Source: Candidatus Kryptoniota bacterium
GTDB taxonomy: Bacteria > Bacteroidota > Ignavibacteria > Kryptoniales > JAKASW01
DNA length: 64,000 nt
Reading direction: 5' to 3'
Assembly (NCBI GenBank): GCA_036567965.1
Contig: DATCTN010000031.1
Location: 62,001 to 126,000 of the forward strand
Below the pieces are notes generated by a model. That model searched no databases. It was not told the origin of the DNA and worked only from the letters and a program-made list of their open reading frames with translations. Positions 1 through 64,000 of the stretch are shown piece by piece. The translations under genes were made by a program, and so were the position numbers. Position 1 is the stretch's first letter; each line of letters begins with the position of its first letter.

Positions 1-351
1 CTCCGGCCGATCATCGACAAAGACTTTACGTTCGCGTATCTCTCGTTCAATCCCACTTTCGGGCTTTCATTCAAGGGTGAAAATCAGAATCGCGGTTTCG
101 ATTTTGAGCCGAACGTGAAAATCGCCCTTCACATCAGCCCGTTAATCGATCTCGGGGGAGAATATTACGGGGTTACCGGTCCGGTTTTCTCGCCCGATCC
201 GGGGAACGAACAGTCTCACGCGATATTCGCGGTGATCGATCTCAATTTTTCCCCCGACTGGGAATTCAACTTCGGGCCTGGATGGGGTCTCACGAAATCA
301 ACCGATGGACTCGTGATAAAAATGATCCTCGGGCGACGGTTCGGAAGTTAG
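1..351 (+). CDS. C-terminal part of a probable outer-membrane/secreted beta-strand protein (5' end outside window)
   Basis: The reading frame is open from base 1 to the TAG at 349-351, so this is the last ~116 residues of a gene that begins upstream of the window. There is no reason to use the internal ATG-like starts. The sequence alternates hydrophobic and polar residues and is rich in Gly, Phe and Tyr (YLSFNPTFGLSFKG, LGGEYYGVTGPV, EFNFGPGWGL), as in beta-barrel or outer-membrane proteins, and ends in a basic Arg-Arg-Phe-Gly-Ser tail rather than a T9SS domain. I do not recognise the family. It faces the minus-strand MuiA-like gene, with a 71-base gap holding only a weak hairpin (AGTTCG/CGAACT). 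Confidence 0.6.
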   Translation, partial: LRPIIDKDFTFAYLSFNPTFGLSFKGENQNRGFDFEPNVKIALHISPLIDLGGEYYGVTGPVFSPDPGNEQSHAIFAVIDLNFSPDWEFNFGPGWGLTKSTDGLVIKMILGRRFGS

Positions 352-422
352 TCTGAAACAAGTTCGGCAGTCAAGGGACGAACTGTTATCTCGCTCCGAA
401 TAGAATCCGGCTCACCTAAAGT

Positions 423-2399
423 TTATCTTATTCCCGTCACTGGAAAGTCGACGGGATACTCGATTGAGAAAGCGAGTCTCAATTCTCTTTTTTCCTGCGG
501 CTTGAGATTCAAATTCCACGTGACGACGCCCTGTTCGTCCGGTTTGATCTGCGAAGGATCTGGAGACTCCACTTCGACCACAACCTTTTCGTCATTCGGT
601 ACCGGGATCTGGTCCTTCACAGCGAGATCGATCGGGACTTTCTTCTCATTCTCCACCGTGATGAGATACTCGAAAGATCTTTTTGTCTTTTTGGTAAGAA
701 GTCCGGTGGACTCGGTGAAGTCTCGCACCAACTTTCTGTCGACTTTCACACCGGCGTCGGTCCCGAGGTATGAGCTGAATTCCTCGTTCGGAAAAACCGC
801 TTTCATCGTCGTCGTCGCTACGAAGGAATTATCGAGAAACACGCTTGCAGTCCCGACGAGGAACGGATATTCCGTCGTGTTCTCGGCGCTCGCCGTAAGA
901 TATGTGTCGCCTGAGAGTTTCGGAACGGAAGTGTACGATAACTTCACGGCTATATTTGCCATAGCGATTGTAACCTTGTGCGGATTGTTATCGCTCGGAA
1001 TGTCTGCCGGTGCAGCGATCGTGAACGTTGCGGAACTGATCCGGCTCTCAACAACCGAAGCGGGGACGGCGACGGCTGACACCGCAGAAGTCCAAGCTTT
1101 CTCAATCGTTGGTCGCTCAGATGTGATATACACTGCGCTTGCTTGAACGGTGGACTGACCGAGCATGTAGTCGGATCTGACGCCTGAAGATGAGTTCACT
1201 TCAAAACTTGGCGATGTGATCTGGTTGTAACCGACGTAAGTCACCCTTGCTTCATATGTCCCGCTTGGCACCCGGGAGATCAAATACTCGCCGTTGAGAT
1301 CGGTCGATGCGCCGAGATATGTGCCGAGAAGCGAGACCGTAGCTCCAACCAGAGGTTCTCCGGTTTCTCTGTCGAAGACACGCCCCCGAACGGAATTTCC
1401 AAGACCCTGCTCCCAGTGGATGGGGACCGCAATCGACATTTCGGTTTTCTTATAATCTTCCACAAGACCCTGCTGCATCCCGAGAGCGGGCGCAGGTGTC
1501 AACTTCTGGTACGCACCGATCTGCCACGGCGCCAAGTCGGGAGGTGCTCCGATCACGGATGGCTGAGCTGTCGAAAGAGTCACGGCAACTCCGAGCCAGT
1601 CTTCACCCGTCACCTGCCGGACCATTCCGGAATAAGTGACCGAGATTTCCTTTTCTCCTGTTGCAGCGCGCACCTCGTAGATCGGCGTCCAGCTAGCGCC
1701 GCCGAGGAGATATGAAAGCTCCAGCGTCGAAGTCCCCGCTTTGTCCGACGAAAGAGTTACGATCACATGCTTCTCAGATCTGCGGGGATATCCCTGTGTC
1801 TGCCTGATTTCTGATTGTATCGATCCGATCCTGCTCCTGGTGTCCCTGAGCTTGGAGTCCGTTTCGAGAGTTGCGTCATTAATTTCGTTCATGTTCTTTT
1901 CAAGGAATCCGACCATCTTTCCCCAGTCATCGAACGAGCTCTTCGTTGCACCGCTCGCCGCGCTTCGTGCAAAGTAAATCCTTAATGAATCGATGAAGTT
2001 CATCTGAGATTCGAGAACACCCATCTTCTTAGTGAGAACGGCCTCCTCTTTCATCAAGACGGACAACTTGCTCTGCAGCTCGCCGACCCTGTCGCTCGAC
2101 ACCGTATCCACGAATACGGTCTTGATTTGAACGTCGAGTATTTTCACGTCAGATTCCGACACGCCGGATACACGAAGAGATTGATCCGCGAAAACTACCG
2201 GAAGATCTGCGAACTCAACAGTGTTTACACCTGCTGACAGCTTTACTTCGGCGGTGCGAGTTATCGACGCGCGGTCCGCGTAAACGGTAACCGCTGTTAC
2301 TTTTGACTTTGCAGTCTGGTTTGCTAAGGACAGATTGAAGAGCATTAGGAATGCGACTGGAATACCTGTCCAAAATTGGAACAGCTTCTTGGTTCCCAT
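423..2399 (-). CDS. MuiA-family DUF4139 protein with an inserted carboxypeptidase-regulatory-like domain
   Basis: This 658-residue exported protein resembles the mucoidy-inhibitor MuiA family. A signal peptide spans about residues 1-26. A DUF4140-type N-terminal domain follows (VTAVTVYADRASITR, about 33-130), containing a heptad-rich coiled coil (about 105-145). DUF4139 begins near 215 (GGASWTPIYEVRA) and runs to the C-terminus. Around residues 334-400 the DUF4139 region is interrupted by a carboxypeptidase-D regulatory-like Ig fold (RGRVFDRETGEPLVGATV, then DLNGEYLISRVPSGTY). This domain is usually found at the start of TonB receptors and secreted Bacteroidota proteins. The biochemical role of the family is unknown; it is thought to act in the periplasm or envelope. 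ATG start at 2399. The gene is divergent from the HAD hydrolase, with 225 bases between them. Family call firm, function unknown. Confidence 0.85.
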   Translation of the reverse strand: MGTKKLFQFWTGIPVAFLMLFNLSLANQTAKSKVTAVTVYADRASITRTAEVKLSAGVNTVEFADLPVVFADQSLRVSGVSESDVKILDVQIKTVFVDTVSSDRVGELQSKLSVLMKEEAVLTKKMGVLESQMNFIDSLRIYFARSAASGATKSSFDDWGKMVGFLEKNMNEINDATLETDSKLRDTRSRIGSIQSEIRQTQGYPRRSEKHVIVTLSSDKAGTSTLELSYLLGGASWTPIYEVRAATGEKEISVTYSGMVRQVTGEDWLGVAVTLSTAQPSVIGAPPDLAPWQIGAYQKLTPAPALGMQQGLVEDYKKTEMSIAVPIHWEQGLGNSVRGRVFDRETGEPLVGATVSLLGTYLGASTDLNGEYLISRVPSGTYEARVTYVGYNQITSPSFEVNSSSGVRSDYMLGQSTVQASAVYITSERPTIEKAWTSAVSAVAVPASVVESRISSATFTIAAPADIPSDNNPHKVTIAMANIAVKLSYTSVPKLSGDTYLTASAENTTEYPFLVGTASVFLDNSFVATTTMKAVFPNEEFSSYLGTDAGVKVDRKLVRDFTESTGLLTKKTKRSFEYLITVENEKKVPIDLAVKDQIPVPNDEKVVVEVESPDPSQIKPDEQGVVTWNLNLKPQEKRELRLAFSIEYPVDFPVTGIR

Positions 2400-2624
2400 T
2401 TCAGCCTCCGATGATTTTTATCGATTATCCCTTTGTCGAATATAAAGAATGCCGATTCTCAAGAAAAGGGGAGCGACTATTTGAACTGACGAGCGTTCTC
2501 TTTCTGATCAGGCGAATATTGCATCGAACATCCGTTATTCGTAGACTTCCTATTAAAATCTTCAGATAATTCTCCAAACTGACTTGGTACCCTATCCTTC
2601 AGATCATATTACCGTAAGATCGCG

Positions 2625-3338
2625 TTGAAAACCGACGCAGTCATATTCGATCTCGACGACACGCTTGTCGCATTCGATCTCGTTACCGAATCCACCTGGC
2701 GACAGGTTTGCCGCGAATATGTCTCGGGAAATCCGTCGGTCTCTTTGGATGCGGTATTCAACATGGTAACCGCTGAAAGCAGAGAGTTCTGGAGCGATGA
2801 AGAGAGACATAAGACAGGGAGACTCGACATCCTTTCTGCAAGAAGGGCTGTCGTCTCGTCGGCGTTCTCGAAACTCGGCCTCCCGGATGGCGATGCCCTC
2901 GCCCTGGCAGACAGGTATTCAGCGCAAAGGTTGAACAACATGTACCTGATGCCTGGTGCCGAAGAGACATTATCGGTTCTTCGTCGACGTCAAATCAAGC
3001 TCGCGATGATCACCAATGGCGATTCGGAAATACAGAGGTACAAGATCGACAGATTTGGGCTCGAGAAATTTTTCGGGTATATAATGATAGAGGGAGAAGT
3101 TGGTTATGGAAAGCCGGATAAGCGCATCTTCGAGACCGCGATCTTGCGATTGGGCGTCGCTCCCGAACGTGCAGTGATGGTCGGAGATAATTTGGAGTGG
3201 GACGTCGGCGGGCCACAGGCGGTTGGAATAAAGGGGATATGGTTCGATGTGAGACGGTCTGGTCTTCCTCCCGATACTCATGTCGTTCCGACTGCGATTA
3301 TCACGAGTCTCGACCAGCTGCGCGGATTCTTAGACTAG
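2625..3338 (+). CDS. HAD-superfamily hydrolase, subfamily IA (phosphatase)
   Basis: This is a 237-residue cytoplasmic phosphatase-like protein starting at a TTG (the first residues MKTDAVIFDLDDT fit the family's usual N-terminus). Motif I is DLDDT with the nucleophile Asp9 and Asp11. Motif II is the Thr in ITNGD (about residue 128). Motif III is the Lys in GYGKPDKRIFE, and motif IV is MVGDNLEWDVGG. A helical cap lies between motifs I and II, as in class C1/HAD-IA enzymes such as YjjG-type nucleotidases and 2-haloacid dehalogenase relatives. The substrate cannot be told from sequence. The gene stands alone on the plus strand. Confidence 0.88.
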   Translation: MKTDAVIFDLDDTLVAFDLVTESTWRQVCREYVSGNPSVSLDAVFNMVTAESREFWSDEERHKTGRLDILSARRAVVSSAFSKLGLPDGDALALADRYSAQRLNNMYLMPGAEETLSVLRRRQIKLAMITNGDSEIQRYKIDRFGLEKFFGYIMIEGEVGYGKPDKRIFETAILRLGVAPERAVMVGDNLEWDVGGPQAVGIKGIWFDVRRSGLPPDTHVVPTAIITSLDQLRGFLD

Positions 3339-3489
3339 AACCTGCGGCCCGTGCCCCGGTTGACTTTCATCAAGCCGGCGAATATTTTGGATGTGTCAGC
3401 GGGCATGATTATTCCGGGCCGGCGCGCATCGCGTCGGAAAGCGTAATGTGCGAGTCTCGATAAAACAGAAACCAGAAGGGACGCGAATC

Positions 3490-3654
3490 ATGGAACGAAT
3501 CAAGATTGAGAACTCGGGATTCTCAGGTATGATCTGGGTGATAGGATGGTTGTTCACCATCGGATTTCTAAAACTTACTTTCTGGAAAGCAGTTCTCGCT
3601 ATAATCCTGTGGCCGTATTATATCGGGGTCACATTGAGTTGGCCTCTTAAGTAA
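3490..3654 (+). CDS. Small hydrophobic membrane protein (54 aa)
   Basis: A short gene whose start I place at the ATG at 3490. It is preceded by the purine-rich AGAAGGG at about 3474-3480, a reasonable ribosome site. The product is MERIKIENSGFSGMIWVIGW followed by a strongly hydrophobic stretch containing two short aromatic-rich segments (about residues 13-30 and 33-50) and ending in Pro-Leu-Lys. It looks like a one- or two-span inner-membrane miniprotein. It has no recognisable family. The reading frame stays open for 14 codons upstream, but those do not look coding. Confidence 0.5.
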   Translation: MERIKIENSGFSGMIWVIGWLFTIGFLKLTFWKAVLAIILWPYYIGVTLSWPLK

Positions 3655-3855
3655 TCGTTCGGTCTCTTCCTGCTACAGGCGGCAGTGAAGCGGCTGTGGT
3701 CCGCGAAATTTAGTCGGGGGCAACGTGTATCGGATGACTACTTCCGATCTCCAATTCACAATTGGTTTACCTTCACGCAAAGTTCTCGGACCGGAACGCG
3801 TCAGGATTACACAAGGGCACGATGAGCAATCACAATTTTTAAGGAGGTCTTAGAA

Positions 3856-4218
3856 GTGCAGTCTGAACCGGAAATTGTTGTCGATGAAAACCTTATAGCG
3901 TATTGCGGACTTTATTGCGGCTCGTGCACTCGCTATCAGAGCGGGAAATGCGGAGGCTGCAAGGAGAACAAAGCATCATGGTGCAAGGTAAAACCCTGTA
4001 ACATCAAACATGGTACATCGAGCTGCGCCGAATGCGCGATCATATCCGATGTGTCGGAATGCAAAAAATATAATCCAATATTCGTGCGGATCTTCGAAGC
4101 GTTGTCGAAAGGAAGTAGGAGAGAAAGTGTTAAACTCCTCAAGGAAAAGGGAGGGGCCGAATTCTCGAAGTACATGGCAGCGAACCGGCTCGTCGCGGTG
4201 AAGAAATCAGGACGATAG
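3856..4218 (+). CDS. DUF3795 cysteine-rich protein
   Basis: A 120-residue protein starting at GTG 3856, directly behind a strong ribosome-binding site (AAGGAGG at about 3841-3847). It is rich in cysteines arranged as CGLYCGSC, CGGC, a single Cys in SWC and in KPC, CAEC, and one more Cys, the signature of the DUF3795 family. The pattern suggests zinc or iron-sulfur binding, but no function is established. The C-terminal third is Lys-rich and helical. Its last 12 bases overlap the 3' end of the convergent decarboxylase gene. Confidence 0.85.
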   Translation: MQSEPEIVVDENLIAYCGLYCGSCTRYQSGKCGGCKENKASWCKVKPCNIKHGTSSCAECAIISDVSECKKYNPIFVRIFEALSKGSRRESVKLLKEKGGAEFSKYMAANRLVAVKKSGR

Positions 4219-5688
4219 TTCGTTTCCAATCTTGATCGTCTCTTTGACAAGCAGCTCAAAGTCTTCTTTGCGGCTCCGGTGATTCGTTATTGCAACACGT
4301 ATCGCGTACTTTGTCCCGATCATTGTCGATGACGGTGACGCGATCCCACGTTCCTGGAGCTCCATGACGATATTCTTGTTGAGCTCGTTGAGATCCGTGT
4401 GTGCTGATTCTCCTCCTGTGTATCTATAACAGACTATGTTCATGCTTACCGGTGCCAGAAGCTCAAGTGTTTTTTCCTTCGCTATCAGTTCGCCGAGATA
4501 AAAAGCCTGAGCGATATTTTTCCGGATCGCGGCTGCGTACCTCTCAAGTCCATGCTCCTTGAGCGACATCCAAACTTTTAGTGCCTTGAATCCTCTCGAC
4601 AGCTCGAGCCCGTAATTTCCCATCGGGTCCGGACCTGCCGCGAGCCCTCGTTCATGATTCAAAAGATAGTTAGCGTCGACGGCGAATGCATTCCTATGGG
4701 CCTTTGCATCTTTCACCAATACGCATCCTACCTCGTAGGGCATATACATCCATTTATGAAGATCGAAGGCAACACTGTCGGCTTCTTCAATAGGCTTCAG
4801 CTGACCGGCGTATTCGGGGACGAGTTTCGCGAGCGCGCCGAACGCGCCGTCGACATGGAACCAGAGTCCAAATTTTCTTGAAATGTCAAGGAGATCGCCC
4901 AGTGCATCGATCGCGCCGGTGTTCACTGTGCCCGCATTTCCGACTACACAAAACGGTGTATTCCCTTTGGCGATATCCGATTCGATTGTCTCGACGAGTT
5001 TGTCCGTCCTTATCTGAAAATTTTTGTCGACATCAATTTTCCTGATTGCGTCCCTCCCGATTCCCATAACTTCGACCGCCTTGTCCACGCAGCTGTGGGT
5101 TTCAGTCGAATAGTATATGGTCATCAGTCCGCCCGCAGCTTTGACTCCATGTTGCCGGATGTCTTTTCCCGTTTGATGATTTCTTGCGACTATCAGTGCG
5201 GTGATATTCGCCATCGATCCTCCGCTCACAAGAATACCGGATGAGTTCGCAGGATAATTCAGCATTTGCTTGCACCAGTTGATCACCTGCGCTTCGACGT
5301 ACATCGCAGAATGTTCGCCGATGGCTGTATTCGAATCCATGGTTGCCGCAAGCATTTCCGCAAGAACTCCGAACGGCGTTCCGGTTCCCTGCACCCATGC
5401 CCAGAAGCGCGGATGAATGTTCCCGCTGGGATATGGAAGTATGTGCTCTTTGAATTCGCGATACACATCCGAAGATTTTTGGGGCTTAATCGGAATCTCC
5501 GACCTCAAGAACCGTTTTGTTTTCTCCGGGATTTCTCGCCATGACGGTTCGCTTCTAATCTCGCGAAGACAATTGAACATGTCATCGAGCATTTGATGAC
5601 CTAGTTGCTTCATCTCGTCCCAATTTTCAGGATCGAGGGACGGTTCGTCGGACAGAATGTTGGTTAAGTTGTTCATAATGTCATTCAT
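4207..5688 (-). CDS. Group II pyridoxal-phosphate-dependent decarboxylase (aromatic-L-amino-acid decarboxylase-like)
   Basis: A 493-residue cytoplasmic PLP enzyme of the DOPA/tyrosine/glutamate decarboxylase family. The Schiff-base lysine is Lys312 in DLHKWMYMPYEVG, and the PLP-N1 Asp is in WFHVDGAFGALAKL. The family's TGTPFGVLAE and SGGSMANITAL segments are also present. The length matches bacterial AADC-like members (470-500). Substrate choice (aromatic amino acid, aspartate or glutamate) cannot be settled from these motifs. Starts at ATG 5688. No operon partner; the convergent DUF3795 gene overlaps its 3' end by 12 bases. Some members of this fold act as aldehyde synthases. Confidence 0.9.
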   Translation of the reverse strand: MNDIMNNLTNILSDEPSLDPENWDEMKQLGHQMLDDMFNCLREIRSEPSWREIPEKTKRFLRSEIPIKPQKSSDVYREFKEHILPYPSGNIHPRFWAWVQGTGTPFGVLAEMLAATMDSNTAIGEHSAMYVEAQVINWCKQMLNYPANSSGILVSGGSMANITALIVARNHQTGKDIRQHGVKAAGGLMTIYYSTETHSCVDKAVEVMGIGRDAIRKIDVDKNFQIRTDKLVETIESDIAKGNTPFCVVGNAGTVNTGAIDALGDLLDISRKFGLWFHVDGAFGALAKLVPEYAGQLKPIEEADSVAFDLHKWMYMPYEVGCVLVKDAKAHRNAFAVDANYLLNHERGLAAGPDPMGNYGLELSRGFKALKVWMSLKEHGLERYAAAIRKNIAQAFYLGELIAKEKTLELLAPVSMNIVCYRYTGGESAHTDLNELNKNIVMELQERGIASPSSTMIGTKYAIRVAITNHRSRKEDFELLVKETIKIGNELSS

Positions 5689-5843
5689 TCAATTCTTCTC
5701 GTGAATTTACGACTGAACCAAATTATCCAAAATTGATCATAACGAAAACCCGAAAGTTGCTGGAATATTTCGCTTGGAGGCCTCGGATATTGATTCCACC
5801 AGATAGCATCGGTATAATTAGAGCGTAGAGGACGAAAAGGGTT

Positions 5844-7184
5844 ATGAAAATGAATCGGGTCGTGTTCATTGCTCTGTCTCTCTCTCAGTTGATGCTCGGG
5901 GAAATTCACGGTCAACGGGTTCCGCTGACGCATCCGGGCTGGATTCACACGAACACTCTCAACGGACATTCAGCAATACGCCTGCTCGTATCGGATTCGT
6001 TGGTCTTTGCCGGTACCGACAGCGCGGGAGTTTATATTTCGAGTGACGACGGCGCTTCGTGGACTCAGAGCAGCCGTGGGCTCGGAAATGTTTACGTGGC
6101 ATCGCTCGCAACCAACGGGAATAGCATCTATGCCGGAACATGGAAGGATGGAATATTCCGCTCCACAGATTCCGGTTCGAGCTGGTGGGAGGCGCACAAC
6201 GGCATTCCCATTAATTCTAGTGTGTTGTGTCTCCTGGCGGACGGATGGAATATCTATGCCGGCATGTCTCCGCTGTATGCCGGTGATCTGGGCGGAGTCT
6301 TCCGCTCTACGGACAACGGAGTTCACTGGTCAACCGCCGACACAATCTGGGGCGAGACGAGCGTGCAGTCCTTGGCACTTGCAGGGAACACGCTTGTGGC
6401 TGGAACGACAAATGGGATATATATATCCACCGATTCGGGTACCAGCTGGAAGCATGTGGATAGTTCGAGCTGTGCCACGACGCTTATTGATGTGTGGGCA
6501 CTGCATGCATCTGGAAACAATTTTTATGCGGGAATCAATTGGCACTACACAAGCACATCAGAATCCAGTGAGGGTCTTTACTTCTCAACAGATCACGGGC
6601 TGACATGGATCTCCGCCTACGGCTGGGGAAGCGTTGAGAGAGGGGGATTCAGTGTTCGGTCGATTGTGTCGTCGGAGAATACACTATTTATTGCCGCCGC
6701 TCAGGAATATTCCTTCCATCATACGTTATTTGGCGTCTTCGTCTCGAGCGACAGCGGGAAAACAGTTACATCGGTAAGCGAAGGTCTAATCGATTCGCTC
6801 TTTATCAGCTCACTGGCAATAAGCAACGGATATGTCATCGCCGGGACACAGAACGGAATTTACAGACGGCCACTTTCTGAAATGATCACCGGTGCACCTG
6901 TGACGCACGAGCCGGTTCCGGGGTCATTCAATCTGTCCCAGAATTTTCCCAATCCATTTAATCCGACGACAGTAATCAACTATCAGTTGTCAGCGGCCAG
7001 TTACGTCTCACTGAAAGTTTATGATGTACTCGGGAGGGAAGTTGCGACACTTGTAAATGAAAGAGAGAATGCGGGCGCGCATGTGGCGGCCTTCAATGGT
7101 GCAAGACTTCCGAGTGGGGTCTACTTCTGTCGGATCAGTGCGGGATCGTATGCGTCGACAAGAAAAATGTTGCTGATGAAATAA
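5844..7184 (+). CDS. Asp-box beta-propeller protein with T9SS sorting domain
   Basis: A 446-residue secreted protein. The ATG at 5844 follows GAAAAGGG, and a signal peptide covers about residues 1-24 (cleavage near GEIHGQ). The body holds about six Asp-box units of the form S-x-D-x-G-x-S-W (VYISSDDGASW, IFRSTDSGSSW, VFRSTDNGVHW, IYISTDSGTSW, LYFSTDHGLTW and a degenerate VFVSSDSGKTV), alternating with the (F/Y)AGT strands of a beta-propeller. The last ~88 residues are a T9SS type A sorting domain (QNFPNPFNPTTVI, VYDVLGREVATLV, SGVYFCRISAG). It is probably delivered through the outer membrane and attached or released. No catalytic residues of sialidases are evident, so an enzymatic role is not supported. 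First of seven such genes. Confidence 0.85.
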   Translation: MKMNRVVFIALSLSQLMLGEIHGQRVPLTHPGWIHTNTLNGHSAIRLLVSDSLVFAGTDSAGVYISSDDGASWTQSSRGLGNVYVASLATNGNSIYAGTWKDGIFRSTDSGSSWWEAHNGIPINSSVLCLLADGWNIYAGMSPLYAGDLGGVFRSTDNGVHWSTADTIWGETSVQSLALAGNTLVAGTTNGIYISTDSGTSWKHVDSSSCATTLIDVWALHASGNNFYAGINWHYTSTSESSEGLYFSTDHGLTWISAYGWGSVERGGFSVRSIVSSENTLFIAAAQEYSFHHTLFGVFVSSDSGKTVTSVSEGLIDSLFISSLAISNGYVIAGTQNGIYRRPLSEMITGAPVTHEPVPGSFNLSQNFPNPFNPTTVINYQLSAASYVSLKVYDVLGREVATLVNERENAGAHVAAFNGARLPSGVYFCRISAGSYASTRKMLLMK

Positions 7185-7304
7185 CTTTGCTGATCAAACG
7201 TCTTTCCAGACGGATAACTCACAGAGAGGCGGATGGGGTCACGTCCAGCCATTGAATCGAGCTCGTACTTGTTTTAGTATTCATTGCTCAGGAGGTATTT
7301 GGAA

Positions 7305-9386
7305 ATGAATAAATGGGTCGTTGTCTTAATTGCGATAGTTTCTACTCACCTTTTGACCCGTCCGGCGGCAGGTCAGTGGGTTCCTGTGACGCCACAATAC
7401 AGCGATGACGTGTGGGCATTAACTTCTATTGGCACCACTATCTTTGCGGGGATGGACGACGGCGTCTATTTGTCCACGAACAACGGCTCAAGTTGGAGAG
7501 CTTCGGGCTTGACAGGATCTACGGTTCGAGCATTACTTGTTACGGGCGGAAGAATATTTGCAGGCACAGACAGCGGCGTGTTTGTGTCGACGAATAACAG
7601 TGTCAGCTGGTCGGGAGTGGGTCTTGACAGTGTTTCTGTCGACGCCTTCTGTACCATAGGCAGAAGACTGATTGCGGGTACGAGAGGGCTGGGCATTTTT
7701 GTTTCAACCGACGCGGGATCGACGTGGAATTCTACTGCTCTAGGGAAATGTACGGTCTACTCGTTGGCATCGGGCGGGTCGGAGGTTTTTGCGACTGTTG
7801 CGTATGGCGGCGTTTTTGTTTCCAATGATAGCGGCGAAACGTGGGTTACCGCGAATAATGGTTTAACGACTGCGAACGTGAATCAGATACTCGTTAGCGG
7901 GATGGATTTGTATGTCAGTGCGTATCGCGGAGTTTTCCGCTCCACAAACGGCGGCGCACTCTGGAAATCTGTGTTAGATCTGGGAAGCCCAAGGGAAACT
8001 CAGTTGGTTTCCTCCCTTGCGATAAGCAACGGAAATATCGTGGTTGGTAGTTTGTTCGGAGAGCCCATCTTGTATTCAACAGATGATGGTGCGGTGTGGA
8101 ATTCCGCGGAGGGGCTGGGAAGTTCCAACCCTCCTGATGTTGAGTGCCTTGCGGTTCTTGATTCAGGGGTATTTGCCGGAACAAGGCAAGCCGGGGTTCT
8201 TCGCTCTTTTGACAACGGTGAATCCTGGACACCTGTAGGTTTAGCGGATTTTGGAGTGACGTCATTGGTTTCGAGTGGCAGCGACATTTTTGAAGGAAGC
8301 GACGGAGGAGGGATATTCCGCTCCACCGACAACGGGAATACGTGGAACGGTGCCAGTTCAGGATTGACCTCTTCTTATATTTCCTGTCTTGTTGCCGACG
8401 ACTCCACGCTCTTCTCAGGTACACAGAATGCGGATGGAGGAGGAGTCTTTCGTTCAACAGACTTCGGAAGCAGCTGGTCATTAACCGGTTTAAGTGATCA
8501 ATCAATCTTCGCTTTGGCACTGCGTGGCCAGAATCTTCTTGCCGGCACATATACGGGTGCATATCTGTCGACGAATAACGGAGATTACTGGAATACGATA
8601 TTGGGGGGATATTATTCAATTGAAGTCCAGGCAATCGCGGCGGGTGATACGGATTTCTTTGCCAGCGACGGGAGTCGGGGAATTTATATTTCTGGGGATG
8701 ACGGAGTGACCTGGGCATATCACGAGGGAGTTATGGGAGATTTTCTCGTGGTTAGCGGGGCCAGAGTGTTTCTCGGAAGCTGGACGTTCGGGCTTCAAGT
8801 CTCCACAGACAATGGTTCAACCTGGTCCTCTATTCTGAGTGGATACAGCGGCGACGGTGGGGTGACTGCCATGGCGGTTAACGAAACAAAGATTTATGCA
8901 AAACTTGTCTCGAACGCCGGAAGCGGCGGACGCTTGGGCGTTTTCCTAAGTGACGATCTCGGTGCCAGGTGGACAAGAGTTGATTCCGGTCTTACTGACG
9001 ATGTGAATTGCTTGTGTGTCAGCAACGGCTATCTTTTTGCCGGTGCGAGCAACGGGCGAGTATGGCGACGGCTGCTTTCCGAAATGGTGGTCGGCGTGAA
9101 AGATCGTGAAAAGATGTTGCCGAATACAATGGCGCTGTCGCAAAATTATCCGAATCCGTTCAATCCCACAACTGTTATCGCCTATCAACTCCCGGCGGCC
9201 GGTCGGGTCTCTTTGATAATCTATGACGTCCTCGGGAGAGAGGTGGCAAGATTAGTCGATGGCCAGAAAGCCGCGGGTAGTTACGAAGTGAAATTCGATG
9301 GAAGCAAACTTCCGAGCGGTCTGTATTTTTACAGGCTGAGCACGGGCTCATATTCCAGGACAATGAAGATGGTTGTTCTGAAATGA
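7305..9386 (+). CDS. Asp-box beta-propeller protein with T9SS sorting domain (13 repeats)
   Basis: A secreted protein of 693 residues. I place the start at ATG 7305 because a perfect AGGAGG sits at 7290-7295; the frame is open 21 bases further upstream from a TTG, but that would put the ribosome site inside the gene. The signal peptide is about residues 1-24 (ending RPAAGQ). Thirteen Asp-box motifs (for example VYLSTNNGSSW, IFVSTDAGSTW, IFRSTDNGNTW, VFLSDDLGARW) follow at intervals of 40-55 residues. This is enough for one large or two stacked propellers. The final ~87 residues are the T9SS domain (SQNYPNPFNPTTVI, VLGREVARLV, SGLYFYRLSTG). It is a paralogue of the neighbours at 5844 and 15449. 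Function unknown; the family resembles photosystem-assembly/sialidase-fold repeat proteins. Confidence 0.87.
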   Translation: MNKWVVVLIAIVSTHLLTRPAAGQWVPVTPQYSDDVWALTSIGTTIFAGMDDGVYLSTNNGSSWRASGLTGSTVRALLVTGGRIFAGTDSGVFVSTNNSVSWSGVGLDSVSVDAFCTIGRRLIAGTRGLGIFVSTDAGSTWNSTALGKCTVYSLASGGSEVFATVAYGGVFVSNDSGETWVTANNGLTTANVNQILVSGMDLYVSAYRGVFRSTNGGALWKSVLDLGSPRETQLVSSLAISNGNIVVGSLFGEPILYSTDDGAVWNSAEGLGSSNPPDVECLAVLDSGVFAGTRQAGVLRSFDNGESWTPVGLADFGVTSLVSSGSDIFEGSDGGGIFRSTDNGNTWNGASSGLTSSYISCLVADDSTLFSGTQNADGGGVFRSTDFGSSWSLTGLSDQSIFALALRGQNLLAGTYTGAYLSTNNGDYWNTILGGYYSIEVQAIAAGDTDFFASDGSRGIYISGDDGVTWAYHEGVMGDFLVVSGARVFLGSWTFGLQVSTDNGSTWSSILSGYSGDGGVTAMAVNETKIYAKLVSNAGSGGRLGVFLSDDLGARWTRVDSGLTDDVNCLCVSNGYLFAGASNGRVWRRLLSEMVVGVKDREKMLPNTMALSQNYPNPFNPTTVIAYQLPAAGRVSLIIYDVLGREVARLVDGQKAAGSYEVKFDGSKLPSGLYFYRLSTGSYSRTMKMVVLK

Positions 9387-9675
9387 TCTCGTCGGCGACG
9401 AAGCGTTGGAACGCTAAGTAACTAGTATATCGCAAAATCAATAAAATTGATCTGTGCCATGTTTCAAAGTACGATTCTTGACATTTGCACTCACCGGACA
9501 TAATTTCATTCAGGTGAAGGGCTCGAGAGGTATGCTACTGTCGGCAGCGACCTGACTACCGGACAATACCATAACAATCATGCCGACGTTTAAAGGAAAG
9601 CCGGATGAAACCGAATGCGGGTTCTAATTGGAGCCGTTCCATATTGGCGGACGGATACGGGAAGGGAGGCAGCGA

Positions 9676-12039
9676 ATGAGTGTACATCATTTGAAGAAGG
9701 TCGTGCTCCTCGTTTTGTGCCTGGCGGAGGGAGCCTTCGCCCAATCAGGCTGGTTCGACGCCACGCAAACTACAAACGAGTTCAATTCGGTGTGCTTCGT
9801 CGATACGTTGGTAGGATGGGTAACTCTTTACAATCTAACAAGCGGAAGCAACTCCGTGGAGAAAACCACTGACGGTGGATATACGTGGGCCGCGCAGAAC
9901 CTGCCTGGAGGACGGTCAGGGTTTGGCCCGCACTTTCTCAACAGGAATGTCGGTTTTGCGTTCAGTGACAGCAATACGATTTACAAATCCACTAACGGTG
10001 GCACCAGTTGGTCATTGAAGTCAACAGCAATAAACATGGCCAATGGGAATCTGAGAACATTTTTGTTCATCAACAGCCTGGTCGGCTATGCCTGCGGGGG
10101 GTCCGTCGTTGCGAAGACCACAGATGGCGGAGAGTCGTGGACCGCGCAGGAAACTCCTGCTTATGATCTCTGGGACATATCTTTCGGTTCATCTCAAAAA
10201 GGATTGGCAGTGGGCCTCTATGGGACATGTATAGAAACTACTGATGGTGGAACTACATGGACCGAAACAACTCCACCAATTTCAAACGTCTCCTTGTTCG
10301 CGGTACGTTACCTGACGGCCAGTCGAATAGTTGTTACAGGTGGCGCTGGCATTAGTCTGTCTACCGACGCGGGAACATCATGGACCGCCGTCTACAACGG
10401 GGCGTATAGCTACACTTCCGTTTCGTTCGCTGATTCGGCGAACGGATGGGCTGTTGGTGGCTATGATATTTTGCGGACAACAGATGGTGGTGCCCACTGG
10501 GGCATTCAGGACTGGCCGACTCCGCAAAGACTCGTTTTCCAAGCCGATTGCGTCGATCGATTTCACGCGTGGGTCGTCGGTGACCAGGTCTTGCTCAGGA
10601 CCAACGATGGCGGCGGTGGTGTTCATAAGATGTCCGGACCAGTGCTGAGTTACCCCACAAATTCAAGTGTCGATCAATCATGTACCCCATTTCTCTCCTG
10701 GGGATCCGCAGACTGGGCCGCCGTTTACACGTTACAAGTCGCAACCGATTCGGCGTTTGTAAATCTCGTTCTTGTCGATACTAGCCTCACGGTTACGTAT
10801 CGGACAGTTGGACCGCTTGGAGCGAGTACAAAATATTTCTGGAGAGTTCAAGCCAGAAATGGCCCGACGACGAGTGAATGGTCCTCTGTTTGGAATTTCA
10901 CGACCGTTCCGCGTATCCCGCGGCTGATTTACCCTCCTAACGCTTCAGCGGGTTTGCTTCTAAATGTCAGTTTTAGTTGGTCGGAAGCAGACAGCTCGGG
11001 ATCATATCGGCTCCAGGTCTCGTCTGACTCCACATTCACTACTTCAGTCCTCGACCAAATTGTATATGGCACCTCCTATCGAACGGGACCGCTTTCCGAC
11101 AGTTCATCATATTTTTGGCGGGCAGGATCCGTGAAGTTCGATGGGAATACATACTGGTCACCAGCTTGGCATTTCTCTACAAGGAATCCGGAGTCGGTGT
11201 CATTTCCTTTTTCAATTGGTAACCGCTGGTTCTATTCAGGTACCGAGTATAAAGAGACATTTACCGCCCCACCGACCACGGTAAGAATGGGTGCCATAAG
11301 AGAGATCCTAGACACAACATTGACAGGTTGGCGAGTCGTCAGGAAGACAACTATCTTTCGCGAGTCTAGAAACGTCACTGCAGAGTACTGGCTGAACCGT
11401 GACGGTCAGCTGTTTGAATCTACCGATACTTCGTATATGGATTTTCCGGTTTATGACGGAAGCATCAAGAACGATACGACGATTTCACTCAATTTGTCTT
11501 ACTATGCGTACCACCTCAACCAGATCTATCTTTTCGACCAAGCCTACCGCGCTCAGGATTTCTCTTCAAGCGGCATAGTGTCACATTCGTCGTTCAGTAT
11601 GGGCTATTCAATCGCAGAAGGGTTTGGTGTATACTCAGAATCGTCCTACTATTACGACTCGGAAGCAGGGGCTCGGAGAGACTCTGTACGATTAATTGGT
11701 GTCCTTTTGGGTGGAGTTGTGCTTGGTGACACCGACGTTCTGGCCACAGGTGTAGCCGAGAAGGGAAAGCTACCCGATCAATTTCAACTTCAACAGAATT
11801 TTCCCAATCCATTTAATCCGACGACAGTGATCAGCTATCAGCTTTCAGCTGTCAGTCAGGTCACATTGAAGGTTTATGATGTCTTGGGAAGGGAAGTCAC
11901 GACACTTGTAAACAGAAAACAGAATCCCGGTTCTTATCACGTCAATTTCGACGCGACGCAGTTTACAAGTGGAGTCTATTTTTGCCGGCTGACGGCAGGA
12001 ACATATTCGGCGATGATGAAGATGCTGCTTGTGAAATAA
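9676..12039 (+). CDS. Secreted YCF48/Asp-box propeller, two fibronectin-III-like domains and T9SS sorting domain
   Basis: A 787-residue multidomain secreted protein. The start at ATG 9676 is chosen because GAAGGGAGG lies just upstream and a clean signal peptide follows (LLVLCLAEGAFAQ). Residues about 25-320 hold seven Asp-box units of the (T/S)(T/N)DGGxxW kind, closer to YCF48/HCF136-type propellers than the neighbours. Residues about 321-415 and 416-505 are two fibronectin-III-like domains, each with the YxLQV(A/S)(T/S)DS motif and FWR. A segment with FPFSIGNRWFYSG (about 512) resembles the N-terminal repeat of the protein at 19199. The C-terminal ~90 residues are the T9SS domain. Likely a cell-surface or secreted protein; partner or substrate unknown. 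Confidence 0.86.
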   Translation: MSVHHLKKVVLLVLCLAEGAFAQSGWFDATQTTNEFNSVCFVDTLVGWVTLYNLTSGSNSVEKTTDGGYTWAAQNLPGGRSGFGPHFLNRNVGFAFSDSNTIYKSTNGGTSWSLKSTAINMANGNLRTFLFINSLVGYACGGSVVAKTTDGGESWTAQETPAYDLWDISFGSSQKGLAVGLYGTCIETTDGGTTWTETTPPISNVSLFAVRYLTASRIVVTGGAGISLSTDAGTSWTAVYNGAYSYTSVSFADSANGWAVGGYDILRTTDGGAHWGIQDWPTPQRLVFQADCVDRFHAWVVGDQVLLRTNDGGGGVHKMSGPVLSYPTNSSVDQSCTPFLSWGSADWAAVYTLQVATDSAFVNLVLVDTSLTVTYRTVGPLGASTKYFWRVQARNGPTTSEWSSVWNFTTVPRIPRLIYPPNASAGLLLNVSFSWSEADSSGSYRLQVSSDSTFTTSVLDQIVYGTSYRTGPLSDSSSYFWRAGSVKFDGNTYWSPAWHFSTRNPESVSFPFSIGNRWFYSGTEYKETFTAPPTTVRMGAIREILDTTLTGWRVVRKTTIFRESRNVTAEYWLNRDGQLFESTDTSYMDFPVYDGSIKNDTTISLNLSYYAYHLNQIYLFDQAYRAQDFSSSGIVSHSSFSMGYSIAEGFGVYSESSYYYDSEAGARRDSVRLIGVLLGGVVLGDTDVLATGVAEKGKLPDQFQLQQNFPNPFNPTTVISYQLSAVSQVTLKVYDVLGREVTTLVNRKQNPGSYHVNFDATQFTSGVYFCRLTAGTYSAMMKMLLVK

Positions 12040-12093
12040 GCGGAAAGATTATCGACTCTTTGTGGAAAGTCCGGTACGATCGGGGATCGGATG

Positions 12094-12342
12094 CTACTTG
12101 TGCCGTAGTTTCAAACCCAATATCGCGAGTGTAAGCACGAGCGTTACGCCGTTTGCTAGAATAATCGGAAGTGAATTAAGGAGAACTCCGTAAATGAGCC
12201 AGAGGAAAACTCCTGCACATAACATGAGATACATTCTCAGACTTATGTCTTTGGTCGAACGTGTCTTCCATACTTTTAAAAACTGCGGAATGAACGCAGT
12301 CGTTGTTAGAATTGCCGCGAGAAATCCTATCGTCTCAGTCAA
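12094..12342 (-). CDS. SemiSWEET-family sugar transporter
   Basis: An 82-residue, three-helix membrane protein of the SemiSWEET (MtN3/PQ-loop) family. The first helix contains the conserved Pro-Gln (TTAFIPQFLKVWKTRSTKDIS), followed by the characteristic KT(R/K)STKD.S loop. The second helix has FLWLIYG, and the third carries an Asn (LPIILANGVTLVL). SemiSWEETs act as homodimers that let mono- or disaccharides cross the inner membrane down their gradient. The length matches family members (80-100 aa). It lies on the opposite strand inside the T9SS cargo island, with no partner gene. Confidence 0.92.
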   Translation of the reverse strand: MTETIGFLAAILTTTAFIPQFLKVWKTRSTKDISLRMYLMLCAGVFLWLIYGVLLNSLPIILANGVTLVLTLAILGLKLRHK

Positions 12343-12836
12343 ATCGCTCCCTTTAAGAATATGAAGTTCGGATCACCTTTACAAACTTGGAGTTGTAAAC
12401 TTGCGAAAGTTCAGATTTAGGACTCGACTGAAGTCAAATGAGCTGCTCATCCTGCTTTAAAAGTCCTCTCGGAGTTGCCTTCTCTTTCGACGCGGCGCGC
12501 AATCTCTTCATGACTAAATGCAAATCCTGCACTGCTAGAGGGGAAAACAGCCCAAATCATTATATAAGCTAACGGCACAATTTGTGCACTTTTGAGTGTG
12601 ACGTGTGCGATCAGCTATCATGTCACGTCTTACATTTTGATTCGTCCCGGGTTCGTTGCGAGTTGAGAGCTGGAGGAAAATATTCTGATTACCGGACTTA
12701 CCATAACCTCACCTCCCGTTTACGAGGCAGCAGTTCCAAATCTTGACGAAATGACTCATCGTGTTTCGGTTGGGATTTTTAGATATATGGGTTATATGAT
12801 TTAATTTTTACTGAAATCTAGTCGGGAGGGTGTGTG
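12343..12836. other. 494-base non-coding stretch between divergent genes
   Basis: No credible reading frame on either strand. It should hold the promoters of the SemiSWEET gene (minus) and the DUF3160 gene (plus). Visible items are a TATATAA-like box near 12561, the 13-base palindrome noted separately, and an AT-rich tract at about 12780-12815 just before the ribosome site GGGAGGG of the DUF3160 gene. Confidence 0.5.
12575..12587. promoter_or_regulatory. Palindromic candidate operator
   Basis: GCACAA-T-TTGTGC is a perfect 13-base inverted repeat, lying 8 bases after a TATATAA-like box and about 250 bases before the DUF3160 start. Site type and regulator are unknown; chance occurrence is possible. 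Confidence 0.25.
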
Positions 12837-15356
12837 ATGAAATTGATACTTACGGGATTTGTGATTATTCTCGTCGGGCTGTTCGTCGAGGTTGGATATG
12901 CTCAGGACTTCAATCTCAGTGCATATGAATCGTTCCTCAGCTCTCACCAGAATCTCACTTCTTCTCAACTTGGCTCGATGTACTCAGCGGGAGCGTTCAG
13001 GTCGAAAACCGCACTCGATGTGTCCTCTGCGGCTTACCTCGACAGCATTTACCTGAAGTACTCACTCACGGACTTTGAGAAATCGCTGCTGCAGAAAAAC
13101 GGCTTCATTGTCACCGAGCGTTTAGCACCCAATTCATTTGGTGACGCATTTCTCGATGTCTATACCAAAGATCTGCCGGTATTTGTGTCGACAGACGCGA
13201 TCCTTCATACGATTCACATGTCGTACGACGCGATCCTGATGAGGACCGAACAATCGACGCTGATTTACAAACTGGACACGCTTCTCGCTCAACTTCAAAG
13301 CGCGCTCCCTGCGCTCGCGTCAAAATACTCGGCTTATCCCGGGATGAATCAAGAGCTTAACGACGTCGATGTCTATCTTACGGTCCCACGCGTGCTCCTG
13401 GGAAGCACCACGGGGCCGCAATTCAGCGAGAACTCGGGAGTTGTCGACACGCTTCTCGGCTTCATCCAGGCCGAACTGCCCGTATCGTATCCAATTTTCT
13501 CTTCGACAGCGCGAAACATAGACTTCAGCCAATTCACTCCCCGAGGTCATTACACAAGGACGCCGCAACTGACGCAGTACTTCCAGGCGATGATGTGGCT
13601 TGGGAGAATTGAAATATACCTGATCCCACCCGTATCGGAGGATCTCACGCCGACTATGGCCGACATGCAACGTCAGATAATCGACGCGGTACTCATAAAG
13701 GAGCTCGCCGATACGAGCAATTCGATTCCATTGCTGAACGAGATCGACAGCATCATAAAATTTTTCGTCGGCGAATCAGATAATGTGACTTTGTCAAACG
13801 TCTCATCGCTCTGCGGGGATATAGGTCTCGACGACGCATATGATCTGCTCGACACGCTTCGCGTTAAAGAATTTCAGGACACGCTGCTGGCCCAACCGTT
13901 TGCATTCCAGAGAATTTTGTCGCAGATACTCATGTCGAGTCCGATGGATCCCAACAAAGTGAGACCGGCGTCCGCTTTTCTTTTGCTGGGGCAACGATTC
14001 GTGATCGACTCTTACGTGATGGGGAATGTCGTGTGGGACAAAGTCGCATCAATGAGAATGCTTCCATCTTCGCTCGACGTTATGTTCGCCGAAGGGAATG
14101 ATGCAGCTGCACAGCTTCTCCAGCCCGAGCTCGATTTGTACGGATATTCTTCGAATCTCGCCGCGCTCAGGTATCTCATCGATTCGTATGGACCTGATTT
14201 CTGGTCGCTGTCAATGTACAACGCCTGGTCGGAAACCATCCGCGCTCTTAATCCTCCGGCGAGTAGAGATTCACTTCCCGGTTTCATGCGGACCGCAGCA
14301 TGGTGGCAGGAGAAGCTGAATACACAACTGGCTTCATGGGCGCAGTTGAGACATGACAATCTCCTTTACGCAAAGCAGTCTTATACACCTGGGGTCACGT
14401 GTTCCTACCCGCAGAGCTATGTAGAGCCGTTTCCTGAATTCTACGATGCCGTCGCGGAGTATGCGGACATCGCCGAGAAGGAATTTGAAAAGCCGCCTCT
14501 CGAGGATGCTTGGACTGCATCCTATTTCACCAACCTGAAGGCGATTGCCGATACGCTCGGCGATATTTCGAGAAAAGAGCTTGCTGACATTCCGCTCACA
14601 GCAGCCGAAACGGATTTTCTGAAGAACATGATGTTCACTGTTCATTCGGGTGAATGCGGAGCTTCTCCGTTTGATGGCTGGTACCCGCGGCTGTTCTACA
14701 GCTGGACTTCCGGCATCGACAGGAATTCTCCTGTGGAGCGTAACCTCGTCGTTGCAGATGTTCATACCGCACCCACCGACTCAGCAGGCAATCCGATCGG
14801 CTGGGTGCTCCATGTCGGTACCGGTCCGGTAAACATGGCTGTCGTTGTTGCTACAGGTGAAGAAGGCAATCCGACTGCATTCGTGGGACCCGTGATGAGC
14901 TATTATGAAGATCTCGAAACTGATTTCAAGAGACTGACGGATGAGGAGTGGCAATCGGCATATGATGTTTCGCCGGCGATGAGGCCGTCATTTGTGAACA
15001 TTTACCTGGCGGACTCGACCGGCTCCTCGCGCGGCGCGGGGCCGTCGCTGATAACGGCTGTCAATGAAGGTCCACAGAGCGGACTGATCCCGTCACGTTT
15101 TGCGCTAAGTCAGAATTATCCGAACCCATTTAATCCGACAACGGTAATCCGTTACCAGTTGTCAGGTGCCGGTCATGTGAGCCTGAAAGTGTACGACATA
15201 TTGGGCAGAGAAGTCGCAACACTCGTTGACGGTTACAAGAACGCAGGATACTACGAGACACAGTTCGACGGGAGTCGGTTTTCGAGCGGTGTATATTTTG
15301 TGAGAATAAATGCGGGACCGTTCTCTGCTACACAGAAGATCGTGTTGGTGAAATAG
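12837..15356 (+). CDS. DUF3160 protein with T9SS sorting domain
   Basis: An 839-residue secreted protein. GTG 12834 and ATG 12837 are both possible starts; the ATG has the better spacing (6 bases) from GGGAGGG. A signal peptide covers about residues 1-23 (ending GYAQ). The bulk, residues about 50-730, matches DUF3160: FVSTDAILHTIHMSYDAIL, FFVGESDNVT, GQRFVIDSY, and the late segment VADVHTAPTDSAGNPIGW. This is a large all-helical domain of unknown function seen in secreted proteins of Bacteroidota and related phyla. The final ~85 residues (SQNYPNPFNPTTVI, VYDILGREVATLV) are the T9SS domain. No Asp-box repeats, so it is unrelated to its neighbours apart from the tail. Confidence 0.87.
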   Translation: MKLILTGFVIILVGLFVEVGYAQDFNLSAYESFLSSHQNLTSSQLGSMYSAGAFRSKTALDVSSAAYLDSIYLKYSLTDFEKSLLQKNGFIVTERLAPNSFGDAFLDVYTKDLPVFVSTDAILHTIHMSYDAILMRTEQSTLIYKLDTLLAQLQSALPALASKYSAYPGMNQELNDVDVYLTVPRVLLGSTTGPQFSENSGVVDTLLGFIQAELPVSYPIFSSTARNIDFSQFTPRGHYTRTPQLTQYFQAMMWLGRIEIYLIPPVSEDLTPTMADMQRQIIDAVLIKELADTSNSIPLLNEIDSIIKFFVGESDNVTLSNVSSLCGDIGLDDAYDLLDTLRVKEFQDTLLAQPFAFQRILSQILMSSPMDPNKVRPASAFLLLGQRFVIDSYVMGNVVWDKVASMRMLPSSLDVMFAEGNDAAAQLLQPELDLYGYSSNLAALRYLIDSYGPDFWSLSMYNAWSETIRALNPPASRDSLPGFMRTAAWWQEKLNTQLASWAQLRHDNLLYAKQSYTPGVTCSYPQSYVEPFPEFYDAVAEYADIAEKEFEKPPLEDAWTASYFTNLKAIADTLGDISRKELADIPLTAAETDFLKNMMFTVHSGECGASPFDGWYPRLFYSWTSGIDRNSPVERNLVVADVHTAPTDSAGNPIGWVLHVGTGPVNMAVVVATGEEGNPTAFVGPVMSYYEDLETDFKRLTDEEWQSAYDVSPAMRPSFVNIYLADSTGSSRGAGPSLITAVNEGPQSGLIPSRFALSQNYPNPFNPTTVIRYQLSGAGHVSLKVYDILGREVATLVDGYKNAGYYETQFDGSRFSSGVYFVRINAGPFSATQKIVLVK

Positions 15357-15448
15357 AGTTGGGATCCCGGGAGTGGACACTTCATGTTCGCTGCATACCC
15401 GGGATCGTCTGAATCATTCACAGCTAAATCTTGCGTGAGGGTTGTATC

Positions 15449-17482
15449 ATGGTCAGGTCAATTCGTTTCAAGCTGGTTCTCTTTTTCCTTCTCGTTGCGC
15501 CGGGTCTCTTGTTCGGTCAGTGGACAGAGACAAGAGGACCGGAAGGCAGCTACGTTTTGTGTTTTGCTCAAATGGGTTCGAACGTTTATGCCGGCACTGA
15601 CGGAGGCGGTGTTTATGTTTCTACAAACGCCGGCGAGAGCTGGACTCAATCCAACGCAGGTCTGAAAGATCTCGCAATTACCGCATTGGCGGTCAATGGC
15701 GCAAGACTGTTTGCAGCAGTTCAAACAACGCGGGGCGGGAGCAACGTGTATGTTTCCACCGACGAAGGGACAAGCTGGACTCCTGCGATCGACAACGGTT
15801 TGCCGAATGATTCCGGTGTCTTTTTTGCAATCGATTGTTTCGCAGTTGCTCCGAATGGAACGGGAGGTACTAATCTTTATCTCGGTACTGCAGGCTACGG
15901 TATTTATGTCTCGAATGATAATGGTGCAAACTGGACTCCAGACACCGTGGGTCTTCTCAATCCGTATGTCCACGAGATATTGGTCAACGATACAAGTCTT
16001 TACGCGGGGACAAATGCGGGTGTCTGTGGATCCACAATCAATGGCACATCATGGAAGTGGCTCGCACCAGCCGACATATACTACATTGATGTTGCATCTA
16101 TTGTCATTTGCGATTCCAGTCTCTTCGTGTCCGGCTCTACTGCAGGTGTCGATGGTCATGGAATATTCCGGTCAACCGATAATGGCACAAGTTGGACGCA
16201 CGTTTTCGCCCCCGCTATATTGGGCTACATAGGTCCGATGGCAGTAACGGATACGGAACTTTTTGCCGGGACAACCCTTGGAGTCGTTTACCATTCCGCG
16301 GACAACGGAGCTACGTGGAGTGAATCCAGCTTGCCAGGAATGAATTTGTCGGTCCAGACAATGGCCTCGGTGGGTACAAAACTTTATGCGGGAACATATG
16401 GAGGCGGTGTCTTTGTATCGACGGATCATGGAACAAGCTGGACGAGCATGAGCGTCGGAATGAAGAATTCCAAAGTGAATGCTGTTGCGGTAAAGGACTC
16501 TAACATCTATGCAGGCACGATGGCGGTCGGAATTTTCCGTTCGACTGACGGGGGCAATACCTGGATCCAGGTAAATACAGGATTGACAAATTATCCGGGG
16601 CTTGCCGGACTGAACGTTGTTGGTCTGGCGGTTAATGACTCGAGTCTTTTCGCGGGCGTCGAGCCGGGAGGCGTCTTCAAATCGACCGACGACGGCGATA
16701 GCTGGTCACAAGTTGGAATCCAGGTGCCAGGTCTCTTCGGTACATTCGCATTGACGGCAAAGGATACAATACTCTTTGCCGGCACATTGGGTCCGGGAAT
16801 CTTCAGATCCACCGATGGTGGCACAACATGGAATCTTTCCAACACGGGACTCTCCAATACCGGAGTAAGCGCGCTCGTAGCTTCGGACTCAAATCTATTT
16901 GCCGGGACGTACGGCGGCGGAGTCTTCAGGTCCACGAATGACGGCGATAATTGGACCGGCGCAGGATTGACGGACCATTATGTTGCCGCGCTGGCTTTGA
17001 ATGGAACATGGCTCTATGCGAGGACGTATGATGCGGGCCTCTTCGTCTCCACAGACTTCGGAGCGAACTGGACGGAATTTGATTCAAGCTCAACAAGCGA
17101 AAGCATCATCTCCCTCGCTGCTGATCGGTCGAATCTCTACGCCGGCTCGAGCGTCGGCGTGATCTATAGACCTGTGTCCGGAATTACATACGTAGTTCCT
17201 CCGCCTGCTCATTTGCCTGTGGAGTTCAGACTTCTTCAGAACTATCCGAACCCGTTTAATCCGTCGACAGTTATCAGCTATCAGCTACCAGCAGTCAGCC
17301 GTGTAACGCTGAAGGTGTTCGACATACTTGGCAGGGAAATCGCAACACTTGTTGACGCGCGCGAAAACGCCGGGTACCATGAAGTGAGATTCGACGGGAG
17401 CAGGTTGTCGAGCGGAGTGTATTTCTATCGGATGACAGCAGGGAACTATGTTTCGACGAGAAAGTTGTTGCTCATAAAATGA
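15449..17482 (+). CDS. Asp-box beta-propeller protein with T9SS sorting domain (12 repeats)
   Basis: A 677-residue secreted protein; the start ATG 15449 follows GTGAGGG and gives a typical signal peptide (FFLLVAPGLLFGQ). Twelve Asp-box units are visible (VYVSTNAGESW, IFRSTDNGTSW, VFVSTDHGTSW, IFRSTDGGNTW, VFRSTNDGDNW, LFVSTDFGANW and others), mostly 40-55 residues apart, each followed by a (L/F)xAGT strand. The T9SS tail begins near residue 591 (LQNYPNPFNPSTVI). The tail's DNA is almost identical to that of the next gene although the bodies are unrelated. A propeller of unknown ligand, probably displayed at the cell surface. Confidence 0.87.
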   Translation: MVRSIRFKLVLFFLLVAPGLLFGQWTETRGPEGSYVLCFAQMGSNVYAGTDGGGVYVSTNAGESWTQSNAGLKDLAITALAVNGARLFAAVQTTRGGSNVYVSTDEGTSWTPAIDNGLPNDSGVFFAIDCFAVAPNGTGGTNLYLGTAGYGIYVSNDNGANWTPDTVGLLNPYVHEILVNDTSLYAGTNAGVCGSTINGTSWKWLAPADIYYIDVASIVICDSSLFVSGSTAGVDGHGIFRSTDNGTSWTHVFAPAILGYIGPMAVTDTELFAGTTLGVVYHSADNGATWSESSLPGMNLSVQTMASVGTKLYAGTYGGGVFVSTDHGTSWTSMSVGMKNSKVNAVAVKDSNIYAGTMAVGIFRSTDGGNTWIQVNTGLTNYPGLAGLNVVGLAVNDSSLFAGVEPGGVFKSTDDGDSWSQVGIQVPGLFGTFALTAKDTILFAGTLGPGIFRSTDGGTTWNLSNTGLSNTGVSALVASDSNLFAGTYGGGVFRSTNDGDNWTGAGLTDHYVAALALNGTWLYARTYDAGLFVSTDFGANWTEFDSSSTSESIISLAADRSNLYAGSSVGVIYRPVSGITYVVPPPAHLPVEFRLLQNYPNPFNPSTVISYQLPAVSRVTLKVFDILGREIATLVDARENAGYHEVRFDGSRLSSGVYFYRMTAGNYVSTRKLLLIK

Positions 17483-17551
17483 ATTGGATTCTTGTTCAGG
17501 GTGACGGGATGAGGCTTGCTTCGGATTAACTGACACGGTTAGGAGGAAGTC

Positions 17552-19117
17552 TTGAAAAAGTCGATACGTTTGATGGTAATATTTCTACTGACTGCCGCGG
17601 TATGCTATTCACAAGATGTCCCGGAAAATTTTCTGTCCGGCGGCAGAAAAAGTGAAACGTCTCGTATTCAACACTTGAATCCACTTCTTTATCCAAATTC
17701 CGACAAGGAATTTCTTCTAGTCTGGGACGAGTATCAAAATGATAGCCTGACATATCATGCCCAGCTGTTTGATTCACTTGGCAATCCCATTGGGCAGAAC
17801 TTCCCGATCTTCTCAAGTACACTGATCGCGTTTGCCCCGGATAGTTCTTTTTTCGTTGAACAATATAAATCCGTCGACATCGGGGGCCCATATTTCGAGA
17901 TCGATTTTATTGGTTATCTGTGCAAGCTTGATGGGACATGGTCGCTGTCTTTCTTTGACCGCGGTGGCCCGATGACGGGCTCAGACTGTGTTGGGATCTA
18001 TTGTGCGGAAGGTGGATACGACTTGCTCGGCTCAGCAGATGGCTACATCAACTTATCGGGTGATGGAGGACGACTTTCATTTTCCGCAAGCGATTGGAGT
18101 GGTAATGTCCTCTGGGGTTGGAATCCGGGACAGTACCCGGATGTTTACGTCACCAACTATTCCGCCACATTTGGTTCGGAAGGTGGTTTCGCGGCCGCCT
18201 GGCTCAACGCCGAACTTCATGGTCCTTCTGACACTCTGAAGTACAATGTCATGGGATCCTTCTTCGACAAGAACGGTGACACCCTTGCGACAAACGTCGT
18301 GTTAAGTCCGGAAACCGGGACAAGCCTTGATCCGGAGTATTGGAGAAGAGAGAAAATCCGGAACATCCCTCTCATGGATTCCCTCTACGAAATATTTGAT
18401 TATGATGCCGACTCGTTTGTTCTTACCTATTGGAAGGTTGATCACTTTGGGCATCTCGTCGGAGGGATGAATGAAGTGGAGGCTTATCATGACACGAGCG
18501 CCACCAACGGATTTGATCGGCGTGCCGGGAACTTTGCATTGACACCGATTCTAAAAGGCAGATTTTCCGCGGTGATAACCTCCTACGACCCCAGCATCGA
18601 TTCTCCACGGAACTACAATTCGGTTCTAAACTTCGATGGAAAGGGTGACCAGATCGGAGTGATGTTGGAGGATACGACCATCAATTTCCGACAACAGAAA
18701 TCTTTGTTTGCGACTCCAGACTCGCTTCTTTTGATCCCGGCCGTCAAAGACAGTGACATATATTTGAACGCTTATCAGGCTCTCGCACTTAAGTGGAGCA
18801 AAAAGGTGAACGATGATCTAGTGAGAGTCACGGACATCGGCGCGTCACCTCCAACCAGTTTCATGTTGTACCAGAGCTATCCCAATCCTTTCAATCCGGC
18901 GACAGTCATCAGTTATCAGCTACCAGCAGTCAGTCGTGTAGCGCTGAAGGTGTTCGACATACTCGGCAGGGAAATCGCAACACTTGTTGACGCGCGCGAA
19001 AACGCCGGGTACCATGAAGTGAAATTCGACGGGAGCAGACTCGCAAGCGGAGTGTACTTCGTGAGATTAACCGCCGGAACATTCTCGGCGACGAGAAAAG
19101 TTCTCTTGATGAAATAA
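17552..19117 (+). CDS. Secreted protein of unknown function with T9SS sorting domain
   Basis: A 521-residue protein starting at TTG 17552, six bases behind AGGAGG (17541-17546). The signal peptide is about residues 1-20 (LLTAAVCYSQ). Residues about 30-430 are not recognised. Segments such as LLVWDEYQNDSLTYHAQLFD and YNVMGSFFDKNGDTL look like repeated beta-strands of a propeller, but the Asp-box signature is missing. The T9SS domain runs from about residue 436 (YQSYPNPFNPATVI, VFDILGREIATLV). A 58-base stretch within it (18965-19022) is identical to 17330-17387 in the preceding gene. Likely exported by T9SS; role unknown. Confidence 0.8.
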   Translation: MKKSIRLMVIFLLTAAVCYSQDVPENFLSGGRKSETSRIQHLNPLLYPNSDKEFLLVWDEYQNDSLTYHAQLFDSLGNPIGQNFPIFSSTLIAFAPDSSFFVEQYKSVDIGGPYFEIDFIGYLCKLDGTWSLSFFDRGGPMTGSDCVGIYCAEGGYDLLGSADGYINLSGDGGRLSFSASDWSGNVLWGWNPGQYPDVYVTNYSATFGSEGGFAAAWLNAELHGPSDTLKYNVMGSFFDKNGDTLATNVVLSPETGTSLDPEYWRREKIRNIPLMDSLYEIFDYDADSFVLTYWKVDHFGHLVGGMNEVEAYHDTSATNGFDRRAGNFALTPILKGRFSAVITSYDPSIDSPRNYNSVLNFDGKGDQIGVMLEDTTINFRQQKSLFATPDSLLLIPAVKDSDIYLNAYQALALKWSKKVNDDLVRVTDIGASPPTSFMLYQSYPNPFNPATVISYQLPAVSRVALKVFDILGREIATLVDARENAGYHEVKFDGSRLASGVYFVRLTAGTFSATRKVLLMK

Positions 19118-19198
19118 TGCCATGCAGATATTGCTGAGAGATCATTTCATTGTGATAGGACTTTCGCCAGGTGTTTGCCTTAAAGAGGAAGACGAATC

Positions 19199-20668
19199 AT
19201 GAGAATCCTCTGGAGTTCTACTGGAATCGCCGTGGTCGTTCTGTTGCTTTCAACGCAAACGGCGGTTTCACACCCCGAGATCGCTGATTCGTCCTACTTC
19301 CCGTTGAGCATAGGTGAGCAATGGTCATATTCCGGCACGTCCGGTTTGATACAATTGATTAGCGATACGGCAAGAGTGAATGGCTATCTCTTTTACGGGA
19401 GAGCTTTAAAAGGGTACCCACCATCGGAGTGGTTCAGGATCTCAAATGACAGTTTGTTCGTGATCCGATCGCTGAACGATACAAATGAGGTTTTGCTGTA
19501 CCGCTTTGGCGCCGAGGTGGGGGACACGATCTGGTTGCCATCTGCTTATGACTGCACTTATGGCGAAATGGTTATTCTTGCCGGTAAAGATGATACGGTC
19601 TCCACTCCGTCCGGGACATATTTCCATTGCTACCACTACAAGTATGTGTCGTTTTGCGCCGATGCCGGAATGCTGGATTCCTGGCTTGCAGAAGGGATTG
19701 GTACGGTAAAATTCAAACAAGAGAGCTTTGTCGGTCTACAAACCTTCAGTCTGGATTCAATCGGGATAGCTACACCGCCATCCTCACAGGATCTTCTGCA
19801 GTACTACCCTTTGCAGACAGGCGATTACTGGGAATATAAAGTGGACTCTCATGATGAGTGTGGATTTCCGGTGCTGTGTGAAGATACATCCGCTTATTCA
19901 GTCGAGGCACTCGGTGACACGGTTCTTCCCAATCGAATTCATTATGAGGTCCTGTTATTTAGATCATTCTATCCTATAAAAGACACCTCATATTTATTCG
20001 AGAGAGTCGATTCATCGAGTGGATGCGTGTTTCAATATGACACCGGCTCAACAAGTAAGGAGTACCAGGTCGACAGTCTGTTTGCCGCCCCCGGTGATAC
20101 GTTTCTCACCGTTCCAAAGGCTTTGAGCTACGGGCCACGCCCGTTCAAAGGAGCTTGCAGCTATATAGCTGAGGCAACAATCCTTGGCACACAAACGCAG
20201 GCTGAATATTTCGAAGAGTATCCTCCCGTCATTGATGCGGAAGGGGAGTACCTATACACTCTCGCCGGGGGATTCGGACTCTATTACTTCTACGACTCCT
20301 GGTTCGACGGTTATAGCAATACAAGATTGGTCTATGCGAAGATAAACGGTATCGAATACGGTACAAAGATTCTGCTTGGCATCGCGGACCGTCGTCCTCC
20401 CCCAGTTGTTTTCAGTTTATCTCAGAATTATCCCAACCCGTTTAACCCGGCGACAGTCATCAGCTATCAGCTTCCAGTAGTCAGTCGTGTAACGCTGAAG
20501 GTGTTCGACATACGCGGCAGGGAAATCGCGACACTGGTGGATGGTCGTGAAAGTGCCGGTTATCATGAAGTGAAATTCGACGGGAGCAGACTCCCAAGCG
20601 GAGTGTACTTCGTGAGATTGACCGCCGGATCATTCTCGGCGACTAGAAAAATAATGCTGATGAAATGA
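19199..20668 (+). CDS. Secreted two-repeat protein of unknown function with T9SS sorting domain
   Basis: A 489-residue protein starting at ATG 19199 behind AAGAGGAAG. A signal peptide covers about residues 1-25. The mature part appears to have two related halves, opening with YFPLSIGEQWSYSG (about residue 33) and YYPLQTGDYWEYKV (about residue 201). The same opening is seen near residue 512 of the protein at 9676, so this is a recurrent module. Cysteines in each half (YDCTYG, YFHCYHY; DECGFPVLCEDT) may form disulfides. The T9SS domain runs from about residue 404 (SQNYPNPFNPATVI). It is the last gene of the island and is followed by a terminator-like hairpin. Confidence 0.8.
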   Translation: MRILWSSTGIAVVVLLLSTQTAVSHPEIADSSYFPLSIGEQWSYSGTSGLIQLISDTARVNGYLFYGRALKGYPPSEWFRISNDSLFVIRSLNDTNEVLLYRFGAEVGDTIWLPSAYDCTYGEMVILAGKDDTVSTPSGTYFHCYHYKYVSFCADAGMLDSWLAEGIGTVKFKQESFVGLQTFSLDSIGIATPPSSQDLLQYYPLQTGDYWEYKVDSHDECGFPVLCEDTSAYSVEALGDTVLPNRIHYEVLLFRSFYPIKDTSYLFERVDSSSGCVFQYDTGSTSKEYQVDSLFAAPGDTFLTVPKALSYGPRPFKGACSYIAEATILGTQTQAEYFEEYPPVIDAEGEYLYTLAGGFGLYYFYDSWFDGYSNTRLVYAKINGIEYGTKILLGIADRRPPPVVFSLSQNYPNPFNPATVISYQLPVVSRVTLKVFDIRGREIATLVDGRESAGYHEVKFDGSRLPSGVYFVRLTAGSFSATRKIMLMK

Positions 20669-20718
20669 AAATCGGTTGTGTGGTTATGGGGTGAGCTAAG
20701 CTGCATCCAGGAGGAGCG

Positions 20719-20774
20719 GGCCGGCCCGATGAGGCATGCGAGTACTTCGACGGGGGAACGAGCCGGCCTTTTTT
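20719..20774. terminator. Terminator-like inverted repeat between convergent genes
   Basis: GGCCGGC (20719-20725) pairs with GCCGGCC (20762-20768) and is followed by TTTTTT on the plus strand. The 36-base loop is longer than usual. It lies 50 bases after the T9SS gene ending at 20668, and its T-run merges with the stop codon region of the convergent PaiB-like gene. Confidence 0.5.
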
Positions 20775-21396
20775 AATCGATTCTCCTCATCGCTGACATT
20801 TTTTTCGCAATCATCTTGGCGTTGTATTCATCAAGCCGCTCCAGCTCCCGGATGATGTTCGCGTAATCCGTATCGTCCCGGTTCTGACTCATCTTGAAAC
20901 TCGCTTCTACTTTATCAATCTTAATTTCTATTCCTACTATCCCCCCGATCTGCTTTTCTATTTCCTTCTCGAGAACTTCAGGAGTGATCGGGTGCGAAGA
21001 AATGTGCTCATGGTAGTTGGTCATCTTCCTTAATAGCTCCTTCAATCTTTCCTCGCCGACAATCCTCGCTTTTCCGAATACATGCACGCTCATGTAGTTC
21101 CATGTCGGTACGTTTGGCTTGCTGTACCATGACGACGAGATATAGTGCTGAATCGGCGAAAGGAAAACTGCCAACACATCCGGTTGCGTCTCAAACAATT
21201 TCCATTGCGGATTTTCCTTTGCGACGTGTCCGGTCAGGGTTGTCCTCCCTGACTCGTCCGAATCCAATTCAAGGGGCACGTGGGTCGCGATTGGAAAGTC
21301 GTTTCCCCGACTCACCACCGTTGCGAGTGGATTGTTGCGTATATGCCGCTCAATTTCGGGCCAGTCTTTCATCTCGAACATTGTAGGAATGTACAT
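20773..21396 (-). CDS. PaiB-family FMN-binding protein (putative negative regulator)
   Basis: A 207-residue protein of the PaiB family, a split-barrel flavin fold. The N-terminal MYIPTMFEMKDWPEIERHIR, the central HVPLELD and GHVAKENPQW, the ISSSWY-KPNVPTWNY motif and the C-terminal IEKQIGGIVGIEIKI are all family hallmarks. In Bacillus subtilis paiB is linked to repression of sporulation and protease genes. Many homologues are now viewed as FMN- or haem-binding proteins, so transcriptional regulation is uncertain. The length is normal. It is convergent with the last T9SS gene; the upstream AraC-MGMT gene is on the same strand, ending 130 bases away. Confidence 0.92.
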   Translation of the reverse strand: MYIPTMFEMKDWPEIERHIRNNPLATVVSRGNDFPIATHVPLELDSDESGRTTLTGHVAKENPQWKLFETQPDVLAVFLSPIQHYISSSWYSKPNVPTWNYMSVHVFGKARIVGEERLKELLRKMTNYHEHISSHPITPEVLEKEIEKQIGGIVGIEIKIDKVEASFKMSQNRDDTDYANIIRELERLDEYNAKMIAKKMSAMRRID

Positions 21397-21525
21397 TGTA
21401 CAGTCTTTCTCTAATTAATTTTTCGACGCATCAACTAGAGAATAAGAAGAAGTTATCGGGATTACAATTGTGAGAGACTATTATCCAGACGAAATCCTTC
21501 GGAGAAGTCTGCGGGAAATACCAAA

Positions 21526-22374
21526 TTAATTTTCTCCGTACGTTCTCGCTGCTTCCCATCCGACTATGGCGAGTTTCCGCTCGTCTCCCCAGTGGTAGTT
21601 GCCGATCACTCCGGTCGACCTGATCACGCGATGACATGGGATCAAATATGCGACGGGATTGCTCCCGATCGCGGTGCCGACTGCCCGCGAAGCGTCCGGG
21701 TACCCGATCGATTCTGCTACCTGGGAGTACGAACTCAGCTGGCCGAACGGGATCTTCAGAAGTGCCTCCCAAACCTTCAACTGGAAGGGCGTAGCCTTCA
21801 GGTGAAGCTTTATCCCACGGATATCCGACCAATCCGACTGGAAGATTCGAAGCGCGTCGTGATGAAACGGATTCTCCTTCTGTTCCAGCCTCGCGTTCGC
21901 ATATTTTTCCCGGAGCGACCTGATAGATCGGGCTCTATTGTTGGCGAACGCGATATGACACACACCCTTGCCGGTTGAAGCGATTAGGATTTCGCCGAAC
22001 TGCGTCTCGTAGAATCCATATTGGATATCAAGATTCGCCCCCTTGTTTTTGAATTCACCAGGAGTCATCCTCTCGATATTTACGAAGAGATCGTGAAGTC
22101 GTCCGGTTCCCGACAGACCGACATCGAAGCTCGCTTCCGCCAGAGATGCGTTCAACTTCAAGAGATCCTTGGCGTGTTCCACGCTTATGTATTCGAGAAA
22201 TTTCTTCGGACTCACGCCCGCCCATTTCTTGAAAAGCCTTTGAAAATGGTAGGGGCTCAGGTGAATTTCACTCGCCACACGATCCAGGTCGGGTTGTTCC
22301 CGGAAATGACTGTATATAAATGAAATCGCTTCCGCGATTCGTTGATAGTCTGTTTTGTTAGTTGCCGTTGTCAT
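21526..22374 (-). CDS. AraC-type HTH fused to O6-methylguanine-DNA methyltransferase (Ada-like, no Ada N-terminal domain)
   Basis: A 282-residue fusion. I use ATG 22374 (MTTATNKTDYQRIAEAISF), which is preceded by CAGGAGA at the right distance; the frame extends six codons further, but that would swallow the ribosome site. Residues about 10-100 are an AraC helix-turn-helix (LSPYHFQRLFKKWAGVSPKKF). Residues about 115-275 are an MGMT domain with the active-site Cys247 in IPCHRVIRSTG and the ASRAVGTAIGSNP helix. It transfers alkyl groups from guanine O6 to itself and may activate its own transcription. The methylphosphotriester-sensing cysteine domain of Escherichia coli Ada is absent, which is common in this sub-type. 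Confidence 0.93.
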   Translation of the reverse strand: MTTATNKTDYQRIAEAISFIYSHFREQPDLDRVASEIHLSPYHFQRLFKKWAGVSPKKFLEYISVEHAKDLLKLNASLAEASFDVGLSGTGRLHDLFVNIERMTPGEFKNKGANLDIQYGFYETQFGEILIASTGKGVCHIAFANNRARSIRSLREKYANARLEQKENPFHHDALRIFQSDWSDIRGIKLHLKATPFQLKVWEALLKIPFGQLSSYSQVAESIGYPDASRAVGTAIGSNPVAYLIPCHRVIRSTGVIGNYHWGDERKLAIVGWEAARTYGEN

Positions 22375-22586
22375 TGGTTTCTCCTGACACAATTTATCGA
22401 GGAGACGAATTGAGTTAAACCCGATTCTTGCTGAAATCCGGCGAGAACAAGGACGCGCGGATAATTGGAGGCGCCGCCAACCGCAAAGGTTTTACATCAT
22501 CCTGACTCTTTATTGACAACACTCTCAAAGCACACGCTGATATTCAAGCGCAAAGTCTTGTGAGTAGGACGAGCGAGGAGAACGGG

Positions 22587-23915
22587 ATGGAACAGAAGAT
22601 CAGGTTTCTATTGATTAACCCCACTGCTCCGGAGTGGCGCGTCGGCGACGGGAAAGGTCCACGGCACTCCACAAGGTCATTCAGGTTTTCGATGCTGTCC
22701 AGTCTGTACGTGGCAGCGGCTATGCCCTCTTATGTGGAATCCAGAATCGTCGATGAAGATACCGAGCCAATCGACTTCAATACCGACGCCGATCTCATCG
22801 GAGTTTCGTTCATGACTTTCAACGCGCCAAGGGCTTACGAGATTGGCGACAGGTTTCGAGCGATTGGGAAGAAGGTAATTTTCGGAGGGTACCATCCCAC
22901 TTTCTTGCCTGAAGAAGCGATAAGGCATTCTGATGCAGTGTGTGTGGGCGAGGCGGAAGCGAACGTCCCGCGTATGATCCAGGATTTCGTCCACGGGGAG
23001 CTTAAAGGTATTTACAGAAACGGACCTGTCGACCTGAAAGGACTTCCGATTCCCGACAGGACTCTCACGCGCAAGAACTTCTATATACCGGCGGACACAG
23101 TCCAGGCAACGCGCGGGTGTCCCAACATGTGCACGTTTTGTTCGATCACTTCTTTTTTCAAACATCAGCTCCGGGTGAGACCCGTCGATGAAGTGATAGA
23201 GGAACTGCGCGGACTTGGACGCTACATCATGTTCATGGACGACAGCATCGCGGCCGACCGGGACTACGCGGGCAAACTCTTCAGCAAAATGATACCTCTT
23301 CGAAAGCGCTGGTTCAGCCAGTGTACGATCGGCATCGCAGACGACGAAGAACTCCTCCGACTTGCAAGTGAGAGCGGATGCAAAGGTCTCTTCGTCGGCC
23401 TCGAGTCTTTATCGCAGGATGGTCTAAAGAAACTCGGAAAGAATTTCAACCGGGCATCAGACTACCGGCGCTCGATATCCTTACTTCACGATGCGGGAAT
23501 CGCAGTATACACGGGAATTGTCCTCGGAAACGACTCCGATAGGCCGGACGTCTTCAGATATACTATTGAATTCCTCCTCGAGACGAATGTCGATGCGCTC
23601 CAGGCTACTATTCTGACTCCTTTTCCTGGTACACCCGTTTACGATCAGCTGAACAGGGAAGGGAGAATCACATGTACGGATTGGAGCATGTACGATTTCA
23701 ATAACGTTGTGTTCGAGCCGAAGAACATGAGCGCGGATACGCTAAAGCGGGGCCATGATTGGGTGCTGTCTCAATTTTACTCCAGGCGCGCGATCACCGC
23801 CCGGCTGTCTCGGGAATTCGCCTACTTGAACATTCCTGTCATGGCACACGGCACGATACCTCTAAATCTTGGATACAGGACACGGCTCCGGAAAGTTGGG
23901 GTACTCAATGACTGA
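22587..23915 (+). CDS. B12-binding-domain radical SAM protein
   Basis: A 442-residue protein; ATG 22587 is preferred over the upstream GTG 22560 because AGGAG (22576-22580) precedes it. The N-terminal ~130 residues form a cobalamin-binding-like Rossmann domain (LIGVSFMTFNAPRAYEIG, FGGYHPTFLPEEA, VCVGEAE), but without a clear DxHxxG cobalamin-ligand motif. The radical SAM core has CxxxCxxC at Cys178, Cys182 and Cys185 (RGCPNMCTFC), then the FMDDSI and GLESL strands. It belongs to the broad class with BchE/MiaB-like folds in which substrates are rarely known. No neighbouring biosynthetic partners are visible, so the reaction cannot be assigned. A 9-bp hairpin overlaps its stop codon. Confidence 0.88.
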   Translation: MEQKIRFLLINPTAPEWRVGDGKGPRHSTRSFRFSMLSSLYVAAAMPSYVESRIVDEDTEPIDFNTDADLIGVSFMTFNAPRAYEIGDRFRAIGKKVIFGGYHPTFLPEEAIRHSDAVCVGEAEANVPRMIQDFVHGELKGIYRNGPVDLKGLPIPDRTLTRKNFYIPADTVQATRGCPNMCTFCSITSFFKHQLRVRPVDEVIEELRGLGRYIMFMDDSIAADRDYAGKLFSKMIPLRKRWFSQCTIGIADDEELLRLASESGCKGLFVGLESLSQDGLKKLGKNFNRASDYRRSISLLHDAGIAVYTGIVLGNDSDRPDVFRYTIEFLLETNVDALQATILTPFPGTPVYDQLNREGRITCTDWSMYDFNNVVFEPKNMSADTLKRGHDWVLSQFYSRRAITARLSREFAYLNIPVMAHGTIPLNLGYRTRLRKVGVLND

Positions 23916-24056
23916 ATAATCAGCCGAAAATTATTCAGCGGCATATCGCCATATCCGACTCCCATTAGTATTTCCACAGTCCATTTAGTTGGTTGAAAAA
24001 ACCATCTAAACAGCAGAAGAGATCCGAACTAAATAAATCGTGGACTCCAGTTCCAC
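23912..24056. promoter_or_regulatory. Cluster of three hairpins upstream of the hydroxyproline-type operon
   Basis: Three stem-loops follow each other: CTGAATAAT/ATTATTCAG (23912-23938, perfect 9 bp, loop of 9, overlapping the radical SAM stop); TTTAGTTGGTT/AACCATCTAAA (23984-24010, 10 of 11 pairs, GAAAA loop); and GTGGA/TCCAC near 24040-24056. None has a strong T-run. They could be transcript ends or a structured leader for the downstream genes; no known riboswitch is recognised. Confidence 0.35.
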
Positions 24057-24213
24057 TCGAAAATTTCAAGTCCCTTCATTAGATTGATACAGGTTTCTAC
24101 GTTAAACTTTTTCCATTGTCCAACTAAGAAAACTTTTCATGATTGGAATGATGTCAGCTTACTATTGCTCGCATTTACCCCCGCCGATCCCGGGAGTGAA
24201 GGGATAAAGCAGG

Positions 24214-25143
24214 TTGGGGATTTCTCGTAATATTCTCCTTTGGGCGTCCGAGAATCCGTTTCTCGTCGATCACGTTCCCAGGTTCCGATTCGTGCGGAAG
24301 GCGCTGAGGAGATTCATGCCTGGAGAGGAACTCGATGACGCGATCGGAGCATCGAAGGAATTTCAGAAGGAAGGAATTCCTACGGTCTTTACCTATTTGG
24401 GCGAGAGTATTAAAGATCTGGGCGAGGCAGCAACGGTGAGGGATCATTATATAAGCGTTCTCGAGAGGATCTCGTCGGAAAAGCTCGAGATAGAAATCTC
24501 CGTCAAGTTGACCCAGCTCGGATTGGATTTGTCGGGCGAGACCGCTCTGGAAAACTTCAAGTTAATTGCGGAACGGGCCCGCCGGCTCGGAAATGTGGTG
24601 TGGATCGATATGGAGCGGAGCAATTACGTCGATGCGACGCTCGATCTTTACCGGAAAGCGAGAAAGGATTTCGCGAATACGGGTGTTTGTCTACAAGCAT
24701 ACCTCAGACGTACCCGGAGCGATGTTGAAAAATTACTCCAGATTTCTCCGTCGATACGTCTGGTCAAGGGCGCGTATAATGAGCCGAAGGAAATAGTGTT
24801 TCCCAGTAAGCACGATGTGGATGAGAATTATTTCGAGCTGTCTAAAATGCTTCTCCGCGGAATAAGAGAGAACGGGGCGAGAGCGGCTTTCGGAACACAC
24901 GACATACAATTGCACGAGAGGATCATCAAGTCGTCAGCGGAGTTCGGAATTCCAAACGAGAAACTTGAATTCCAGATGCTCTATGGGATCAAGACCAACG
25001 ACCAGAAGAGGCTCGCGAGAGAAGGTTATCATATACGCGTGCTCATCAGTTACGGTAAGGCGTGGTACAAATGGTACGTGCGGCGTCTCGCAGAACGGCC
25101 GGCAAACATCGGTTTCGTCCTGAGGAATCTGTTCGGGGGATGA
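24214..25143 (+). CDS. Proline dehydrogenase-family protein (possible hydroxyproline dehydrogenase)
   Basis: A 309-residue monofunctional FAD enzyme of the PRODH family. It opens with ISRNILLWASENPFL typical of bacterial PRODH and continues with SVKLTQLGLD, VWIDMERSNYVD, VCLQAYLRRT, RLVKGAYNEPKE and FGTHD, ending in a helix with two arginines (KWYVRRLAERPANI) in the position that grips the substrate carboxylate. It oxidises L-proline to P5C, passing electrons to the quinone pool. The following genes encode a HOGA-like aldolase, alanine-glyoxylate aminotransferase and P5C dehydrogenase, so the substrate may be trans-4-hydroxy-L-proline, as for human PRODH2. Sequence alone does not separate the two substrates. 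Start is TTG 24214, with GAAGGGAT upstream. Confidence 0.88.
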   Translation: MGISRNILLWASENPFLVDHVPRFRFVRKALRRFMPGEELDDAIGASKEFQKEGIPTVFTYLGESIKDLGEAATVRDHYISVLERISSEKLEIEISVKLTQLGLDLSGETALENFKLIAERARRLGNVVWIDMERSNYVDATLDLYRKARKDFANTGVCLQAYLRRTRSDVEKLLQISPSIRLVKGAYNEPKEIVFPSKHDVDENYFELSKMLLRGIRENGARAAFGTHDIQLHERIIKSSAEFGIPNEKLEFQMLYGIKTNDQKRLAREGYHIRVLISYGKAWYKWYVRRLAERPANIGFVLRNLFGG

Positions 25144-25223
25144 AGTGCAGATGAGAAACGAGAAATGAGAAATGAAAAGTGAAAAGTGGACAGGCAAATA
25201 GTATTAAGGTGAGGGTGAGCTAG

Positions 25224-26105
25224 ATGATTAATGGAATATTTCCGCCGATCGCGACTCCGTTTGAACGTGGAGAAGTGGCATTCGACAGATTAGCTCAAAA
25301 TATGAATCGGTGGAACACGACGGGTCTGGCCGGATACGTCGTGATGGGCTCCAATGGCGAGAGCGCGTTCCTCACGCGTGAGGAGAAATTGAAGCTTGTC
25401 GATGCGGTGAAACAAAATCTTCCTTCCGGAAAATTGCTTATCGCGGGAACCGGATCGGACTCTATAAGGGAGACAATTTCGCTGTCTAATGATGCTGCCG
25501 GTCTCGGAGCCGATTATGCGCTCGTGCTGACTCCGTCATTCTATAAAGGAGAGATGAACGGTGCGGCGTTTGTGAGATATTTCTCGGAAGTTGCGGACTC
25601 GATAAAGATACCTCTGATTATTTACAATGTTCCGAAATTTACGGGAGTTAGCATTGAGGCAGATGCGGTGTCGAAACTTTCGCGGCATGGAAATATTGCC
25701 GGACTGAAGAACAGCTCCGAGAATACCGCTCACACGGCCGAGTTGGTCGCGTGTGCGCCCGGGGACTTTTCGGTTCTTGTGGGAACGGCTTCGGTTCTGT
25801 ATCCCGGCCTCATCGCAGGTGCGACAGGCGGTATCCTCGCGCTCGCGAATATTGTGCCCGCGGAGTGTGTCGAGCTGAAGAGTCTTTTTGACTCGGGCAA
25901 ACACTCGGCGGCCGCAGCGCTCCAAGCGAAACTCATCCCGGTCAACAGGGCGGTAACATCTAAGTACGGTGTTCCGGGACTTAAGGCGGCGATGGACATG
26001 CTCGGCTACTTCGGCGGCGATCCCCGCAGCCCGCTCGCCCCGCTCGGCGAGAAGGAACGTGCAGAACTAAAGCTGATTCTAAAAGGCGCAGGATTACTGG
26101 ATTGA
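25224..26105 (+). CDS. 4-hydroxy-2-oxoglutarate aldolase-like (HOGA1-type) member of the DapA/DHDPS family
   Basis: A 293-residue class I (Schiff-base) aldolase. Lys162 in IAGLKNSS is the catalytic lysine, and Tyr134 in IIYNVPKFTG is the proton-relay tyrosine. Where dihydrodipicolinate synthases have GTTGE, this protein has GSNGE (Ser43-Asn44). Two residues after the lysine it has Ser164. Both features are those of animal HOGA1 (Ser77, Asn78, Tyr168, Lys196, Ser198 as I recall), with a constant offset of 34. The C-terminal stretch VTSKYGVPGLKAAMDMLGYF also reads like HOGA1. Predicted reaction: 4-hydroxy-2-oxoglutarate to glyoxylate and pyruvate. Eighty bases after the PRODH gene; GGTGAGGGTGAG precedes the ATG. 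A generic DapA-family lyase remains the alternative. Confidence 0.85.
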   Translation: MINGIFPPIATPFERGEVAFDRLAQNMNRWNTTGLAGYVVMGSNGESAFLTREEKLKLVDAVKQNLPSGKLLIAGTGSDSIRETISLSNDAAGLGADYALVLTPSFYKGEMNGAAFVRYFSEVADSIKIPLIIYNVPKFTGVSIEADAVSKLSRHGNIAGLKNSSENTAHTAELVACAPGDFSVLVGTASVLYPGLIAGATGGILALANIVPAECVELKSLFDSGKHSAAAALQAKLIPVNRAVTSKYGVPGLKAAMDMLGYFGGDPRSPLAPLGEKERAELKLILKGAGLLD

Positions 26106-26286
26106 TGCGGCGGTTGAACCGGGATCGTACGGAACATTTTCCGGAATTTCGAATTCCAAAACCTCTACCCATCTCGAGTCTGGAGACTGTGGACTGCGGG
26201 CAAGCGTTTTGTATTTCGAGTTTATGATTTGTCTAGAATTTAGAAATTGGACCTTCGTATTTTGACACTGAGGAGAAGCGATAATC

Positions 26287-27399
26287 ATGAAAACCTTTCA
26301 TCCTCCCGATAGAATCTTAATGGGGCCGGGACCGTCGAACGTCCACCCCAGAGTTCTCGAAGCTATGTCCCGTCCCACGATCGGCCATCTCGATCCGGCA
26401 TTCATCGGGTTGATGGATGAAATCAAATCCCTTTTGAGAGACACGTTCATTACAAAGAACGAGGTGACATTCCCCGTGTCCGGACCGGGATCCGTCGGGA
26501 TGGAAGCGTGTGTGGTCAACATGGTCGAACCCGGAATGAAGGTCGCAGTTTGCGTGAACGGTGCGTTCGGGGGACGACTCAGAGAGATGATCGAGCGCAG
26601 CGGGGGATTACCCGTCGTAGTCGATGCTCCCTGGGGTGAACCGGTCGATCCCAATAAACTGGAAGACGCTCTCCGCGCTGACAGGGACGTAAAGGTGGTC
26701 GCGTTCGTTCACGCAGAGACTTCGACCGGCGCCCGGTCGGACATTCAAAAACTCTCGGAGATCGCGCACGAACACGGCTGCCTCACGATCGCCGACACAG
26801 TGACGTCGCTCGGTGGAATTCCCGTGAAAGTCGACGAATGGAAGCTCGACGCTGTTTATTCCGGGAGCCAGAAATGTCTTTCGTGTCCTCCCGGACTTTC
26901 GCCTGTGACGTTCAGTGAGCGGGCGGTGAACGCGATAAAGAATCGAAAAACGAAAGTGAGGAGCTGGTTCATGGACGTAAGCCTCGTCCTTAGTTACTGG
27001 AGCGGGGCGAAGCGGACGTACCATCATACGGCACCAATCAATGCGCTCTACGGTCTCCATGAAGCGCTTCTTATCGTTCACGAAGAGGGACTTGAAAATG
27101 CCTGGGCAAGACACAGGAAAAATTCCGATTTGTTCCGGGCGGGACTTGAACAGATCGCATTGAAGACATTCGTGAACGGTGAAGCCAGCTTGCCCGAGCT
27201 CGTTACCGTCTGCGTCCCCGATGGAGTCGACGAAGCAGCGGTCAGGGAACGCCTACTGAACCGCCATAACATTGAGATCGGTGCCGGACTCGGCCAGCTT
27301 GCCGGAAAGATCTGGAGGATTGGACTGATGGGATACACTTCGAATGAGAAGAACGTTAAATTAAGTCTGGAAGCTCTGAAAGAGGAGATTGGAAAGTAA
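26287..27399 (+). CDS. Alanine-glyoxylate / serine-pyruvate aminotransferase (class V)
   Basis: A 370-residue class V PLP aminotransferase. The N-terminal MGPGPSNVHPRVLEAM, the PLP lysine Lys196 in YSGSQKCLSCPPG, Asp170 in IADTVTSLGG (pairs with the pyridine N), and TYHHTAPINALYGLHEAL followed by EEGLENAWARHR match animal AGT closely. So does the C-terminal GAGLGQLAGKIWRIGLMGY, whose Arg would bind the substrate carboxylate. Predicted reaction: glyoxylate plus alanine (or serine) to glycine plus pyruvate (or hydroxypyruvate). Placed directly after a glyoxylate-producing aldolase, it would remove that product. GAGGAGAAG precedes the ATG. Length is typical. Confidence 0.92.
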   Translation: MKTFHPPDRILMGPGPSNVHPRVLEAMSRPTIGHLDPAFIGLMDEIKSLLRDTFITKNEVTFPVSGPGSVGMEACVVNMVEPGMKVAVCVNGAFGGRLREMIERSGGLPVVVDAPWGEPVDPNKLEDALRADRDVKVVAFVHAETSTGARSDIQKLSEIAHEHGCLTIADTVTSLGGIPVKVDEWKLDAVYSGSQKCLSCPPGLSPVTFSERAVNAIKNRKTKVRSWFMDVSLVLSYWSGAKRTYHHTAPINALYGLHEALLIVHEEGLENAWARHRKNSDLFRAGLEQIALKTFVNGEASLPELVTVCVPDGVDEAAVRERLLNRHNIEIGAGLGQLAGKIWRIGLMGYTSNEKNVKLSLEALKEEIGK

Positions 27400-27404
27400 T
27401 TCAA

Positions 27405-27492
27405 AAGTCAGATGTCAAAATTCAAAACTGAATTCGAAAACCCCCAATGCAGGCCGTCTAATTTTTGACTTTTGTGTTTTCATATCTGACTT
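27405..27492. repeat. Imperfect inverted repeat between aminotransferase and P5C dehydrogenase genes
   Basis: AAGTCAGAT (27405-27413) is the exact reverse complement of ATCTGACTT (27484-27492). Inner segments GTCAAAA (27414-27420) and TTTTGAC (27463-27469) are also complementary. The spacer is AT-rich. It may be a remnant of a small palindromic element or a transcript-processing structure; no T-run follows. Confidence 0.4.
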
Positions 27493-27537
27493 CGATCTGA
27501 AGTTCTTACCCATAATCTAGCAAGGAGACGAATCACA

Positions 27538-29172
27538 TTGTCAAACGCAAAATTTGAAATACCGTTGCCGCCGAACGAACCCGTGAAAAATTATCTTCCG
27601 GGTTCACAGGAGCGAGCGTCTCTGAAAGCAAAACTCGAGGAGATGCAAAATAAGCAGATCGAGATACCGCTGATCATAGGAGGAGAAGAGATAAAGACAG
27701 GCAAAATCGGAAAGTGCGTACTTCCGCACGACCATAAAACTGTAATTGCTACCTACCACCAGGCCGGTGAAAAGGAAGTAAACATGGCGATCGATGCGGC
27801 CCTTGCGGCGCGGAAAGCATGGGCTGGCCTCGATTGGGAAGAGAGACTGTCCATTTTCATGAAAGCTGCAGCTCTGCTGTCGGGTCCATGGCGCGATACA
27901 CTGAATGCCGCGACGATGCTGGGACAGAGCAAAAACGTTTTCCAGGCCGAGATCGATTCGGCGGCGGAGCTGACGGATTTCTTCAGGTTCAATGCATACT
28001 ACGCGATGCAGATCTTTGAGCAGCAGCCGCCGCATTCGCCGGTGGATGTCAGGAACAAAATGGAATACCGCCCGCTCGAGGGATTTGTCTTTGCCGTTTC
28101 TCCTTTTAACTTCACGTCGATAGCGGGTAACCTCCCGACCGCACCCGCGATGGTTGGCAATGTCGTTCTCGCGAAACCCGCCTCCAGCGCGGTCTATTCG
28201 GCGTACTATATAACGAAACTCCTCCAGGAAGCGGGCGTGCCGCCGGGAGTCATCAATTTTGTGCCAGGATCGGGTGGATCTGTCGGAAAACCTGCGATGC
28301 TGTCTCCGTATCTGGCCGGAATTCATTTTACCGGTAGCACTTCGGTGTTCCAGGATATGTGGAAGACGGTCGGCGAAAATATTTCGAAATACAAATGGTA
28401 CCCGAGAATTGTTGGCGAGACCGGCGGCAAGGACTTTATTTTCGCCCACAAGAGTGCCGACATTCAGGAGCTCGGAGTCGGGATAATCCGCGGCGCGTTC
28501 GAATACCAGGGGCAGAAATGTTCGGCCGCGTCGAGGTCATACATCCCTCGATCGCTCTGGGCAAATCTAAAAGATTATATGATCAGCGAATTGAAGACGG
28601 TGAAGATGGGTGACGTACGTGATTTCTCGAACTTCATGAACGCGGTCATCGATAAAGGGGCGTTCTCGACAATCACCGGCTATATCGATTTCGCGAAGAA
28701 ATCCTCCGAGGCTGAAATAGTATGCGGCGGGAATTACGACGACTCTAAGGGATTTTTCATCGAGCCGACGATTATCCTTGCCAGGAACCCGCACTTCAAA
28801 ACTATGGAAGAGGAAATCTTTGGACCCGTCATGACGGTTTGTGTCTATGATGATGACAAGTACGAAGAGACGCTTCATCTTTGCGACGAGACGTCTCCAT
28901 ATGCTTTGACGGGAGCGATATTTGCGCATGACAGGTATGCGGTTGCTACCGCGAACCGGATACTGGTGAATGCCTCCGGAAACTTCTATATAAATGACAA
29001 GCCGACGGGCGCTGTCGTAGGACAACAGCCGTTCGGAGGCGCGAGAGCAAGCGGGACGAACGACAAGGCAGGAAGTTTCCTGAACATGGTCCGCTGGCTT
29101 TCGCCGCGGAGCACGAAAGAGAATCTTGTTCCCCCGAAGAATTATCGCTATCCGTTCATGGGTGAAAAATAG
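27538..29172 (+). CDS. L-glutamate gamma-semialdehyde (P5C) dehydrogenase, animal ALDH4A1-like
   Basis: A 544-residue NAD-dependent aldehyde dehydrogenase starting at TTG 27538 after AAGGAGACG. Catalytic Cys328 lies in YQGQKCSAASR and the general-base Glu294 in VGETGGKDF; the NAD-binding GSTSVFQ and the late QQPFGGARASGTNDKAG loop are present. The N-terminal region (LDWEERLSIFMKAAALLSGP, then NAATMLGQSKNVFQAEID) is the form found in monofunctional ALDH4A1 enzymes rather than in bifunctional PutA. In animals this enzyme oxidises both glutamate semialdehyde and 4-hydroxyglutamate semialdehyde, which fits the neighbouring HOGA-like and AGT genes. Cytoplasmic. 138 bases after the aminotransferase gene. 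Confidence 0.93.
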   Translation: MSNAKFEIPLPPNEPVKNYLPGSQERASLKAKLEEMQNKQIEIPLIIGGEEIKTGKIGKCVLPHDHKTVIATYHQAGEKEVNMAIDAALAARKAWAGLDWEERLSIFMKAAALLSGPWRDTLNAATMLGQSKNVFQAEIDSAAELTDFFRFNAYYAMQIFEQQPPHSPVDVRNKMEYRPLEGFVFAVSPFNFTSIAGNLPTAPAMVGNVVLAKPASSAVYSAYYITKLLQEAGVPPGVINFVPGSGGSVGKPAMLSPYLAGIHFTGSTSVFQDMWKTVGENISKYKWYPRIVGETGGKDFIFAHKSADIQELGVGIIRGAFEYQGQKCSAASRSYIPRSLWANLKDYMISELKTVKMGDVRDFSNFMNAVIDKGAFSTITGYIDFAKKSSEAEIVCGGNYDDSKGFFIEPTIILARNPHFKTMEEEIFGPVMTVCVYDDDKYEETLHLCDETSPYALTGAIFAHDRYAVATANRILVNASGNFYINDKPTGAVVGQQPFGGARASGTNDKAGSFLNMVRWLSPRSTKENLVPPKNYRYPFMGEK

Positions 29173-29354
29173 GGGGAATTTCTTCAGTTAGACAGACAAG
29201 GGCCTCCGCTCTGGCGTTTTAGTTCAAGCCGAGATAACTTACGCTGAACTGTGGCTTGCGATCCTTCATCCTCTTGCATCGGAGTGCGGGTTGGGGATCA
29301 AGCCTATCGATGGACTCGAAACGCATTAACAAAAACAAGACAGGAGGTACCGTT

Positions 29355-29954
29355 ATGCGTAGATCCATGATTCTACTCGCCGTCATTTTCCTTGTGGGAG
29401 CCTCGAGCGTTCAATCCCAGACGCTGCGGGTTGGCGCGCAGGGACAGAAAGCGCTCCTCTTCAACTTTGTCGGCCTGAATGCACTTAACCTCGGAGCCTA
29501 CTCGACTTACGTGAACCAATCTGCCGGCATCGGGGCGAAGTACTTTCTTTCTGATGGAGTCGCAGTCCGCGGATTGCTCCTCTTCGGAATCAACAATCAC
29601 ACTACGAGCACGACACCAGAAGTTTCCGACAATAAATTTTCATTTGGAATCGGTGGAGCGCTGGAGTACCACCTTCCGATTTCATCAAGCGTGAGTCCGT
29701 ATGTCGGAGGCGGATTGCAGTTTATGACTAGTACAGAGACAACCAACCCCGCCTCCTTTAAGACGACACAGAGCATGTTTGGTGTCGGAGCGCTGATGGG
29801 AGTGGAGTACTTTTTTAACCAGAGTATCAGCCTCGGTGCAGAGTACCAATTCGGTCTGACAACCGGAAGCGCAACAGCGACTGGTGCGGCGGATCAAAGC
29901 CAGCTCACTGTCGGCTTCCAGACGGCGGGTCTCACGATGGCGGTCTATTTCTGA
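29355..29954 (+). CDS. Outer-membrane beta-barrel protein
   Basis: A 199-residue exported protein. ATG 29355 follows AGGAGG at 29342-29347; the upstream in-frame part is not coding-like. The signal peptide is about residues 1-22 (VGASSVQSQ). The mature part is a set of amphipathic beta-strands (GIGAKYFLSDGVAVRGLLLFG, YVGGGLQFM, GVGALMGVEYFF, SLGAEYQFGL) and ends in Val-Tyr-Phe, the terminal aromatic residue that BAM substrates use. This is an OmpW/OmpA-barrel-like small porin or structural protein of unknown function. It sits 182 bases after the P5C dehydrogenase gene; whether it belongs to that operon is unclear. Confidence 0.78.
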   Translation: MRRSMILLAVIFLVGASSVQSQTLRVGAQGQKALLFNFVGLNALNLGAYSTYVNQSAGIGAKYFLSDGVAVRGLLLFGINNHTTSTTPEVSDNKFSFGIGGALEYHLPISSSVSPYVGGGLQFMTSTETTNPASFKTTQSMFGVGALMGVEYFFNQSISLGAEYQFGLTTGSATATGAADQSQLTVGFQTAGLTMAVYF

Positions 29955-29966
29955 TATGTCCGCGCA

Positions 29967-31034
29967 ATGCCGTTGAAATATTTCGTCATGAAAAGGGCGG
30001 CATGGTTGTCGCCCTTTTTCTTAGCGGCTTTCTGCGCAACCATTGCTGTCAACATTTCGCACGCGCAGGGACAATGGCGATCTCAGACAAGCGCCTCTTC
30101 TGACACGCTCCTGAACGTCAAAGCTGTGAACGCTGCGGTGGCATGGGCGGCAGGATCAGGCGGATGTGTGCTTCGTACCGTCGACGGAGGGATCAACTGG
30201 AGAAAGTGCGGCACGCCGCTCGCGGACTTCGACAACGTCTGCATCGAACCGCTTGACTCGACTGTAGCATGGGTTGTCTCGATTGATGCCGCCTCAGGAA
30301 CGGATTTCAGGATTTTCAAAACTGATGACGGCAGCAATAGTTGGAAACAGGTTTTCAAAACCGATCACACATTCGGCGACGCGGTCAGGTTTTTCGACAA
30401 GAGTCATGGAATCGCGCTCGGCGATCCTTCTCCCGCAAACTATTTTAGTGTTTACACAACGTCCGACGGCGGTGACTCCTGGCATCGTGTCAGACGGGAA
30501 AATATCGTCGCGGCCGACACCGCGCAGGGCGAATTCGGAGTTACTGCATGCATGTCCGTTTTCGGCACAGATGCCTGGTTCGCAACAGCATCCCAGTCGA
30601 AAGATTTTTGTCCGCGGGTTTTTCACTCCACAGACTTCGGCAAAAGCTGGCGCGCTTCGGATCCAATCAAAGGACTTAACGGGATAGCCGTGTCGCTTGA
30701 ATTCACCGATGCTCTTCACGGTGTTGTAGTCGACAACCTGGGAGGCAGGTGGGCCTCCACTACGGACGGTGGTAAGTCTTGGTCAGTGCACGACATCGGC
30801 AGATTATTGTGGCTCCGAGATATCAGGCGTGTTCCCGGATCTTCAACTCTGATGATCGCCGGCGGTGAGGCGGATTCAGGATACGTCTTCGAAAGTTCGT
30901 CGGGAGATACGGCGTGGCATTCTGTACCGCTTCCGCCGGGCACGAAGAGGATCCGTTCGATTTCATTCGGCTCCCCGGATGTAGGTTGGGCTGTCGGCGG
31001 AATCGGAGAAATTCTGAGATGGACCATCTATTGA
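29967..31034 (+). CDS. Secreted YCF48/Asp-box propeller protein without T9SS domain
   Basis: A 355-residue protein, starting at ATG 29967 or the nearby ATG 29988; neither has a good ribosome site. The signal peptide ends near residue 33 (NISHAQGQ). The body has YCF48-like units (VLRTVDGGINW, IFKTDDGSNSW, VYTTSDGGDSW, VFHSTDFGKSW, WASTTDGGKSW, and a last SFGSPDVGWAVGG), giving a single propeller of about six to seven blades. Unlike the T9SS island proteins it ends after the propeller (IGEILRWTIY) with no sorting domain. It would therefore remain periplasmic or leave by another route. Related proteins are often annotated as oxidoreductases or glycosyl hydrolases without evidence. Confidence 0.8.
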   Translation: MPLKYFVMKRAAWLSPFFLAAFCATIAVNISHAQGQWRSQTSASSDTLLNVKAVNAAVAWAAGSGGCVLRTVDGGINWRKCGTPLADFDNVCIEPLDSTVAWVVSIDAASGTDFRIFKTDDGSNSWKQVFKTDHTFGDAVRFFDKSHGIALGDPSPANYFSVYTTSDGGDSWHRVRRENIVAADTAQGEFGVTACMSVFGTDAWFATASQSKDFCPRVFHSTDFGKSWRASDPIKGLNGIAVSLEFTDALHGVVVDNLGGRWASTTDGGKSWSVHDIGRLLWLRDIRRVPGSSTLMIAGGEADSGYVFESSSGDTAWHSVPLPPGTKRIRSISFGSPDVGWAVGGIGEILRWTIY

Positions 31035-31444
31035 CGCCAAATGTTCTCTGGAGTTGAAGGTCGGTTCGCCGATTCTGAAATGATAATCCATAGTGGATCA
31101 AAAGAAATTCTTGCTGGGGATTCATTTGAGTCTATGGAACATACTTCTTGAATGCCTTGATGCGATGGGTCTCGTGGCACTCTGGAGAGAGGCATTGCCC
31201 GACAGGAAACTCCTGGAGCGGCGGACAAAGGGCTACAAACATCATCCGCAACTTTCTCGATTCCGATCTCAGGCTTCTCCTGCGGCATCAATAGATTATT
31301 TCCTTCGCGCGCCCCACAGATCATCCTCTGGACTTTTCCTGTAAAAGATTCTTCATATATTTGGATTGAACTCAGGGGCCAACTCTTCGCCTGTTTTCTT
31401 TATCAGGATAGCGAAATATTTTGATTCAATTCGAGGAGGATGTT
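31035..31444. other. 410-base non-coding stretch
   Basis: I see no supported gene here. Short frames exist on both strands, but none has a ribosome site or family likeness. The promoter and the GAGGAGG ribosome site (about 31432-31438) of the next gene lie at its end. Confidence 0.45.
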
Positions 31445-33250
31445 ATGAAAAGAGTAGTCTTCTTTCTCGGCATCACTTTGTTCCTCACCGGTACCGTTTC
31501 CGCCCAGTATTACGCCGAGAGATCGCTCGAGAAATCGTTCGAACAGAACGACATGTTCTTCCAGCCGAGTTACATCAGCCCGTACGGAATCGGATCGTTT
31601 GAACTCGCAACGCCAGGCCTCATCGACGACCCAATTCTGAATCTGCAGGTGAACCCGGCGTGGTTCAACTCAGACACCTCGGGAACCAACCATCTTTATC
31701 TGGATTTCCGGTCGTACCAGCAAACAGCAAATCTCTACCAGCCGGTGTACCCTGTGTACAATGGACCGATCGCGATGTCTCAGGCAATCGTGTTTCCTTT
31801 TTATTTCGTCAACTCCCGTCCCATAATCGCCCCGATTCTTTCGGCAGCGTTCATGACAAAACCGCTTCCATCGAGTGTGCCCGGACTTTTTTTCGGAGTT
31901 ACATACCAGGCGATAATGCAGGATTCGAAATACTATTCGGTTCCGTTCGACATCTACCAGCCCGACCTTGGGTATGACTACAACGGCAGAATGATAGCGA
32001 ACAGCGCGAACGTGCCCATCACAACCATCTCATCGGGCCAGGACAACATGCACCACAGCGGAAATCTGTTCACGGTTTATGGCGGCTACCAGGTTACTCC
32101 AGATCTCAAGCTCGGACTGAAACTCGGGAGAGTACTTTTTTCTGAGGACGGCTCTTACGGCGATAATAACTACTGGGACAACTACACTTCTGGTTCGGGA
32201 TCTTCTCTTTACTACAACATGGAGGGGAGAAACCAGGATTACAATCACTGGGACCTTTCAGGCGGTATCCGGTATGCCCTCACATCCCAATCTACTCTGG
32301 GAGTCACGGGCGGATACCTATGGGGAACCGCGACACAGAACTACTCGAGCCGCGATTCGTCTTACTATACGTTCAGCCCGAACAATAATCTTTCTCTTTC
32401 TTCGGGAACAACCGCCGAGAACTGGAACCACGACGGCAAAACGATCTATGGTGGAATCGACCTGACATCACGGCTTAACGTCCACCAGCTTATAACACTG
32501 CTGTACCAGTATAACAGGGAAAACGTCGATCTCACGTTACGCTCTACAGTAGTCGATACTTCTTACTACACTTATTCGTACTCCTACGATACGAACTACA
32601 CTTCCAGCCTGTCGCATTCCTACTTTCTTGAGCACAGCGGCGGCGGCGGGACGAACATTCAAACGAGCCACAGATTTCTCGCTTCTCTGAAATGGAACCT
32701 CAGCGACGCTTCGGAACTGACGATCGGCGGGATACTCTATATAATGAGCCAGTCGATCAACACGAACGAACCAACTGTGGCGAACGGGCATTCTTATTAC
32801 AACACTACCGGGAATGTTTACAATTATCTTTATTTCGATTCCACATCCCAAAACAAAAATACCCAATGGACTTTTACCGTCGACCGGTGGTCGATCGACA
32901 TCCCGGTGATATTCAATTACCGGTTCTCGGACAAAGTGTCACTGCTCCTTGGACTCGACAAACAAATATCCGAATGGAAAATAACCGACCAGACGCTCGT
33001 CATCTACAATCAGAATTATGATAACAACAGCTACAGCGGAGTGACCAACAAGTCGAACTACGGCGAGCTTTACATTTCTCCCGAGCAGGACATAAGCGAT
33101 GTGACCACGACATTTCTCGCGGGGCTCACCGTGTCGCCGGCGAAAGAATTCGATGTGCGGCTTCTCCTGTCGCCCAACGTTCGGGCGTCAATCAACGGCG
33201 TGTCCGTCACCAACTTCCAGTGGTGGCTCGGCGTGAACCTTTATCCGTGA
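31445..33250 (+). CDS. Large outer-membrane beta-barrel protein, unknown function
   Basis: A 601-residue exported protein starting at ATG 31445, behind GAGGAGGATG. The signal peptide is about residues 1-21 (FLTGTVSAQ). The mature part is unusually rich in Tyr, Ser, Asn and Thr with regular alternating strands and long polar loops (GGYQVTPDLKLGLKLGRVLF, LSGGIRYALTSQSTLGVTGG, LLGLDKQISEWKITDQ), ending FQWWLGVNLYP. I read it as an 18- to 20-strand barrel with extended extracellular loops. No transporter family is recognised. Alone between an Asp-box protein and a peptidase; both flanks are over 290 bases. Confidence 0.75.
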   Translation: MKRVVFFLGITLFLTGTVSAQYYAERSLEKSFEQNDMFFQPSYISPYGIGSFELATPGLIDDPILNLQVNPAWFNSDTSGTNHLYLDFRSYQQTANLYQPVYPVYNGPIAMSQAIVFPFYFVNSRPIIAPILSAAFMTKPLPSSVPGLFFGVTYQAIMQDSKYYSVPFDIYQPDLGYDYNGRMIANSANVPITTISSGQDNMHHSGNLFTVYGGYQVTPDLKLGLKLGRVLFSEDGSYGDNNYWDNYTSGSGSSLYYNMEGRNQDYNHWDLSGGIRYALTSQSTLGVTGGYLWGTATQNYSSRDSSYYTFSPNNNLSLSSGTTAENWNHDGKTIYGGIDLTSRLNVHQLITLLYQYNRENVDLTLRSTVVDTSYYTYSYSYDTNYTSSLSHSYFLEHSGGGGTNIQTSHRFLASLKWNLSDASELTIGGILYIMSQSINTNEPTVANGHSYYNTTGNVYNYLYFDSTSQNKNTQWTFTVDRWSIDIPVIFNYRFSDKVSLLLGLDKQISEWKITDQTLVIYNQNYDNNSYSGVTNKSNYGELYISPEQDISDVTTTFLAGLTVSPAKEFDVRLLLSPNVRASINGVSVTNFQWWLGVNLYP

Positions 33251-33544
33251 AAGCTTGGTGCGTGCCTTGCGAAACGTCCTATGTAGCGATAAAGGGTTAG
33301 GTGGTTTTGACTGACTTGCGCGAGGATACCTTCGCAAGGTAACCGCGCTGCCGGAATCTTGCCGCTTCTTGGGTTGCATCCGCTCAAGAGAGATCCGGCG
33401 TACATCGATTCGACTTTTCTCGTTGAAACTCAAGCTTCCGAAGAGTAGTTTGATTCTCGGTTGCGTCCAAGCTGATGTGACCTGATAATATTTTTCGGAG
33501 CGGGCGCATTGCTCTTGTGCCCGAACTTCATCGGAGGAATTAAC

Positions 33545-35752
33545 ATGAGGAAAATTTCCTTTGTACTTATACTTCTGTCCGCTTCGGCTGCGGTCTCAAT
33601 TCTGTCAGGGGCTATCAACATTGATTCCGTTTCACATCAACAAACTGGGATATCCGTGAAACCTCAGACTACACTAACGATTGACGATACCTCAGCCGCG
33701 GTATTTGCGAGCAGCAATCCATTCGCCGGACCGAGTCCACTTCAATACCAGGCGCCGCCTTTTGACCGGGTCCACGACTCCGATTACAAGCCTGCGATCG
33801 AGGAAGGGATGCGGAGGCAGCTTTCAGAGATCGACAAGATTGCCACCGATCCGTCACCCGCGACAGTTGACAATACGATCGTCGCCATGGAGAAATCAGG
33901 CGATCTTCTCACGCGTGTTACGAAAGTATTCTTCGCGATGACTCAGGCGAATACCGACGACGCACTGCAGAGCATCGAGTCCGAGGAAGCCCCGAAACTC
34001 GCCGCTCATTCAGATGCAATATATCTCAATGACAATTTGTTCCGGCGCGTAAAATTGATATACGACAGTAGGGAGAAGCTCGGTCTCGACGCTGTCCAAA
34101 AATTCCTGGTAAGGCGCTACTACCTGGACTTTGTGCGGTCGGGCGCGCTTCTTTCGGAACCCGATAAACAAAAACTCCGCGCGTTGAACCAGGAAGAATC
34201 GAAACTCGTCACCGATTTCCAGAATAAGCTTCTGGCCGGGACGAAAGCCGGCGGCCTCGTCATCGATGATAAGAAGGAGCTCGATGGTATGAGCGATGCC
34301 GAAATTGCTGCAGCGGCGCAAGCTGCGCACGACCGGGGTCTCGACGGAAAGTGGGTTGTCCCTCTTCAAAATACCACGCAGCAGCCTGCCCAGGTTTCGC
34401 TCAGCGACCGGAATGTGCGCGAGAGATTGTTCGAATCGTCGACGATGCGCACGGAGCGCGGCGATAGCAATGACACGCGCACGATTATAACCCGCCTCAC
34501 AGAAATTCGTGCCGAACGGGCAAAACTTTTAGGTTATCCGAACTTCGCCGCATATTCGCTCGAAGATCAGATGGCGAAGACTCCCGCTGCGGCCATCAGG
34601 CTTCTTACAGACCTCGTGCCCGCTTCGATGGCGAAAGCACGAAACGAAGCTGCGAAGATGCAAGCGCTGGTAGATCGCGAGAGTGGCGGGTTCAAACTCC
34701 AGCCCTGGGACTGGCAGTATTATGCCGAGAAAGTCAGAAAGGCCGACTACGACCTGGATGAGTCACAGATCAAGCCGTACTTCGAGCTGAACCGTGTCCT
34801 TCAGGACGGAGTTTTCTATGCCGCGAACAAATTGTACGGACTGACGTTCAGGGAGAGGAAGGACATTCCTGTATATCAGCCTGACGTCAAAGTGTTCGAA
34901 GTGTTCGACGCCAACGGGAAATCGATAGCGCTCTGGTACTGCGACTACTTCAAGCGCGATAACAAGAGCGGAGGCGCGTGGGAAGATACGTTCGTTGACG
35001 GGTCAGGACTTCTTCACGCGAAACCTGTGGTCTTCAACGTGGCAAACTTCACGAAACCCGCCCAGGGTCAGCCGGCGCTTCTCACTTTCGATGATGTTAC
35101 CACGATGTTCCACGAATTCGGACACGCGCTTCATGCAATGCTCACAAATGTCGAGTACCCGCGACTAGCCGGTACCAACGTTCCGCGGGATTTTGTAGAA
35201 TTTCCGTCGCAGTTCAACGAGCACTGGGCGCTTTACCCGGCGGTCCTCGCACACTACGCGAAGCAATACAAAACGGGAGAGCCGATGCCGAAAGAACTTG
35301 TCGGTAAGATCAGGAAGGCGCGAACGTTTAACCAGGGCTTCGCCACCACCGAATATCTTGAAGCGTCTCTACTCGATATGGCGTGGCACACAATTCCACA
35401 GGGGGCGCAGGTTGCAAACGTAGACTCGTTTGAGACTCATGCCCTTGAACAGTACGGCGTTTACATGCCACTCGTGCCACCGCGGTACCGCTCAACATAT
35501 TTCGCCCATATTTGGAGCAACGGATATGCAGCAGGTTATTACTCGTACCTGTGGAGCGAAGTACTCGACGATGACGCCTTCGCATGGTTCACTGAACATG
35601 GAGGCCTGACCCGGGCGAACGGCGAACGTTTCAGAAAAATGATTTTGTCGCGCGGAGGATCTGAAGACGTCGGCGCGCTCTATCGAGCTTTTCGCGGGCG
35701 CGACCCGAATGTAAAAGCGCTCCTCGAGGATCGGGGATTGACTGAAAAATGA
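33545..35752 (+). CDS. M3-family metallopeptidase (dipeptidyl carboxypeptidase/oligopeptidase-like), exported
   Basis: A 735-residue zinc peptidase. ATG 33545 follows GGAGGAATTAAC; upstream in-frame codons overlap the ribosome site. An N-terminal signal peptide or anchor covers about residues 1-22. The long helical N-terminal half leads to the catalytic HEFGH at residues 523-527 (FHEFGHALHAMLTNVEYP), with the third zinc ligand in the following EFPSQFNEHW helix, as in M3 Dcp/OpdA enzymes. The ending QYGVYMPLVPPRYRSTYF and WSNGYAAGYYSY is characteristic of the Dcp group, which removes C-terminal dipeptides. Being exported, it would work on peptides in the periplasm, possibly supplying amino acids including proline or hydroxyproline. 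Confidence 0.9.
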   Translation: MRKISFVLILLSASAAVSILSGAINIDSVSHQQTGISVKPQTTLTIDDTSAAVFASSNPFAGPSPLQYQAPPFDRVHDSDYKPAIEEGMRRQLSEIDKIATDPSPATVDNTIVAMEKSGDLLTRVTKVFFAMTQANTDDALQSIESEEAPKLAAHSDAIYLNDNLFRRVKLIYDSREKLGLDAVQKFLVRRYYLDFVRSGALLSEPDKQKLRALNQEESKLVTDFQNKLLAGTKAGGLVIDDKKELDGMSDAEIAAAAQAAHDRGLDGKWVVPLQNTTQQPAQVSLSDRNVRERLFESSTMRTERGDSNDTRTIITRLTEIRAERAKLLGYPNFAAYSLEDQMAKTPAAAIRLLTDLVPASMAKARNEAAKMQALVDRESGGFKLQPWDWQYYAEKVRKADYDLDESQIKPYFELNRVLQDGVFYAANKLYGLTFRERKDIPVYQPDVKVFEVFDANGKSIALWYCDYFKRDNKSGGAWEDTFVDGSGLLHAKPVVFNVANFTKPAQGQPALLTFDDVTTMFHEFGHALHAMLTNVEYPRLAGTNVPRDFVEFPSQFNEHWALYPAVLAHYAKQYKTGEPMPKELVGKIRKARTFNQGFATTEYLEASLLDMAWHTIPQGAQVANVDSFETHALEQYGVYMPLVPPRYRSTYFAHIWSNGYAAGYYSYLWSEVLDDDAFAWFTEHGGLTRANGERFRKMILSRGGSEDVGALYRAFRGRDPNVKALLEDRGLTEK

Positions 35753-35819
35753 TTTCCGCACGAGAGGAAACCTCGTTTCGGGATGAATCAAATAAGTTCT
35801 TAATCCGGAACACGTTACA

Positions 35820-36155
35820 TTAGGGCAGGGCGCTTCCTGGAAAACCCCGGCATGTGTAAAGTTCGTATGTGAAAAGTCCTGCCTTGACTGCCGGATCGCC
35901 GTCCATGATTCGCCTTACTTCCTCGACCGGTCTGTCAAATATTCCAATTCCACTTACGTCGCTCCCGTCCGCAACGGGGCAGACAATCGGGAGTATCCCT
36001 TCCGCAAGAAGGGAAAAATTCCTCCGCCCGTGTTCCCAAACGATCTTATCCACCCCCGCCTCGTTCCTTTTAGGAGTCGATTTGAGGATACACAGGCAGT
36101 ATGTCCGGGTAAGCGACAACCTCTTCTTCATGTACTCGTCGGTGATTTCAACCAT
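35820..36155 (-). CDS. YciI-family protein
   Basis: A 111-residue protein with the YciI-type ferredoxin-like fold. The signature is VWEHGRRNFSLLAEGILPIVCPVADGS (given here in part: EHGRRNF and GILPIVCPV), then EEVRRIMDGDPAVKAGLF, TYELYTCRGFPGSALP. In this family the His-Asp pair is thought to be catalytic; here the H of WEHG and the D of DGDPAV are present. Function is generally unknown. A perfect palindrome lies 29 bases upstream of the start and may regulate it. Confidence 0.88.
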   Translation of the reverse strand: MVEITDEYMKKRLSLTRTYCLCILKSTPKRNEAGVDKIVWEHGRRNFSLLAEGILPIVCPVADGSDVSGIGIFDRPVEEVRRIMDGDPAVKAGLFTYELYTCRGFPGSALP

Positions 36156-36183
36156 GTCCTGATTCCCCGTGTTGTTTAAGTTT

Positions 36184-36197
36184 TCGCACTAGTGCGA
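36184..36197. promoter_or_regulatory. 14-base perfect palindrome, candidate operator
   Basis: TCGCACT/AGTGCGA reads the same on both strands and lies 29 bases upstream of the YciI start codon, where a repressor site would be expected. Flanks are T-rich (TTT before, TTTT after). Regulator unknown. Confidence 0.4.
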
Positions 36198-36440
36198 TTT
36201 TGAACCGTGACGTTTGAAATATACAACTAAAATTCCGAGACAACATTTTTCGAAAGACGTCATGGACTTTTTCCCGGAAGTCCTGCGGCAGCTTATCATA
36301 TCGATGTGATATTGCTGCGCTCATATTTGATTTTAAACCTGCTGGTAATTACACTTTCCGGACCAACGGGCTGATATTTACGGGATGAATCATATCATAT
36401 TCGGAATTCTTCGCGTGACGGTCCATCTATTAGTTTTCGA

Positions 36441-37493
36441 TTGAACAAATGCGAGATTAGTTTGACTTCAAAGACTATCCTCTTTACAATTGTCTTCTCA
36501 TCCGTTTTTCTATTTTCGTGCCATAAAACCGAGAATGTCCCGCTGAAATCCGAAATAAGCGTCTGCTTCACGGGTGACGTGATGCTGGCACGGGGCGTAA
36601 AGAACAGAGTCAGGAAGAACGGAAAGGAATTTCTTTTCGAAAAAATCCAACCGGTCCTGGATAGGTTCAACTATAGGTTCATAAATCTGGAGTGCCCGAT
36701 AACGCCTCTCGCCCATCTGCCTGATAAGCCTTACTCGTTCAGGGCCGACAGCAATTTCGTCGGCATCCTCTGCACGGCGCGCATAACTCACGCGACGCTG
36801 GCGAACAACCACATCAACGATCAGACTACTGAAGGTGCTCAAGACACCCACGATATTCTTCAGGAAAACGGTATCGTTCCGATCGGGCTCAAGAGAAAGG
36901 ATGCGACCTACTGCAATCCGGCGGAGATCAACGTCGGCAGAAGGATGCTCGCGATTTTTGCGGCACTCGGAATAGACATGAAATCGTCGAACATCTGGTA
37001 TTCGGGCGACTCGGTATTCGTAAACGGTATCAAACAGTACAGAGAGAAAAATCCTTCGGCGTTCATAGTCTGTTATGTGCACTGGGGGACGGAGTATCTC
37101 AAATTCCCATCCCACGATCAGGTGCAATCGGCCAGGACATTGATCGACGCGGGTGCCGACATCATCATCGGACACCACCCGCACGTGATCGAGTCGATAG
37201 ATTGTTATAAAGGGAAACTGATTTTGTACAGTCTTGGTAACCTGATTTTCGATCAGCATGACGCGGAGACCATGAAGGGGATCATGGCGGGCCTCTCTTT
37301 TCGTGACACAACTGTCGAAGCGGAAATAATTCCGTACGGCATAAAAGACTTTCGTCCCGTTCCTATAACCGCGGGAGAGCGGGCTCCGTTCAAAGAAGCG
37401 CTTCTATCGATCTCAAGGAATATTTCTTTGGACGAAAAGATAGACGGGTGGAGTGTGGGAAAAAGGCCATCACTGATTAGCGCTAAGAACTGA
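36441..37493 (+). CDS. CapA-family (PGA_cap) metallophosphatase-fold lipoprotein
   Basis: A 350-residue protein starting at TTG 36441 with no strong ribosome site, so the start is moderate. The N-terminus has a lipoprotein signal (VFLFSC, Cys27), giving a membrane-anchored periplasmic protein. The CapA fold follows: FTGDVMLARGV, FINLECPITP, LANNHIND, VHWGTEYLKFPS, IIIGHHPHVIES and LILYSLGNLIFDQ carry the metal-binding Asp, Asn and His residues of calcineurin-like phosphatases. CapA/PgsA proteins are tied to poly-gamma-glutamate or capsule, but no pgsB/C genes are nearby. The role here is unassigned. Confidence 0.88.
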   Translation: MNKCEISLTSKTILFTIVFSSVFLFSCHKTENVPLKSEISVCFTGDVMLARGVKNRVRKNGKEFLFEKIQPVLDRFNYRFINLECPITPLAHLPDKPYSFRADSNFVGILCTARITHATLANNHINDQTTEGAQDTHDILQENGIVPIGLKRKDATYCNPAEINVGRRMLAIFAALGIDMKSSNIWYSGDSVFVNGIKQYREKNPSAFIVCYVHWGTEYLKFPSHDQVQSARTLIDAGADIIIGHHPHVIESIDCYKGKLILYSLGNLIFDQHDAETMKGIMAGLSFRDTTVEAEIIPYGIKDFRPVPITAGERAPFKEALLSISRNISLDEKIDGWSVGKRPSLISAKN

Positions 37494-37991
37494 CTTGCCC
37501 GAATGCTTGCGGCCTGTGTCCGCAACGGACTAATATTCCGATGTGAAATTCCCGAAGAACTGGCTCAGTGAACATATCGTGAGTACGGATAAAAACCATG
37601 GTCCGTTCCTGAACTCGAAGGGAGTTTCCTAACCGGTTTATGATCCGCCGGATCTCTCCTCCTTCGTAGTCTCCGGATCGGTCTTCGGTCGTTTGAACTT
37701 CACATCGCCCCGCATCGTGTGACGATCGCTTATCAGCGCGGGGAGCCTCTCTGATGAAATATCCTTCGTGTGAACAAAGACTGCCAAAGGAGATTTACTT
37801 GACTCTGCCGATATACCGCGGGATCGTTGTCTCAAGCTGAAGCTGTCGGCGGCATCCCGATCTAATTGAAATTTGAACCTGTCCGGCTTCAATGTTGTTA
37901 TCGATATGAGCGGCATCAAATTGTTTTGCCGATCAACCCGTCGAATGTGTGATGCTTCGAGAACAAATCAGTAAAGTTGGCACTGAGAGTT
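37494..37991. other. ~500-base gap with one doubtful minus-strand frame
   Basis: Between the CapA gene and the aminotransferase gene. The only reading frame with coding-like codon choice is the minus-strand one at 37638-37919, listed separately. No RNA gene or repeat is evident. Confidence 0.4.
37638..37919 (-). CDS. Possible small protein, unrecognised
   Basis: A 93-codon frame starting TTG-ATG-CCG. Its codon choice (frequent GAT, AAG, CCG, TCG, GCG) resembles that of real genes in the window, and it fills an otherwise empty gap. Against it: no ribosome site is visible, the start is a TTG, and the product is basic and polar with no family likeness (for example AVFVHTKDISSERLPALIS). It could also be the remnant of a longer gene. 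Confidence 0.3.
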   Translation of the reverse strand: MMPLISITTLKPDRFKFQLDRDAADSFSLRQRSRGISAESSKSPLAVFVHTKDISSERLPALISDRHTMRGDVKFKRPKTDPETTKEERSGGS

Positions 37992-39344
37992 ATGGAATCC
38001 TTCACCGTAGAATCGAAAACAAAGAACCAAAATATTCACGATGAGCTAAAGCGATTGGACGATTCCCGATTGAGGGAACGACACACCAGGCTTAGCGCGG
38101 CTTACAAAGAATTCGCGTCTCAGAATCTCGCACTCGACCTGTCTCGCGGCAAGCCCGGCGCTGAGCAGCTCGACCTCTCGTCGGAAATGATGGATTGTCT
38201 TTCAAGGAACGACTACAAATCCCGTGACGGGATCGATTGCAGAAACTACGGTGGAGTCGACGGGATTCCAGAAGCCAAGGAATTATTTGCCGGTATTCTT
38301 GAGGCGCGCCCGAATGAAATAATGATCGGCGGAAATTCCAGCCTCGCGATGATGCACGACCTGGTCGCGAGAGGTATGCTACGAGGGCTCCCGGGAAGCG
38401 AGTTACCATGGCAAAAACTTCCCGCCGTGAAATTTATTTGTCCCAGCCCGGGCTACGACAGGCACTACTCGATATGCGATTACTTCGGAATAGAAATGAT
38501 CACCGTCGACTACCATGAAGACGGTCCCGACATGTCGCATGTTGAAAACCTGGTCGCTTCCGATTCGAGCATAAAAGGTATCTGGTGCGTACCCAAGTAC
38601 AGCAATCCGACCGGTATCACATATTCGGACGAAGTTGTCGAGCGACTCGCGGCAATGCCCGCGAAGGCTTCCGATTTCCGGATTTTCTGGGACAACGCTT
38701 ACGCTGTGCACCACCTTTCCGAAACTCCCGACAGACTGATGAACATTCTCGAGGCGTGCAGGAGATCGGGAAATCCCGACAGGGCATTCGTGTTCAGCTC
38801 GACTTCGAAGATTACATTTGCCGGAGGCGGCGTAGCGATGATGGCAAGCAGCGAAACCAACATCAACTGGCTGAAGAAACAGACGATCATACAAACGATC
38901 GGTCCGGACAAGCTTAACCAGCTGCGTCACGTTCGCTTTTTTAAAGACATGGCCGGAATCGAAGCGCACATGAAGCGTCACGCGGCTATCGTGAAACCGA
39001 AATTCGATCTCGTCCTCGACATCCTGGATTCACATCTTGGCGGAAAAGGAATTGCATCATGGAGCAGGCCGCGCGGCGGTTACTTTATCAGTCTTAACAC
39101 GCAGCCCGGATTCGCCAGGAGGGTTGTCGGTATGGCTGCTGCGGCAGGAGTAACGCTCACCGAAGCCGGAGCCACGTTCCCTCACGGCAAAGATCCAGCG
39201 GACCGGAACATCAGGATCGCCGCTACATACCCGCCTCTCTCCGAGCTCAAGCCGGCGATGATCGTACTTGCGCTCTGCATCGAGCTCACGGCGATTGAAC
39301 ACGAATTGTCGGCGCGCGGATATAAACATCCTGTCGAGGCTTAG
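37992..39344 (+). CDS. Class I aminotransferase of the Ic aspartate aminotransferase subgroup
   Basis: A 450-residue PLP aminotransferase. ATG 37992 is taken as the start; a TTG 15 bases upstream is possible. The family signature NLALDLSRGKPGAEQLDLS near the N-terminus, YGGVDGIPEAKELFA, GGNSSLAMMHDL, CPSPGYDRHYSICDYFG, VPKYSNPTG and FRIFWDNAYAVHHL lead to the PLP lysine (Lys273 in FSSTSKITFAGGG). The end carries IRIAATYPPL with the carboxylate-binding Arg. This subgroup has been described as aspartate aminotransferases of type Ic. If so it could transaminate 4-hydroxyglutamate with oxaloacetate, the one step missing from the gene group at 24.2-29.2 kb. Confidence 0.85.
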   Translation: MESFTVESKTKNQNIHDELKRLDDSRLRERHTRLSAAYKEFASQNLALDLSRGKPGAEQLDLSSEMMDCLSRNDYKSRDGIDCRNYGGVDGIPEAKELFAGILEARPNEIMIGGNSSLAMMHDLVARGMLRGLPGSELPWQKLPAVKFICPSPGYDRHYSICDYFGIEMITVDYHEDGPDMSHVENLVASDSSIKGIWCVPKYSNPTGITYSDEVVERLAAMPAKASDFRIFWDNAYAVHHLSETPDRLMNILEACRRSGNPDRAFVFSSTSKITFAGGGVAMMASSETNINWLKKQTIIQTIGPDKLNQLRHVRFFKDMAGIEAHMKRHAAIVKPKFDLVLDILDSHLGGKGIASWSRPRGGYFISLNTQPGFARRVVGMAAAAGVTLTEAGATFPHGKDPADRNIRIAATYPPLSELKPAMIVLALCIELTAIEHELSARGYKHPVEA

Positions 39345-39417
39345 CCGGGATTAGTGCGCGCTCCAGCACCCGCTCCGGCTCTTTCCAGGTTCACAATTTG
39401 TTATCAGGAGTTCTTGA

Positions 39418-40149
39418 ATGACGAAAGTGACAGAAATCGCGCCAGACGTGTATCGCATCTCGACATTTCTCACCGACGGGGATATTCAAATGAATCAATT
39501 TCTCGTGAAGGATGATGAACCTCTCCTGTGGCACACGGGACAAAAATATTTGTTCACCTATGTCCGGGATGCGGTGGCGAGATTAATCGATCCGTCGTTG
39601 ATCCGCCGGATCGGATTCAGTCATTTCGAACCGGATGAATGCGGTTCTATTAATGAGTGGCTCCAAGTCGCGCCGGCTGCACAGCACTTCTGTAGTATTG
39701 TCGGCGCCCGGATAAATATGCGGGATTACACTTCTAAACCAGCCGAAGGTCTGAATCATCTTGAAACGTTTACGACAGGCAAATATAAATTCCGGTTTAT
39801 CTCGACGCCTCATCTTCCGCACGGCTGGGACGCGGGACATCTTTTCGAGGAAGTAAACGGCACGCTCTTCTGCTCCGATCTTCTCCATCAAAACGGCGAT
39901 GCGGAGCCGCTTACCGCTTCGGATATCATCAGCGCGGCAAAGAAGAACTTCGTCGACTTCCAGGCGGGATCGTTCAGGGATTACATGCCGTACACAACAA
40001 ATACTGAGCGACAGCTCGGAGACCTCGCCGACTTGAAACCGAAGACACTTGCAATCATGCACGGCTCAAGTTTTAACGGAGATTGCGCGGAAGCGCTTCG
40101 GGATCTGGCGGCAACTATGAAGGAAGTACTGACCCGTCAAGGCACGTAG
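39418..40149 (+). CDS. MBL-fold diiron protein (oxygen-binding ODP-like)
   Basis: A 243-residue metallo-beta-lactamase-fold protein starting at ATG 39418, with AGGAG upstream. The metal ligands follow the flavodiiron/ODP pattern: HxExD in SHFEPDECGS, a His in TPHLPHGWDAG, the bridging Asp in FCSDLLHQ, and the last His in IMHGSSFNGD. There is no flavodoxin domain, so it is not a complete flavodiiron NO/O2 reductase. Stand-alone members such as those related to bacterial oxygen sensors bind O2 at a diiron centre. A role in oxygen sensing or detoxification is likely; partner unknown. Confidence 0.85.
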   Translation: MTKVTEIAPDVYRISTFLTDGDIQMNQFLVKDDEPLLWHTGQKYLFTYVRDAVARLIDPSLIRRIGFSHFEPDECGSINEWLQVAPAAQHFCSIVGARINMRDYTSKPAEGLNHLETFTTGKYKFRFISTPHLPHGWDAGHLFEEVNGTLFCSDLLHQNGDAEPLTASDIISAAKKNFVDFQAGSFRDYMPYTTNTERQLGDLADLKPKTLAIMHGSSFNGDCAEALRDLAATMKEVLTRQGT

Positions 40150-40320
40150 CACATCAAATGGTTTTTGATCCCGGAGTGAATCGAGAAGCGGTAAGATTGT
40201 CACAGTATCGTGCGGTAATTGCAAATGAAATCCCGAAAGGGTGACACTATTATCTCAAAAATTCGGAATTTGATAATTCGAGGAATCAAAGACATTTTGT
40301 AATCGTTGGAGGGGATGAAC

Positions 40321-40920
40321 GTGAAAATTTCAATTATCCTTTTTGAAGAGTTTGAGTCGCTCGACGTGTTCGGTGCGGTCGAGATATTCGGAAAGCTGTC
40401 CCCGGATTTCAGCGTCGAGTTCTATTCTATCGCGGGGGGAATCGTTTGTAATTCGGATAATGCCAGGGTGCAGACACTCTCGATGGACAAAGCTTACCAG
40501 AATACTGACATCTTATTCGTTCCCGGAGGGATGGGAACCAGAAACGAGGCAAGCAACGAGATTCTCTTGGAACACATCAGGCGGCTCGCGTCGCAATCGG
40601 AATATATTTTGTCGGTTTGTACAGGCTCTCTTCTTCTGTCGAAAGCCGGACTCTTGAAGGGGAAGAAGGCGACAAGCAACAAACGTGCGTTTTCCCTCGT
40701 CGCCCGGCAGGACCCGGATGTGGTTTGGGTGAAGAAAGCGAGATGGGTGAGGGACGGCAACGTTTATACTTCATCCGGCGTGACGGCTGGGATGGACATG
40801 GCGCTGGCGTTTGTCGAAGATTTGCTGGGGAAGGATACGGCCGACACGATAGGTACGAGAATAGAATACGAAAGGAATGCAGACAGCACCCGCGATAATT
40901 TCGCGGCGCTCTACGATTGA
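40321..40920 (+). CDS. DJ-1/PfpI-family protein
   Basis: A 199-residue protein. GTG 40321 is preferred because GGAGGGG (40308-40314) lies six bases upstream; an ATG at 40315 abuts that site. The Rossmann-like DJ-1 fold shows MKISIILFEEFESLDVFG at the start, DILFVPGG, and the nucleophile elbow SVCTGSLLLSKAGLL with its reactive Cys, followed by ATSNKRAF. This GATase1-like arrangement is that of the isonitrile hydratase/ThiJ-like branch. Substrate unknown. It ends two bases before the convergent desaturase gene. Confidence 0.88.
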   Translation: MKISIILFEEFESLDVFGAVEIFGKLSPDFSVEFYSIAGGIVCNSDNARVQTLSMDKAYQNTDILFVPGGMGTRNEASNEILLEHIRRLASQSEYILSVCTGSLLLSKAGLLKGKKATSNKRAFSLVARQDPDVVWVKKARWVRDGNVYTSSGVTAGMDMALAFVEDLLGKDTADTIGTRIEYERNADSTRDNFAALYD

Positions 40921-40922
40921 CT

Positions 40923-41903
40923 CTACGCCATCTCCAGCATGCGCCCGAAGATCACGTCGAAGCTGAAACTCTTCGAGTTCACACGCGACTCAATGAAGTC
41001 TGCGACTTTCTGGAGCCGGGCCGGAATGGACATGATTTTTTCCTGAGCCTTTCTCCCGATCTCGTTTAGCTGTGTCATCAGCGAGATGTTCCACGAACTT
41101 ATGAGCGCCTCTACGATTCTCTGGTAATCGCGCGGTCCGTAAATTCCGGAGCGCCGAACCACGTCCGCATATTCGTTGAAGTTCAGCATAGAAATTCCCG
41201 GCATGTCTATGCTTGGCATGACTCCGGCCGCGCTGTCGAGCGCCGCATTCGGATCTCGCGCGATAATCTCCTTGAACACGTTCAGGTAAAACGCATAATG
41301 TCGCGATTCATCCTGCGCAATCTTTTGCGTGATGTTGAAGAGTAAAGGCTCTTTATCACCTACGAGCTTTCCCGTGTTCAGGTGTGAGATCGCCGTCGCT
41401 TTTTCCTGGCAGCTTGTGTACACGAAAACTTTGTACGGATCTCCGCTCCATGCGGGGTGGAAGCCTGCCCGTATGTAATCGAACTGAAGTCTTTCGAGGA
41501 CTGCAAAATTCAGGAGTCGTGAATCCCGGATATAATCCCTCAGGAGATTTCCGTGACGATCTTCTTCGGCGGTCCAGAGCCCGTTCCACTCCTTCCAATG
41601 GGCTGCATCTCCGAGATTTTGCGCGATCAGTCTATGGAAATGCGGAAGACCCTCTTCGGTGAGAATGTTCAGAGTGATCGCGACACGCACGTTGTCGCTT
41701 ATTCCTTCCGCGCGTCTGCGGAGCTCGCAAATCTCCTTTTCGTTTTCAGTGTCCTGATCGGCGGGAAGAAATTCTGACGGGAACCACAGTTCGCGCTTCG
41801 ATTCATGTTTGGAAATCAACTCGCGTACGGGTTCTTCGAGGTCGCGCAACACCTCGTACTTGTCCCGGAGGCATCCCTCGGGTGAATGGTGAAAACTCTG
41901 CAT
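40923..41903 (-). CDS. Acyl-[acyl-carrier-protein] desaturase family
   Basis: A 326-residue soluble diiron enzyme; ATG 41903 (MQSFHHSPEG) is chosen because GAGAAGAGAG precedes it, while the open frame reaches 41960. Two helix-pair iron motifs are visible: TAEEDRHGNLLRDY (E-ExRH) and AQDESRHYAFYLNVF (D-ExRH). These match the EENRHG and DEKRHE boxes of plant stearoyl-ACP desaturases and actinobacterial DesA. It would put a cis double bond into ACP-bound acyl chains using O2 and reduced ferredoxin, which implies at least occasional aerobic growth. Convergent with the DJ-1 gene. Confidence 0.9.
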   Translation of the reverse strand: MQSFHHSPEGCLRDKYEVLRDLEEPVRELISKHESKRELWFPSEFLPADQDTENEKEICELRRRAEGISDNVRVAITLNILTEEGLPHFHRLIAQNLGDAAHWKEWNGLWTAEEDRHGNLLRDYIRDSRLLNFAVLERLQFDYIRAGFHPAWSGDPYKVFVYTSCQEKATAISHLNTGKLVGDKEPLLFNITQKIAQDESRHYAFYLNVFKEIIARDPNAALDSAAGVMPSIDMPGISMLNFNEYADVVRRSGIYGPRDYQRIVEALISSWNISLMTQLNEIGRKAQEKIMSIPARLQKVADFIESRVNSKSFSFDVIFGRMLEMA

Positions 41904-42040
41904 CTCTCTTCTCTGTTTTGGTGGGGAAAACCAAGCCGTTGACGCGTTCAATGCCATCAAGCGGGCTCAACGCGAATGAAGTTACCATAGCTGAAGCCGA
42001 CAAACAAGAATGAGAGTAGTGCCTCAGTTTACCCTCACGT

Positions 42041-42215
42041 GTCATTCCCGAATGTTCCTATCGGGAATCCAGGACAGAGCCTAACTGGATTCCCGCTATA
42101 AGCATGTCCCGATCGAAATATTCTATATATCGGTCACCGCGAAGCGGGATCCCGCATCATTTGAATGGCTATGATGTTAGAGCGGGAGATCCCGCAAGGC
42201 GGTGACGGGAATGAC
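42041..42215. repeat. Inverted-repeat element with GTCATTCCCG ends
   Basis: GTCATTCCCG (42041-42050) is the exact reverse complement of CGGGAATGAC (42206-42215). Between them are further pairs: TCGGGAATCC/GGATTCCCGC around 42060-42095 and GCGGGATCCCGC and GCGGGAGATCCCGC near 42134 and 42182. This looks like a miniature palindromic repeat of the common intergenic CGTCATTCCCG type. Confidence 0.6.
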
Positions 42216-42374
42216 ATGACTGTTGGATCGTCGGTACTCCTGACACGGCAGCGCGCAATCCAGGATTTCAAGCTGAGACACTACCAGAATGAGGGAAATC
42301 CGACGCCGGGTTAATTTGACGCTAATGGACGCACCATTTTTGAGAACTTCATCTATTTTGACAATCGCGCAATT

Positions 42375-42415
42375 GTCATTCCCGAATAATCTTACCGAGA
42401 ATGTGGAGGGAATGA
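42375..42415. repeat. Short second copy of the GTCATTCCCG repeat
   Basis: GTCATTCCCG recurs at 42375-42384 and its core TCATTCCC pairs with GGGAATGA at 42408-42415; ATTCCCGCTGTGGGA follows. It appears to be a shortened relative of the element at 42041-42215. Confidence 0.45.
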
Positions 42416-42545
42416 GGGAGATAGATTCCCGCTGTGGGAGCGTGCATACGATTGGCTCCTGTGGAAAGACCGGTTGTTTTATTCGGCGTGGAATTTTAGT
42501 TTCACTTTGAGAGATAATCCCAACAATTCAGCGATGAGACAAGAA

Positions 42546-42908
42546 ATGAGAGTCGAGAAGATAAACATTGCGCAGAAACTGAGCCTCTTCCGGGACTACT
42601 GGCAGCCGAAGATCGTCGGCGAGCTCAACGATTCGTATGTCAAGCTCGTGAAATTCAAAGGTGACTTCGTCTGGCACCATCACGAAAACGAAGACGAATT
42701 ATTTCTCGTCGTAAAAGGGAAATTCGTCATAAAGCTGAAAGACCGCGACATACATTTAGACGAAGGAGAATTCTTCATTGTCCCCAAAGGCGTCGAGCAC
42801 ATGCCGGTCGCGGCGGAAGAAGTTCATGTCCTCCTGCTTGAGCCCAAGACGACGCTGAACACGGGCAATGTCCGCAACGAGCGGACGGTGGAGGCGGGAT
42901 GGATTTGA
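42546..42908 (+). CDS. Small cupin-domain protein
   Basis: A 120-residue single-domain cupin. The ATG at 42546 (MRVEKINIAQKL) is the family-like start, though ATG 42534 is also possible. Motif 1 is WHHHENEDELFLVVKGKF, with two or three metal-binding His and a Glu, and motif 2 is GEFFIVPKGVEHMPVA, with its His. It probably binds Fe, Mn or Zn. It resembles cupins annotated as mannose-6-phosphate isomerase-like. The DUF3052 gene starts 23 bases downstream, so the two may be co-transcribed. Confidence 0.88.
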   Translation: MRVEKINIAQKLSLFRDYWQPKIVGELNDSYVKLVKFKGDFVWHHHENEDELFLVVKGKFVIKLKDRDIHLDEGEFFIVPKGVEHMPVAAEEVHVLLLEPKTTLNTGNVRNERTVEAGWI

Positions 42909-42931
42909 CCATTACAAAAGATGAACGGTGA

Positions 42932-43360
42932 ATGGCTAAGCCTGAAGTCCAACCGGCGGGCTACTCGGGTACTCCCCTCGTGGATAAGCTCGGGCTAAAA
43001 GAAAATTTCAAGATCAGAATCGTTAACCGGCCCGGATATTATTTCGATCTCCTTCCCCGATTGCCTAAGGGAATAAGAATCCTCACCGACCGAAAGACCA
43101 AAAAAGATCAGGTTCACTACTTTGTTAAAGAATCGAAGGAGTTGATGCGGGCGATTCCTGCGCTCAAGGACGAAATCGAACAGAACGGCACAATCTGGAT
43201 TTCATGGCCGAAGAAATCCTCAGGGGTTGAAACCGATGTTACTGAGGACGTTGTGAGAAAGTCAGCTCTCTCGAACGGACTCGTCGATGTCAAAGTCTGT
43301 GCGATAGACGAAATGTGGTCCGGACTTAAACTGGTTATCCCGGTTAAGAATCGTAAATAA
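42932..43360 (+). CDS. DUF3052 protein
   Basis: A 142-residue protein of the DUF3052 family. The opening AGYSGTPLVDKLGLKENFKI, the central WISWPKKSSGVETDVTEDVVR and the end GLVDVKVCAIDEMWSGLKLV are all diagnostic. The family is cytoplasmic and has no known function. It begins 23 bases after the cupin gene and precedes the MFS transporter by 41 bases, all on one strand, so a small operon is plausible. Confidence 0.9.
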   Translation: MAKPEVQPAGYSGTPLVDKLGLKENFKIRIVNRPGYYFDLLPRLPKGIRILTDRKTKKDQVHYFVKESKELMRAIPALKDEIEQNGTIWISWPKKSSGVETDVTEDVVRKSALSNGLVDVKVCAIDEMWSGLKLVIPVKNRK

Positions 43361-43401
43361 GATTTGGGAATTGAGCTTCACAACTCTCTCGAGTGGAGAA
43401 T

Positions 43402-44544
43402 ATGTTTAACGTAATCGTATTAGGACTGACGTCGTTCTTTACAGACATCTCGACTGAGATGGTCTATCCGCTAATCCCGTTCTTCCTCACCACGACACTC
43501 GGCGCGAGTCCCGCTGTGTTGGGACTGATAGAAGGTGTTGCCGAAAGTACCGCGAGTCTCCTGAAAGTAGTGTCCGGATATATCTCTGATAAGTTTAAAA
43601 GAAGAAGAATACTCGCGATTGCCGGATATTCATCGTCGACATTCGGGAAATTTCTTCTTTATGCCGCGAACTCGTGGGGAATCGTATTCCTGGGAAGAGT
43701 CGTCGACCGACTCGGCAAAGGTATCCGCACGGCTCCGCGCGACGCCCTAATCGCGGACAGCACCGACCCGTCAAAAAGAGGAATGGCATTCGGTCTCCAC
43801 AGAGCATTCGATACGACCGGCGCCGCGATTGGTGTCGTCCTCGCTTACTACTTTCTTACGCAATATTCGGGGAGCTTCACGAGAGTATTTCTCTGGTCAA
43901 TAGTACCAGCGATTATTGGCGTCATTCTTCTCTTCTTCGCGCGCGAAAAGAAAATCGTTTCAACTGACAGACCGAAGCCGCCATCCCTTCACTGGAAAGT
44001 GCTCCCGGGGAAACTGCAGTTGTTCCTCGTCGTCGCATTTGTTTTCACACTCGGCAATTCATCGAACACATTCCTCCTCCTTCGCGCGACAAATTTGGGA
44101 TTTACACCGGCTTCAGCCGTGCTCCTTTATTTGGTTTACAATCTTGTCTACGGACTGGTTTCCTATCCGGCAGGAAAACTCTCCGATCGAGTCGGAAGGA
44201 AGCGGCTTCTCGTCGCGGGTTATACATTCTACGGACTTGTTTATCTCGGTTTCGCGCTTGTGTCGGCACCCGGTGAGGCATGGATGCTCTGGGCGCTCTT
44301 CGGTCTGTACGGACTTTACAGCGGCTTCACGGACGGGATCGAGAAGGCGCTCATTGCTGACCTCGCACCTGCCGACGTGCGAGCGACTGCGATCGGACTT
44401 CATGCCACGATCCTCGGAATCGGACTCTTCCCGGCTTCATTTATCGCCGGCGAACTTTGGCAGCACATTGGACCGGCCGCGGCTTTCTATTTTGGAGGCG
44501 GGATGGGTTTGGTCGCGGCAGCAGGACTGCTTGCGGTCCTGTGA
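43402..44544 (+). CDS. MFS transporter
   Basis: A 380-residue, 12-helix major-facilitator protein. ATG 43402 is used; GTG 43393 is an in-frame alternative. It opens with TSFFTDISTEMVYPLIP, and the loop between helices 2 and 3 is SGYISDKFKRRR. The motif DRLGKGIRTAPRDALIADS is typical of a group of uncharacterised bacterial MFS exporters. The second half has a matching loop (SYPAGKLSDRVGRKRLL). Substrate unknown; this sub-group is often annotated as multidrug or fosmidomycin-like exporters without proof. It follows the cupin-DUF3052 pair. Confidence 0.9.
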   Translation: MFNVIVLGLTSFFTDISTEMVYPLIPFFLTTTLGASPAVLGLIEGVAESTASLLKVVSGYISDKFKRRRILAIAGYSSSTFGKFLLYAANSWGIVFLGRVVDRLGKGIRTAPRDALIADSTDPSKRGMAFGLHRAFDTTGAAIGVVLAYYFLTQYSGSFTRVFLWSIVPAIIGVILLFFAREKKIVSTDRPKPPSLHWKVLPGKLQLFLVVAFVFTLGNSSNTFLLLRATNLGFTPASAVLLYLVYNLVYGLVSYPAGKLSDRVGRKRLLVAGYTFYGLVYLGFALVSAPGEAWMLWALFGLYGLYSGFTDGIEKALIADLAPADVRATAIGLHATILGIGLFPASFIAGELWQHIGPAAAFYFGGGMGLVAAAGLLAVL

Positions 44545-44596
44545 TGATTGTGATCTCATTGCGTCGGGCTCGCGTGCTGCTCGATAAGAGAGTTGT

Positions 44597-45169
44597 ATGA
44601 ATAAACGAAAATGGATCTCATTCGTTGCTACCGTGTTCATGACCACGGTATGTTCCACATTCATTGGATTCGCAGTGTACGGAGGTCGGGTTTTCGATTC
44701 GCAGCATCCCGCATTCGGATTCATCGTCTATGGAGCGATCGGTGGAATTATCTTTTCGTCGTTCAGGTATATGCCGTCACCCGCTCCTCCGGTTGTCATT
44801 GTCATGGCCGCGGGCCTGAACGCTGCGATATCGCAATTGACAGATTGGATGCAGATATATATCAAAGTGTTATTTGTCGCAGCGATCGCGGGAGCGATTT
44901 ACGTATTCGAGAAGAAATATTTCGAGAGGCTTCAACAAATGCGGATTGCCCGTATCATGGTCTTCGCTTCGCTCATCGCTGTCGCGTACATCGTAGTCGC
45001 GCTCGTCCTCGATGCCACGCTCCTTGCGTCATCGAAAGGGGTCGGGTTGACTGTCCATGGAGACGTCTACTACAATCTGGCCGATGGTTTCTTCCTGGGA
45101 ATAGGATTGGGACTCGGTAGTGAACTCTCACAAATTTTGGTTGTGAAATCAAAACGGGGGGAAAATTAA
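44597..45169 (+). CDS. Integral membrane protein, unrecognised
   Basis: A 190-residue protein with about five to six predicted membrane helices (residues 8-28, 43-58, 65-80, 89-103, 118-140, 160-178) separated by short loops. The second loop KKYFERLQQMRIAR is basic. ATG 44597 follows GATAAGAGAG. No family is recognised. It ends one base before the start of the next gene, which has a signal peptide and a SnoaL-like fold, so the two are very likely co-transcribed and may work together. Confidence 0.75.
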   Translation: MNKRKWISFVATVFMTTVCSTFIGFAVYGGRVFDSQHPAFGFIVYGAIGGIIFSSFRYMPSPAPPVVIVMAAGLNAAISQLTDWMQIYIKVLFVAAIAGAIYVFEKKYFERLQQMRIARIMVFASLIAVAYIVVALVLDATLLASSKGVGLTVHGDVYYNLADGFFLGIGLGLGSELSQILVVKSKRGEN

Positions 45170-45170
45170 A

Positions 45171-45839
45171 ATGAAACCATTCGGAATAGCGGTCTGGGTC
45201 GTTGCTCTGCCATTGATGCTGTGGGCGCAGGACAAAATTCAGGACTTCGACTCAACCGAATCGAAGTTCGCGGCTGTCGACAAGGAGTTTTCCGATTCGT
45301 CGGTTGCAGAGGGACCGTACAGAGCATTTATAAGATTCACGACCGAAGACGCGTACATTCTGTCGACACATCGCGCGCCCGAATATGGCCGGCCAGCCGT
45401 GCAGAAATTCTACGGAGATTTCCCTGCGGCAGACTCGCTTGTCTGGACTCCCATTGAAGCGCGCTGCTCAAATGACGGTTCCGTCGGATATACGATTGGA
45501 AATTACAGATATATTTCAAAAGACTCTTTGGGAGTTTACACGACCCGGACCGGAAAATATATGACGGTATGGAAGAAGCAGGCGGACGGCTCGCTCCGGG
45601 CAATCGCAGATATGGGAAGTCCTCAACAGGCGGTCTTCGACACGAGCGGGAACCGCATTTCGGTGCGTCAGGCGTTAATCCGGGAATCAACTCAGGACTT
45701 TCTGATCGAAGCGGGCACATACAAGATTGAGGAGGCACGCTCAGTTAGCGGGGGAAATGTACAGCGCGGGAATTACATTACTGCGTGGCGACTCATCCGG
45801 GCCGGAATGAAGAAAGTCGTCGCGGATTACCAAAATTGA
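45171..45839 (+). CDS. Exported SnoaL-like/DUF4440-type protein
   Basis: A 222-residue protein beginning at ATG 45171, one base after the upstream membrane protein's stop. A signal peptide covers about residues 1-20 (PLMLWAQ). The mature part starts with a helix (ESKFAAVDKEFSDSSVAEGP) and continues FIRFTTEDAYILSTHRAPEYGR, the arrangement of NTF2/SnoaL-like DUF4440 domains in which a cone-shaped pocket binds small ligands. The later YTTRTGKYMTVWKKQADGSLR strand pair supports this. The last ~60 residues are an extension of unknown nature. Ligand or enzymatic role unknown. Confidence 0.75.
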   Translation: MKPFGIAVWVVALPLMLWAQDKIQDFDSTESKFAAVDKEFSDSSVAEGPYRAFIRFTTEDAYILSTHRAPEYGRPAVQKFYGDFPAADSLVWTPIEARCSNDGSVGYTIGNYRYISKDSLGVYTTRTGKYMTVWKKQADGSLRAIADMGSPQQAVFDTSGNRISVRQALIRESTQDFLIEAGTYKIEEARSVSGGNVQRGNYITAWRLIRAGMKKVVADYQN

Positions 45840-45981
45840 AAACCGGGTTCATTCGCGAATGAATATTGTATCGGTCAAATGGAAATTGATGGCAGAGCCG
45901 CGGCTGTTGAAACAACTCGCGAGGTAAACCGTTGTATCTACTGTGGTTTTGAGACCAAAGGAAATGTGAGGCTGTTATCAG

Positions 45982-47103
45982 ATGGATGCAAATGAGTCGA
46001 AGAAAGATCGCAGGGCAAAAAGAGACCACATCTTACGCAAGACAATAGTGAACGATTTTCGGAGCGGTGACATCGGGGAATCGCTTCGACGGGATTTTAA
46101 GGACCTTTATGCATTTTATATAGACGGCGAGACGCAGGAACGCCTGAAGAAGTTTCCGAAGGTCAAACGATTCATTGTTATATCGTGGTATCTCCTGAAA
46201 AATCTCCTTCTGAAACTGAATTCAGCCCGGCGGATCCTTCTTCTGGTCAGCATCGTCTTTTACATGTCCGGAGATATCAGAGTAGGCGACGGTCAATTTC
46301 AGTTTTCAATCAACGGTGTTTTCATAAGCTACCTACTGCTACTCCTCGTACTTATGCTCGAGCTGAAGGATAAACTTCTCGCTCATGACGAGCTGCAGAT
46401 CGGCCGTACTGTGCAGAAGGCGCTTCTCCCCGAAGATAATCCGACACTCGCGGGATGGTCGATCTGGCTTTTCACGCGTCCCGCTAACGATGTTGGCGGC
46501 GATCTTGTAGACTATATCAATCTCGACGAGGGGAGGCTCGGCCTCGCACTCGGCGACGTCGCGGGAAAAGGCCTTGGCGCCGCACTTTTGATGTCGAAAC
46601 TCCAATCCACTCTCCGGGCAATCGCGCCAGACTACAGCTCGTTATCTGAGCTGGGCCAGCGGATCAATCTGATATTCTGCCGTGACAGTTTGCCGAATAA
46701 GTTCGCGACGCTGGTTTATTTCGAGATCGTTCAGAATTCAGGGAAGGTCAGACTATTGAACGCCGGTCATCTTCCGCCCTATGTGCTTCGCGGAAATGAA
46801 ATCGAGCAGCTCTCACACGGTGCGCCCGCACTCGGGCTGATGAAGTCGTCGAAGTTCGAGGAAGCAGGACTTGAACTTAATCCGGGTGATCTGCTGGTGA
46901 CGTATTCCGATGGTGTTACTGAGGCGCGAAACCAGCGTAACGATTTCTTTGGCGAAGAAAGACTGAGCGATATTGTAAAGGGATCGGCAGGAATATCGCC
47001 GGATAGAGTCGGAGAGAAGATTCTAAATGCAGTGGACAATTTTGTCGGCGAAGCGCCACGAAGCGACGATCTTTCCCTTGTAATTGTGAAGAGATGGAGC
47101 TAA
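45982..47103 (+). CDS. Membrane-anchored SpoIIE/RsbU-type PP2C phosphatase
   Basis: A 373-residue protein. The basic N-terminal region is followed by two membrane segments (about residues 79-95 and 108-128). A short linker with the helix QIGRTVQKALLPE leads into the SpoIIE-like PP2C domain (about 160-373). Metal-binding aspartates are in NDVGGDLVDYI, LGDVAGKGLGAALLM, VTYSDGVTEARN and PRSDDLSLVIV; the LLNAGHLPPYVL strand is also typical. These enzymes dephosphorylate anti-sigma-factor antagonists in partner-switching stress pathways. No sensor domain other than the membrane part and no partner genes are adjacent. Confidence 0.92.
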   Translation: MDANESKKDRRAKRDHILRKTIVNDFRSGDIGESLRRDFKDLYAFYIDGETQERLKKFPKVKRFIVISWYLLKNLLLKLNSARRILLLVSIVFYMSGDIRVGDGQFQFSINGVFISYLLLLLVLMLELKDKLLAHDELQIGRTVQKALLPEDNPTLAGWSIWLFTRPANDVGGDLVDYINLDEGRLGLALGDVAGKGLGAALLMSKLQSTLRAIAPDYSSLSELGQRINLIFCRDSLPNKFATLVYFEIVQNSGKVRLLNAGHLPPYVLRGNEIEQLSHGAPALGLMKSSKFEEAGLELNPGDLLVTYSDGVTEARNQRNDFFGEERLSDIVKGSAGISPDRVGEKILNAVDNFVGEAPRSDDLSLVIVKRWS

Positions 47104-47316
47104 GGAATACGAGGTCAACGGAATTATTTCAGTAACGAAATATGGATTTCACCTTCGTCGCGGCTTAAGCGATATCCCTCCCTTCTTACAGAACTTTTGT
47201 TGAATTTCCATTCCAAGTGAAGTATAATTCGTTCATCAGTTTTAACCGGGTCCGAAAGTCGCTGGAGTCCCGTATCGACTTAAGCCACAGGATCGCAAAA
47301 TTCTCAGGAGAGATGA

Positions 47317-49560
47317 ATGAAGAATATTTCGGATTGCCTATTTATCGCCCTCTTTATTTTGTCCACAGCTGGAGGCGCGAGAGCTCAGGACGCACCCGGT
47401 CGGAAAACGAATGATAAGCCCGCATATCTCGACACAAGCCTGACATTTGAAGCGCGTGCGGCGGACCTCGTTTCGCAGATGACGCTGGATGAAAAAATAT
47501 CTCAAATGCAGAACGGCGCGCCGGCTATACCGCGGCTCGGAGTCGACAAGTACAACTGGTGGAGCGAATGCCTACACGGGGTCGCGCGGAACGGAATTGC
47601 CACGGTGTTCCCGCAAGCAATTGGAATGGCGGCGACCTGGGATGACGCTCTCATCCATTCCGAAGCGGATGTCATATCAACTGAAGCGCGTGCCAAGCAT
47701 AATGACGATGTCCTTAAAGGAGAACGGAATATTTACCAGGGACTGACGTTCTGGTCTCCGAACGTAAACATATTCAGGGATCCGAGATGGGGAAGAGGAC
47801 AGGAAACCTACGGCGAAGATCCTTACCTGACGTCGAGAACTGGTGTCGCGTTCGTGAAGGGGCTCCAGGGAGACGATCCGAAATATTTCAAAGTCATCTC
47901 GACACCAAAGCATTATGCGGTGCACAGCGGTCCGGAGCCGCTAAGACATGAATTCGATGCAGTCGTCAGCAACCGAGATCTTTTCGAGACCTACCTTCCC
48001 GCATTCCGCGCATGCGTTACCGAGGGCGGCGCGTTTTCTGTAATGGGTGCTTACAGTGCTTTGGACGGAACTCCATGCTGCGCAAGCAAGTTCCTCCTGA
48101 CGAAGGTGCTCCGTGACAAATGGGGATTCAAGGGCTACGTCGTTTCAGACTGCGGTGCGATTGAAAATATTTACGGCGGCCACAAATATGCCCCTGACCT
48201 TGCATCTGCATCCGCACTCGCGGTAAAAGCGGGATGCGATCTAACCTGCGGAGGAGAATTCGTTACGTTGAAAGACGCGGCAGCAAGAGGGCTCGTCTCG
48301 GAAAAGGAAATCGACCGAAGTGTAGAACGATTGATGCTCGCTCGGTTTAAACTCGGGATGTTCGATCCGCCCGACGCGGTCCCATATAATAAGATTACAA
48401 TTTCCGACAACGACACCGAGCCGCACCGCCAGCTCGCGAGGAAAGTTGCGGATGAGAGCATCGTACTCCTGAAGAATGCCGGCAACTTTCTCCCGCTCAA
48501 GAAGAATTTGAAATCCGTCGCGGTGATTGGAGCTTATGCCGATGATATCGCTATTCTCCTCGGCAATTACGAAGGGACTCCCTCAAGACCTGTGACGCTT
48601 CTCCGGGGAATCAAGAACAAGATCGGATCGACTTCGGACGTGGAGTTCGCGGCAGGCTATCGTGCACTTGAGGATACCGTGAGTGTTGGACCGACAAACG
48701 AGGAGCTGATCAAGAGCGCAGTCGATGTTTCCCGGAAATCTGATGTCGCGATTATCGTCGCCGGTATATCGCCATACCTCGAGGGCGAAGAGATGAACAT
48801 AGATATTCCCGGCTTCAAAGGAGGAGACCGGACGAGTTTGAATATTCCTCCAGTCGAAGAAGATTTGATAAAAGCGGTGTACGCCACGGGGAAACCGGTA
48901 GTCCTTGTTCTTGTCGGTGGAAGCGCGCTCGCAGTAAATTGGGAAGATAAGAATCTTCCTGCGATCGTGGACGCGTGGTACCCGGGTGAAGAAGGTGGAA
49001 ATGCCGTTGCCGACGTCCTTTTCGGCGACTATAATCCAGCGGGAAGACTTCCCATCACCTTCTATAAGTCAGTGAAGGACATCCCCCCGTTCGAAGACTA
49101 CAATATGTCTCCGGGTCGTGATACACTGACCGAGCCGGGAAGAACTTACAGGTACTATACTGGAACGCCTCTCTATCCGTTCGGATTTGGTCTGAGTTAT
49201 ACGAAATTCGATTATTCGAATTTCAGGTTGAGCAGCAATAGCGCGTCGCCTTCCGACACACTCGCGGTTTCACTCACGCTTCAAAACACTGGTCAGTATG
49301 ATGGGGATGAAGTCGTGGAATTGTACGTACGCAGCCTGACTCATTCGAAACCCCAACCGATCAAGTCGCTTGAAGGATTCAAACGAGTTGAGCTGGCGAA
49401 AGGCCAGTCAAAGGTAGTCAACCTCAATCTTCCAGTGAGCTCGCTCGAATACTTTGATGATCAAAAAGAAGATTATGTGGTTGAACCGGGTAAATATGAA
49501 ATTCAGGTCGGGTCGTCGTCGAGCGACATTAGACTGAGAGCCGTCCTGAATGTACAGTAA
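47317..49560 (+). CDS. Exported GH3 beta-xylosidase/beta-glucosidase
   Basis: A 747-residue glycoside hydrolase family 3 enzyme with a signal peptide (about 1-23, STAGGARAQ). The N-terminal barrel carries NWWSECLHGVARNG, PNVNIFRDPRWGRGQETYGEDP and KHYAVHSGPEP. The nucleophile is Asp278 in VVSDCGAIENIY. Next come the alpha/beta sandwich (LLGNYEGTPS, SPYLEGEEM) and a C-terminal fibronectin-III-like domain (YPFGFGLSYTKFDY to the end). The WWSECLHGVA and GPEPLRHEFDA wording is that of bacterial and plant exo-beta-1,4-xylosidases. It would release xylose from oligomers in the periplasm. It opens the xylan region; GGAGAG precedes the ATG. Confidence 0.93.
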   Translation: MKNISDCLFIALFILSTAGGARAQDAPGRKTNDKPAYLDTSLTFEARAADLVSQMTLDEKISQMQNGAPAIPRLGVDKYNWWSECLHGVARNGIATVFPQAIGMAATWDDALIHSEADVISTEARAKHNDDVLKGERNIYQGLTFWSPNVNIFRDPRWGRGQETYGEDPYLTSRTGVAFVKGLQGDDPKYFKVISTPKHYAVHSGPEPLRHEFDAVVSNRDLFETYLPAFRACVTEGGAFSVMGAYSALDGTPCCASKFLLTKVLRDKWGFKGYVVSDCGAIENIYGGHKYAPDLASASALAVKAGCDLTCGGEFVTLKDAAARGLVSEKEIDRSVERLMLARFKLGMFDPPDAVPYNKITISDNDTEPHRQLARKVADESIVLLKNAGNFLPLKKNLKSVAVIGAYADDIAILLGNYEGTPSRPVTLLRGIKNKIGSTSDVEFAAGYRALEDTVSVGPTNEELIKSAVDVSRKSDVAIIVAGISPYLEGEEMNIDIPGFKGGDRTSLNIPPVEEDLIKAVYATGKPVVLVLVGGSALAVNWEDKNLPAIVDAWYPGEEGGNAVADVLFGDYNPAGRLPITFYKSVKDIPPFEDYNMSPGRDTLTEPGRTYRYYTGTPLYPFGFGLSYTKFDYSNFRLSSNSASPSDTLAVSLTLQNTGQYDGDEVVELYVRSLTHSKPQPIKSLEGFKRVELAKGQSKVVNLNLPVSSLEYFDDQKEDYVVEPGKYEIQVGSSSSDIRLRAVLNVQ

Positions 49561-49650
49561 GGGAAATTTGTATCTTGAGTTCAATCTGCGATTTCCGATT
49601 GCGGAAATGGAGATCGGGAGAATTGATCTCAGAGTTCGGAGGAGGAAAAT

Positions 49651-50406
49651 TTGCTTGAATTGATGATGCTAAGACGACACAAGAACTCCTCGTGTTTTCT
49701 TATCTGTTTCTGCCTGATTTCAACTTGCTCAGCGCAGACTCTGTCGGGACAGATTGACATGGGTGTTAGGAAAAGCCCGGCTGAAGTTCGTCTCGATCAG
49801 AATGCGGAGGAATCGATCGAACCGGGCTCAGGATTTCACATCGGATTTTTCGGCGGGGTGTCGCTGCCGATGGGGAAGTTTGCGGAAGTGAGCGACAAGG
49901 CTTCAGGTTTTTCGATTACCGGATGGGCGGTAGGAGTCGACGGTCTGGTTGAGCTCGACCCGCACGTGGATTGGATTTCGAGCCTCAATCTTTCGGTGAA
50001 CAGGACCGATATGGGTTCGCTGGTCACTGCGCCTAATATTCATGTGTCGTCGACGTCATGGAGCAATGTCTGGCTTCTTACCGGCCTCAGGGTGAACGGT
50101 CCCGTAGTACCTGGCTCACCACTAAAATTGTTCGCACAGGGACAAGTAGGATTTTTATTTGGGACAAGTCCTGCGGTGAACCTGGATTGGGGATCCGGAT
50201 ATTCCGACCAGGGATCGTCCAGTTCTCAGGCTCTTGGATATTCGATAGGAGCCGGACTCGCCATTGAAAATTTTTCCGTTTGTGTGCGGTATGTAGGCGG
50301 AAACCCTTCGTATAATTTTACCGCGACAGGCTCAGGCGGAAAGGTAAGCGGGGCATTTGAGCAGCAGACGTCCTGCATCGAGATCGCTGCCGGAGTGGGT
50401 TTCTAG
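49651..50406 (+). CDS. Outer-membrane beta-barrel protein
   Basis: A 251-residue exported protein starting at TTG 49651, four bases after GGAGGAAAAT. The signal peptide ends near residue 29 (LISTCSAQ). It consists of amphipathic strands (FHIGFFGGVSLPMGKFAEV, WLLTGLRVNGPV, LFAQGQVGFLFG, YSIGAGLAIENFSV), closing with EIAAGVGF and a terminal Phe suited to BAM recognition. No family assigned. A decayed copy of its last ~45 codons lies directly downstream, so it was once part of a tandem pair. It lies between the GH3 gene and xylA and may serve oligosaccharide passage, but nothing in the sequence proves that. Confidence 0.75.
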   Translation: MLELMMLRRHKNSSCFLICFCLISTCSAQTLSGQIDMGVRKSPAEVRLDQNAEESIEPGSGFHIGFFGGVSLPMGKFAEVSDKASGFSITGWAVGVDGLVELDPHVDWISSLNLSVNRTDMGSLVTAPNIHVSSTSWSNVWLLTGLRVNGPVVPGSPLKLFAQGQVGFLFGTSPAVNLDWGSGYSDQGSSSSQALGYSIGAGLAIENFSVCVRYVGGNPSYNFTATGSGGKVSGAFEQQTSCIEIAAGVGF

Positions 50407-50429
50407 TTTTTCACAGCCGAGAGAATTTC

Positions 50430-50567
50430 CTTTGAGATGATGTCGAGAAGCGCCTGGGCGGAAAGCCGACATATCAAATTACAACCACCGATCCAGTCTC
50501 AGCTGTCGCTAGCTCACACGAGCAGTAGACGGCTTCCCTCCAGATCACTGCGGGAGTAAGTTTCTAG
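50430..50567 (+). pseudogene. Decayed C-terminal fragment of a paralogue of the upstream barrel protein
   Basis: Reading codons from 50451 gives RLGGKPTYQITTTDPVS, then EQ, an in-frame TAG at 50526, and TASLQITAGVSF before a TAG at 50565. This aligns with the end of the upstream gene: RYVGGNPSYNFTATGSG, then EQQTSCIEIAAGVGF and stop. The spacing between GG.P.Y, EQ and AGV.F is the same. There is no start and the 5' part is missing, so it is a remnant of a tandem duplicate. Confidence 0.65.
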
Positions 50568-51430
50568 ATCGCCCTTAAACCATCTCGCAGGTTAATCAAG
50601 ACAGATGCCTGAAGATCTTGGCTTGCCGACATTTCTGGGGAGGATCGCGGCTATAGGCTGTCCCGGTTAACGCTAGCACAAGCACTTGTTTCTCTAACGG
50701 GCGGTGTGCAGAAGGGAAAGTCGGAAGCAACATGTTCTTTTCCACCAAGGTTGTGGATGCTTTGACCTTGGTCGCAATGGTAAGGGTCTTTCGGGAGGGG
50801 AGATTTCCAGAGACACTGTACCCACCTGACTTATACCCGGGTTTGGCGAACCCGGCAAAACCGTTTTGATTTTACAAAAATCCGCGAAAAGGAGATTCAC
50901 GGAGCTGACTCTGGGCTGGGCTAAAGCATCGCTTGGTTTTGGGACAGACAGACCTTTCCCTTGCCTTTTGAAAATTACTTCTGTATTATTGAAACGGTTC
51001 AAATGTTTTAAAACCGGTTCAGAGCGGCGAGAACAGTTACGGTCCGTTTGGAAAGTGTTGGTATGGTTGGAAGCTAGCTCAGGCACGCGGGTCTATGCGG
51101 CTGCATTGTTGTTTTCGGACCGAGTGCCGAATGTCCATGGCTATAAGAGGACAAAACGGAAACTGATTTCGTGATTGAGTCCTATTCTCTTTTAGAAGGG
51201 ATCCCTCCGGGGGATCCGACCGACGGAAAACGGCGTTGAACCGTACTGGCAAGTAACAGGTCAAACGAAGGTGACATTGACAAAGAACCAGAGACTTGCA
51301 GATACCCTCCTTTTTATGTTTTGTGTGGCAATCCCAGGGATGGCTGTGACACAGAATCAACCCGATAGGAATTGCACAATCAACCGTAGAATGACTTCAC
51401 TAAAGAATTAGAAAGGTTGCTAGATCAGAT
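50568..51430. other. ~860-base non-coding leader upstream of xylA
   Basis: No convincing gene on either strand. Visible are a 7-bp hairpin CCGGGTT/AACCCGG (50837-50855), a palindrome CAAAAC-C-GTTTTG just after it (50856-50868), two LacI-type palindromes about 20 bases apart (50989-51019), and a GGATCCC/GGGATCC hairpin near 51200-51218. It should contain the promoter of the xylA-GH10 genes. A minus-strand frame lacking a start (about 50602-50870) is open for ~85 codons but has no recognised product. Confidence 0.45.
50989..51019. promoter_or_regulatory. Tandem LacI-type candidate operators upstream of xylA
   Basis: TTGAAACGGTTCAA (50989-51002) is a 14-base palindrome centred on CG with one mismatch. 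AACCGGTT (51012-51019), within AAAACCGGTTCAG, is centred 20 bases further on, two helical turns. Central CG and GGTT/AACC arms are the usual form of LacI/PurR-family sites that control sugar genes. No LacI gene is in the window. Confidence 0.35.
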
Positions 51431-52750
51431 ATGCTAACTAAATTTTTTCCGATGATGGACAAGCAAATTCCCTACGAAGGTAGGGATTCTAAGAATCCCC
51501 TGGCATTCAAGTACTACAAGAAGGATCAAAAAGTCGGCGGCAAGACGATGGCTGAACACCTGCGCTTTTCCGTCGCATACTGGCACACGATGATGGGTAA
51601 CGGCCAGGATATGTTTGGCGGTCCTGCATTCAAGAGAGAATGGTACAAGGCAAGTGACCCGATATCCCGCGCCAAGGACACGATGGAAGCGGCGTTTGAA
51701 CTCTTCACGAAGCTAGGTATCGAGTATTATTGCTTTCACGACCGCGACATTGCGCCCGAAGGTGAGACTTTCTCCCAGACATGCACGAATTTAGAAACCA
51801 TGGTACAGTTTGCGAAAAAGCTTCAGAAGGAAACCGGCGTAAAGCTTTTATGGGGCACGGCAAATCTATTTAGCAATCCTATTTACTCGCAGGGTGCAGG
51901 GACAAGCCCGAATGCCGAAGTCATGGCACACGCTGCCGCGCAGTTGAAGAATGCGATCGATGCAGCCAAGGAACTTGGCGGCGAAAACTATGTCTTCTGG
52001 GGCGGCCGTGAAGGGTATGAGACTCTGCTGAACACTAACTTAAAGAGAGAACAGGAGCAGATGGCCCGTTTCCTGCACATGGCTGTCGACTATAAACGCA
52101 AAATCGGATTCGACGGACAATTCCTTATCGAGCCGAAGCCCTGTGAGCCTACGAAGCATCAATATGATTCTGACGCGGCTACGACCTTGTACTTTTTGAA
52201 AGAGCATGATCTAATAGACGATTTCAAACTGAATATCGAAGCCAATCATGCCACGTTAGCTGGAAATACGTTCGAACATGAATTGGCAGTTGCTTCTGCC
52301 GCCGGGAGACTTGGCAGCGTGGATGCCAATCGCGGCGACCTCCTACTCGGGTGGGATACAGACCAATTCCCAACGGACATTTACAGCACCACGATGGCAA
52401 TGGTGATAATATTGAACCAAGGCGGCTTGGGCAAGGGTGGATTGAACTTCGATGCGAAGGTGAGGCGTAGCTCTAACGATCCAATAGATCTTTTCCATGC
52501 ACATATCGGCGGTATGGATGCGTTTGCACGAGGACTTCTGATCGCAGACCGCATAATCAAAGACAAGGCGCTGAGTAAGTTTATTGAAGAAAGGTACAGC
52601 AGCTTCAAGACCGGAATCGGTGCCGATATAATGTCGGGAAAAGTAGGTCTCGCGGAAATTGACAAACATGTGCGCAATAGTGGTACACCCGTGCTGCAAA
52701 GCGGCCGGCAGGAAATGCTTGAGAACATTTTGAATTCATATATTCAGTAA
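51431..52750 (+). CDS. xylA: Xylose isomerase
   Basis: A 439-residue enzyme converting D-xylose to D-xylulose. Family marks are NPLAFKYYKK, HLRFSVAYWHTM and the active-site FHDRDIAPEG with His103 and Asp106. WGTANLFSNPIY, FWGGREGYETLLNT, the metal ligands in FLIEPKPCEPTKHQYD and NIEANHATLAGNTFEHEL, and LGSVDANRGD with GWDTDQFPTD complete the two-metal site. Length matches class II xylose isomerases. Start ATG 51431 has a weak ribosome site; MMDK at 51452 is an alternative. The GH10 gene begins 47 bases later on the same strand. No FGGY xylulokinase accompanies it in this window. Confidence 0.97.
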   Translation: MLTKFFPMMDKQIPYEGRDSKNPLAFKYYKKDQKVGGKTMAEHLRFSVAYWHTMMGNGQDMFGGPAFKREWYKASDPISRAKDTMEAAFELFTKLGIEYYCFHDRDIAPEGETFSQTCTNLETMVQFAKKLQKETGVKLLWGTANLFSNPIYSQGAGTSPNAEVMAHAAAQLKNAIDAAKELGGENYVFWGGREGYETLLNTNLKREQEQMARFLHMAVDYKRKIGFDGQFLIEPKPCEPTKHQYDSDAATTLYFLKEHDLIDDFKLNIEANHATLAGNTFEHELAVASAAGRLGSVDANRGDLLLGWDTDQFPTDIYSTTMAMVIILNQGGLGKGGLNFDAKVRRSSNDPIDLFHAHIGGMDAFARGLLIADRIIKDKALSKFIEERYSSFKTGIGADIMSGKVGLAEIDKHVRNSGTPVLQSGRQEMLENILNSYIQ

Positions 52751-52797
52751 TAAAATCAGACAGGTGAATTTGCTTCTTCCTTGTTTTAAGGTTATTC

Positions 52798-53892
52798 ATG
52801 ACCAACGCCGCGATGACTGCGAAATACGCTGACCTGTCTAGTCTGAAGGATGCGTTTAAGGACGACTTCTATATGGGTGTTGCCCTCAGTGTAAATCAGA
52901 TTCTAGGCAATGAGCCGGACGCTATTGCTCTTGTTGAAAAACACTTCAATAGCATCACGCCGGAGAATATCCTGAAATGGGAAGAGGTCCACCCGGAGCC
53001 GAATAAATATAACTTCGGAGCGGTAGATCGTTATGTGGATTTTGGCGAGAAGCACAAAATGCACATTGTGGGGCACACCCTAGTCTGGCATCTGCAAACG
53101 CCGGACTGGGTGTTCCAGGATAAGTCAGGCAGACCCCTGGACCGCGAGGCGTTGCTTGGCCGAATGAAAGAACATATTTTCACGGTGGTGGGTCGTTACA
53201 AGGGCCGAATCCACGGGTGGGACGTTGCTAATGAGGCGGTTGCCGCTGACGGTCAGCTCAGAAAGAGCAAGTGGCTGGAAATCATCGGCGAAGACTACCT
53301 ACTGAAAGCTTTCGAATACGCCCACCAAGCCGATCCAGACGCGCAACTCTATTACAACGACTACGATTCCGAGATCCGACCCAAATGTGAAGGTATCATC
53401 CGACTCATTGAGAACCTGCAATCGAAGGGCGTCCACCTGGATGGCATTGGCATACAGGGGCACTGGTTCCTCGACCGTCCGCGCATCGAGGAGATTGAGT
53501 CATCTATTTTGGCCCTTTCCAAATTGGGTGTCAAACTGATGATTACAGAGATGGACGTAAGCGTGCTACCTTTTTATGCTATCGACTCCAAGGTCGTTGA
53601 CATCTCCTCCTTCGACACTGAGGGGCAGAAGAAGCACAATCCATATCCCAATGCCTTGCCGGACTCTGTTCAGCAAAATCTGGCATCTCGATACGCCGAG
53701 TTGTTTGCATTGCTTCATAAGCACCACGACAAGTTCAGCCGGGTTACATTTTGGGCAGTCGATGACCGCCAATCGTGGCGCAGCTACCTGCCGATAGGGG
53801 GAAGGACCGATTATCCAATGCTGTTCGACCGTAACTGTAAACCGAAGCCGGCTTTCGATGCCGTTGTCAATACAGTTCACAACAGAAAGTAG
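52798..53892 (+). CDS. GH10 endo-1,4-beta-xylanase, no signal peptide
   Basis: A 364-residue single-domain GH10 enzyme starting at ATG 52798. The acid/base is Glu146 in GWDVANEAV and the nucleophile Glu251 in LMITEMDVSVLP. FNSITPENILKWEEVHPEP, HTLVWHLQTPDWV, YYNDYDSE and GIGIQGHWF line the subsites. The aromatic end FWAVDDRQSWR replaces the usual Gly after W with Ala. There is no export signal or carbohydrate-binding module, so it is probably an intracellular xylanase acting on imported xylo-oligosaccharides, as known for some Gram-positive and Bacteroidota GH10 enzymes. The next gene starts five bases after its stop. Confidence 0.95.
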   Translation: MTNAAMTAKYADLSSLKDAFKDDFYMGVALSVNQILGNEPDAIALVEKHFNSITPENILKWEEVHPEPNKYNFGAVDRYVDFGEKHKMHIVGHTLVWHLQTPDWVFQDKSGRPLDREALLGRMKEHIFTVVGRYKGRIHGWDVANEAVAADGQLRKSKWLEIIGEDYLLKAFEYAHQADPDAQLYYNDYDSEIRPKCEGIIRLIENLQSKGVHLDGIGIQGHWFLDRPRIEEIESSILALSKLGVKLMITEMDVSVLPFYAIDSKVVDISSFDTEGQKKHNPYPNALPDSVQQNLASRYAELFALLHKHHDKFSRVTFWAVDDRQSWRSYLPIGGRTDYPMLFDRNCKPKPAFDAVVNTVHNRK

Positions 53893-53897
53893 AGCCA

Positions 53898-55166
53898 TTG
53901 ACAGATCGATTGAATAAAGATCTGAGAGGACGAGGTACGAATCTTAAACCATCGAACACCAAAGATCTTGAAATCGTGGCAGCAGGACATACCTGCCTTG
54001 ACTTGATACCAGCGTTCAGAATTGATGGTGAAGTGGATAAGCTTACGGATGTTCTCGTGCCCGGTAAGATGATAGACATGGGGGACTGCGTTGTTGTGGC
54101 AGGAGGTCCTGTAACAAACGCGGGTGTGTCCATTCGGCGGCTTGGAGTAAAAACCGAATTAATCGGCAAAGTCGGCAATGATGATTTTGGCAAACAGGTA
54201 CTTAACTGGTATGAAGAGCACGAGGGTCATTTTACGGGGATTAAAATGGTCGATGGGGAATCAACATCATATACAATTGCTATCTGTATCCCTGGGATAG
54301 ATCGTTTCTATCTGCATCATTGCGGTGCGAACGATACGTTCGGTTATGATGATATGGATTTTGACCTTGTGCTGCGTTCGAAACTGATGCTTTTCGGTTA
54401 TCCTCCCTGGATGAAAAAGCTTTATGATGGCAGGGGATGTGAATTGACAAGAATCCTCAGGAAAACCAAAGAATTAGGAACTACAACTGCGCTTGATCTC
54501 TCGCTTCCCGACGTAGATAGTTATGCAGGGCAAGTCGACTGGTTCGCCATCCTCAGAGACTGGGTTCCGCTGTCAGATATTATGGCACCGAGTGCTGAAG
54601 AGATATTCTTTTTCCTTTACAGAGAAACGTTCCTCGAGAAAAAGGCGAAGCTCGGACCCAAAGAGAGCGTACTTGATCATATGACCGTGAAAGAGATTTC
54701 CACCGTAGGAAATGATTTAGTGAAGATGGGCGCAGCGATAGCGATGGTCAAGTGCGGCCACAGGGGCTTGTACATAAGGACCGCAGACAGGAGCCGGCTT
54801 AATGAGATGGGGGCAGCACGGTGTTGCGACCTTGAAAACTGGGCGAATCGTGAGCTTTGGTTCCCAGTTTATCAGGAGGAGAAATTCGTGGGGGCACTGG
54901 GCTCAGGTGATTCGGCAATTGCGGGATTTCTCTCTGCATTTATTGGGAACCATACTATCGAATCCTGCTTGAGATATGCGAACGCTGCGGGAAGCATGAA
55001 CGTTACCGTTCCCGACGGACTTACATGGAACAAGGGGTTCGATGATCTGACAAGACGCCTGGAAACAGGGTGGAAGACAAAAGAATTGAAGATCGAGGAG
55101 CCGGGCTGGAAATATGAGCGCGGATTCTGGGTGGGGCCTGCCAACAGTGGAAAATGGGAATCTTAA
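53898..55166 (+). CDS. PfkB-family carbohydrate kinase
   Basis: A 422-residue ribokinase-fold sugar kinase, longer than the usual ~310. The first ~20 residues are extra; the domain begins LEIVAAGHTCLDLIPAF, then VVAGGPVTNAGVSIRRLG (the GG switch) and GKVGNDDFGK. The C-terminal signature is GALGSGDSAIAGFLSAF, with the catalytic base Asp338; the usual GAGD is GSGD here. An insert around residues 230-265 and the C-terminal WKYERGFWVGP tail are unusual. It starts at TTG 53898 and directly abuts the GH3 gene. In a locus with xylA and no xylulokinase it may phosphorylate xylulose or another released sugar. That is inference; the family also covers fructose, ribose and nucleoside kinases. Confidence 0.88.
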   Translation: MTDRLNKDLRGRGTNLKPSNTKDLEIVAAGHTCLDLIPAFRIDGEVDKLTDVLVPGKMIDMGDCVVVAGGPVTNAGVSIRRLGVKTELIGKVGNDDFGKQVLNWYEEHEGHFTGIKMVDGESTSYTIAICIPGIDRFYLHHCGANDTFGYDDMDFDLVLRSKLMLFGYPPWMKKLYDGRGCELTRILRKTKELGTTTALDLSLPDVDSYAGQVDWFAILRDWVPLSDIMAPSAEEIFFFLYRETFLEKKAKLGPKESVLDHMTVKEISTVGNDLVKMGAAIAMVKCGHRGLYIRTADRSRLNEMGAARCCDLENWANRELWFPVYQEEKFVGALGSGDSAIAGFLSAFIGNHTIESCLRYANAAGSMNVTVPDGLTWNKGFDDLTRRLETGWKTKELKIEEPGWKYERGFWVGPANSGKWES

Positions 55167-57008
55167 ATGACTCCAAAGCGAGAGACAAGAATGTCAAAAA
55201 AAGAAAGAGAATCATTTGTCAGCAAGACAATTGCAGGAATGAGTTTGGAAGAAAAGGTCGGCCAGCTATTGACATTTACCAGACGCGGCGCAATGTTAAC
55301 GCCGAGCGCAATAGAACAGATCACAAGACTGCAATGCGGCGGGCTTTGTCTTGAGCCTTATGCACTTGAGACCTGCAAGAATCTTTACTGGGGCAATTCA
55401 CAGATTGATCAGAATTTCAAAAAGCCCGCGGACTATTTTACCATATCGAACACTTACTTTGCAGGTAAGACTTTTGGTATCAGCATAACACCGGAAGATT
55501 ACACAAAAGACTTAAACAGGCTGCAGAAGATTGCAATGAAAAGGCGCTCTGGTATTCCTCTCCACATGACTATTGATTTCGAGGGCGACTTCAAAAACGA
55601 TTATATGTCCGGCGGAATAAGACAGTTTCCGCCTCCGATGGGTATGACAGCGATGGGCGACGTTAAGCTGACTTACAAAATTGGTTTCACCATCGCGAAA
55701 CAGTTGAGCGCCATAGGTGTTACCCAAATGTATTCGCCTGTCTGCGATGTGAATATCAATCCCAAGAACCCGGAAATCGGGGTCAGATCATTTGGTGACG
55801 ATCCCGAAGTGTGCGCAAAACAGGCCGTTGCCTTGATCAAGGGTTTGCAGGACGGCGGCATAGCAGCGACGGCGAAACATTTTCCCGGGAGAGGTGATTC
55901 TGCAACTGATGCCCACGATGTTCTGGATGTGATAAGGGCCGACAAGAAAAGGATGCAGGAGGTTGAGCTGGTCCCTTTCAAAGCTGCGATCGCCGCGGGG
56001 GTAAAAGCAATTATGACGGGGCATTCGGTCTATCCGGCGTATGACGACAAATACCCGACCACGTTGTCGGAGAAGATCCTTACGGGACTCTTGAGAGAAG
56101 AGCTGGGTTTCGATGGTGTGATTGTCTCTGACGCAATCGGCATGGCTGCCATTCTCAAGCAATGGCCTCTTCCGAGAGCTTGTGCATTAGCGATACAGGC
56201 CGGATGCGATACGATACTCCTGAAGGCAGATGACGAATCGAGGTCGCAGTGCTTCTTTGGAATCAAGCAAGCCGTTGAAACAGGCGAACTCTCCGAAGAC
56301 AGGGTAAACGATGCTGTCAGACACCTTCTGAACATGAAATACGACCAGGGCTTATTTGAGAAGGCTGGGAAGATGGACCCCAAAAAAGCCCAGACTTATG
56401 CCAGCAGCAAACAAGTTATAGATTTCTCGTGGGACGTTGCGAAGAAAGCTCTGATAGTAATGCGCGACGATAATGGAATGCTGCCATTGAATCCAAAGCA
56501 GAAATTGCTCGTCATTGAACAACGTATTCCCTATGAGTTTGTCGGGAAAGATCCTTATATGCACACGCATATGTTCTGTGAGGCAATGGTAAACCATTCA
56601 ACGAATTTGATTCTGACCGATACCGATTTCTCAGCGAACGAAGAGGAAATTTCCGAATGCTTGGAGCTAGCGAAACAAGCTGACATAGTCGTCATGACGA
56701 ATTATTACGCCCGAATCGTCAAAGCGGGAAACAACCGACTTCTTGCTAAGCAGCTCAAAGACGCGGGTCATAAAATTATTCTCGTGACCAATTATCCCTA
56801 CGTTGAGGGGACTACAAATGAAGCTGACGTCGTTGTCTGTAATTTCAGCGGGACACCTGATTCCATAAGAGCTTCGGCAGACCTCCTTTTTGGAAAAATC
56901 AAGCCCTCGGCTAAGACTAAGTTGCCCATATCCCTCGGCGTTCAGAAAGAAGCTCCTCTAAAAAAACCGCCGGCAAAGCAAAACCCCTGGGGGCTATCAT
57001 ATTGTTAG
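55167..57008 (+). CDS. GH3 enzyme of the NagZ/beta-N-acetylhexosaminidase type, cytoplasmic
   Basis: A 613-residue GH3 protein; ATG 55167 follows immediately on the kinase stop, and ATG 55191 (MSKKERESF) is also possible. The barrel has SLEEKVGQLL, then the NagZ hallmark KHFPGRGDSATDAHD in which Asp248 and His250 form the Asp-His acid/base dyad. The nucleophile is Asp322 in VSDAIGMAAIL. A C-terminal sandwich domain follows (NGMLPLNPKQKLLVI, VVMTNYYARIVKAG). Without a signal peptide it acts inside the cell. NagZ-type enzymes remove N-acetylglucosamine (some act as phosphorylases). In a xylan locus this is unexpected, so the true substrate is open. Confidence 0.88.
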   Translation: MTPKRETRMSKKERESFVSKTIAGMSLEEKVGQLLTFTRRGAMLTPSAIEQITRLQCGGLCLEPYALETCKNLYWGNSQIDQNFKKPADYFTISNTYFAGKTFGISITPEDYTKDLNRLQKIAMKRRSGIPLHMTIDFEGDFKNDYMSGGIRQFPPPMGMTAMGDVKLTYKIGFTIAKQLSAIGVTQMYSPVCDVNINPKNPEIGVRSFGDDPEVCAKQAVALIKGLQDGGIAATAKHFPGRGDSATDAHDVLDVIRADKKRMQEVELVPFKAAIAAGVKAIMTGHSVYPAYDDKYPTTLSEKILTGLLREELGFDGVIVSDAIGMAAILKQWPLPRACALAIQAGCDTILLKADDESRSQCFFGIKQAVETGELSEDRVNDAVRHLLNMKYDQGLFEKAGKMDPKKAQTYASSKQVIDFSWDVAKKALIVMRDDNGMLPLNPKQKLLVIEQRIPYEFVGKDPYMHTHMFCEAMVNHSTNLILTDTDFSANEEEISECLELAKQADIVVMTNYYARIVKAGNNRLLAKQLKDAGHKIILVTNYPYVEGTTNEADVVVCNFSGTPDSIRASADLLFGKIKPSAKTKLPISLGVQKEAPLKKPPAKQNPWGLSYC

Positions 57009-57015
57009 GAATGCC

Positions 57016-59550
57016 ATGTCGAGAACTTATAGTCTAAAGATAAGCGACGTTTTCACAATCTCAGGATCACAAATATCTGAGATCTATGTTAACAACAAGA
57101 TGTTGGTTCATTTTCAAGGAATGTCAAAAACCCTTCAATTCCCTCTCACTATTGCTCTTCAAGGTGCTCCGACCTGTTCGATCGGCATATCTCCCGAAGG
57201 TTTATACAACAGACTTAATAATGCCGGCAGGGTGATCTTGTTGAACCAGAATGCGATTCAACTTGCCTCTGCGCCATTTATCCGTTTTGGCGTTAAGTGT
57301 GTTATGCTCACTACAAAAAATCCCAGAGCGGCTGAAGGGCCTGACGATATACCCGCCCTGAAAAATTACTACCACCCTCCGGTATCTGAGAAGCAGGCAT
57401 CAATTTCTCTTTCCACCCCTTTGGCGGAGATGTCGTATGACCTTGGCGAGCTTAAAGTGATTAGAAGGATGATTTCTCCTCTCTTATCCAGAAATGCCCA
57501 GGCACTCATGCCCGTCGGGGTAGAGGAATATGAGGTAACGAATCGTTCAAACAAAGTTCAACAAATTACTTTAGTAATCCCCAGACCGTCACTGGTAAAT
57601 CTTCAGGAAAAAGAATTAAAGCCAACAGATCAGGATACTGTTTACGTATGCTCTGCGCCAGTGAAAGGCCAGGTGCATGAAGACTTCAGGCATGCCGCCA
57701 CAAGGGGAGTGGTTATGGGAAGCAGTGAATGCACGGATAGGATGGTCATTGCCGTACCGGAAATGGAAGGCATGAAGATAGATACACAACCTTACTTTTG
57801 CTTGAACAGGCTTAAGCAGGATTTATTGTTAAATAGCGATGGAAGTTTCTACGAGAAGAGAGAGCCGCTGGTCAATCAAGATTATGGAGCGGCTATAAGC
57901 CTGAGTTTCGAGTTGAGACCAAAAGCAACGACAAAAGTACCGGTCGCCATCATCTTGGATTTTCCGCAGCAGCGGTATATCGACGGCAAGACCTTTGAGC
58001 GGAAATATGTCAAGAGCTTTGAGAATAAAGAGACCAGAGCGATGGATATGGCGAAGATTGCCCTGGACAATTATTCTGAATGGTTGAAGCGTACATTGAC
58101 AATTCAAAACAGGATATATGATCTCATTCGGAGAAGCCCTTCCTATAAGAATGATAAGAGCGGTGCATTAAGACTAACAAGGTTGATCTTCAACGAGTTT
58201 AGTTTTCCATTATCGAATGCTGCTGTATGGATTGAAGACAACAACGGCAATGATATTGCCAGGTTCCTGGAGTGTTTTGATTACGCTTATTTAGATCCCT
58301 CGGATGTTGAGTGGTATTCCATGGTTCTGCTGATACTTTTTCCTTCTGTGGAGCGGGAGCTCTGCCAGCGGTTCATTGACTCGATTCAAGCAGAGGATCT
58401 CACAAAGCGTTATTATCATCACCATGCATCTTTTGTTGAAGCTAGAAAGCATTTCGAAGAGCATCCGGAAGAATACAAAGGCATGTCGCTGACTCAGATA
58501 AGAGACGCCTTCAAGGTCAAGGGGAGTGTGGCGCATGACTTGGGCGCTTTGCCTAAAGGTCATGCCTTGCGCAATGTTAGTGATTATGCTTGGTACAATA
58601 ATAACTATTGGGTGGACCTTTTCCCCAAGCTGGCGATAAGGGTGCTGCGCAACGTTAAATTCTTGGGCGATGTCGATTTCCTAAGGAAGAATTGGGAGAC
58701 ACTGAAATTCGGATTTGAGCATTTGAAAGAGCTTGATAACGATGGAGACGGTGTACCCGAAGGCAATTCTCACGAAGTGAAGAATACATTTGACAATATC
58801 ACTTTATTCGGCATAGATGCGTATGATGTGACTATTTTTATGGCTGCTTGTCAAGCCATGATTAGAATGGCCGAGCTTATGAATGATGAACCTGCCAGAA
58901 AATCATATGAAGAGAGCTTTGAAAAAGCCTCCAGGATGTTCGAGAAACTTTGGAGAGACCGGAAAGACGGCAATGGTCGCAGGCTGCAGTACTATGTCAC
59001 CTGCTATGATCCCGTTACACGAAAGACAAATACAGACGTCTGGACCAACCAACTGGATGCCTTGTGGTCATTGATTGCAATGGGAGAAGAGCCGTTTGTT
59101 CCTGACGAGAGGGCCAGGAAAATCCTGAAGACAATATATAGGAACAACCGGACCCCCATGGGTTGGTCGATGGCTCGAACACAAGATGGCAAGCCGGTAG
59201 AATCCGATCAGGGAAAGGATGTATACACCACGTCCAACTATGTTTTTGCACAACTCCTTGATTATTATGGCCTGGTTAAGGAGAGCAAGGAAGTCTACAA
59301 AGCAATGGATAAAGTTGTTTTCCAGCACGCCAATTCCTTGATAACCCCGGACAACCTCAGGGCTGAACTCGAGAAAGAAGATGGAGAGCAGGCTAAAGGG
59401 GCTCATTATATAGTCGCCGCTTATCCCAGACCTGGTGCAATATTGACTCAGTTAGTCGTAAATTATATTAAAGAGCTCCAAGAGCGAACGAATTCTAGCA
59501 GAATTCCTCCTGAGCAGTTAAGTTCTTTTGCGGCTGAGCTGGTGAAGTAA
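57016..59550 (+). CDS. GH116-family glycosidase (beta-glucosidase/beta-xylosidase), cytoplasmic
   Basis: An 844-residue protein starting at ATG 57016, seven bases after the GH3 stop. The N-terminal ~380 residues are a beta-sandwich; the rest is an (alpha/alpha)6 barrel of the GBA2/GH116 type. ARFLECFDYAYLDPSDVEWYS carries the candidate nucleophile Glu419. VAHDLGALPKG, the WVDLFPKLAIRVLRNV helix and LDNDGDGVPEGN follow, then KNTFDNITLFGIDAYD with the candidate acid/base Asp593. Characterised archaeal relatives hydrolyse both beta-glucosides and beta-xylosides, which fits this locus. No signal peptide. Divergence from animal GBA2 is large, so the specificity is inferred from context. Confidence 0.82.
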   Translation: MSRTYSLKISDVFTISGSQISEIYVNNKMLVHFQGMSKTLQFPLTIALQGAPTCSIGISPEGLYNRLNNAGRVILLNQNAIQLASAPFIRFGVKCVMLTTKNPRAAEGPDDIPALKNYYHPPVSEKQASISLSTPLAEMSYDLGELKVIRRMISPLLSRNAQALMPVGVEEYEVTNRSNKVQQITLVIPRPSLVNLQEKELKPTDQDTVYVCSAPVKGQVHEDFRHAATRGVVMGSSECTDRMVIAVPEMEGMKIDTQPYFCLNRLKQDLLLNSDGSFYEKREPLVNQDYGAAISLSFELRPKATTKVPVAIILDFPQQRYIDGKTFERKYVKSFENKETRAMDMAKIALDNYSEWLKRTLTIQNRIYDLIRRSPSYKNDKSGALRLTRLIFNEFSFPLSNAAVWIEDNNGNDIARFLECFDYAYLDPSDVEWYSMVLLILFPSVERELCQRFIDSIQAEDLTKRYYHHHASFVEARKHFEEHPEEYKGMSLTQIRDAFKVKGSVAHDLGALPKGHALRNVSDYAWYNNNYWVDLFPKLAIRVLRNVKFLGDVDFLRKNWETLKFGFEHLKELDNDGDGVPEGNSHEVKNTFDNITLFGIDAYDVTIFMAACQAMIRMAELMNDEPARKSYEESFEKASRMFEKLWRDRKDGNGRRLQYYVTCYDPVTRKTNTDVWTNQLDALWSLIAMGEEPFVPDERARKILKTIYRNNRTPMGWSMARTQDGKPVESDQGKDVYTTSNYVFAQLLDYYGLVKESKEVYKAMDKVVFQHANSLITPDNLRAELEKEDGEQAKGAHYIVAAYPRPGAILTQLVVNYIKELQERTNSSRIPPEQLSSFAAELVK

Positions 59551-59667
59551 AATGCCTGCGCATCTTGAAAGATTGACAGTGCGAAAAGGGGATCGAGATT
59601 AGCAGGTGAGGGAGCCAGGATTTGCTCTTAATGTTACAGAAAAATCAAGTTGATCTTTGAGGTGAAA

Positions 59668-61155
59668 TTGCAGACACCCATAGGAAAACTTTCTGTACGG
59701 GAAAAAATCGGTTACGGCTTCGGAGACGGAGCGGCGAACTTCGTGTTCCAGACGATGCTGATATTTCAACTTCCTTTCTACACGAACGTTTTCGGCATTA
59801 CTGCCGCTGCGGCTGGCACTCTTCTTCTTGTCGGACGCTTCTGGGACGCGGCATTCGATCCGTTTATGGGCACCCTGGCAGATCGCACAAACACACGGTG
59901 GGGTAAGTTTCGGCCATGGGTTCTATGGTCGGCGGTTCCCTTCGCAGTTGCATTTGTCCTGGTGTTCACCACGCCCCATTTTGGCGCGACAGGAAAAATG
60001 CTATACGCATACATAACGTACATCCTTTTGATGACACTTTATTCCGTCAACAACACTCCTTATTCTGCTCTGAACGGCGTTATTACCGGCGATGTAAATG
60101 AAAGAACTTCCCTTTCGTCTTACAGATTCTTCTTCTCGATGGCGGCGGCGCTTATAGTGCAAGGTTTCACACTGCCGCTGGTTTATAAGTTCGGTCAGGG
60201 CGACGCTCAGAAAGGTTATTCGATGACGATCGGAATGTTTGCTATAGTTTGTATCGTCTTTTTCCTCATAACTTTTTTCAGCGTCAGAGAGCGTATCAAA
60301 CCCGATCCGAAGCAGAAATCTTCCCCGAAGAAGGACCTGGTCGGTCTTTTGAAAACCGGACCATGGATCACAATGTTCGTCACGACTCTTTTCGTCTTCA
60401 TAACGCTCGCGATGTGGGGTAGCGGCATGTTTTACTACTTCACCTATTATGTGGACAAAGACGCACTGTTTAACTTCCTCCAGTCGATGGGTTTGGCCCA
60501 AGTTCCTTCGGGAACAGGCGGTTTTTGGTATGGAATCTTGAATACCTTCGGACTCATTGTCGGCAAGGATGCGAGCAATGTCTCCGGGGTAGGATTCAGT
60601 CTCTTCAATATGGCCGGCATGGTCATGAATATTCTCGGAGTCATGGTTTCTACCGCCCTGGCGATACGGTTCGGGAAGAAGGCTGTTTTCACTATCGGAC
60701 TGTTCTTCACGGCAGTATTTACTTCATTGTTTATAGTCCTGCCTGCACAGGCAGTCGGGCTGGCATTTCTTCTGAATATTCTTAAGTCGCTCGCTTACGG
60801 TCCGACAATTCCTCTCTTGTGGGCCATGATGGCGGATGTAGCGGATTATTCGGAATGGAAGACAAAGCGTCGCGCTACGGGGCTCGTGTTTGCGGGAATA
60901 GTTTTTGGCCTGAAGGCGGGTCTCGGATTGGGCGGCGCGATATGCGGTTGGATTCTGGCGGCTTATGACTACGTTCCCAATGTCGCACAAACTGCTCATG
61001 CCCTATTCGGCATCCGAATGGCTGCCAGCATATATCCGGCATTGACTTTCTTTGCGGGTGTGATTGCCATACTATTCTATGGAATCAGCAAGAAGCTCAA
61101 TTTGCAGATTCAAGATGAACTTGCGGAGCGGAGAAAAAGTTTTGATTTCACCTGA
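59668..61155 (+). CDS. GPH-family sugar:cation symporter (probable xylo-oligosaccharide/xyloside transporter)
   Basis: A 495-residue, 12-helix inner-membrane transporter. TTG 59668 is used because GAGGTG precedes it and MQTPIGKLSVREKIGYGFGD then follows; the frame is open 18 bases further. GPH marks are KIGYGFGDGAANFVFQTM and DPFMGTLADRTNTRWGKFRPW in the first loop. Next come LYSVNNTPYSALNGVI and, in the second half, AMMADVADYSEWKTKRRATG. Family members (MelB, XynB, XylT, UidB) carry glycosides with Na+ or H+. An insertion of ~45 residues around 280-330 lies between the two halves. Placed between cytoplasmic glycosidases and a TonB receptor, it likely imports xylo-oligosaccharides. Confidence 0.92.
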   Translation: MQTPIGKLSVREKIGYGFGDGAANFVFQTMLIFQLPFYTNVFGITAAAAGTLLLVGRFWDAAFDPFMGTLADRTNTRWGKFRPWVLWSAVPFAVAFVLVFTTPHFGATGKMLYAYITYILLMTLYSVNNTPYSALNGVITGDVNERTSLSSYRFFFSMAAALIVQGFTLPLVYKFGQGDAQKGYSMTIGMFAIVCIVFFLITFFSVRERIKPDPKQKSSPKKDLVGLLKTGPWITMFVTTLFVFITLAMWGSGMFYYFTYYVDKDALFNFLQSMGLAQVPSGTGGFWYGILNTFGLIVGKDASNVSGVGFSLFNMAGMVMNILGVMVSTALAIRFGKKAVFTIGLFFTAVFTSLFIVLPAQAVGLAFLLNILKSLAYGPTIPLLWAMMADVADYSEWKTKRRATGLVFAGIVFGLKAGLGLGGAICGWILAAYDYVPNVAQTAHALFGIRMAASIYPALTFFAGVIAILFYGISKKLNLQIQDELAERRKSFDFT

Positions 61156-61250
61156 ACGGGTCAGAGTCTTTCAAATCGATGTTTGTCCAAGATTGCATCC
61201 GCGGTGCGCTGGTGCCGTGGAGATATAAGACAAAATAAGGAGGCACTCTT

Positions 61251-64000
61251 GTGAAACACGCGTTACGAATTTTCGTCCGGTCGGTCGGGGCAAACGGTCG
61301 GAGTCCTTCTATCAGGAGCACATTTATTCTGGTGGGAATCCTCTTTCTGGCGTCAGCGCAGACCTTGATGGCCACCGGGACAGTAAAGGGAAAAGTCTAC
61401 GATAAGGATACGAAGACAGAGCTTCCCGGTGCCAACATTCTGGTGAAGGGAACAAGTATCGGGGCGGCTACCGATATCAACGGAGCTTACAGTATTCCGA
61501 ATGCTCCAGCAGGTGCCCAGACGATTGTAGTTTCCTATGTGGGTTATCGCTCGTCGAGTGTAGATGTAACTATTGTCGATGGCGGTACCACAACGCAGGA
61601 TTTTTATCTTGAGCCGGTTGCGGTCCAGGGCAAGGAAGTCATTGTCACTGCCCAGGCACAGGGGCAGATCCAGGCGATCAACCAGCAGCTGACTTCGAAC
61701 AAAATTGTGAACGTCGTGTCGGATGCGAAGATTCAGCAGCTCCCCGACTTCAACGCGGCACAGGCCATAAGCCGTTTGCCGGGCGTCTCAGTCACAAATA
61801 GCTCTGGCGAGGCTAACAAGGTCGTGATCAGAGGTCTGGCTCCTGAATACAATGAAGTGGCAGTAAGCGGAGTGACAGTTGCATCAACTGGAAGCGCTCA
61901 GATCGGTGCGACTTCACACATTGCCTCGCCCGGCGGCGGATCAATCAACAACGATAGAAGCGTTGACCTTACCATGGTTACTCCATACATGATTAAGTCA
62001 ATTGAAGTTTACAAAACGCTTACTCCGGATATGAACGCGAATGCCATCGGGGGTTTTGTCAACATGTCTCTAAGAGAGGCGCCGTCCGGAATCCATGGCG
62101 ACGCTTTGTGGCAATCGGGCTACACGCAGAAGAGCAACACGTACGGAAATTACAGAGCTGTGGCATCGGCCAGCGATCGCTTTTTTAATGATATGCTCGG
62201 AGTGTATGTGCTCGGAAATGCAGAGCAGTACGACAGAAATTCAGATAACATGACTGCCTCATACACTATCCCGGTTGCTGATTCGGTGAAGGTGACGAAT
62301 GTTGGACTTCAGCGTCATATAGAAACCAGGAAACGGTACGGTGGAAATCTAATTCTTGATTACAAGTTCCCCTCGGGCTCGATTAAATCGATAAATATGA
62401 TTAGCCGTCTGAATTCCAATTCTCAAGATTATACGGAGAACCTGAATTATTCGGGTAGAGCGCTCAGTTTCACGTATGGGGCGGGAAATCAAAATACTGA
62501 TCTTGCCGTCAACACATTAAATATCGTGAATGATTTCGGGTTCGTGTCTGTAGATTTGTTAGCTGGCAATACTTATTCCCGTAACCATCTTCCAGCCTTC
62601 CCTGATTTTCAATTTCACCAACAGCAATCGTATCCTCCAACTCCTCTCAACACCATTCCGGAGGATTTATCGACTGAGACAAAGTATCAAGGCACTGATG
62701 CCACGATACTCGACGATATGGGTTTGTTTAGTTCCGACTATCACGAGAACGACCAGGTTTACAAAGGCGATTTCAAAGTGCCATTGAATTTCGGGAATTC
62801 AGTTTCGGGCTTCTTCAAATTCGGCGGCGAGTATCGTTACAACTATCACACTAATGATCAAAGTACACCTTACGGAAATATAAGCGGACCGGTTGCTGGA
62901 GGAGGGACTACCACTGATCCTAATACGATAATGGGTGATTCTCTCATAGCGCATTTCCCTCAACTCAAAGGGGCCAGTGGCAATTTCACCGGTACTTATT
63001 TCACGACGCCTCTCGGTTCGAATCTTTACAACAGTTTCCTCAACGACAACTTTGGAAAGATATACTGGATTGTCGACCCAACTATTTTGAATTATGCCGT
63101 TAATTATCTCTCCACCGACACCATTTTCCGTGCGAAAAGTGGTGCGGGTGGGTGGTATGATGGCATATATCAAAATTATCCTAACGACTATAAATACATA
63201 GAGAGGTATTACGCAGCATACTTGATGTCAGAATTAGATTTCGGACCTGACCTTATGGTGGTCGGAGGTGCGAGATACGAAGAGGATAAATCGCTGTTCT
63301 TTGCGTGGGACGTACTCGATGATCCTAGTCCTTCAAATCAACGGGCTTACCCCGTGACCAGTTATCCGGAAAGTCATTACTGGCTCCCAATGGTACAGGC
63401 GAAATATGATATTGCCGATTGGGCTGATCTGCGATATTCATATACGCAGACACTTGCACGGCCCGGTTATTCGCAACTTGATCCACACTTCTACCTGGAC
63501 TACAGCCATAATAATGTTTGGGCGGGGAACCCTAATCTCAAGCCTGCACAGGCGTACAATCATGATATTGAGCTTACGCTTCACAGCAATGGCATAGGAC
63601 TCATTACCATAGGGGCATTTTACAAAACCATATCGCACTTCACGTACCCCACGTCATACCCAATGCTTGATGATCCGAGTAGTGTCCCGGCCGGATTTGA
63701 CTCTACCGGTTCATTCCGTTTTCCAAATGGAGTTAAGCCAAATCAGCAGGTCGGAGCGGTGTATACTTACATAAACAGCCCTTACAAGGCTTTACTGAAA
63801 GGCGTCGAAGCAGATTTCGAAACGAGATTCTGGTATTTGCCGTCTCCGTTAGATGGGGTCGTTTTCGGTATCAACTACACTCATATTTCGTCGTCAGCGA
63901 CATATCCGTTTCTGTTCGTTCGTACTATCAACAATCCTACTCCGCCGCCGAGATTCAAGACCATTTTGGTCGATAGTTCACGCAGCGGAAGATTGCTTGA
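61251..64000 (+). CDS. TonB-dependent receptor, 3' end outside window
   Basis: The frame is open from GTG 61251 (behind AAGGAGG at 61237-61243) to the window edge, giving at least 916 residues. A long signal region ends near residue 43 (LASAQTLMATG). Residues about 44-120 are a carboxypeptidase-regulatory-like domain (GKVYDKDTKTELPGANILV, ending VSYVGYRSSSVDV). The plug follows (QQLPDFNAAQAISRLPGVSV, VVIRGLAPEYN). The barrel includes YSYTQTLARPGYSQLDP and WAGNPNLKPAQAYNHD near residue 730-760. No TonB box is certain. It would import oligosaccharides across the outer membrane with ExbB/TonB energy. No SusD-like gene is visible yet; one could lie beyond the edge. Confidence 0.92.
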   Translation, partial: MKHALRIFVRSVGANGRSPSIRSTFILVGILFLASAQTLMATGTVKGKVYDKDTKTELPGANILVKGTSIGAATDINGAYSIPNAPAGAQTIVVSYVGYRSSSVDVTIVDGGTTTQDFYLEPVAVQGKEVIVTAQAQGQIQAINQQLTSNKIVNVVSDAKIQQLPDFNAAQAISRLPGVSVTNSSGEANKVVIRGLAPEYNEVAVSGVTVASTGSAQIGATSHIASPGGGSINNDRSVDLTMVTPYMIKSIEVYKTLTPDMNANAIGGFVNMSLREAPSGIHGDALWQSGYTQKSNTYGNYRAVASASDRFFNDMLGVYVLGNAEQYDRNSDNMTASYTIPVADSVKVTNVGLQRHIETRKRYGGNLILDYKFPSGSIKSINMISRLNSNSQDYTENLNYSGRALSFTYGAGNQNTDLAVNTLNIVNDFGFVSVDLLAGNTYSRNHLPAFPDFQFHQQQSYPPTPLNTIPEDLSTETKYQGTDATILDDMGLFSSDYHENDQVYKGDFKVPLNFGNSVSGFFKFGGEYRYNYHTNDQSTPYGNISGPVAGGGTTTDPNTIMGDSLIAHFPQLKGASGNFTGTYFTTPLGSNLYNSFLNDNFGKIYWIVDPTILNYAVNYLSTDTIFRAKSGAGGWYDGIYQNYPNDYKYIERYYAAYLMSELDFGPDLMVVGGARYEEDKSLFFAWDVLDDPSPSNQRAYPVTSYPESHYWLPMVQAKYDIADWADLRYSYTQTLARPGYSQLDPHFYLDYSHNNVWAGNPNLKPAQAYNHDIELTLHSNGIGLITIGAFYKTISHFTYPTSYPMLDDPSSVPAGFDSTGSFRFPNGVKPNQQVGAVYTYINSPYKALLKGVEADFETRFWYLPSPLDGVVFGINYTHISSSATYPFLFVRTINNPTPPPRFKTILVDSSRSGRLL

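Follow-up and report, generated by a model that had tools for sequence, protein, structure and literature searches.

The gene at positions 25224-26105 very likely encodes an aldolase of the HOGA1 type, which would cleave 4-hydroxy-2-oxoglutarate (HOG) within a hydroxyproline-catabolic operon that matches the mammalian route. Gene content, homology, residues and cluster conservation were obtained from the analysis, and from these we infer every substrate assignment as well as the identity of the transaminase. In the window (the whole stretch of 64,000 nucleotides analysed, from a Candidatus Kryptoniota genome), the aldolase gene is the second of four co-directional genes, PRODH-HOGA-AGT-P5CDH, with gaps of 80, 181 and 138 bases. 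These genes, together with one that is not operon-linked, are as follows:

24214-25143, + strand: PRODH-family flavoenzyme, predicted hydroxyproline dehydrogenase, 309 aa as listed (PF01619, 111.6 bits; best solved relative T. thermophilus PRODH 2ekg, 1.7e-63)
25224-26105, + strand: DHDPS-family class I aldolase, predicted HOGA (HOGA1 match, AlphaFold model, active-site alignment, score below the dapA cut-off)
26287-27399, + strand: class V aminotransferase, predicted alanine:glyoxylate aminotransferase, AGT (PF00266; 1vjo)
27538-29172, + strand: P5C/L-glutamate-gamma-semialdehyde dehydrogenase of the ALDH4 type, P5CDH (TIGR01236, 784.6 bits, cut-off 613.6)
37977-39344, + strand: aspartate aminotransferase (AAT) type Ic, not operon-linked (NF053594, 639.7 bits, cut-off 435)

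The aldolase ORF is intact, starts with ATG and codes for 293 aa. In a search against solved structures its best matches were two entries for human HOGA1 (3s5n, E = 1.5e-68; 3s5o, 1.6e-68), and with the next-ranked solved relative, the M. jannaschii DHDPS, at 1.7e-45, the match to HOGA1 is beyond chance. The two proteins are 41% identical over 284 residues, whereas identity is 35%, 32% and 31% with three solved DHDPS and falls to 28% with the DapA of the same genome. An AlphaFold model of the protein (mean pLDDT 94.6), used in a fold search of the PDB, retrieved HOGA1 first (3s5o; 9.1e-31, TM 0.97, rmsd 1.3), with the best DHDPS trailing by some seven orders of magnitude. In addition to this predicted fold, the aldolase and HOGA1 have in common two residues, inserted after the TPxxY loop, that DHDPS lacks.

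The initial annotation had read a HOGA1 active site from the letters, and alignment to the HOGA1 chain bore this out. The GSNGE motif at residues 42-46 corresponds to HOGA1 76-80, and Ser43, Asn44, Tyr134, Lys162 and Ser164 fall on HOGA1 Ser77, Asn78, Tyr168, Lys196 and Ser198 at the constant offset of 34 that had been claimed. The proposed C-terminal likeness was also recovered, with VTSKYGVPGLKAAMDMLGYFGG aligning with a 22-residue stretch of HOGA1. The roles of the catalytic and substrate residues of HOGA1 have been established by mutation (PMC3188589), and all of them are kept: the Schiff-base Lys162 and the general acid/base Tyr134 are invariant across the clade, the HOG-specific serines and asparagine are present as Ser43, Asn44 and Ser164, and Gly187 corresponds to HOGA1 Gly222 after one indel. 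The same residues in a characterised DHDPS had been named as grounds for abandoning the HOGA1 reading; every DapA/DHDPS that we aligned (the three solved DHDPS and the genome's own DapA) instead has GTTGE and a K-x-A motif, in all four cases K-E-A. Of the broader comparison that had been proposed, DapA/DHDPS were aligned residue by residue, and NanA and KDG aldolase entered as family models only.

One substitution was absent from the initial annotation. Phe106 replaces HOGA1 Tyr140, and 34 of 48 relatives likewise have Phe at this position. Human HOGA1 has a kcat/KM for HOG of about 5e5 M-1 s-1 (PMC3188589). The Y140F variant of HOGA1 is wild-type-like, with a kcat/KM 1.22x that of the wild type, whereas Y107F in DHDPS lowers kcat about 12-fold (PMC3188589). 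Phe106 therefore argues for HOGA over DHDPS, since a HOGA tolerates Phe at the Tyr107 equivalent, where an efficient DHDPS would not be expected to have it. Both the aldolase (YNVPKFT) and HOGA1 (YSVPANT) likewise lack the Arg of the DHDPS sequence YNVPxRT.

The cluster of PRODH, HOGA, AGT and P5CDH holds the counterparts of mammalian HYPDH, HOGA1, AGXT and ALDH4A1. Gene order and spacing suggest co-transcription of all four; a promoter/terminator scan of 23800-29500 gave counts near chance. The best solved relative of the 26287-27399 product is the alanine-glyoxylate aminotransferase 1vjo (4.2e-119), followed by pucG and other AGTs, with human AGT entries at about 5e-75, so that its nearest characterised relatives are AGTs and an AGT function is predicted. 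The 27538-29172 product matches a solved P5CDH (4idm, 9.2e-178) and the mitochondrial P5CDH (5e-166). No other true P5CDH was found in the genome, where the remaining ALDHs are at most 28% identical to it, and it must therefore also serve proline. No dedicated 4-hydroxyglutamate transaminase was found in the operon; the type Ic AAT at 37977-39344 is a candidate for the transamination of 4-hydroxyglutamate to HOG, the step taken by GOT2 in mammals. A search of plasmid DNA did not recover the whole operon and gave only partial matches, which fell in its P5CDH portion.

The PRODH encoded beside the aldolase differs from ordinary PRODHs in its predicted pocket. We aligned 47 PRODHs of the cluster clade (duplicate loci included) with 23 of the Tyr type, namely 21 unlinked paralogs from the class and the two solved enzymes of T. 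thermophilus and D. radiodurans. Leu277 and Trp287 (numbering of the window's PRODH) occur in 47/47 of the former, and Tyr stands at both positions in 23/23 of the latter, while the catalytic Lys98 and the carboxylate-binding Arg290 and Arg291 are kept in both types. The two positions align with PutA Tyr540 and Tyr552, which surround the bound proline (PMC10651016), and Tyr540 is reported, in work cited in PMC3718742, to set the preference for proline over hydroxyproline. With the equivalent of this hydroxyproline-excluding tyrosine lost to Leu277, the linked PRODH is predicted to be a HYPDH-like hydroxyproline dehydrogenase.

In the class sample, Leu-type PRODH was present in 18/23 aldolase-positive genomes versus 2/74 aldolase-negative ones (Fisher p 3e-13, a value that ignores shared descent). 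All Leu-type PRODHs fall in one clade, apart from the Tyr type, and because of this the changes from Tyr to Leu and from Tyr to Trp may be a single evolutionary event that has since persisted; counting Leu- and Tyr-type PRODHs as independent events was rejected for the same reason. Human PRODH2, the mammalian HYPDH, presumably has Ser rather than Leu at the position of Tyr540, and if so the bacterial Leu solution is separate from the mammalian one. Leu-type PRODH also occurs without a close HOGA in two genomes of the class, one at L168 8636-9586 (G228), where no aldolase lies beside it, and one at L155 (G240).

Close homologues of the aldolase are found in records titled Bacteroidota, Ignavibacteriales and Melioribacter, and most of the relatives are metagenome-assembled. 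At E below 1e-55 the aldolase was detected in 23/395 genomes of the phylum, all 23 of them in the window's class. We read 19 class loci (L128-L146), some of them cut by contig ends, and found beside or near the aldolase a Leu-type PRODH in 16, AGT in 13, P5CDH in 11, trans-4-hydroxyproline dehydratase (HypD) in 7 and a peptidase of the Xaa-Pro type in 13; POT-family peptide transporters are present in several aldolase clusters. The genes of locus L030 run in the order HypD activase, HypD, Xaa-Pro aminopeptidase, PRODH, HOGA, AGT, P5CDH, the HypD scoring 1325 bits on NF043068 and matching 6vxc at E=0. Judged by its gene content, the cluster is a peptide-hydroxyproline catabolic neighbourhood. 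HypD of the window's genome, which scores 1275 bits against a cut-off of 1100, is encoded together with its activase on another contig (L153 6537-9715, G000:C6), so that the strongest hydroxyproline marker adjoins the aldolase in relatives only. Co-occurrence of HypD with the aldolase by genome is weak (12/23 versus 5/18 chosen genomes), and for this reason only HypD adjacency was used as evidence.

Automatic tools would label 25224-26105 as a lysine-biosynthesis enzyme, and a dihydrodipicolinate synthase (DapA) of that pathway that has drifted at a few residues would share the Pfam family PF00701 (178 bits) and have dapA as its best NCBIfam model, as is the case here. On the NCBI dapA model, however, the protein reaches 179.1 bits, below the cut-off of 206.15, whereas the other DHDPS-family homologue in the genome (G000:C19) scores 363.8 bits, carries GTTGE and adjoins dapB; searches of the genome found no further members of the family. 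Phe also stands in place of the DHDPS proton-relay Tyr107, and the Arg of YNVPxRT is gone. Finally, in a tree of 53 sequences, from which NanA, KDG aldolase and Pyr4H2C deaminase were left out, a branch with 100/100 support separates DapA from HOGA1 and the bacterial GSNGE proteins, this one included. We regard the DapA identity as scarcely credible and rejected it, given the low dapA score, the residues, this tree and the dapA gene found beside dapB elsewhere in the genome. The preference of the initial annotation for HOGA1 over the lysine enzyme is thus supported by the residues, the dapA score, the separate dapA locus and the operon context. Within the GSNGE clade HOGA1 nests among bacterial proteins, paired with a Chloroflexota protein (L026 8001-8876; 51% identity, support 100/97) to which it is closer than to the operon-encoded bacterial aldolase of the window; this pairing hints that eukaryotic HOGA1 came from bacteria.

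Some relatives encoded beside sugar-acid genes (L027) share the GSNGE...K-x-S pattern, which therefore marks a HOGA-like clade rather than a substrate. We rejected the motif alone as proof of function, because L027 and L036 share the residues in other contexts, and the substrate assignment accordingly comes from gene context. An aldolase forming pyruvate from some other 4-hydroxy-2-oxoacid, such as a sugar-acid derivative, with the PRODH/P5CDH linkage serving proline breakdown, would fit the clade members that neighbour genes for an IlvD/Edd-type dehydratase and UxaA-like proteins (L027) or for AGT and glycolate oxidase (L022, L034), as well as the dual duty of the sole P5CDH found. We nevertheless consider this unlikely, since the class clusters hold HypD, Xaa-Pro peptidases, a POT peptide transporter and AGT, and since the linked PRODH is altered at the very tyrosine that excludes hydroxyproline and a normal PRODH lies elsewhere. 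The DHDPS fold in a hydroxyproline context would also suit Pyr4H2C deaminase, an enzyme of the classical bacterial route. Five relatives (L135, L136, L137, L141 and L143) indeed have a gene of the proline racemase/hydroxyproline epimerase family near the aldolase. Three such epimerase-like genes, when tested, scored best on a trans-3-hydroxy-L-proline dehydratase model, below its cut-off, and a search for hydroxyproline epimerase (PF05544), present in some relatives, gave no match in the window's genome. Moreover, PRODH and P5CDH, encoded by the linked genes, do not yield Pyr4H2C, and a DHDPS-family ORF of S. meliloti pSymB near two epimerase-family ORFs, which we take to be the characterised Pyr4H2C deaminase, is only 25% identical and has GSMGD and K-E-F instead of GSNGE and K-x-S. 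The deaminase was rejected on motif and context, and we judge it very improbable.

For the HOG aldolase that we favour, the following route can be proposed from the gene complement. The Leu-type PRODH would oxidise trans-4-hydroxy-L-proline to 1-pyrroline-3-hydroxy-5-carboxylate, which would open spontaneously to 4-hydroxyglutamate semialdehyde, and P5CDH would convert the latter to 4-hydroxyglutamate. HOG would then arise by transamination, perhaps through the type Ic AAT or the operon AGT. In the aldolase, Lys162 would form a Schiff base with HOG, Tyr134 and Ser43 would act as a proton relay, and Asn44 and Ser164 would hold the distal carboxylate and 4-hydroxyl of HOG, which would be cleaved to pyruvate and glyoxylate; AGT would finally convert the reactive glyoxylate to glycine. 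Perhaps the operon AGT uses 4-hydroxyglutamate as the amino donor for glyoxylate, so that hydroxyproline would give glycine and pyruvate with no outside amino group, although we would not bet on this variant. We see an even chance that two routes for collagen-type hydroxyproline run in parallel within one cluster or genome, one anaerobic, through HypD to P5C, and the other a respiratory, mammal-like route through HYPDH, P5CDH, HOGA and AGT, with a PRODH that became specialised, by Leu and Trp, apart from PRODH2.

A route from hydroxyproline to glyoxylate is known from animals, in which its defects cause primary hyperoxaluria. Compared with the mammalian mitochondrial pathway (PRODH2/HYPDH, ALDH4A1, GOT2, HOGA1 and AGXT), the bacterial operon brings together homologues for 4/5 steps, and its P5CDH, like ALDH4A1, is common to proline breakdown. 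It differs in that the genes lie in one operon, in lacking a dedicated 4-hydroxyglutamate transaminase gene there, and in having as its dehydrogenase a small PRODH of the bacterial type, with Leu and Trp for the two tyrosines. The classical bacterial route, which proceeds by HypE, D-hydroxyproline dehydrogenase, Pyr4H2C deaminase and KGSA dehydrogenase, likewise applies a DHDPS-fold enzyme to a hydroxyproline derivative (PMC6608401) but ends at alpha-ketoglutarate (PMC4364671). In the anaerobic route the glycyl-radical enzyme HypD dehydrates hydroxyproline to P5C (PMC7077986); this route needs no aldolase and appears to coexist here with the oxidative one, HypD and its activase lying in the aldolase cluster of several relatives.

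Each enzyme family involved is already known. In the open-access literature searched (most subscription journals were outside its scope), we found no description of a bacterial operon of this type, of the modified PRODH or of coexistence with HypD. Since the bacterial routes that we found there end at alpha-ketoglutarate or P5C, an animal-type operon, if the assignment is true, would be a third bacterial strategy. It would also correct a likely 'dapA' misannotation across the class, give models from bacteria for two enzymes relevant to hyperoxaluria, HYPDH and HOGA, and explain a possible use of collagen- or plant-derived hydroxyproline peptides by these bacteria.

Other members of the clade have different neighbours. 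In sulfate-reducer-type records (L022, L034 and L024) a HOGA-like gene occurs with GlcD/GlcE-like and GlcF-like genes and without PRODH, a gene content suggesting glyoxylate/glycolate metabolism; AGT is found in the L022 and L034 clusters but not in the stretch of L024. In Desulfosporosinus lacus (L027 3226-10029) the HOGA-like gene lies beside the IlvD/Edd-type dehydratase, UxaA-like subunits and a tripartite transporter, and its product, which has the same active-site residues, probably acts on another substrate.

Several further genes were seen in the window. Upstream of the operon, 22560-23915 encodes a B12-binding radical SAM protein that passes no NCBIfam equivalog cut-off. The Ada-like product of 21526-22392 combines an AraC-type HTH with a methyltransferase domain but does not have the N-terminal part of E. 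coli Ada. A large ORF at 33509-35752 contains a HEFGHALH zinc-peptidase motif (M3/Dcp-like by eye) and is possibly an oligopeptidase. An apparent xylan/xylose utilisation cluster, again recognised by eye, extends over 47317-61155 and includes glycoside hydrolases, a xylose isomerase-like protein, a sugar kinase-like protein and an MFS-type transporter.
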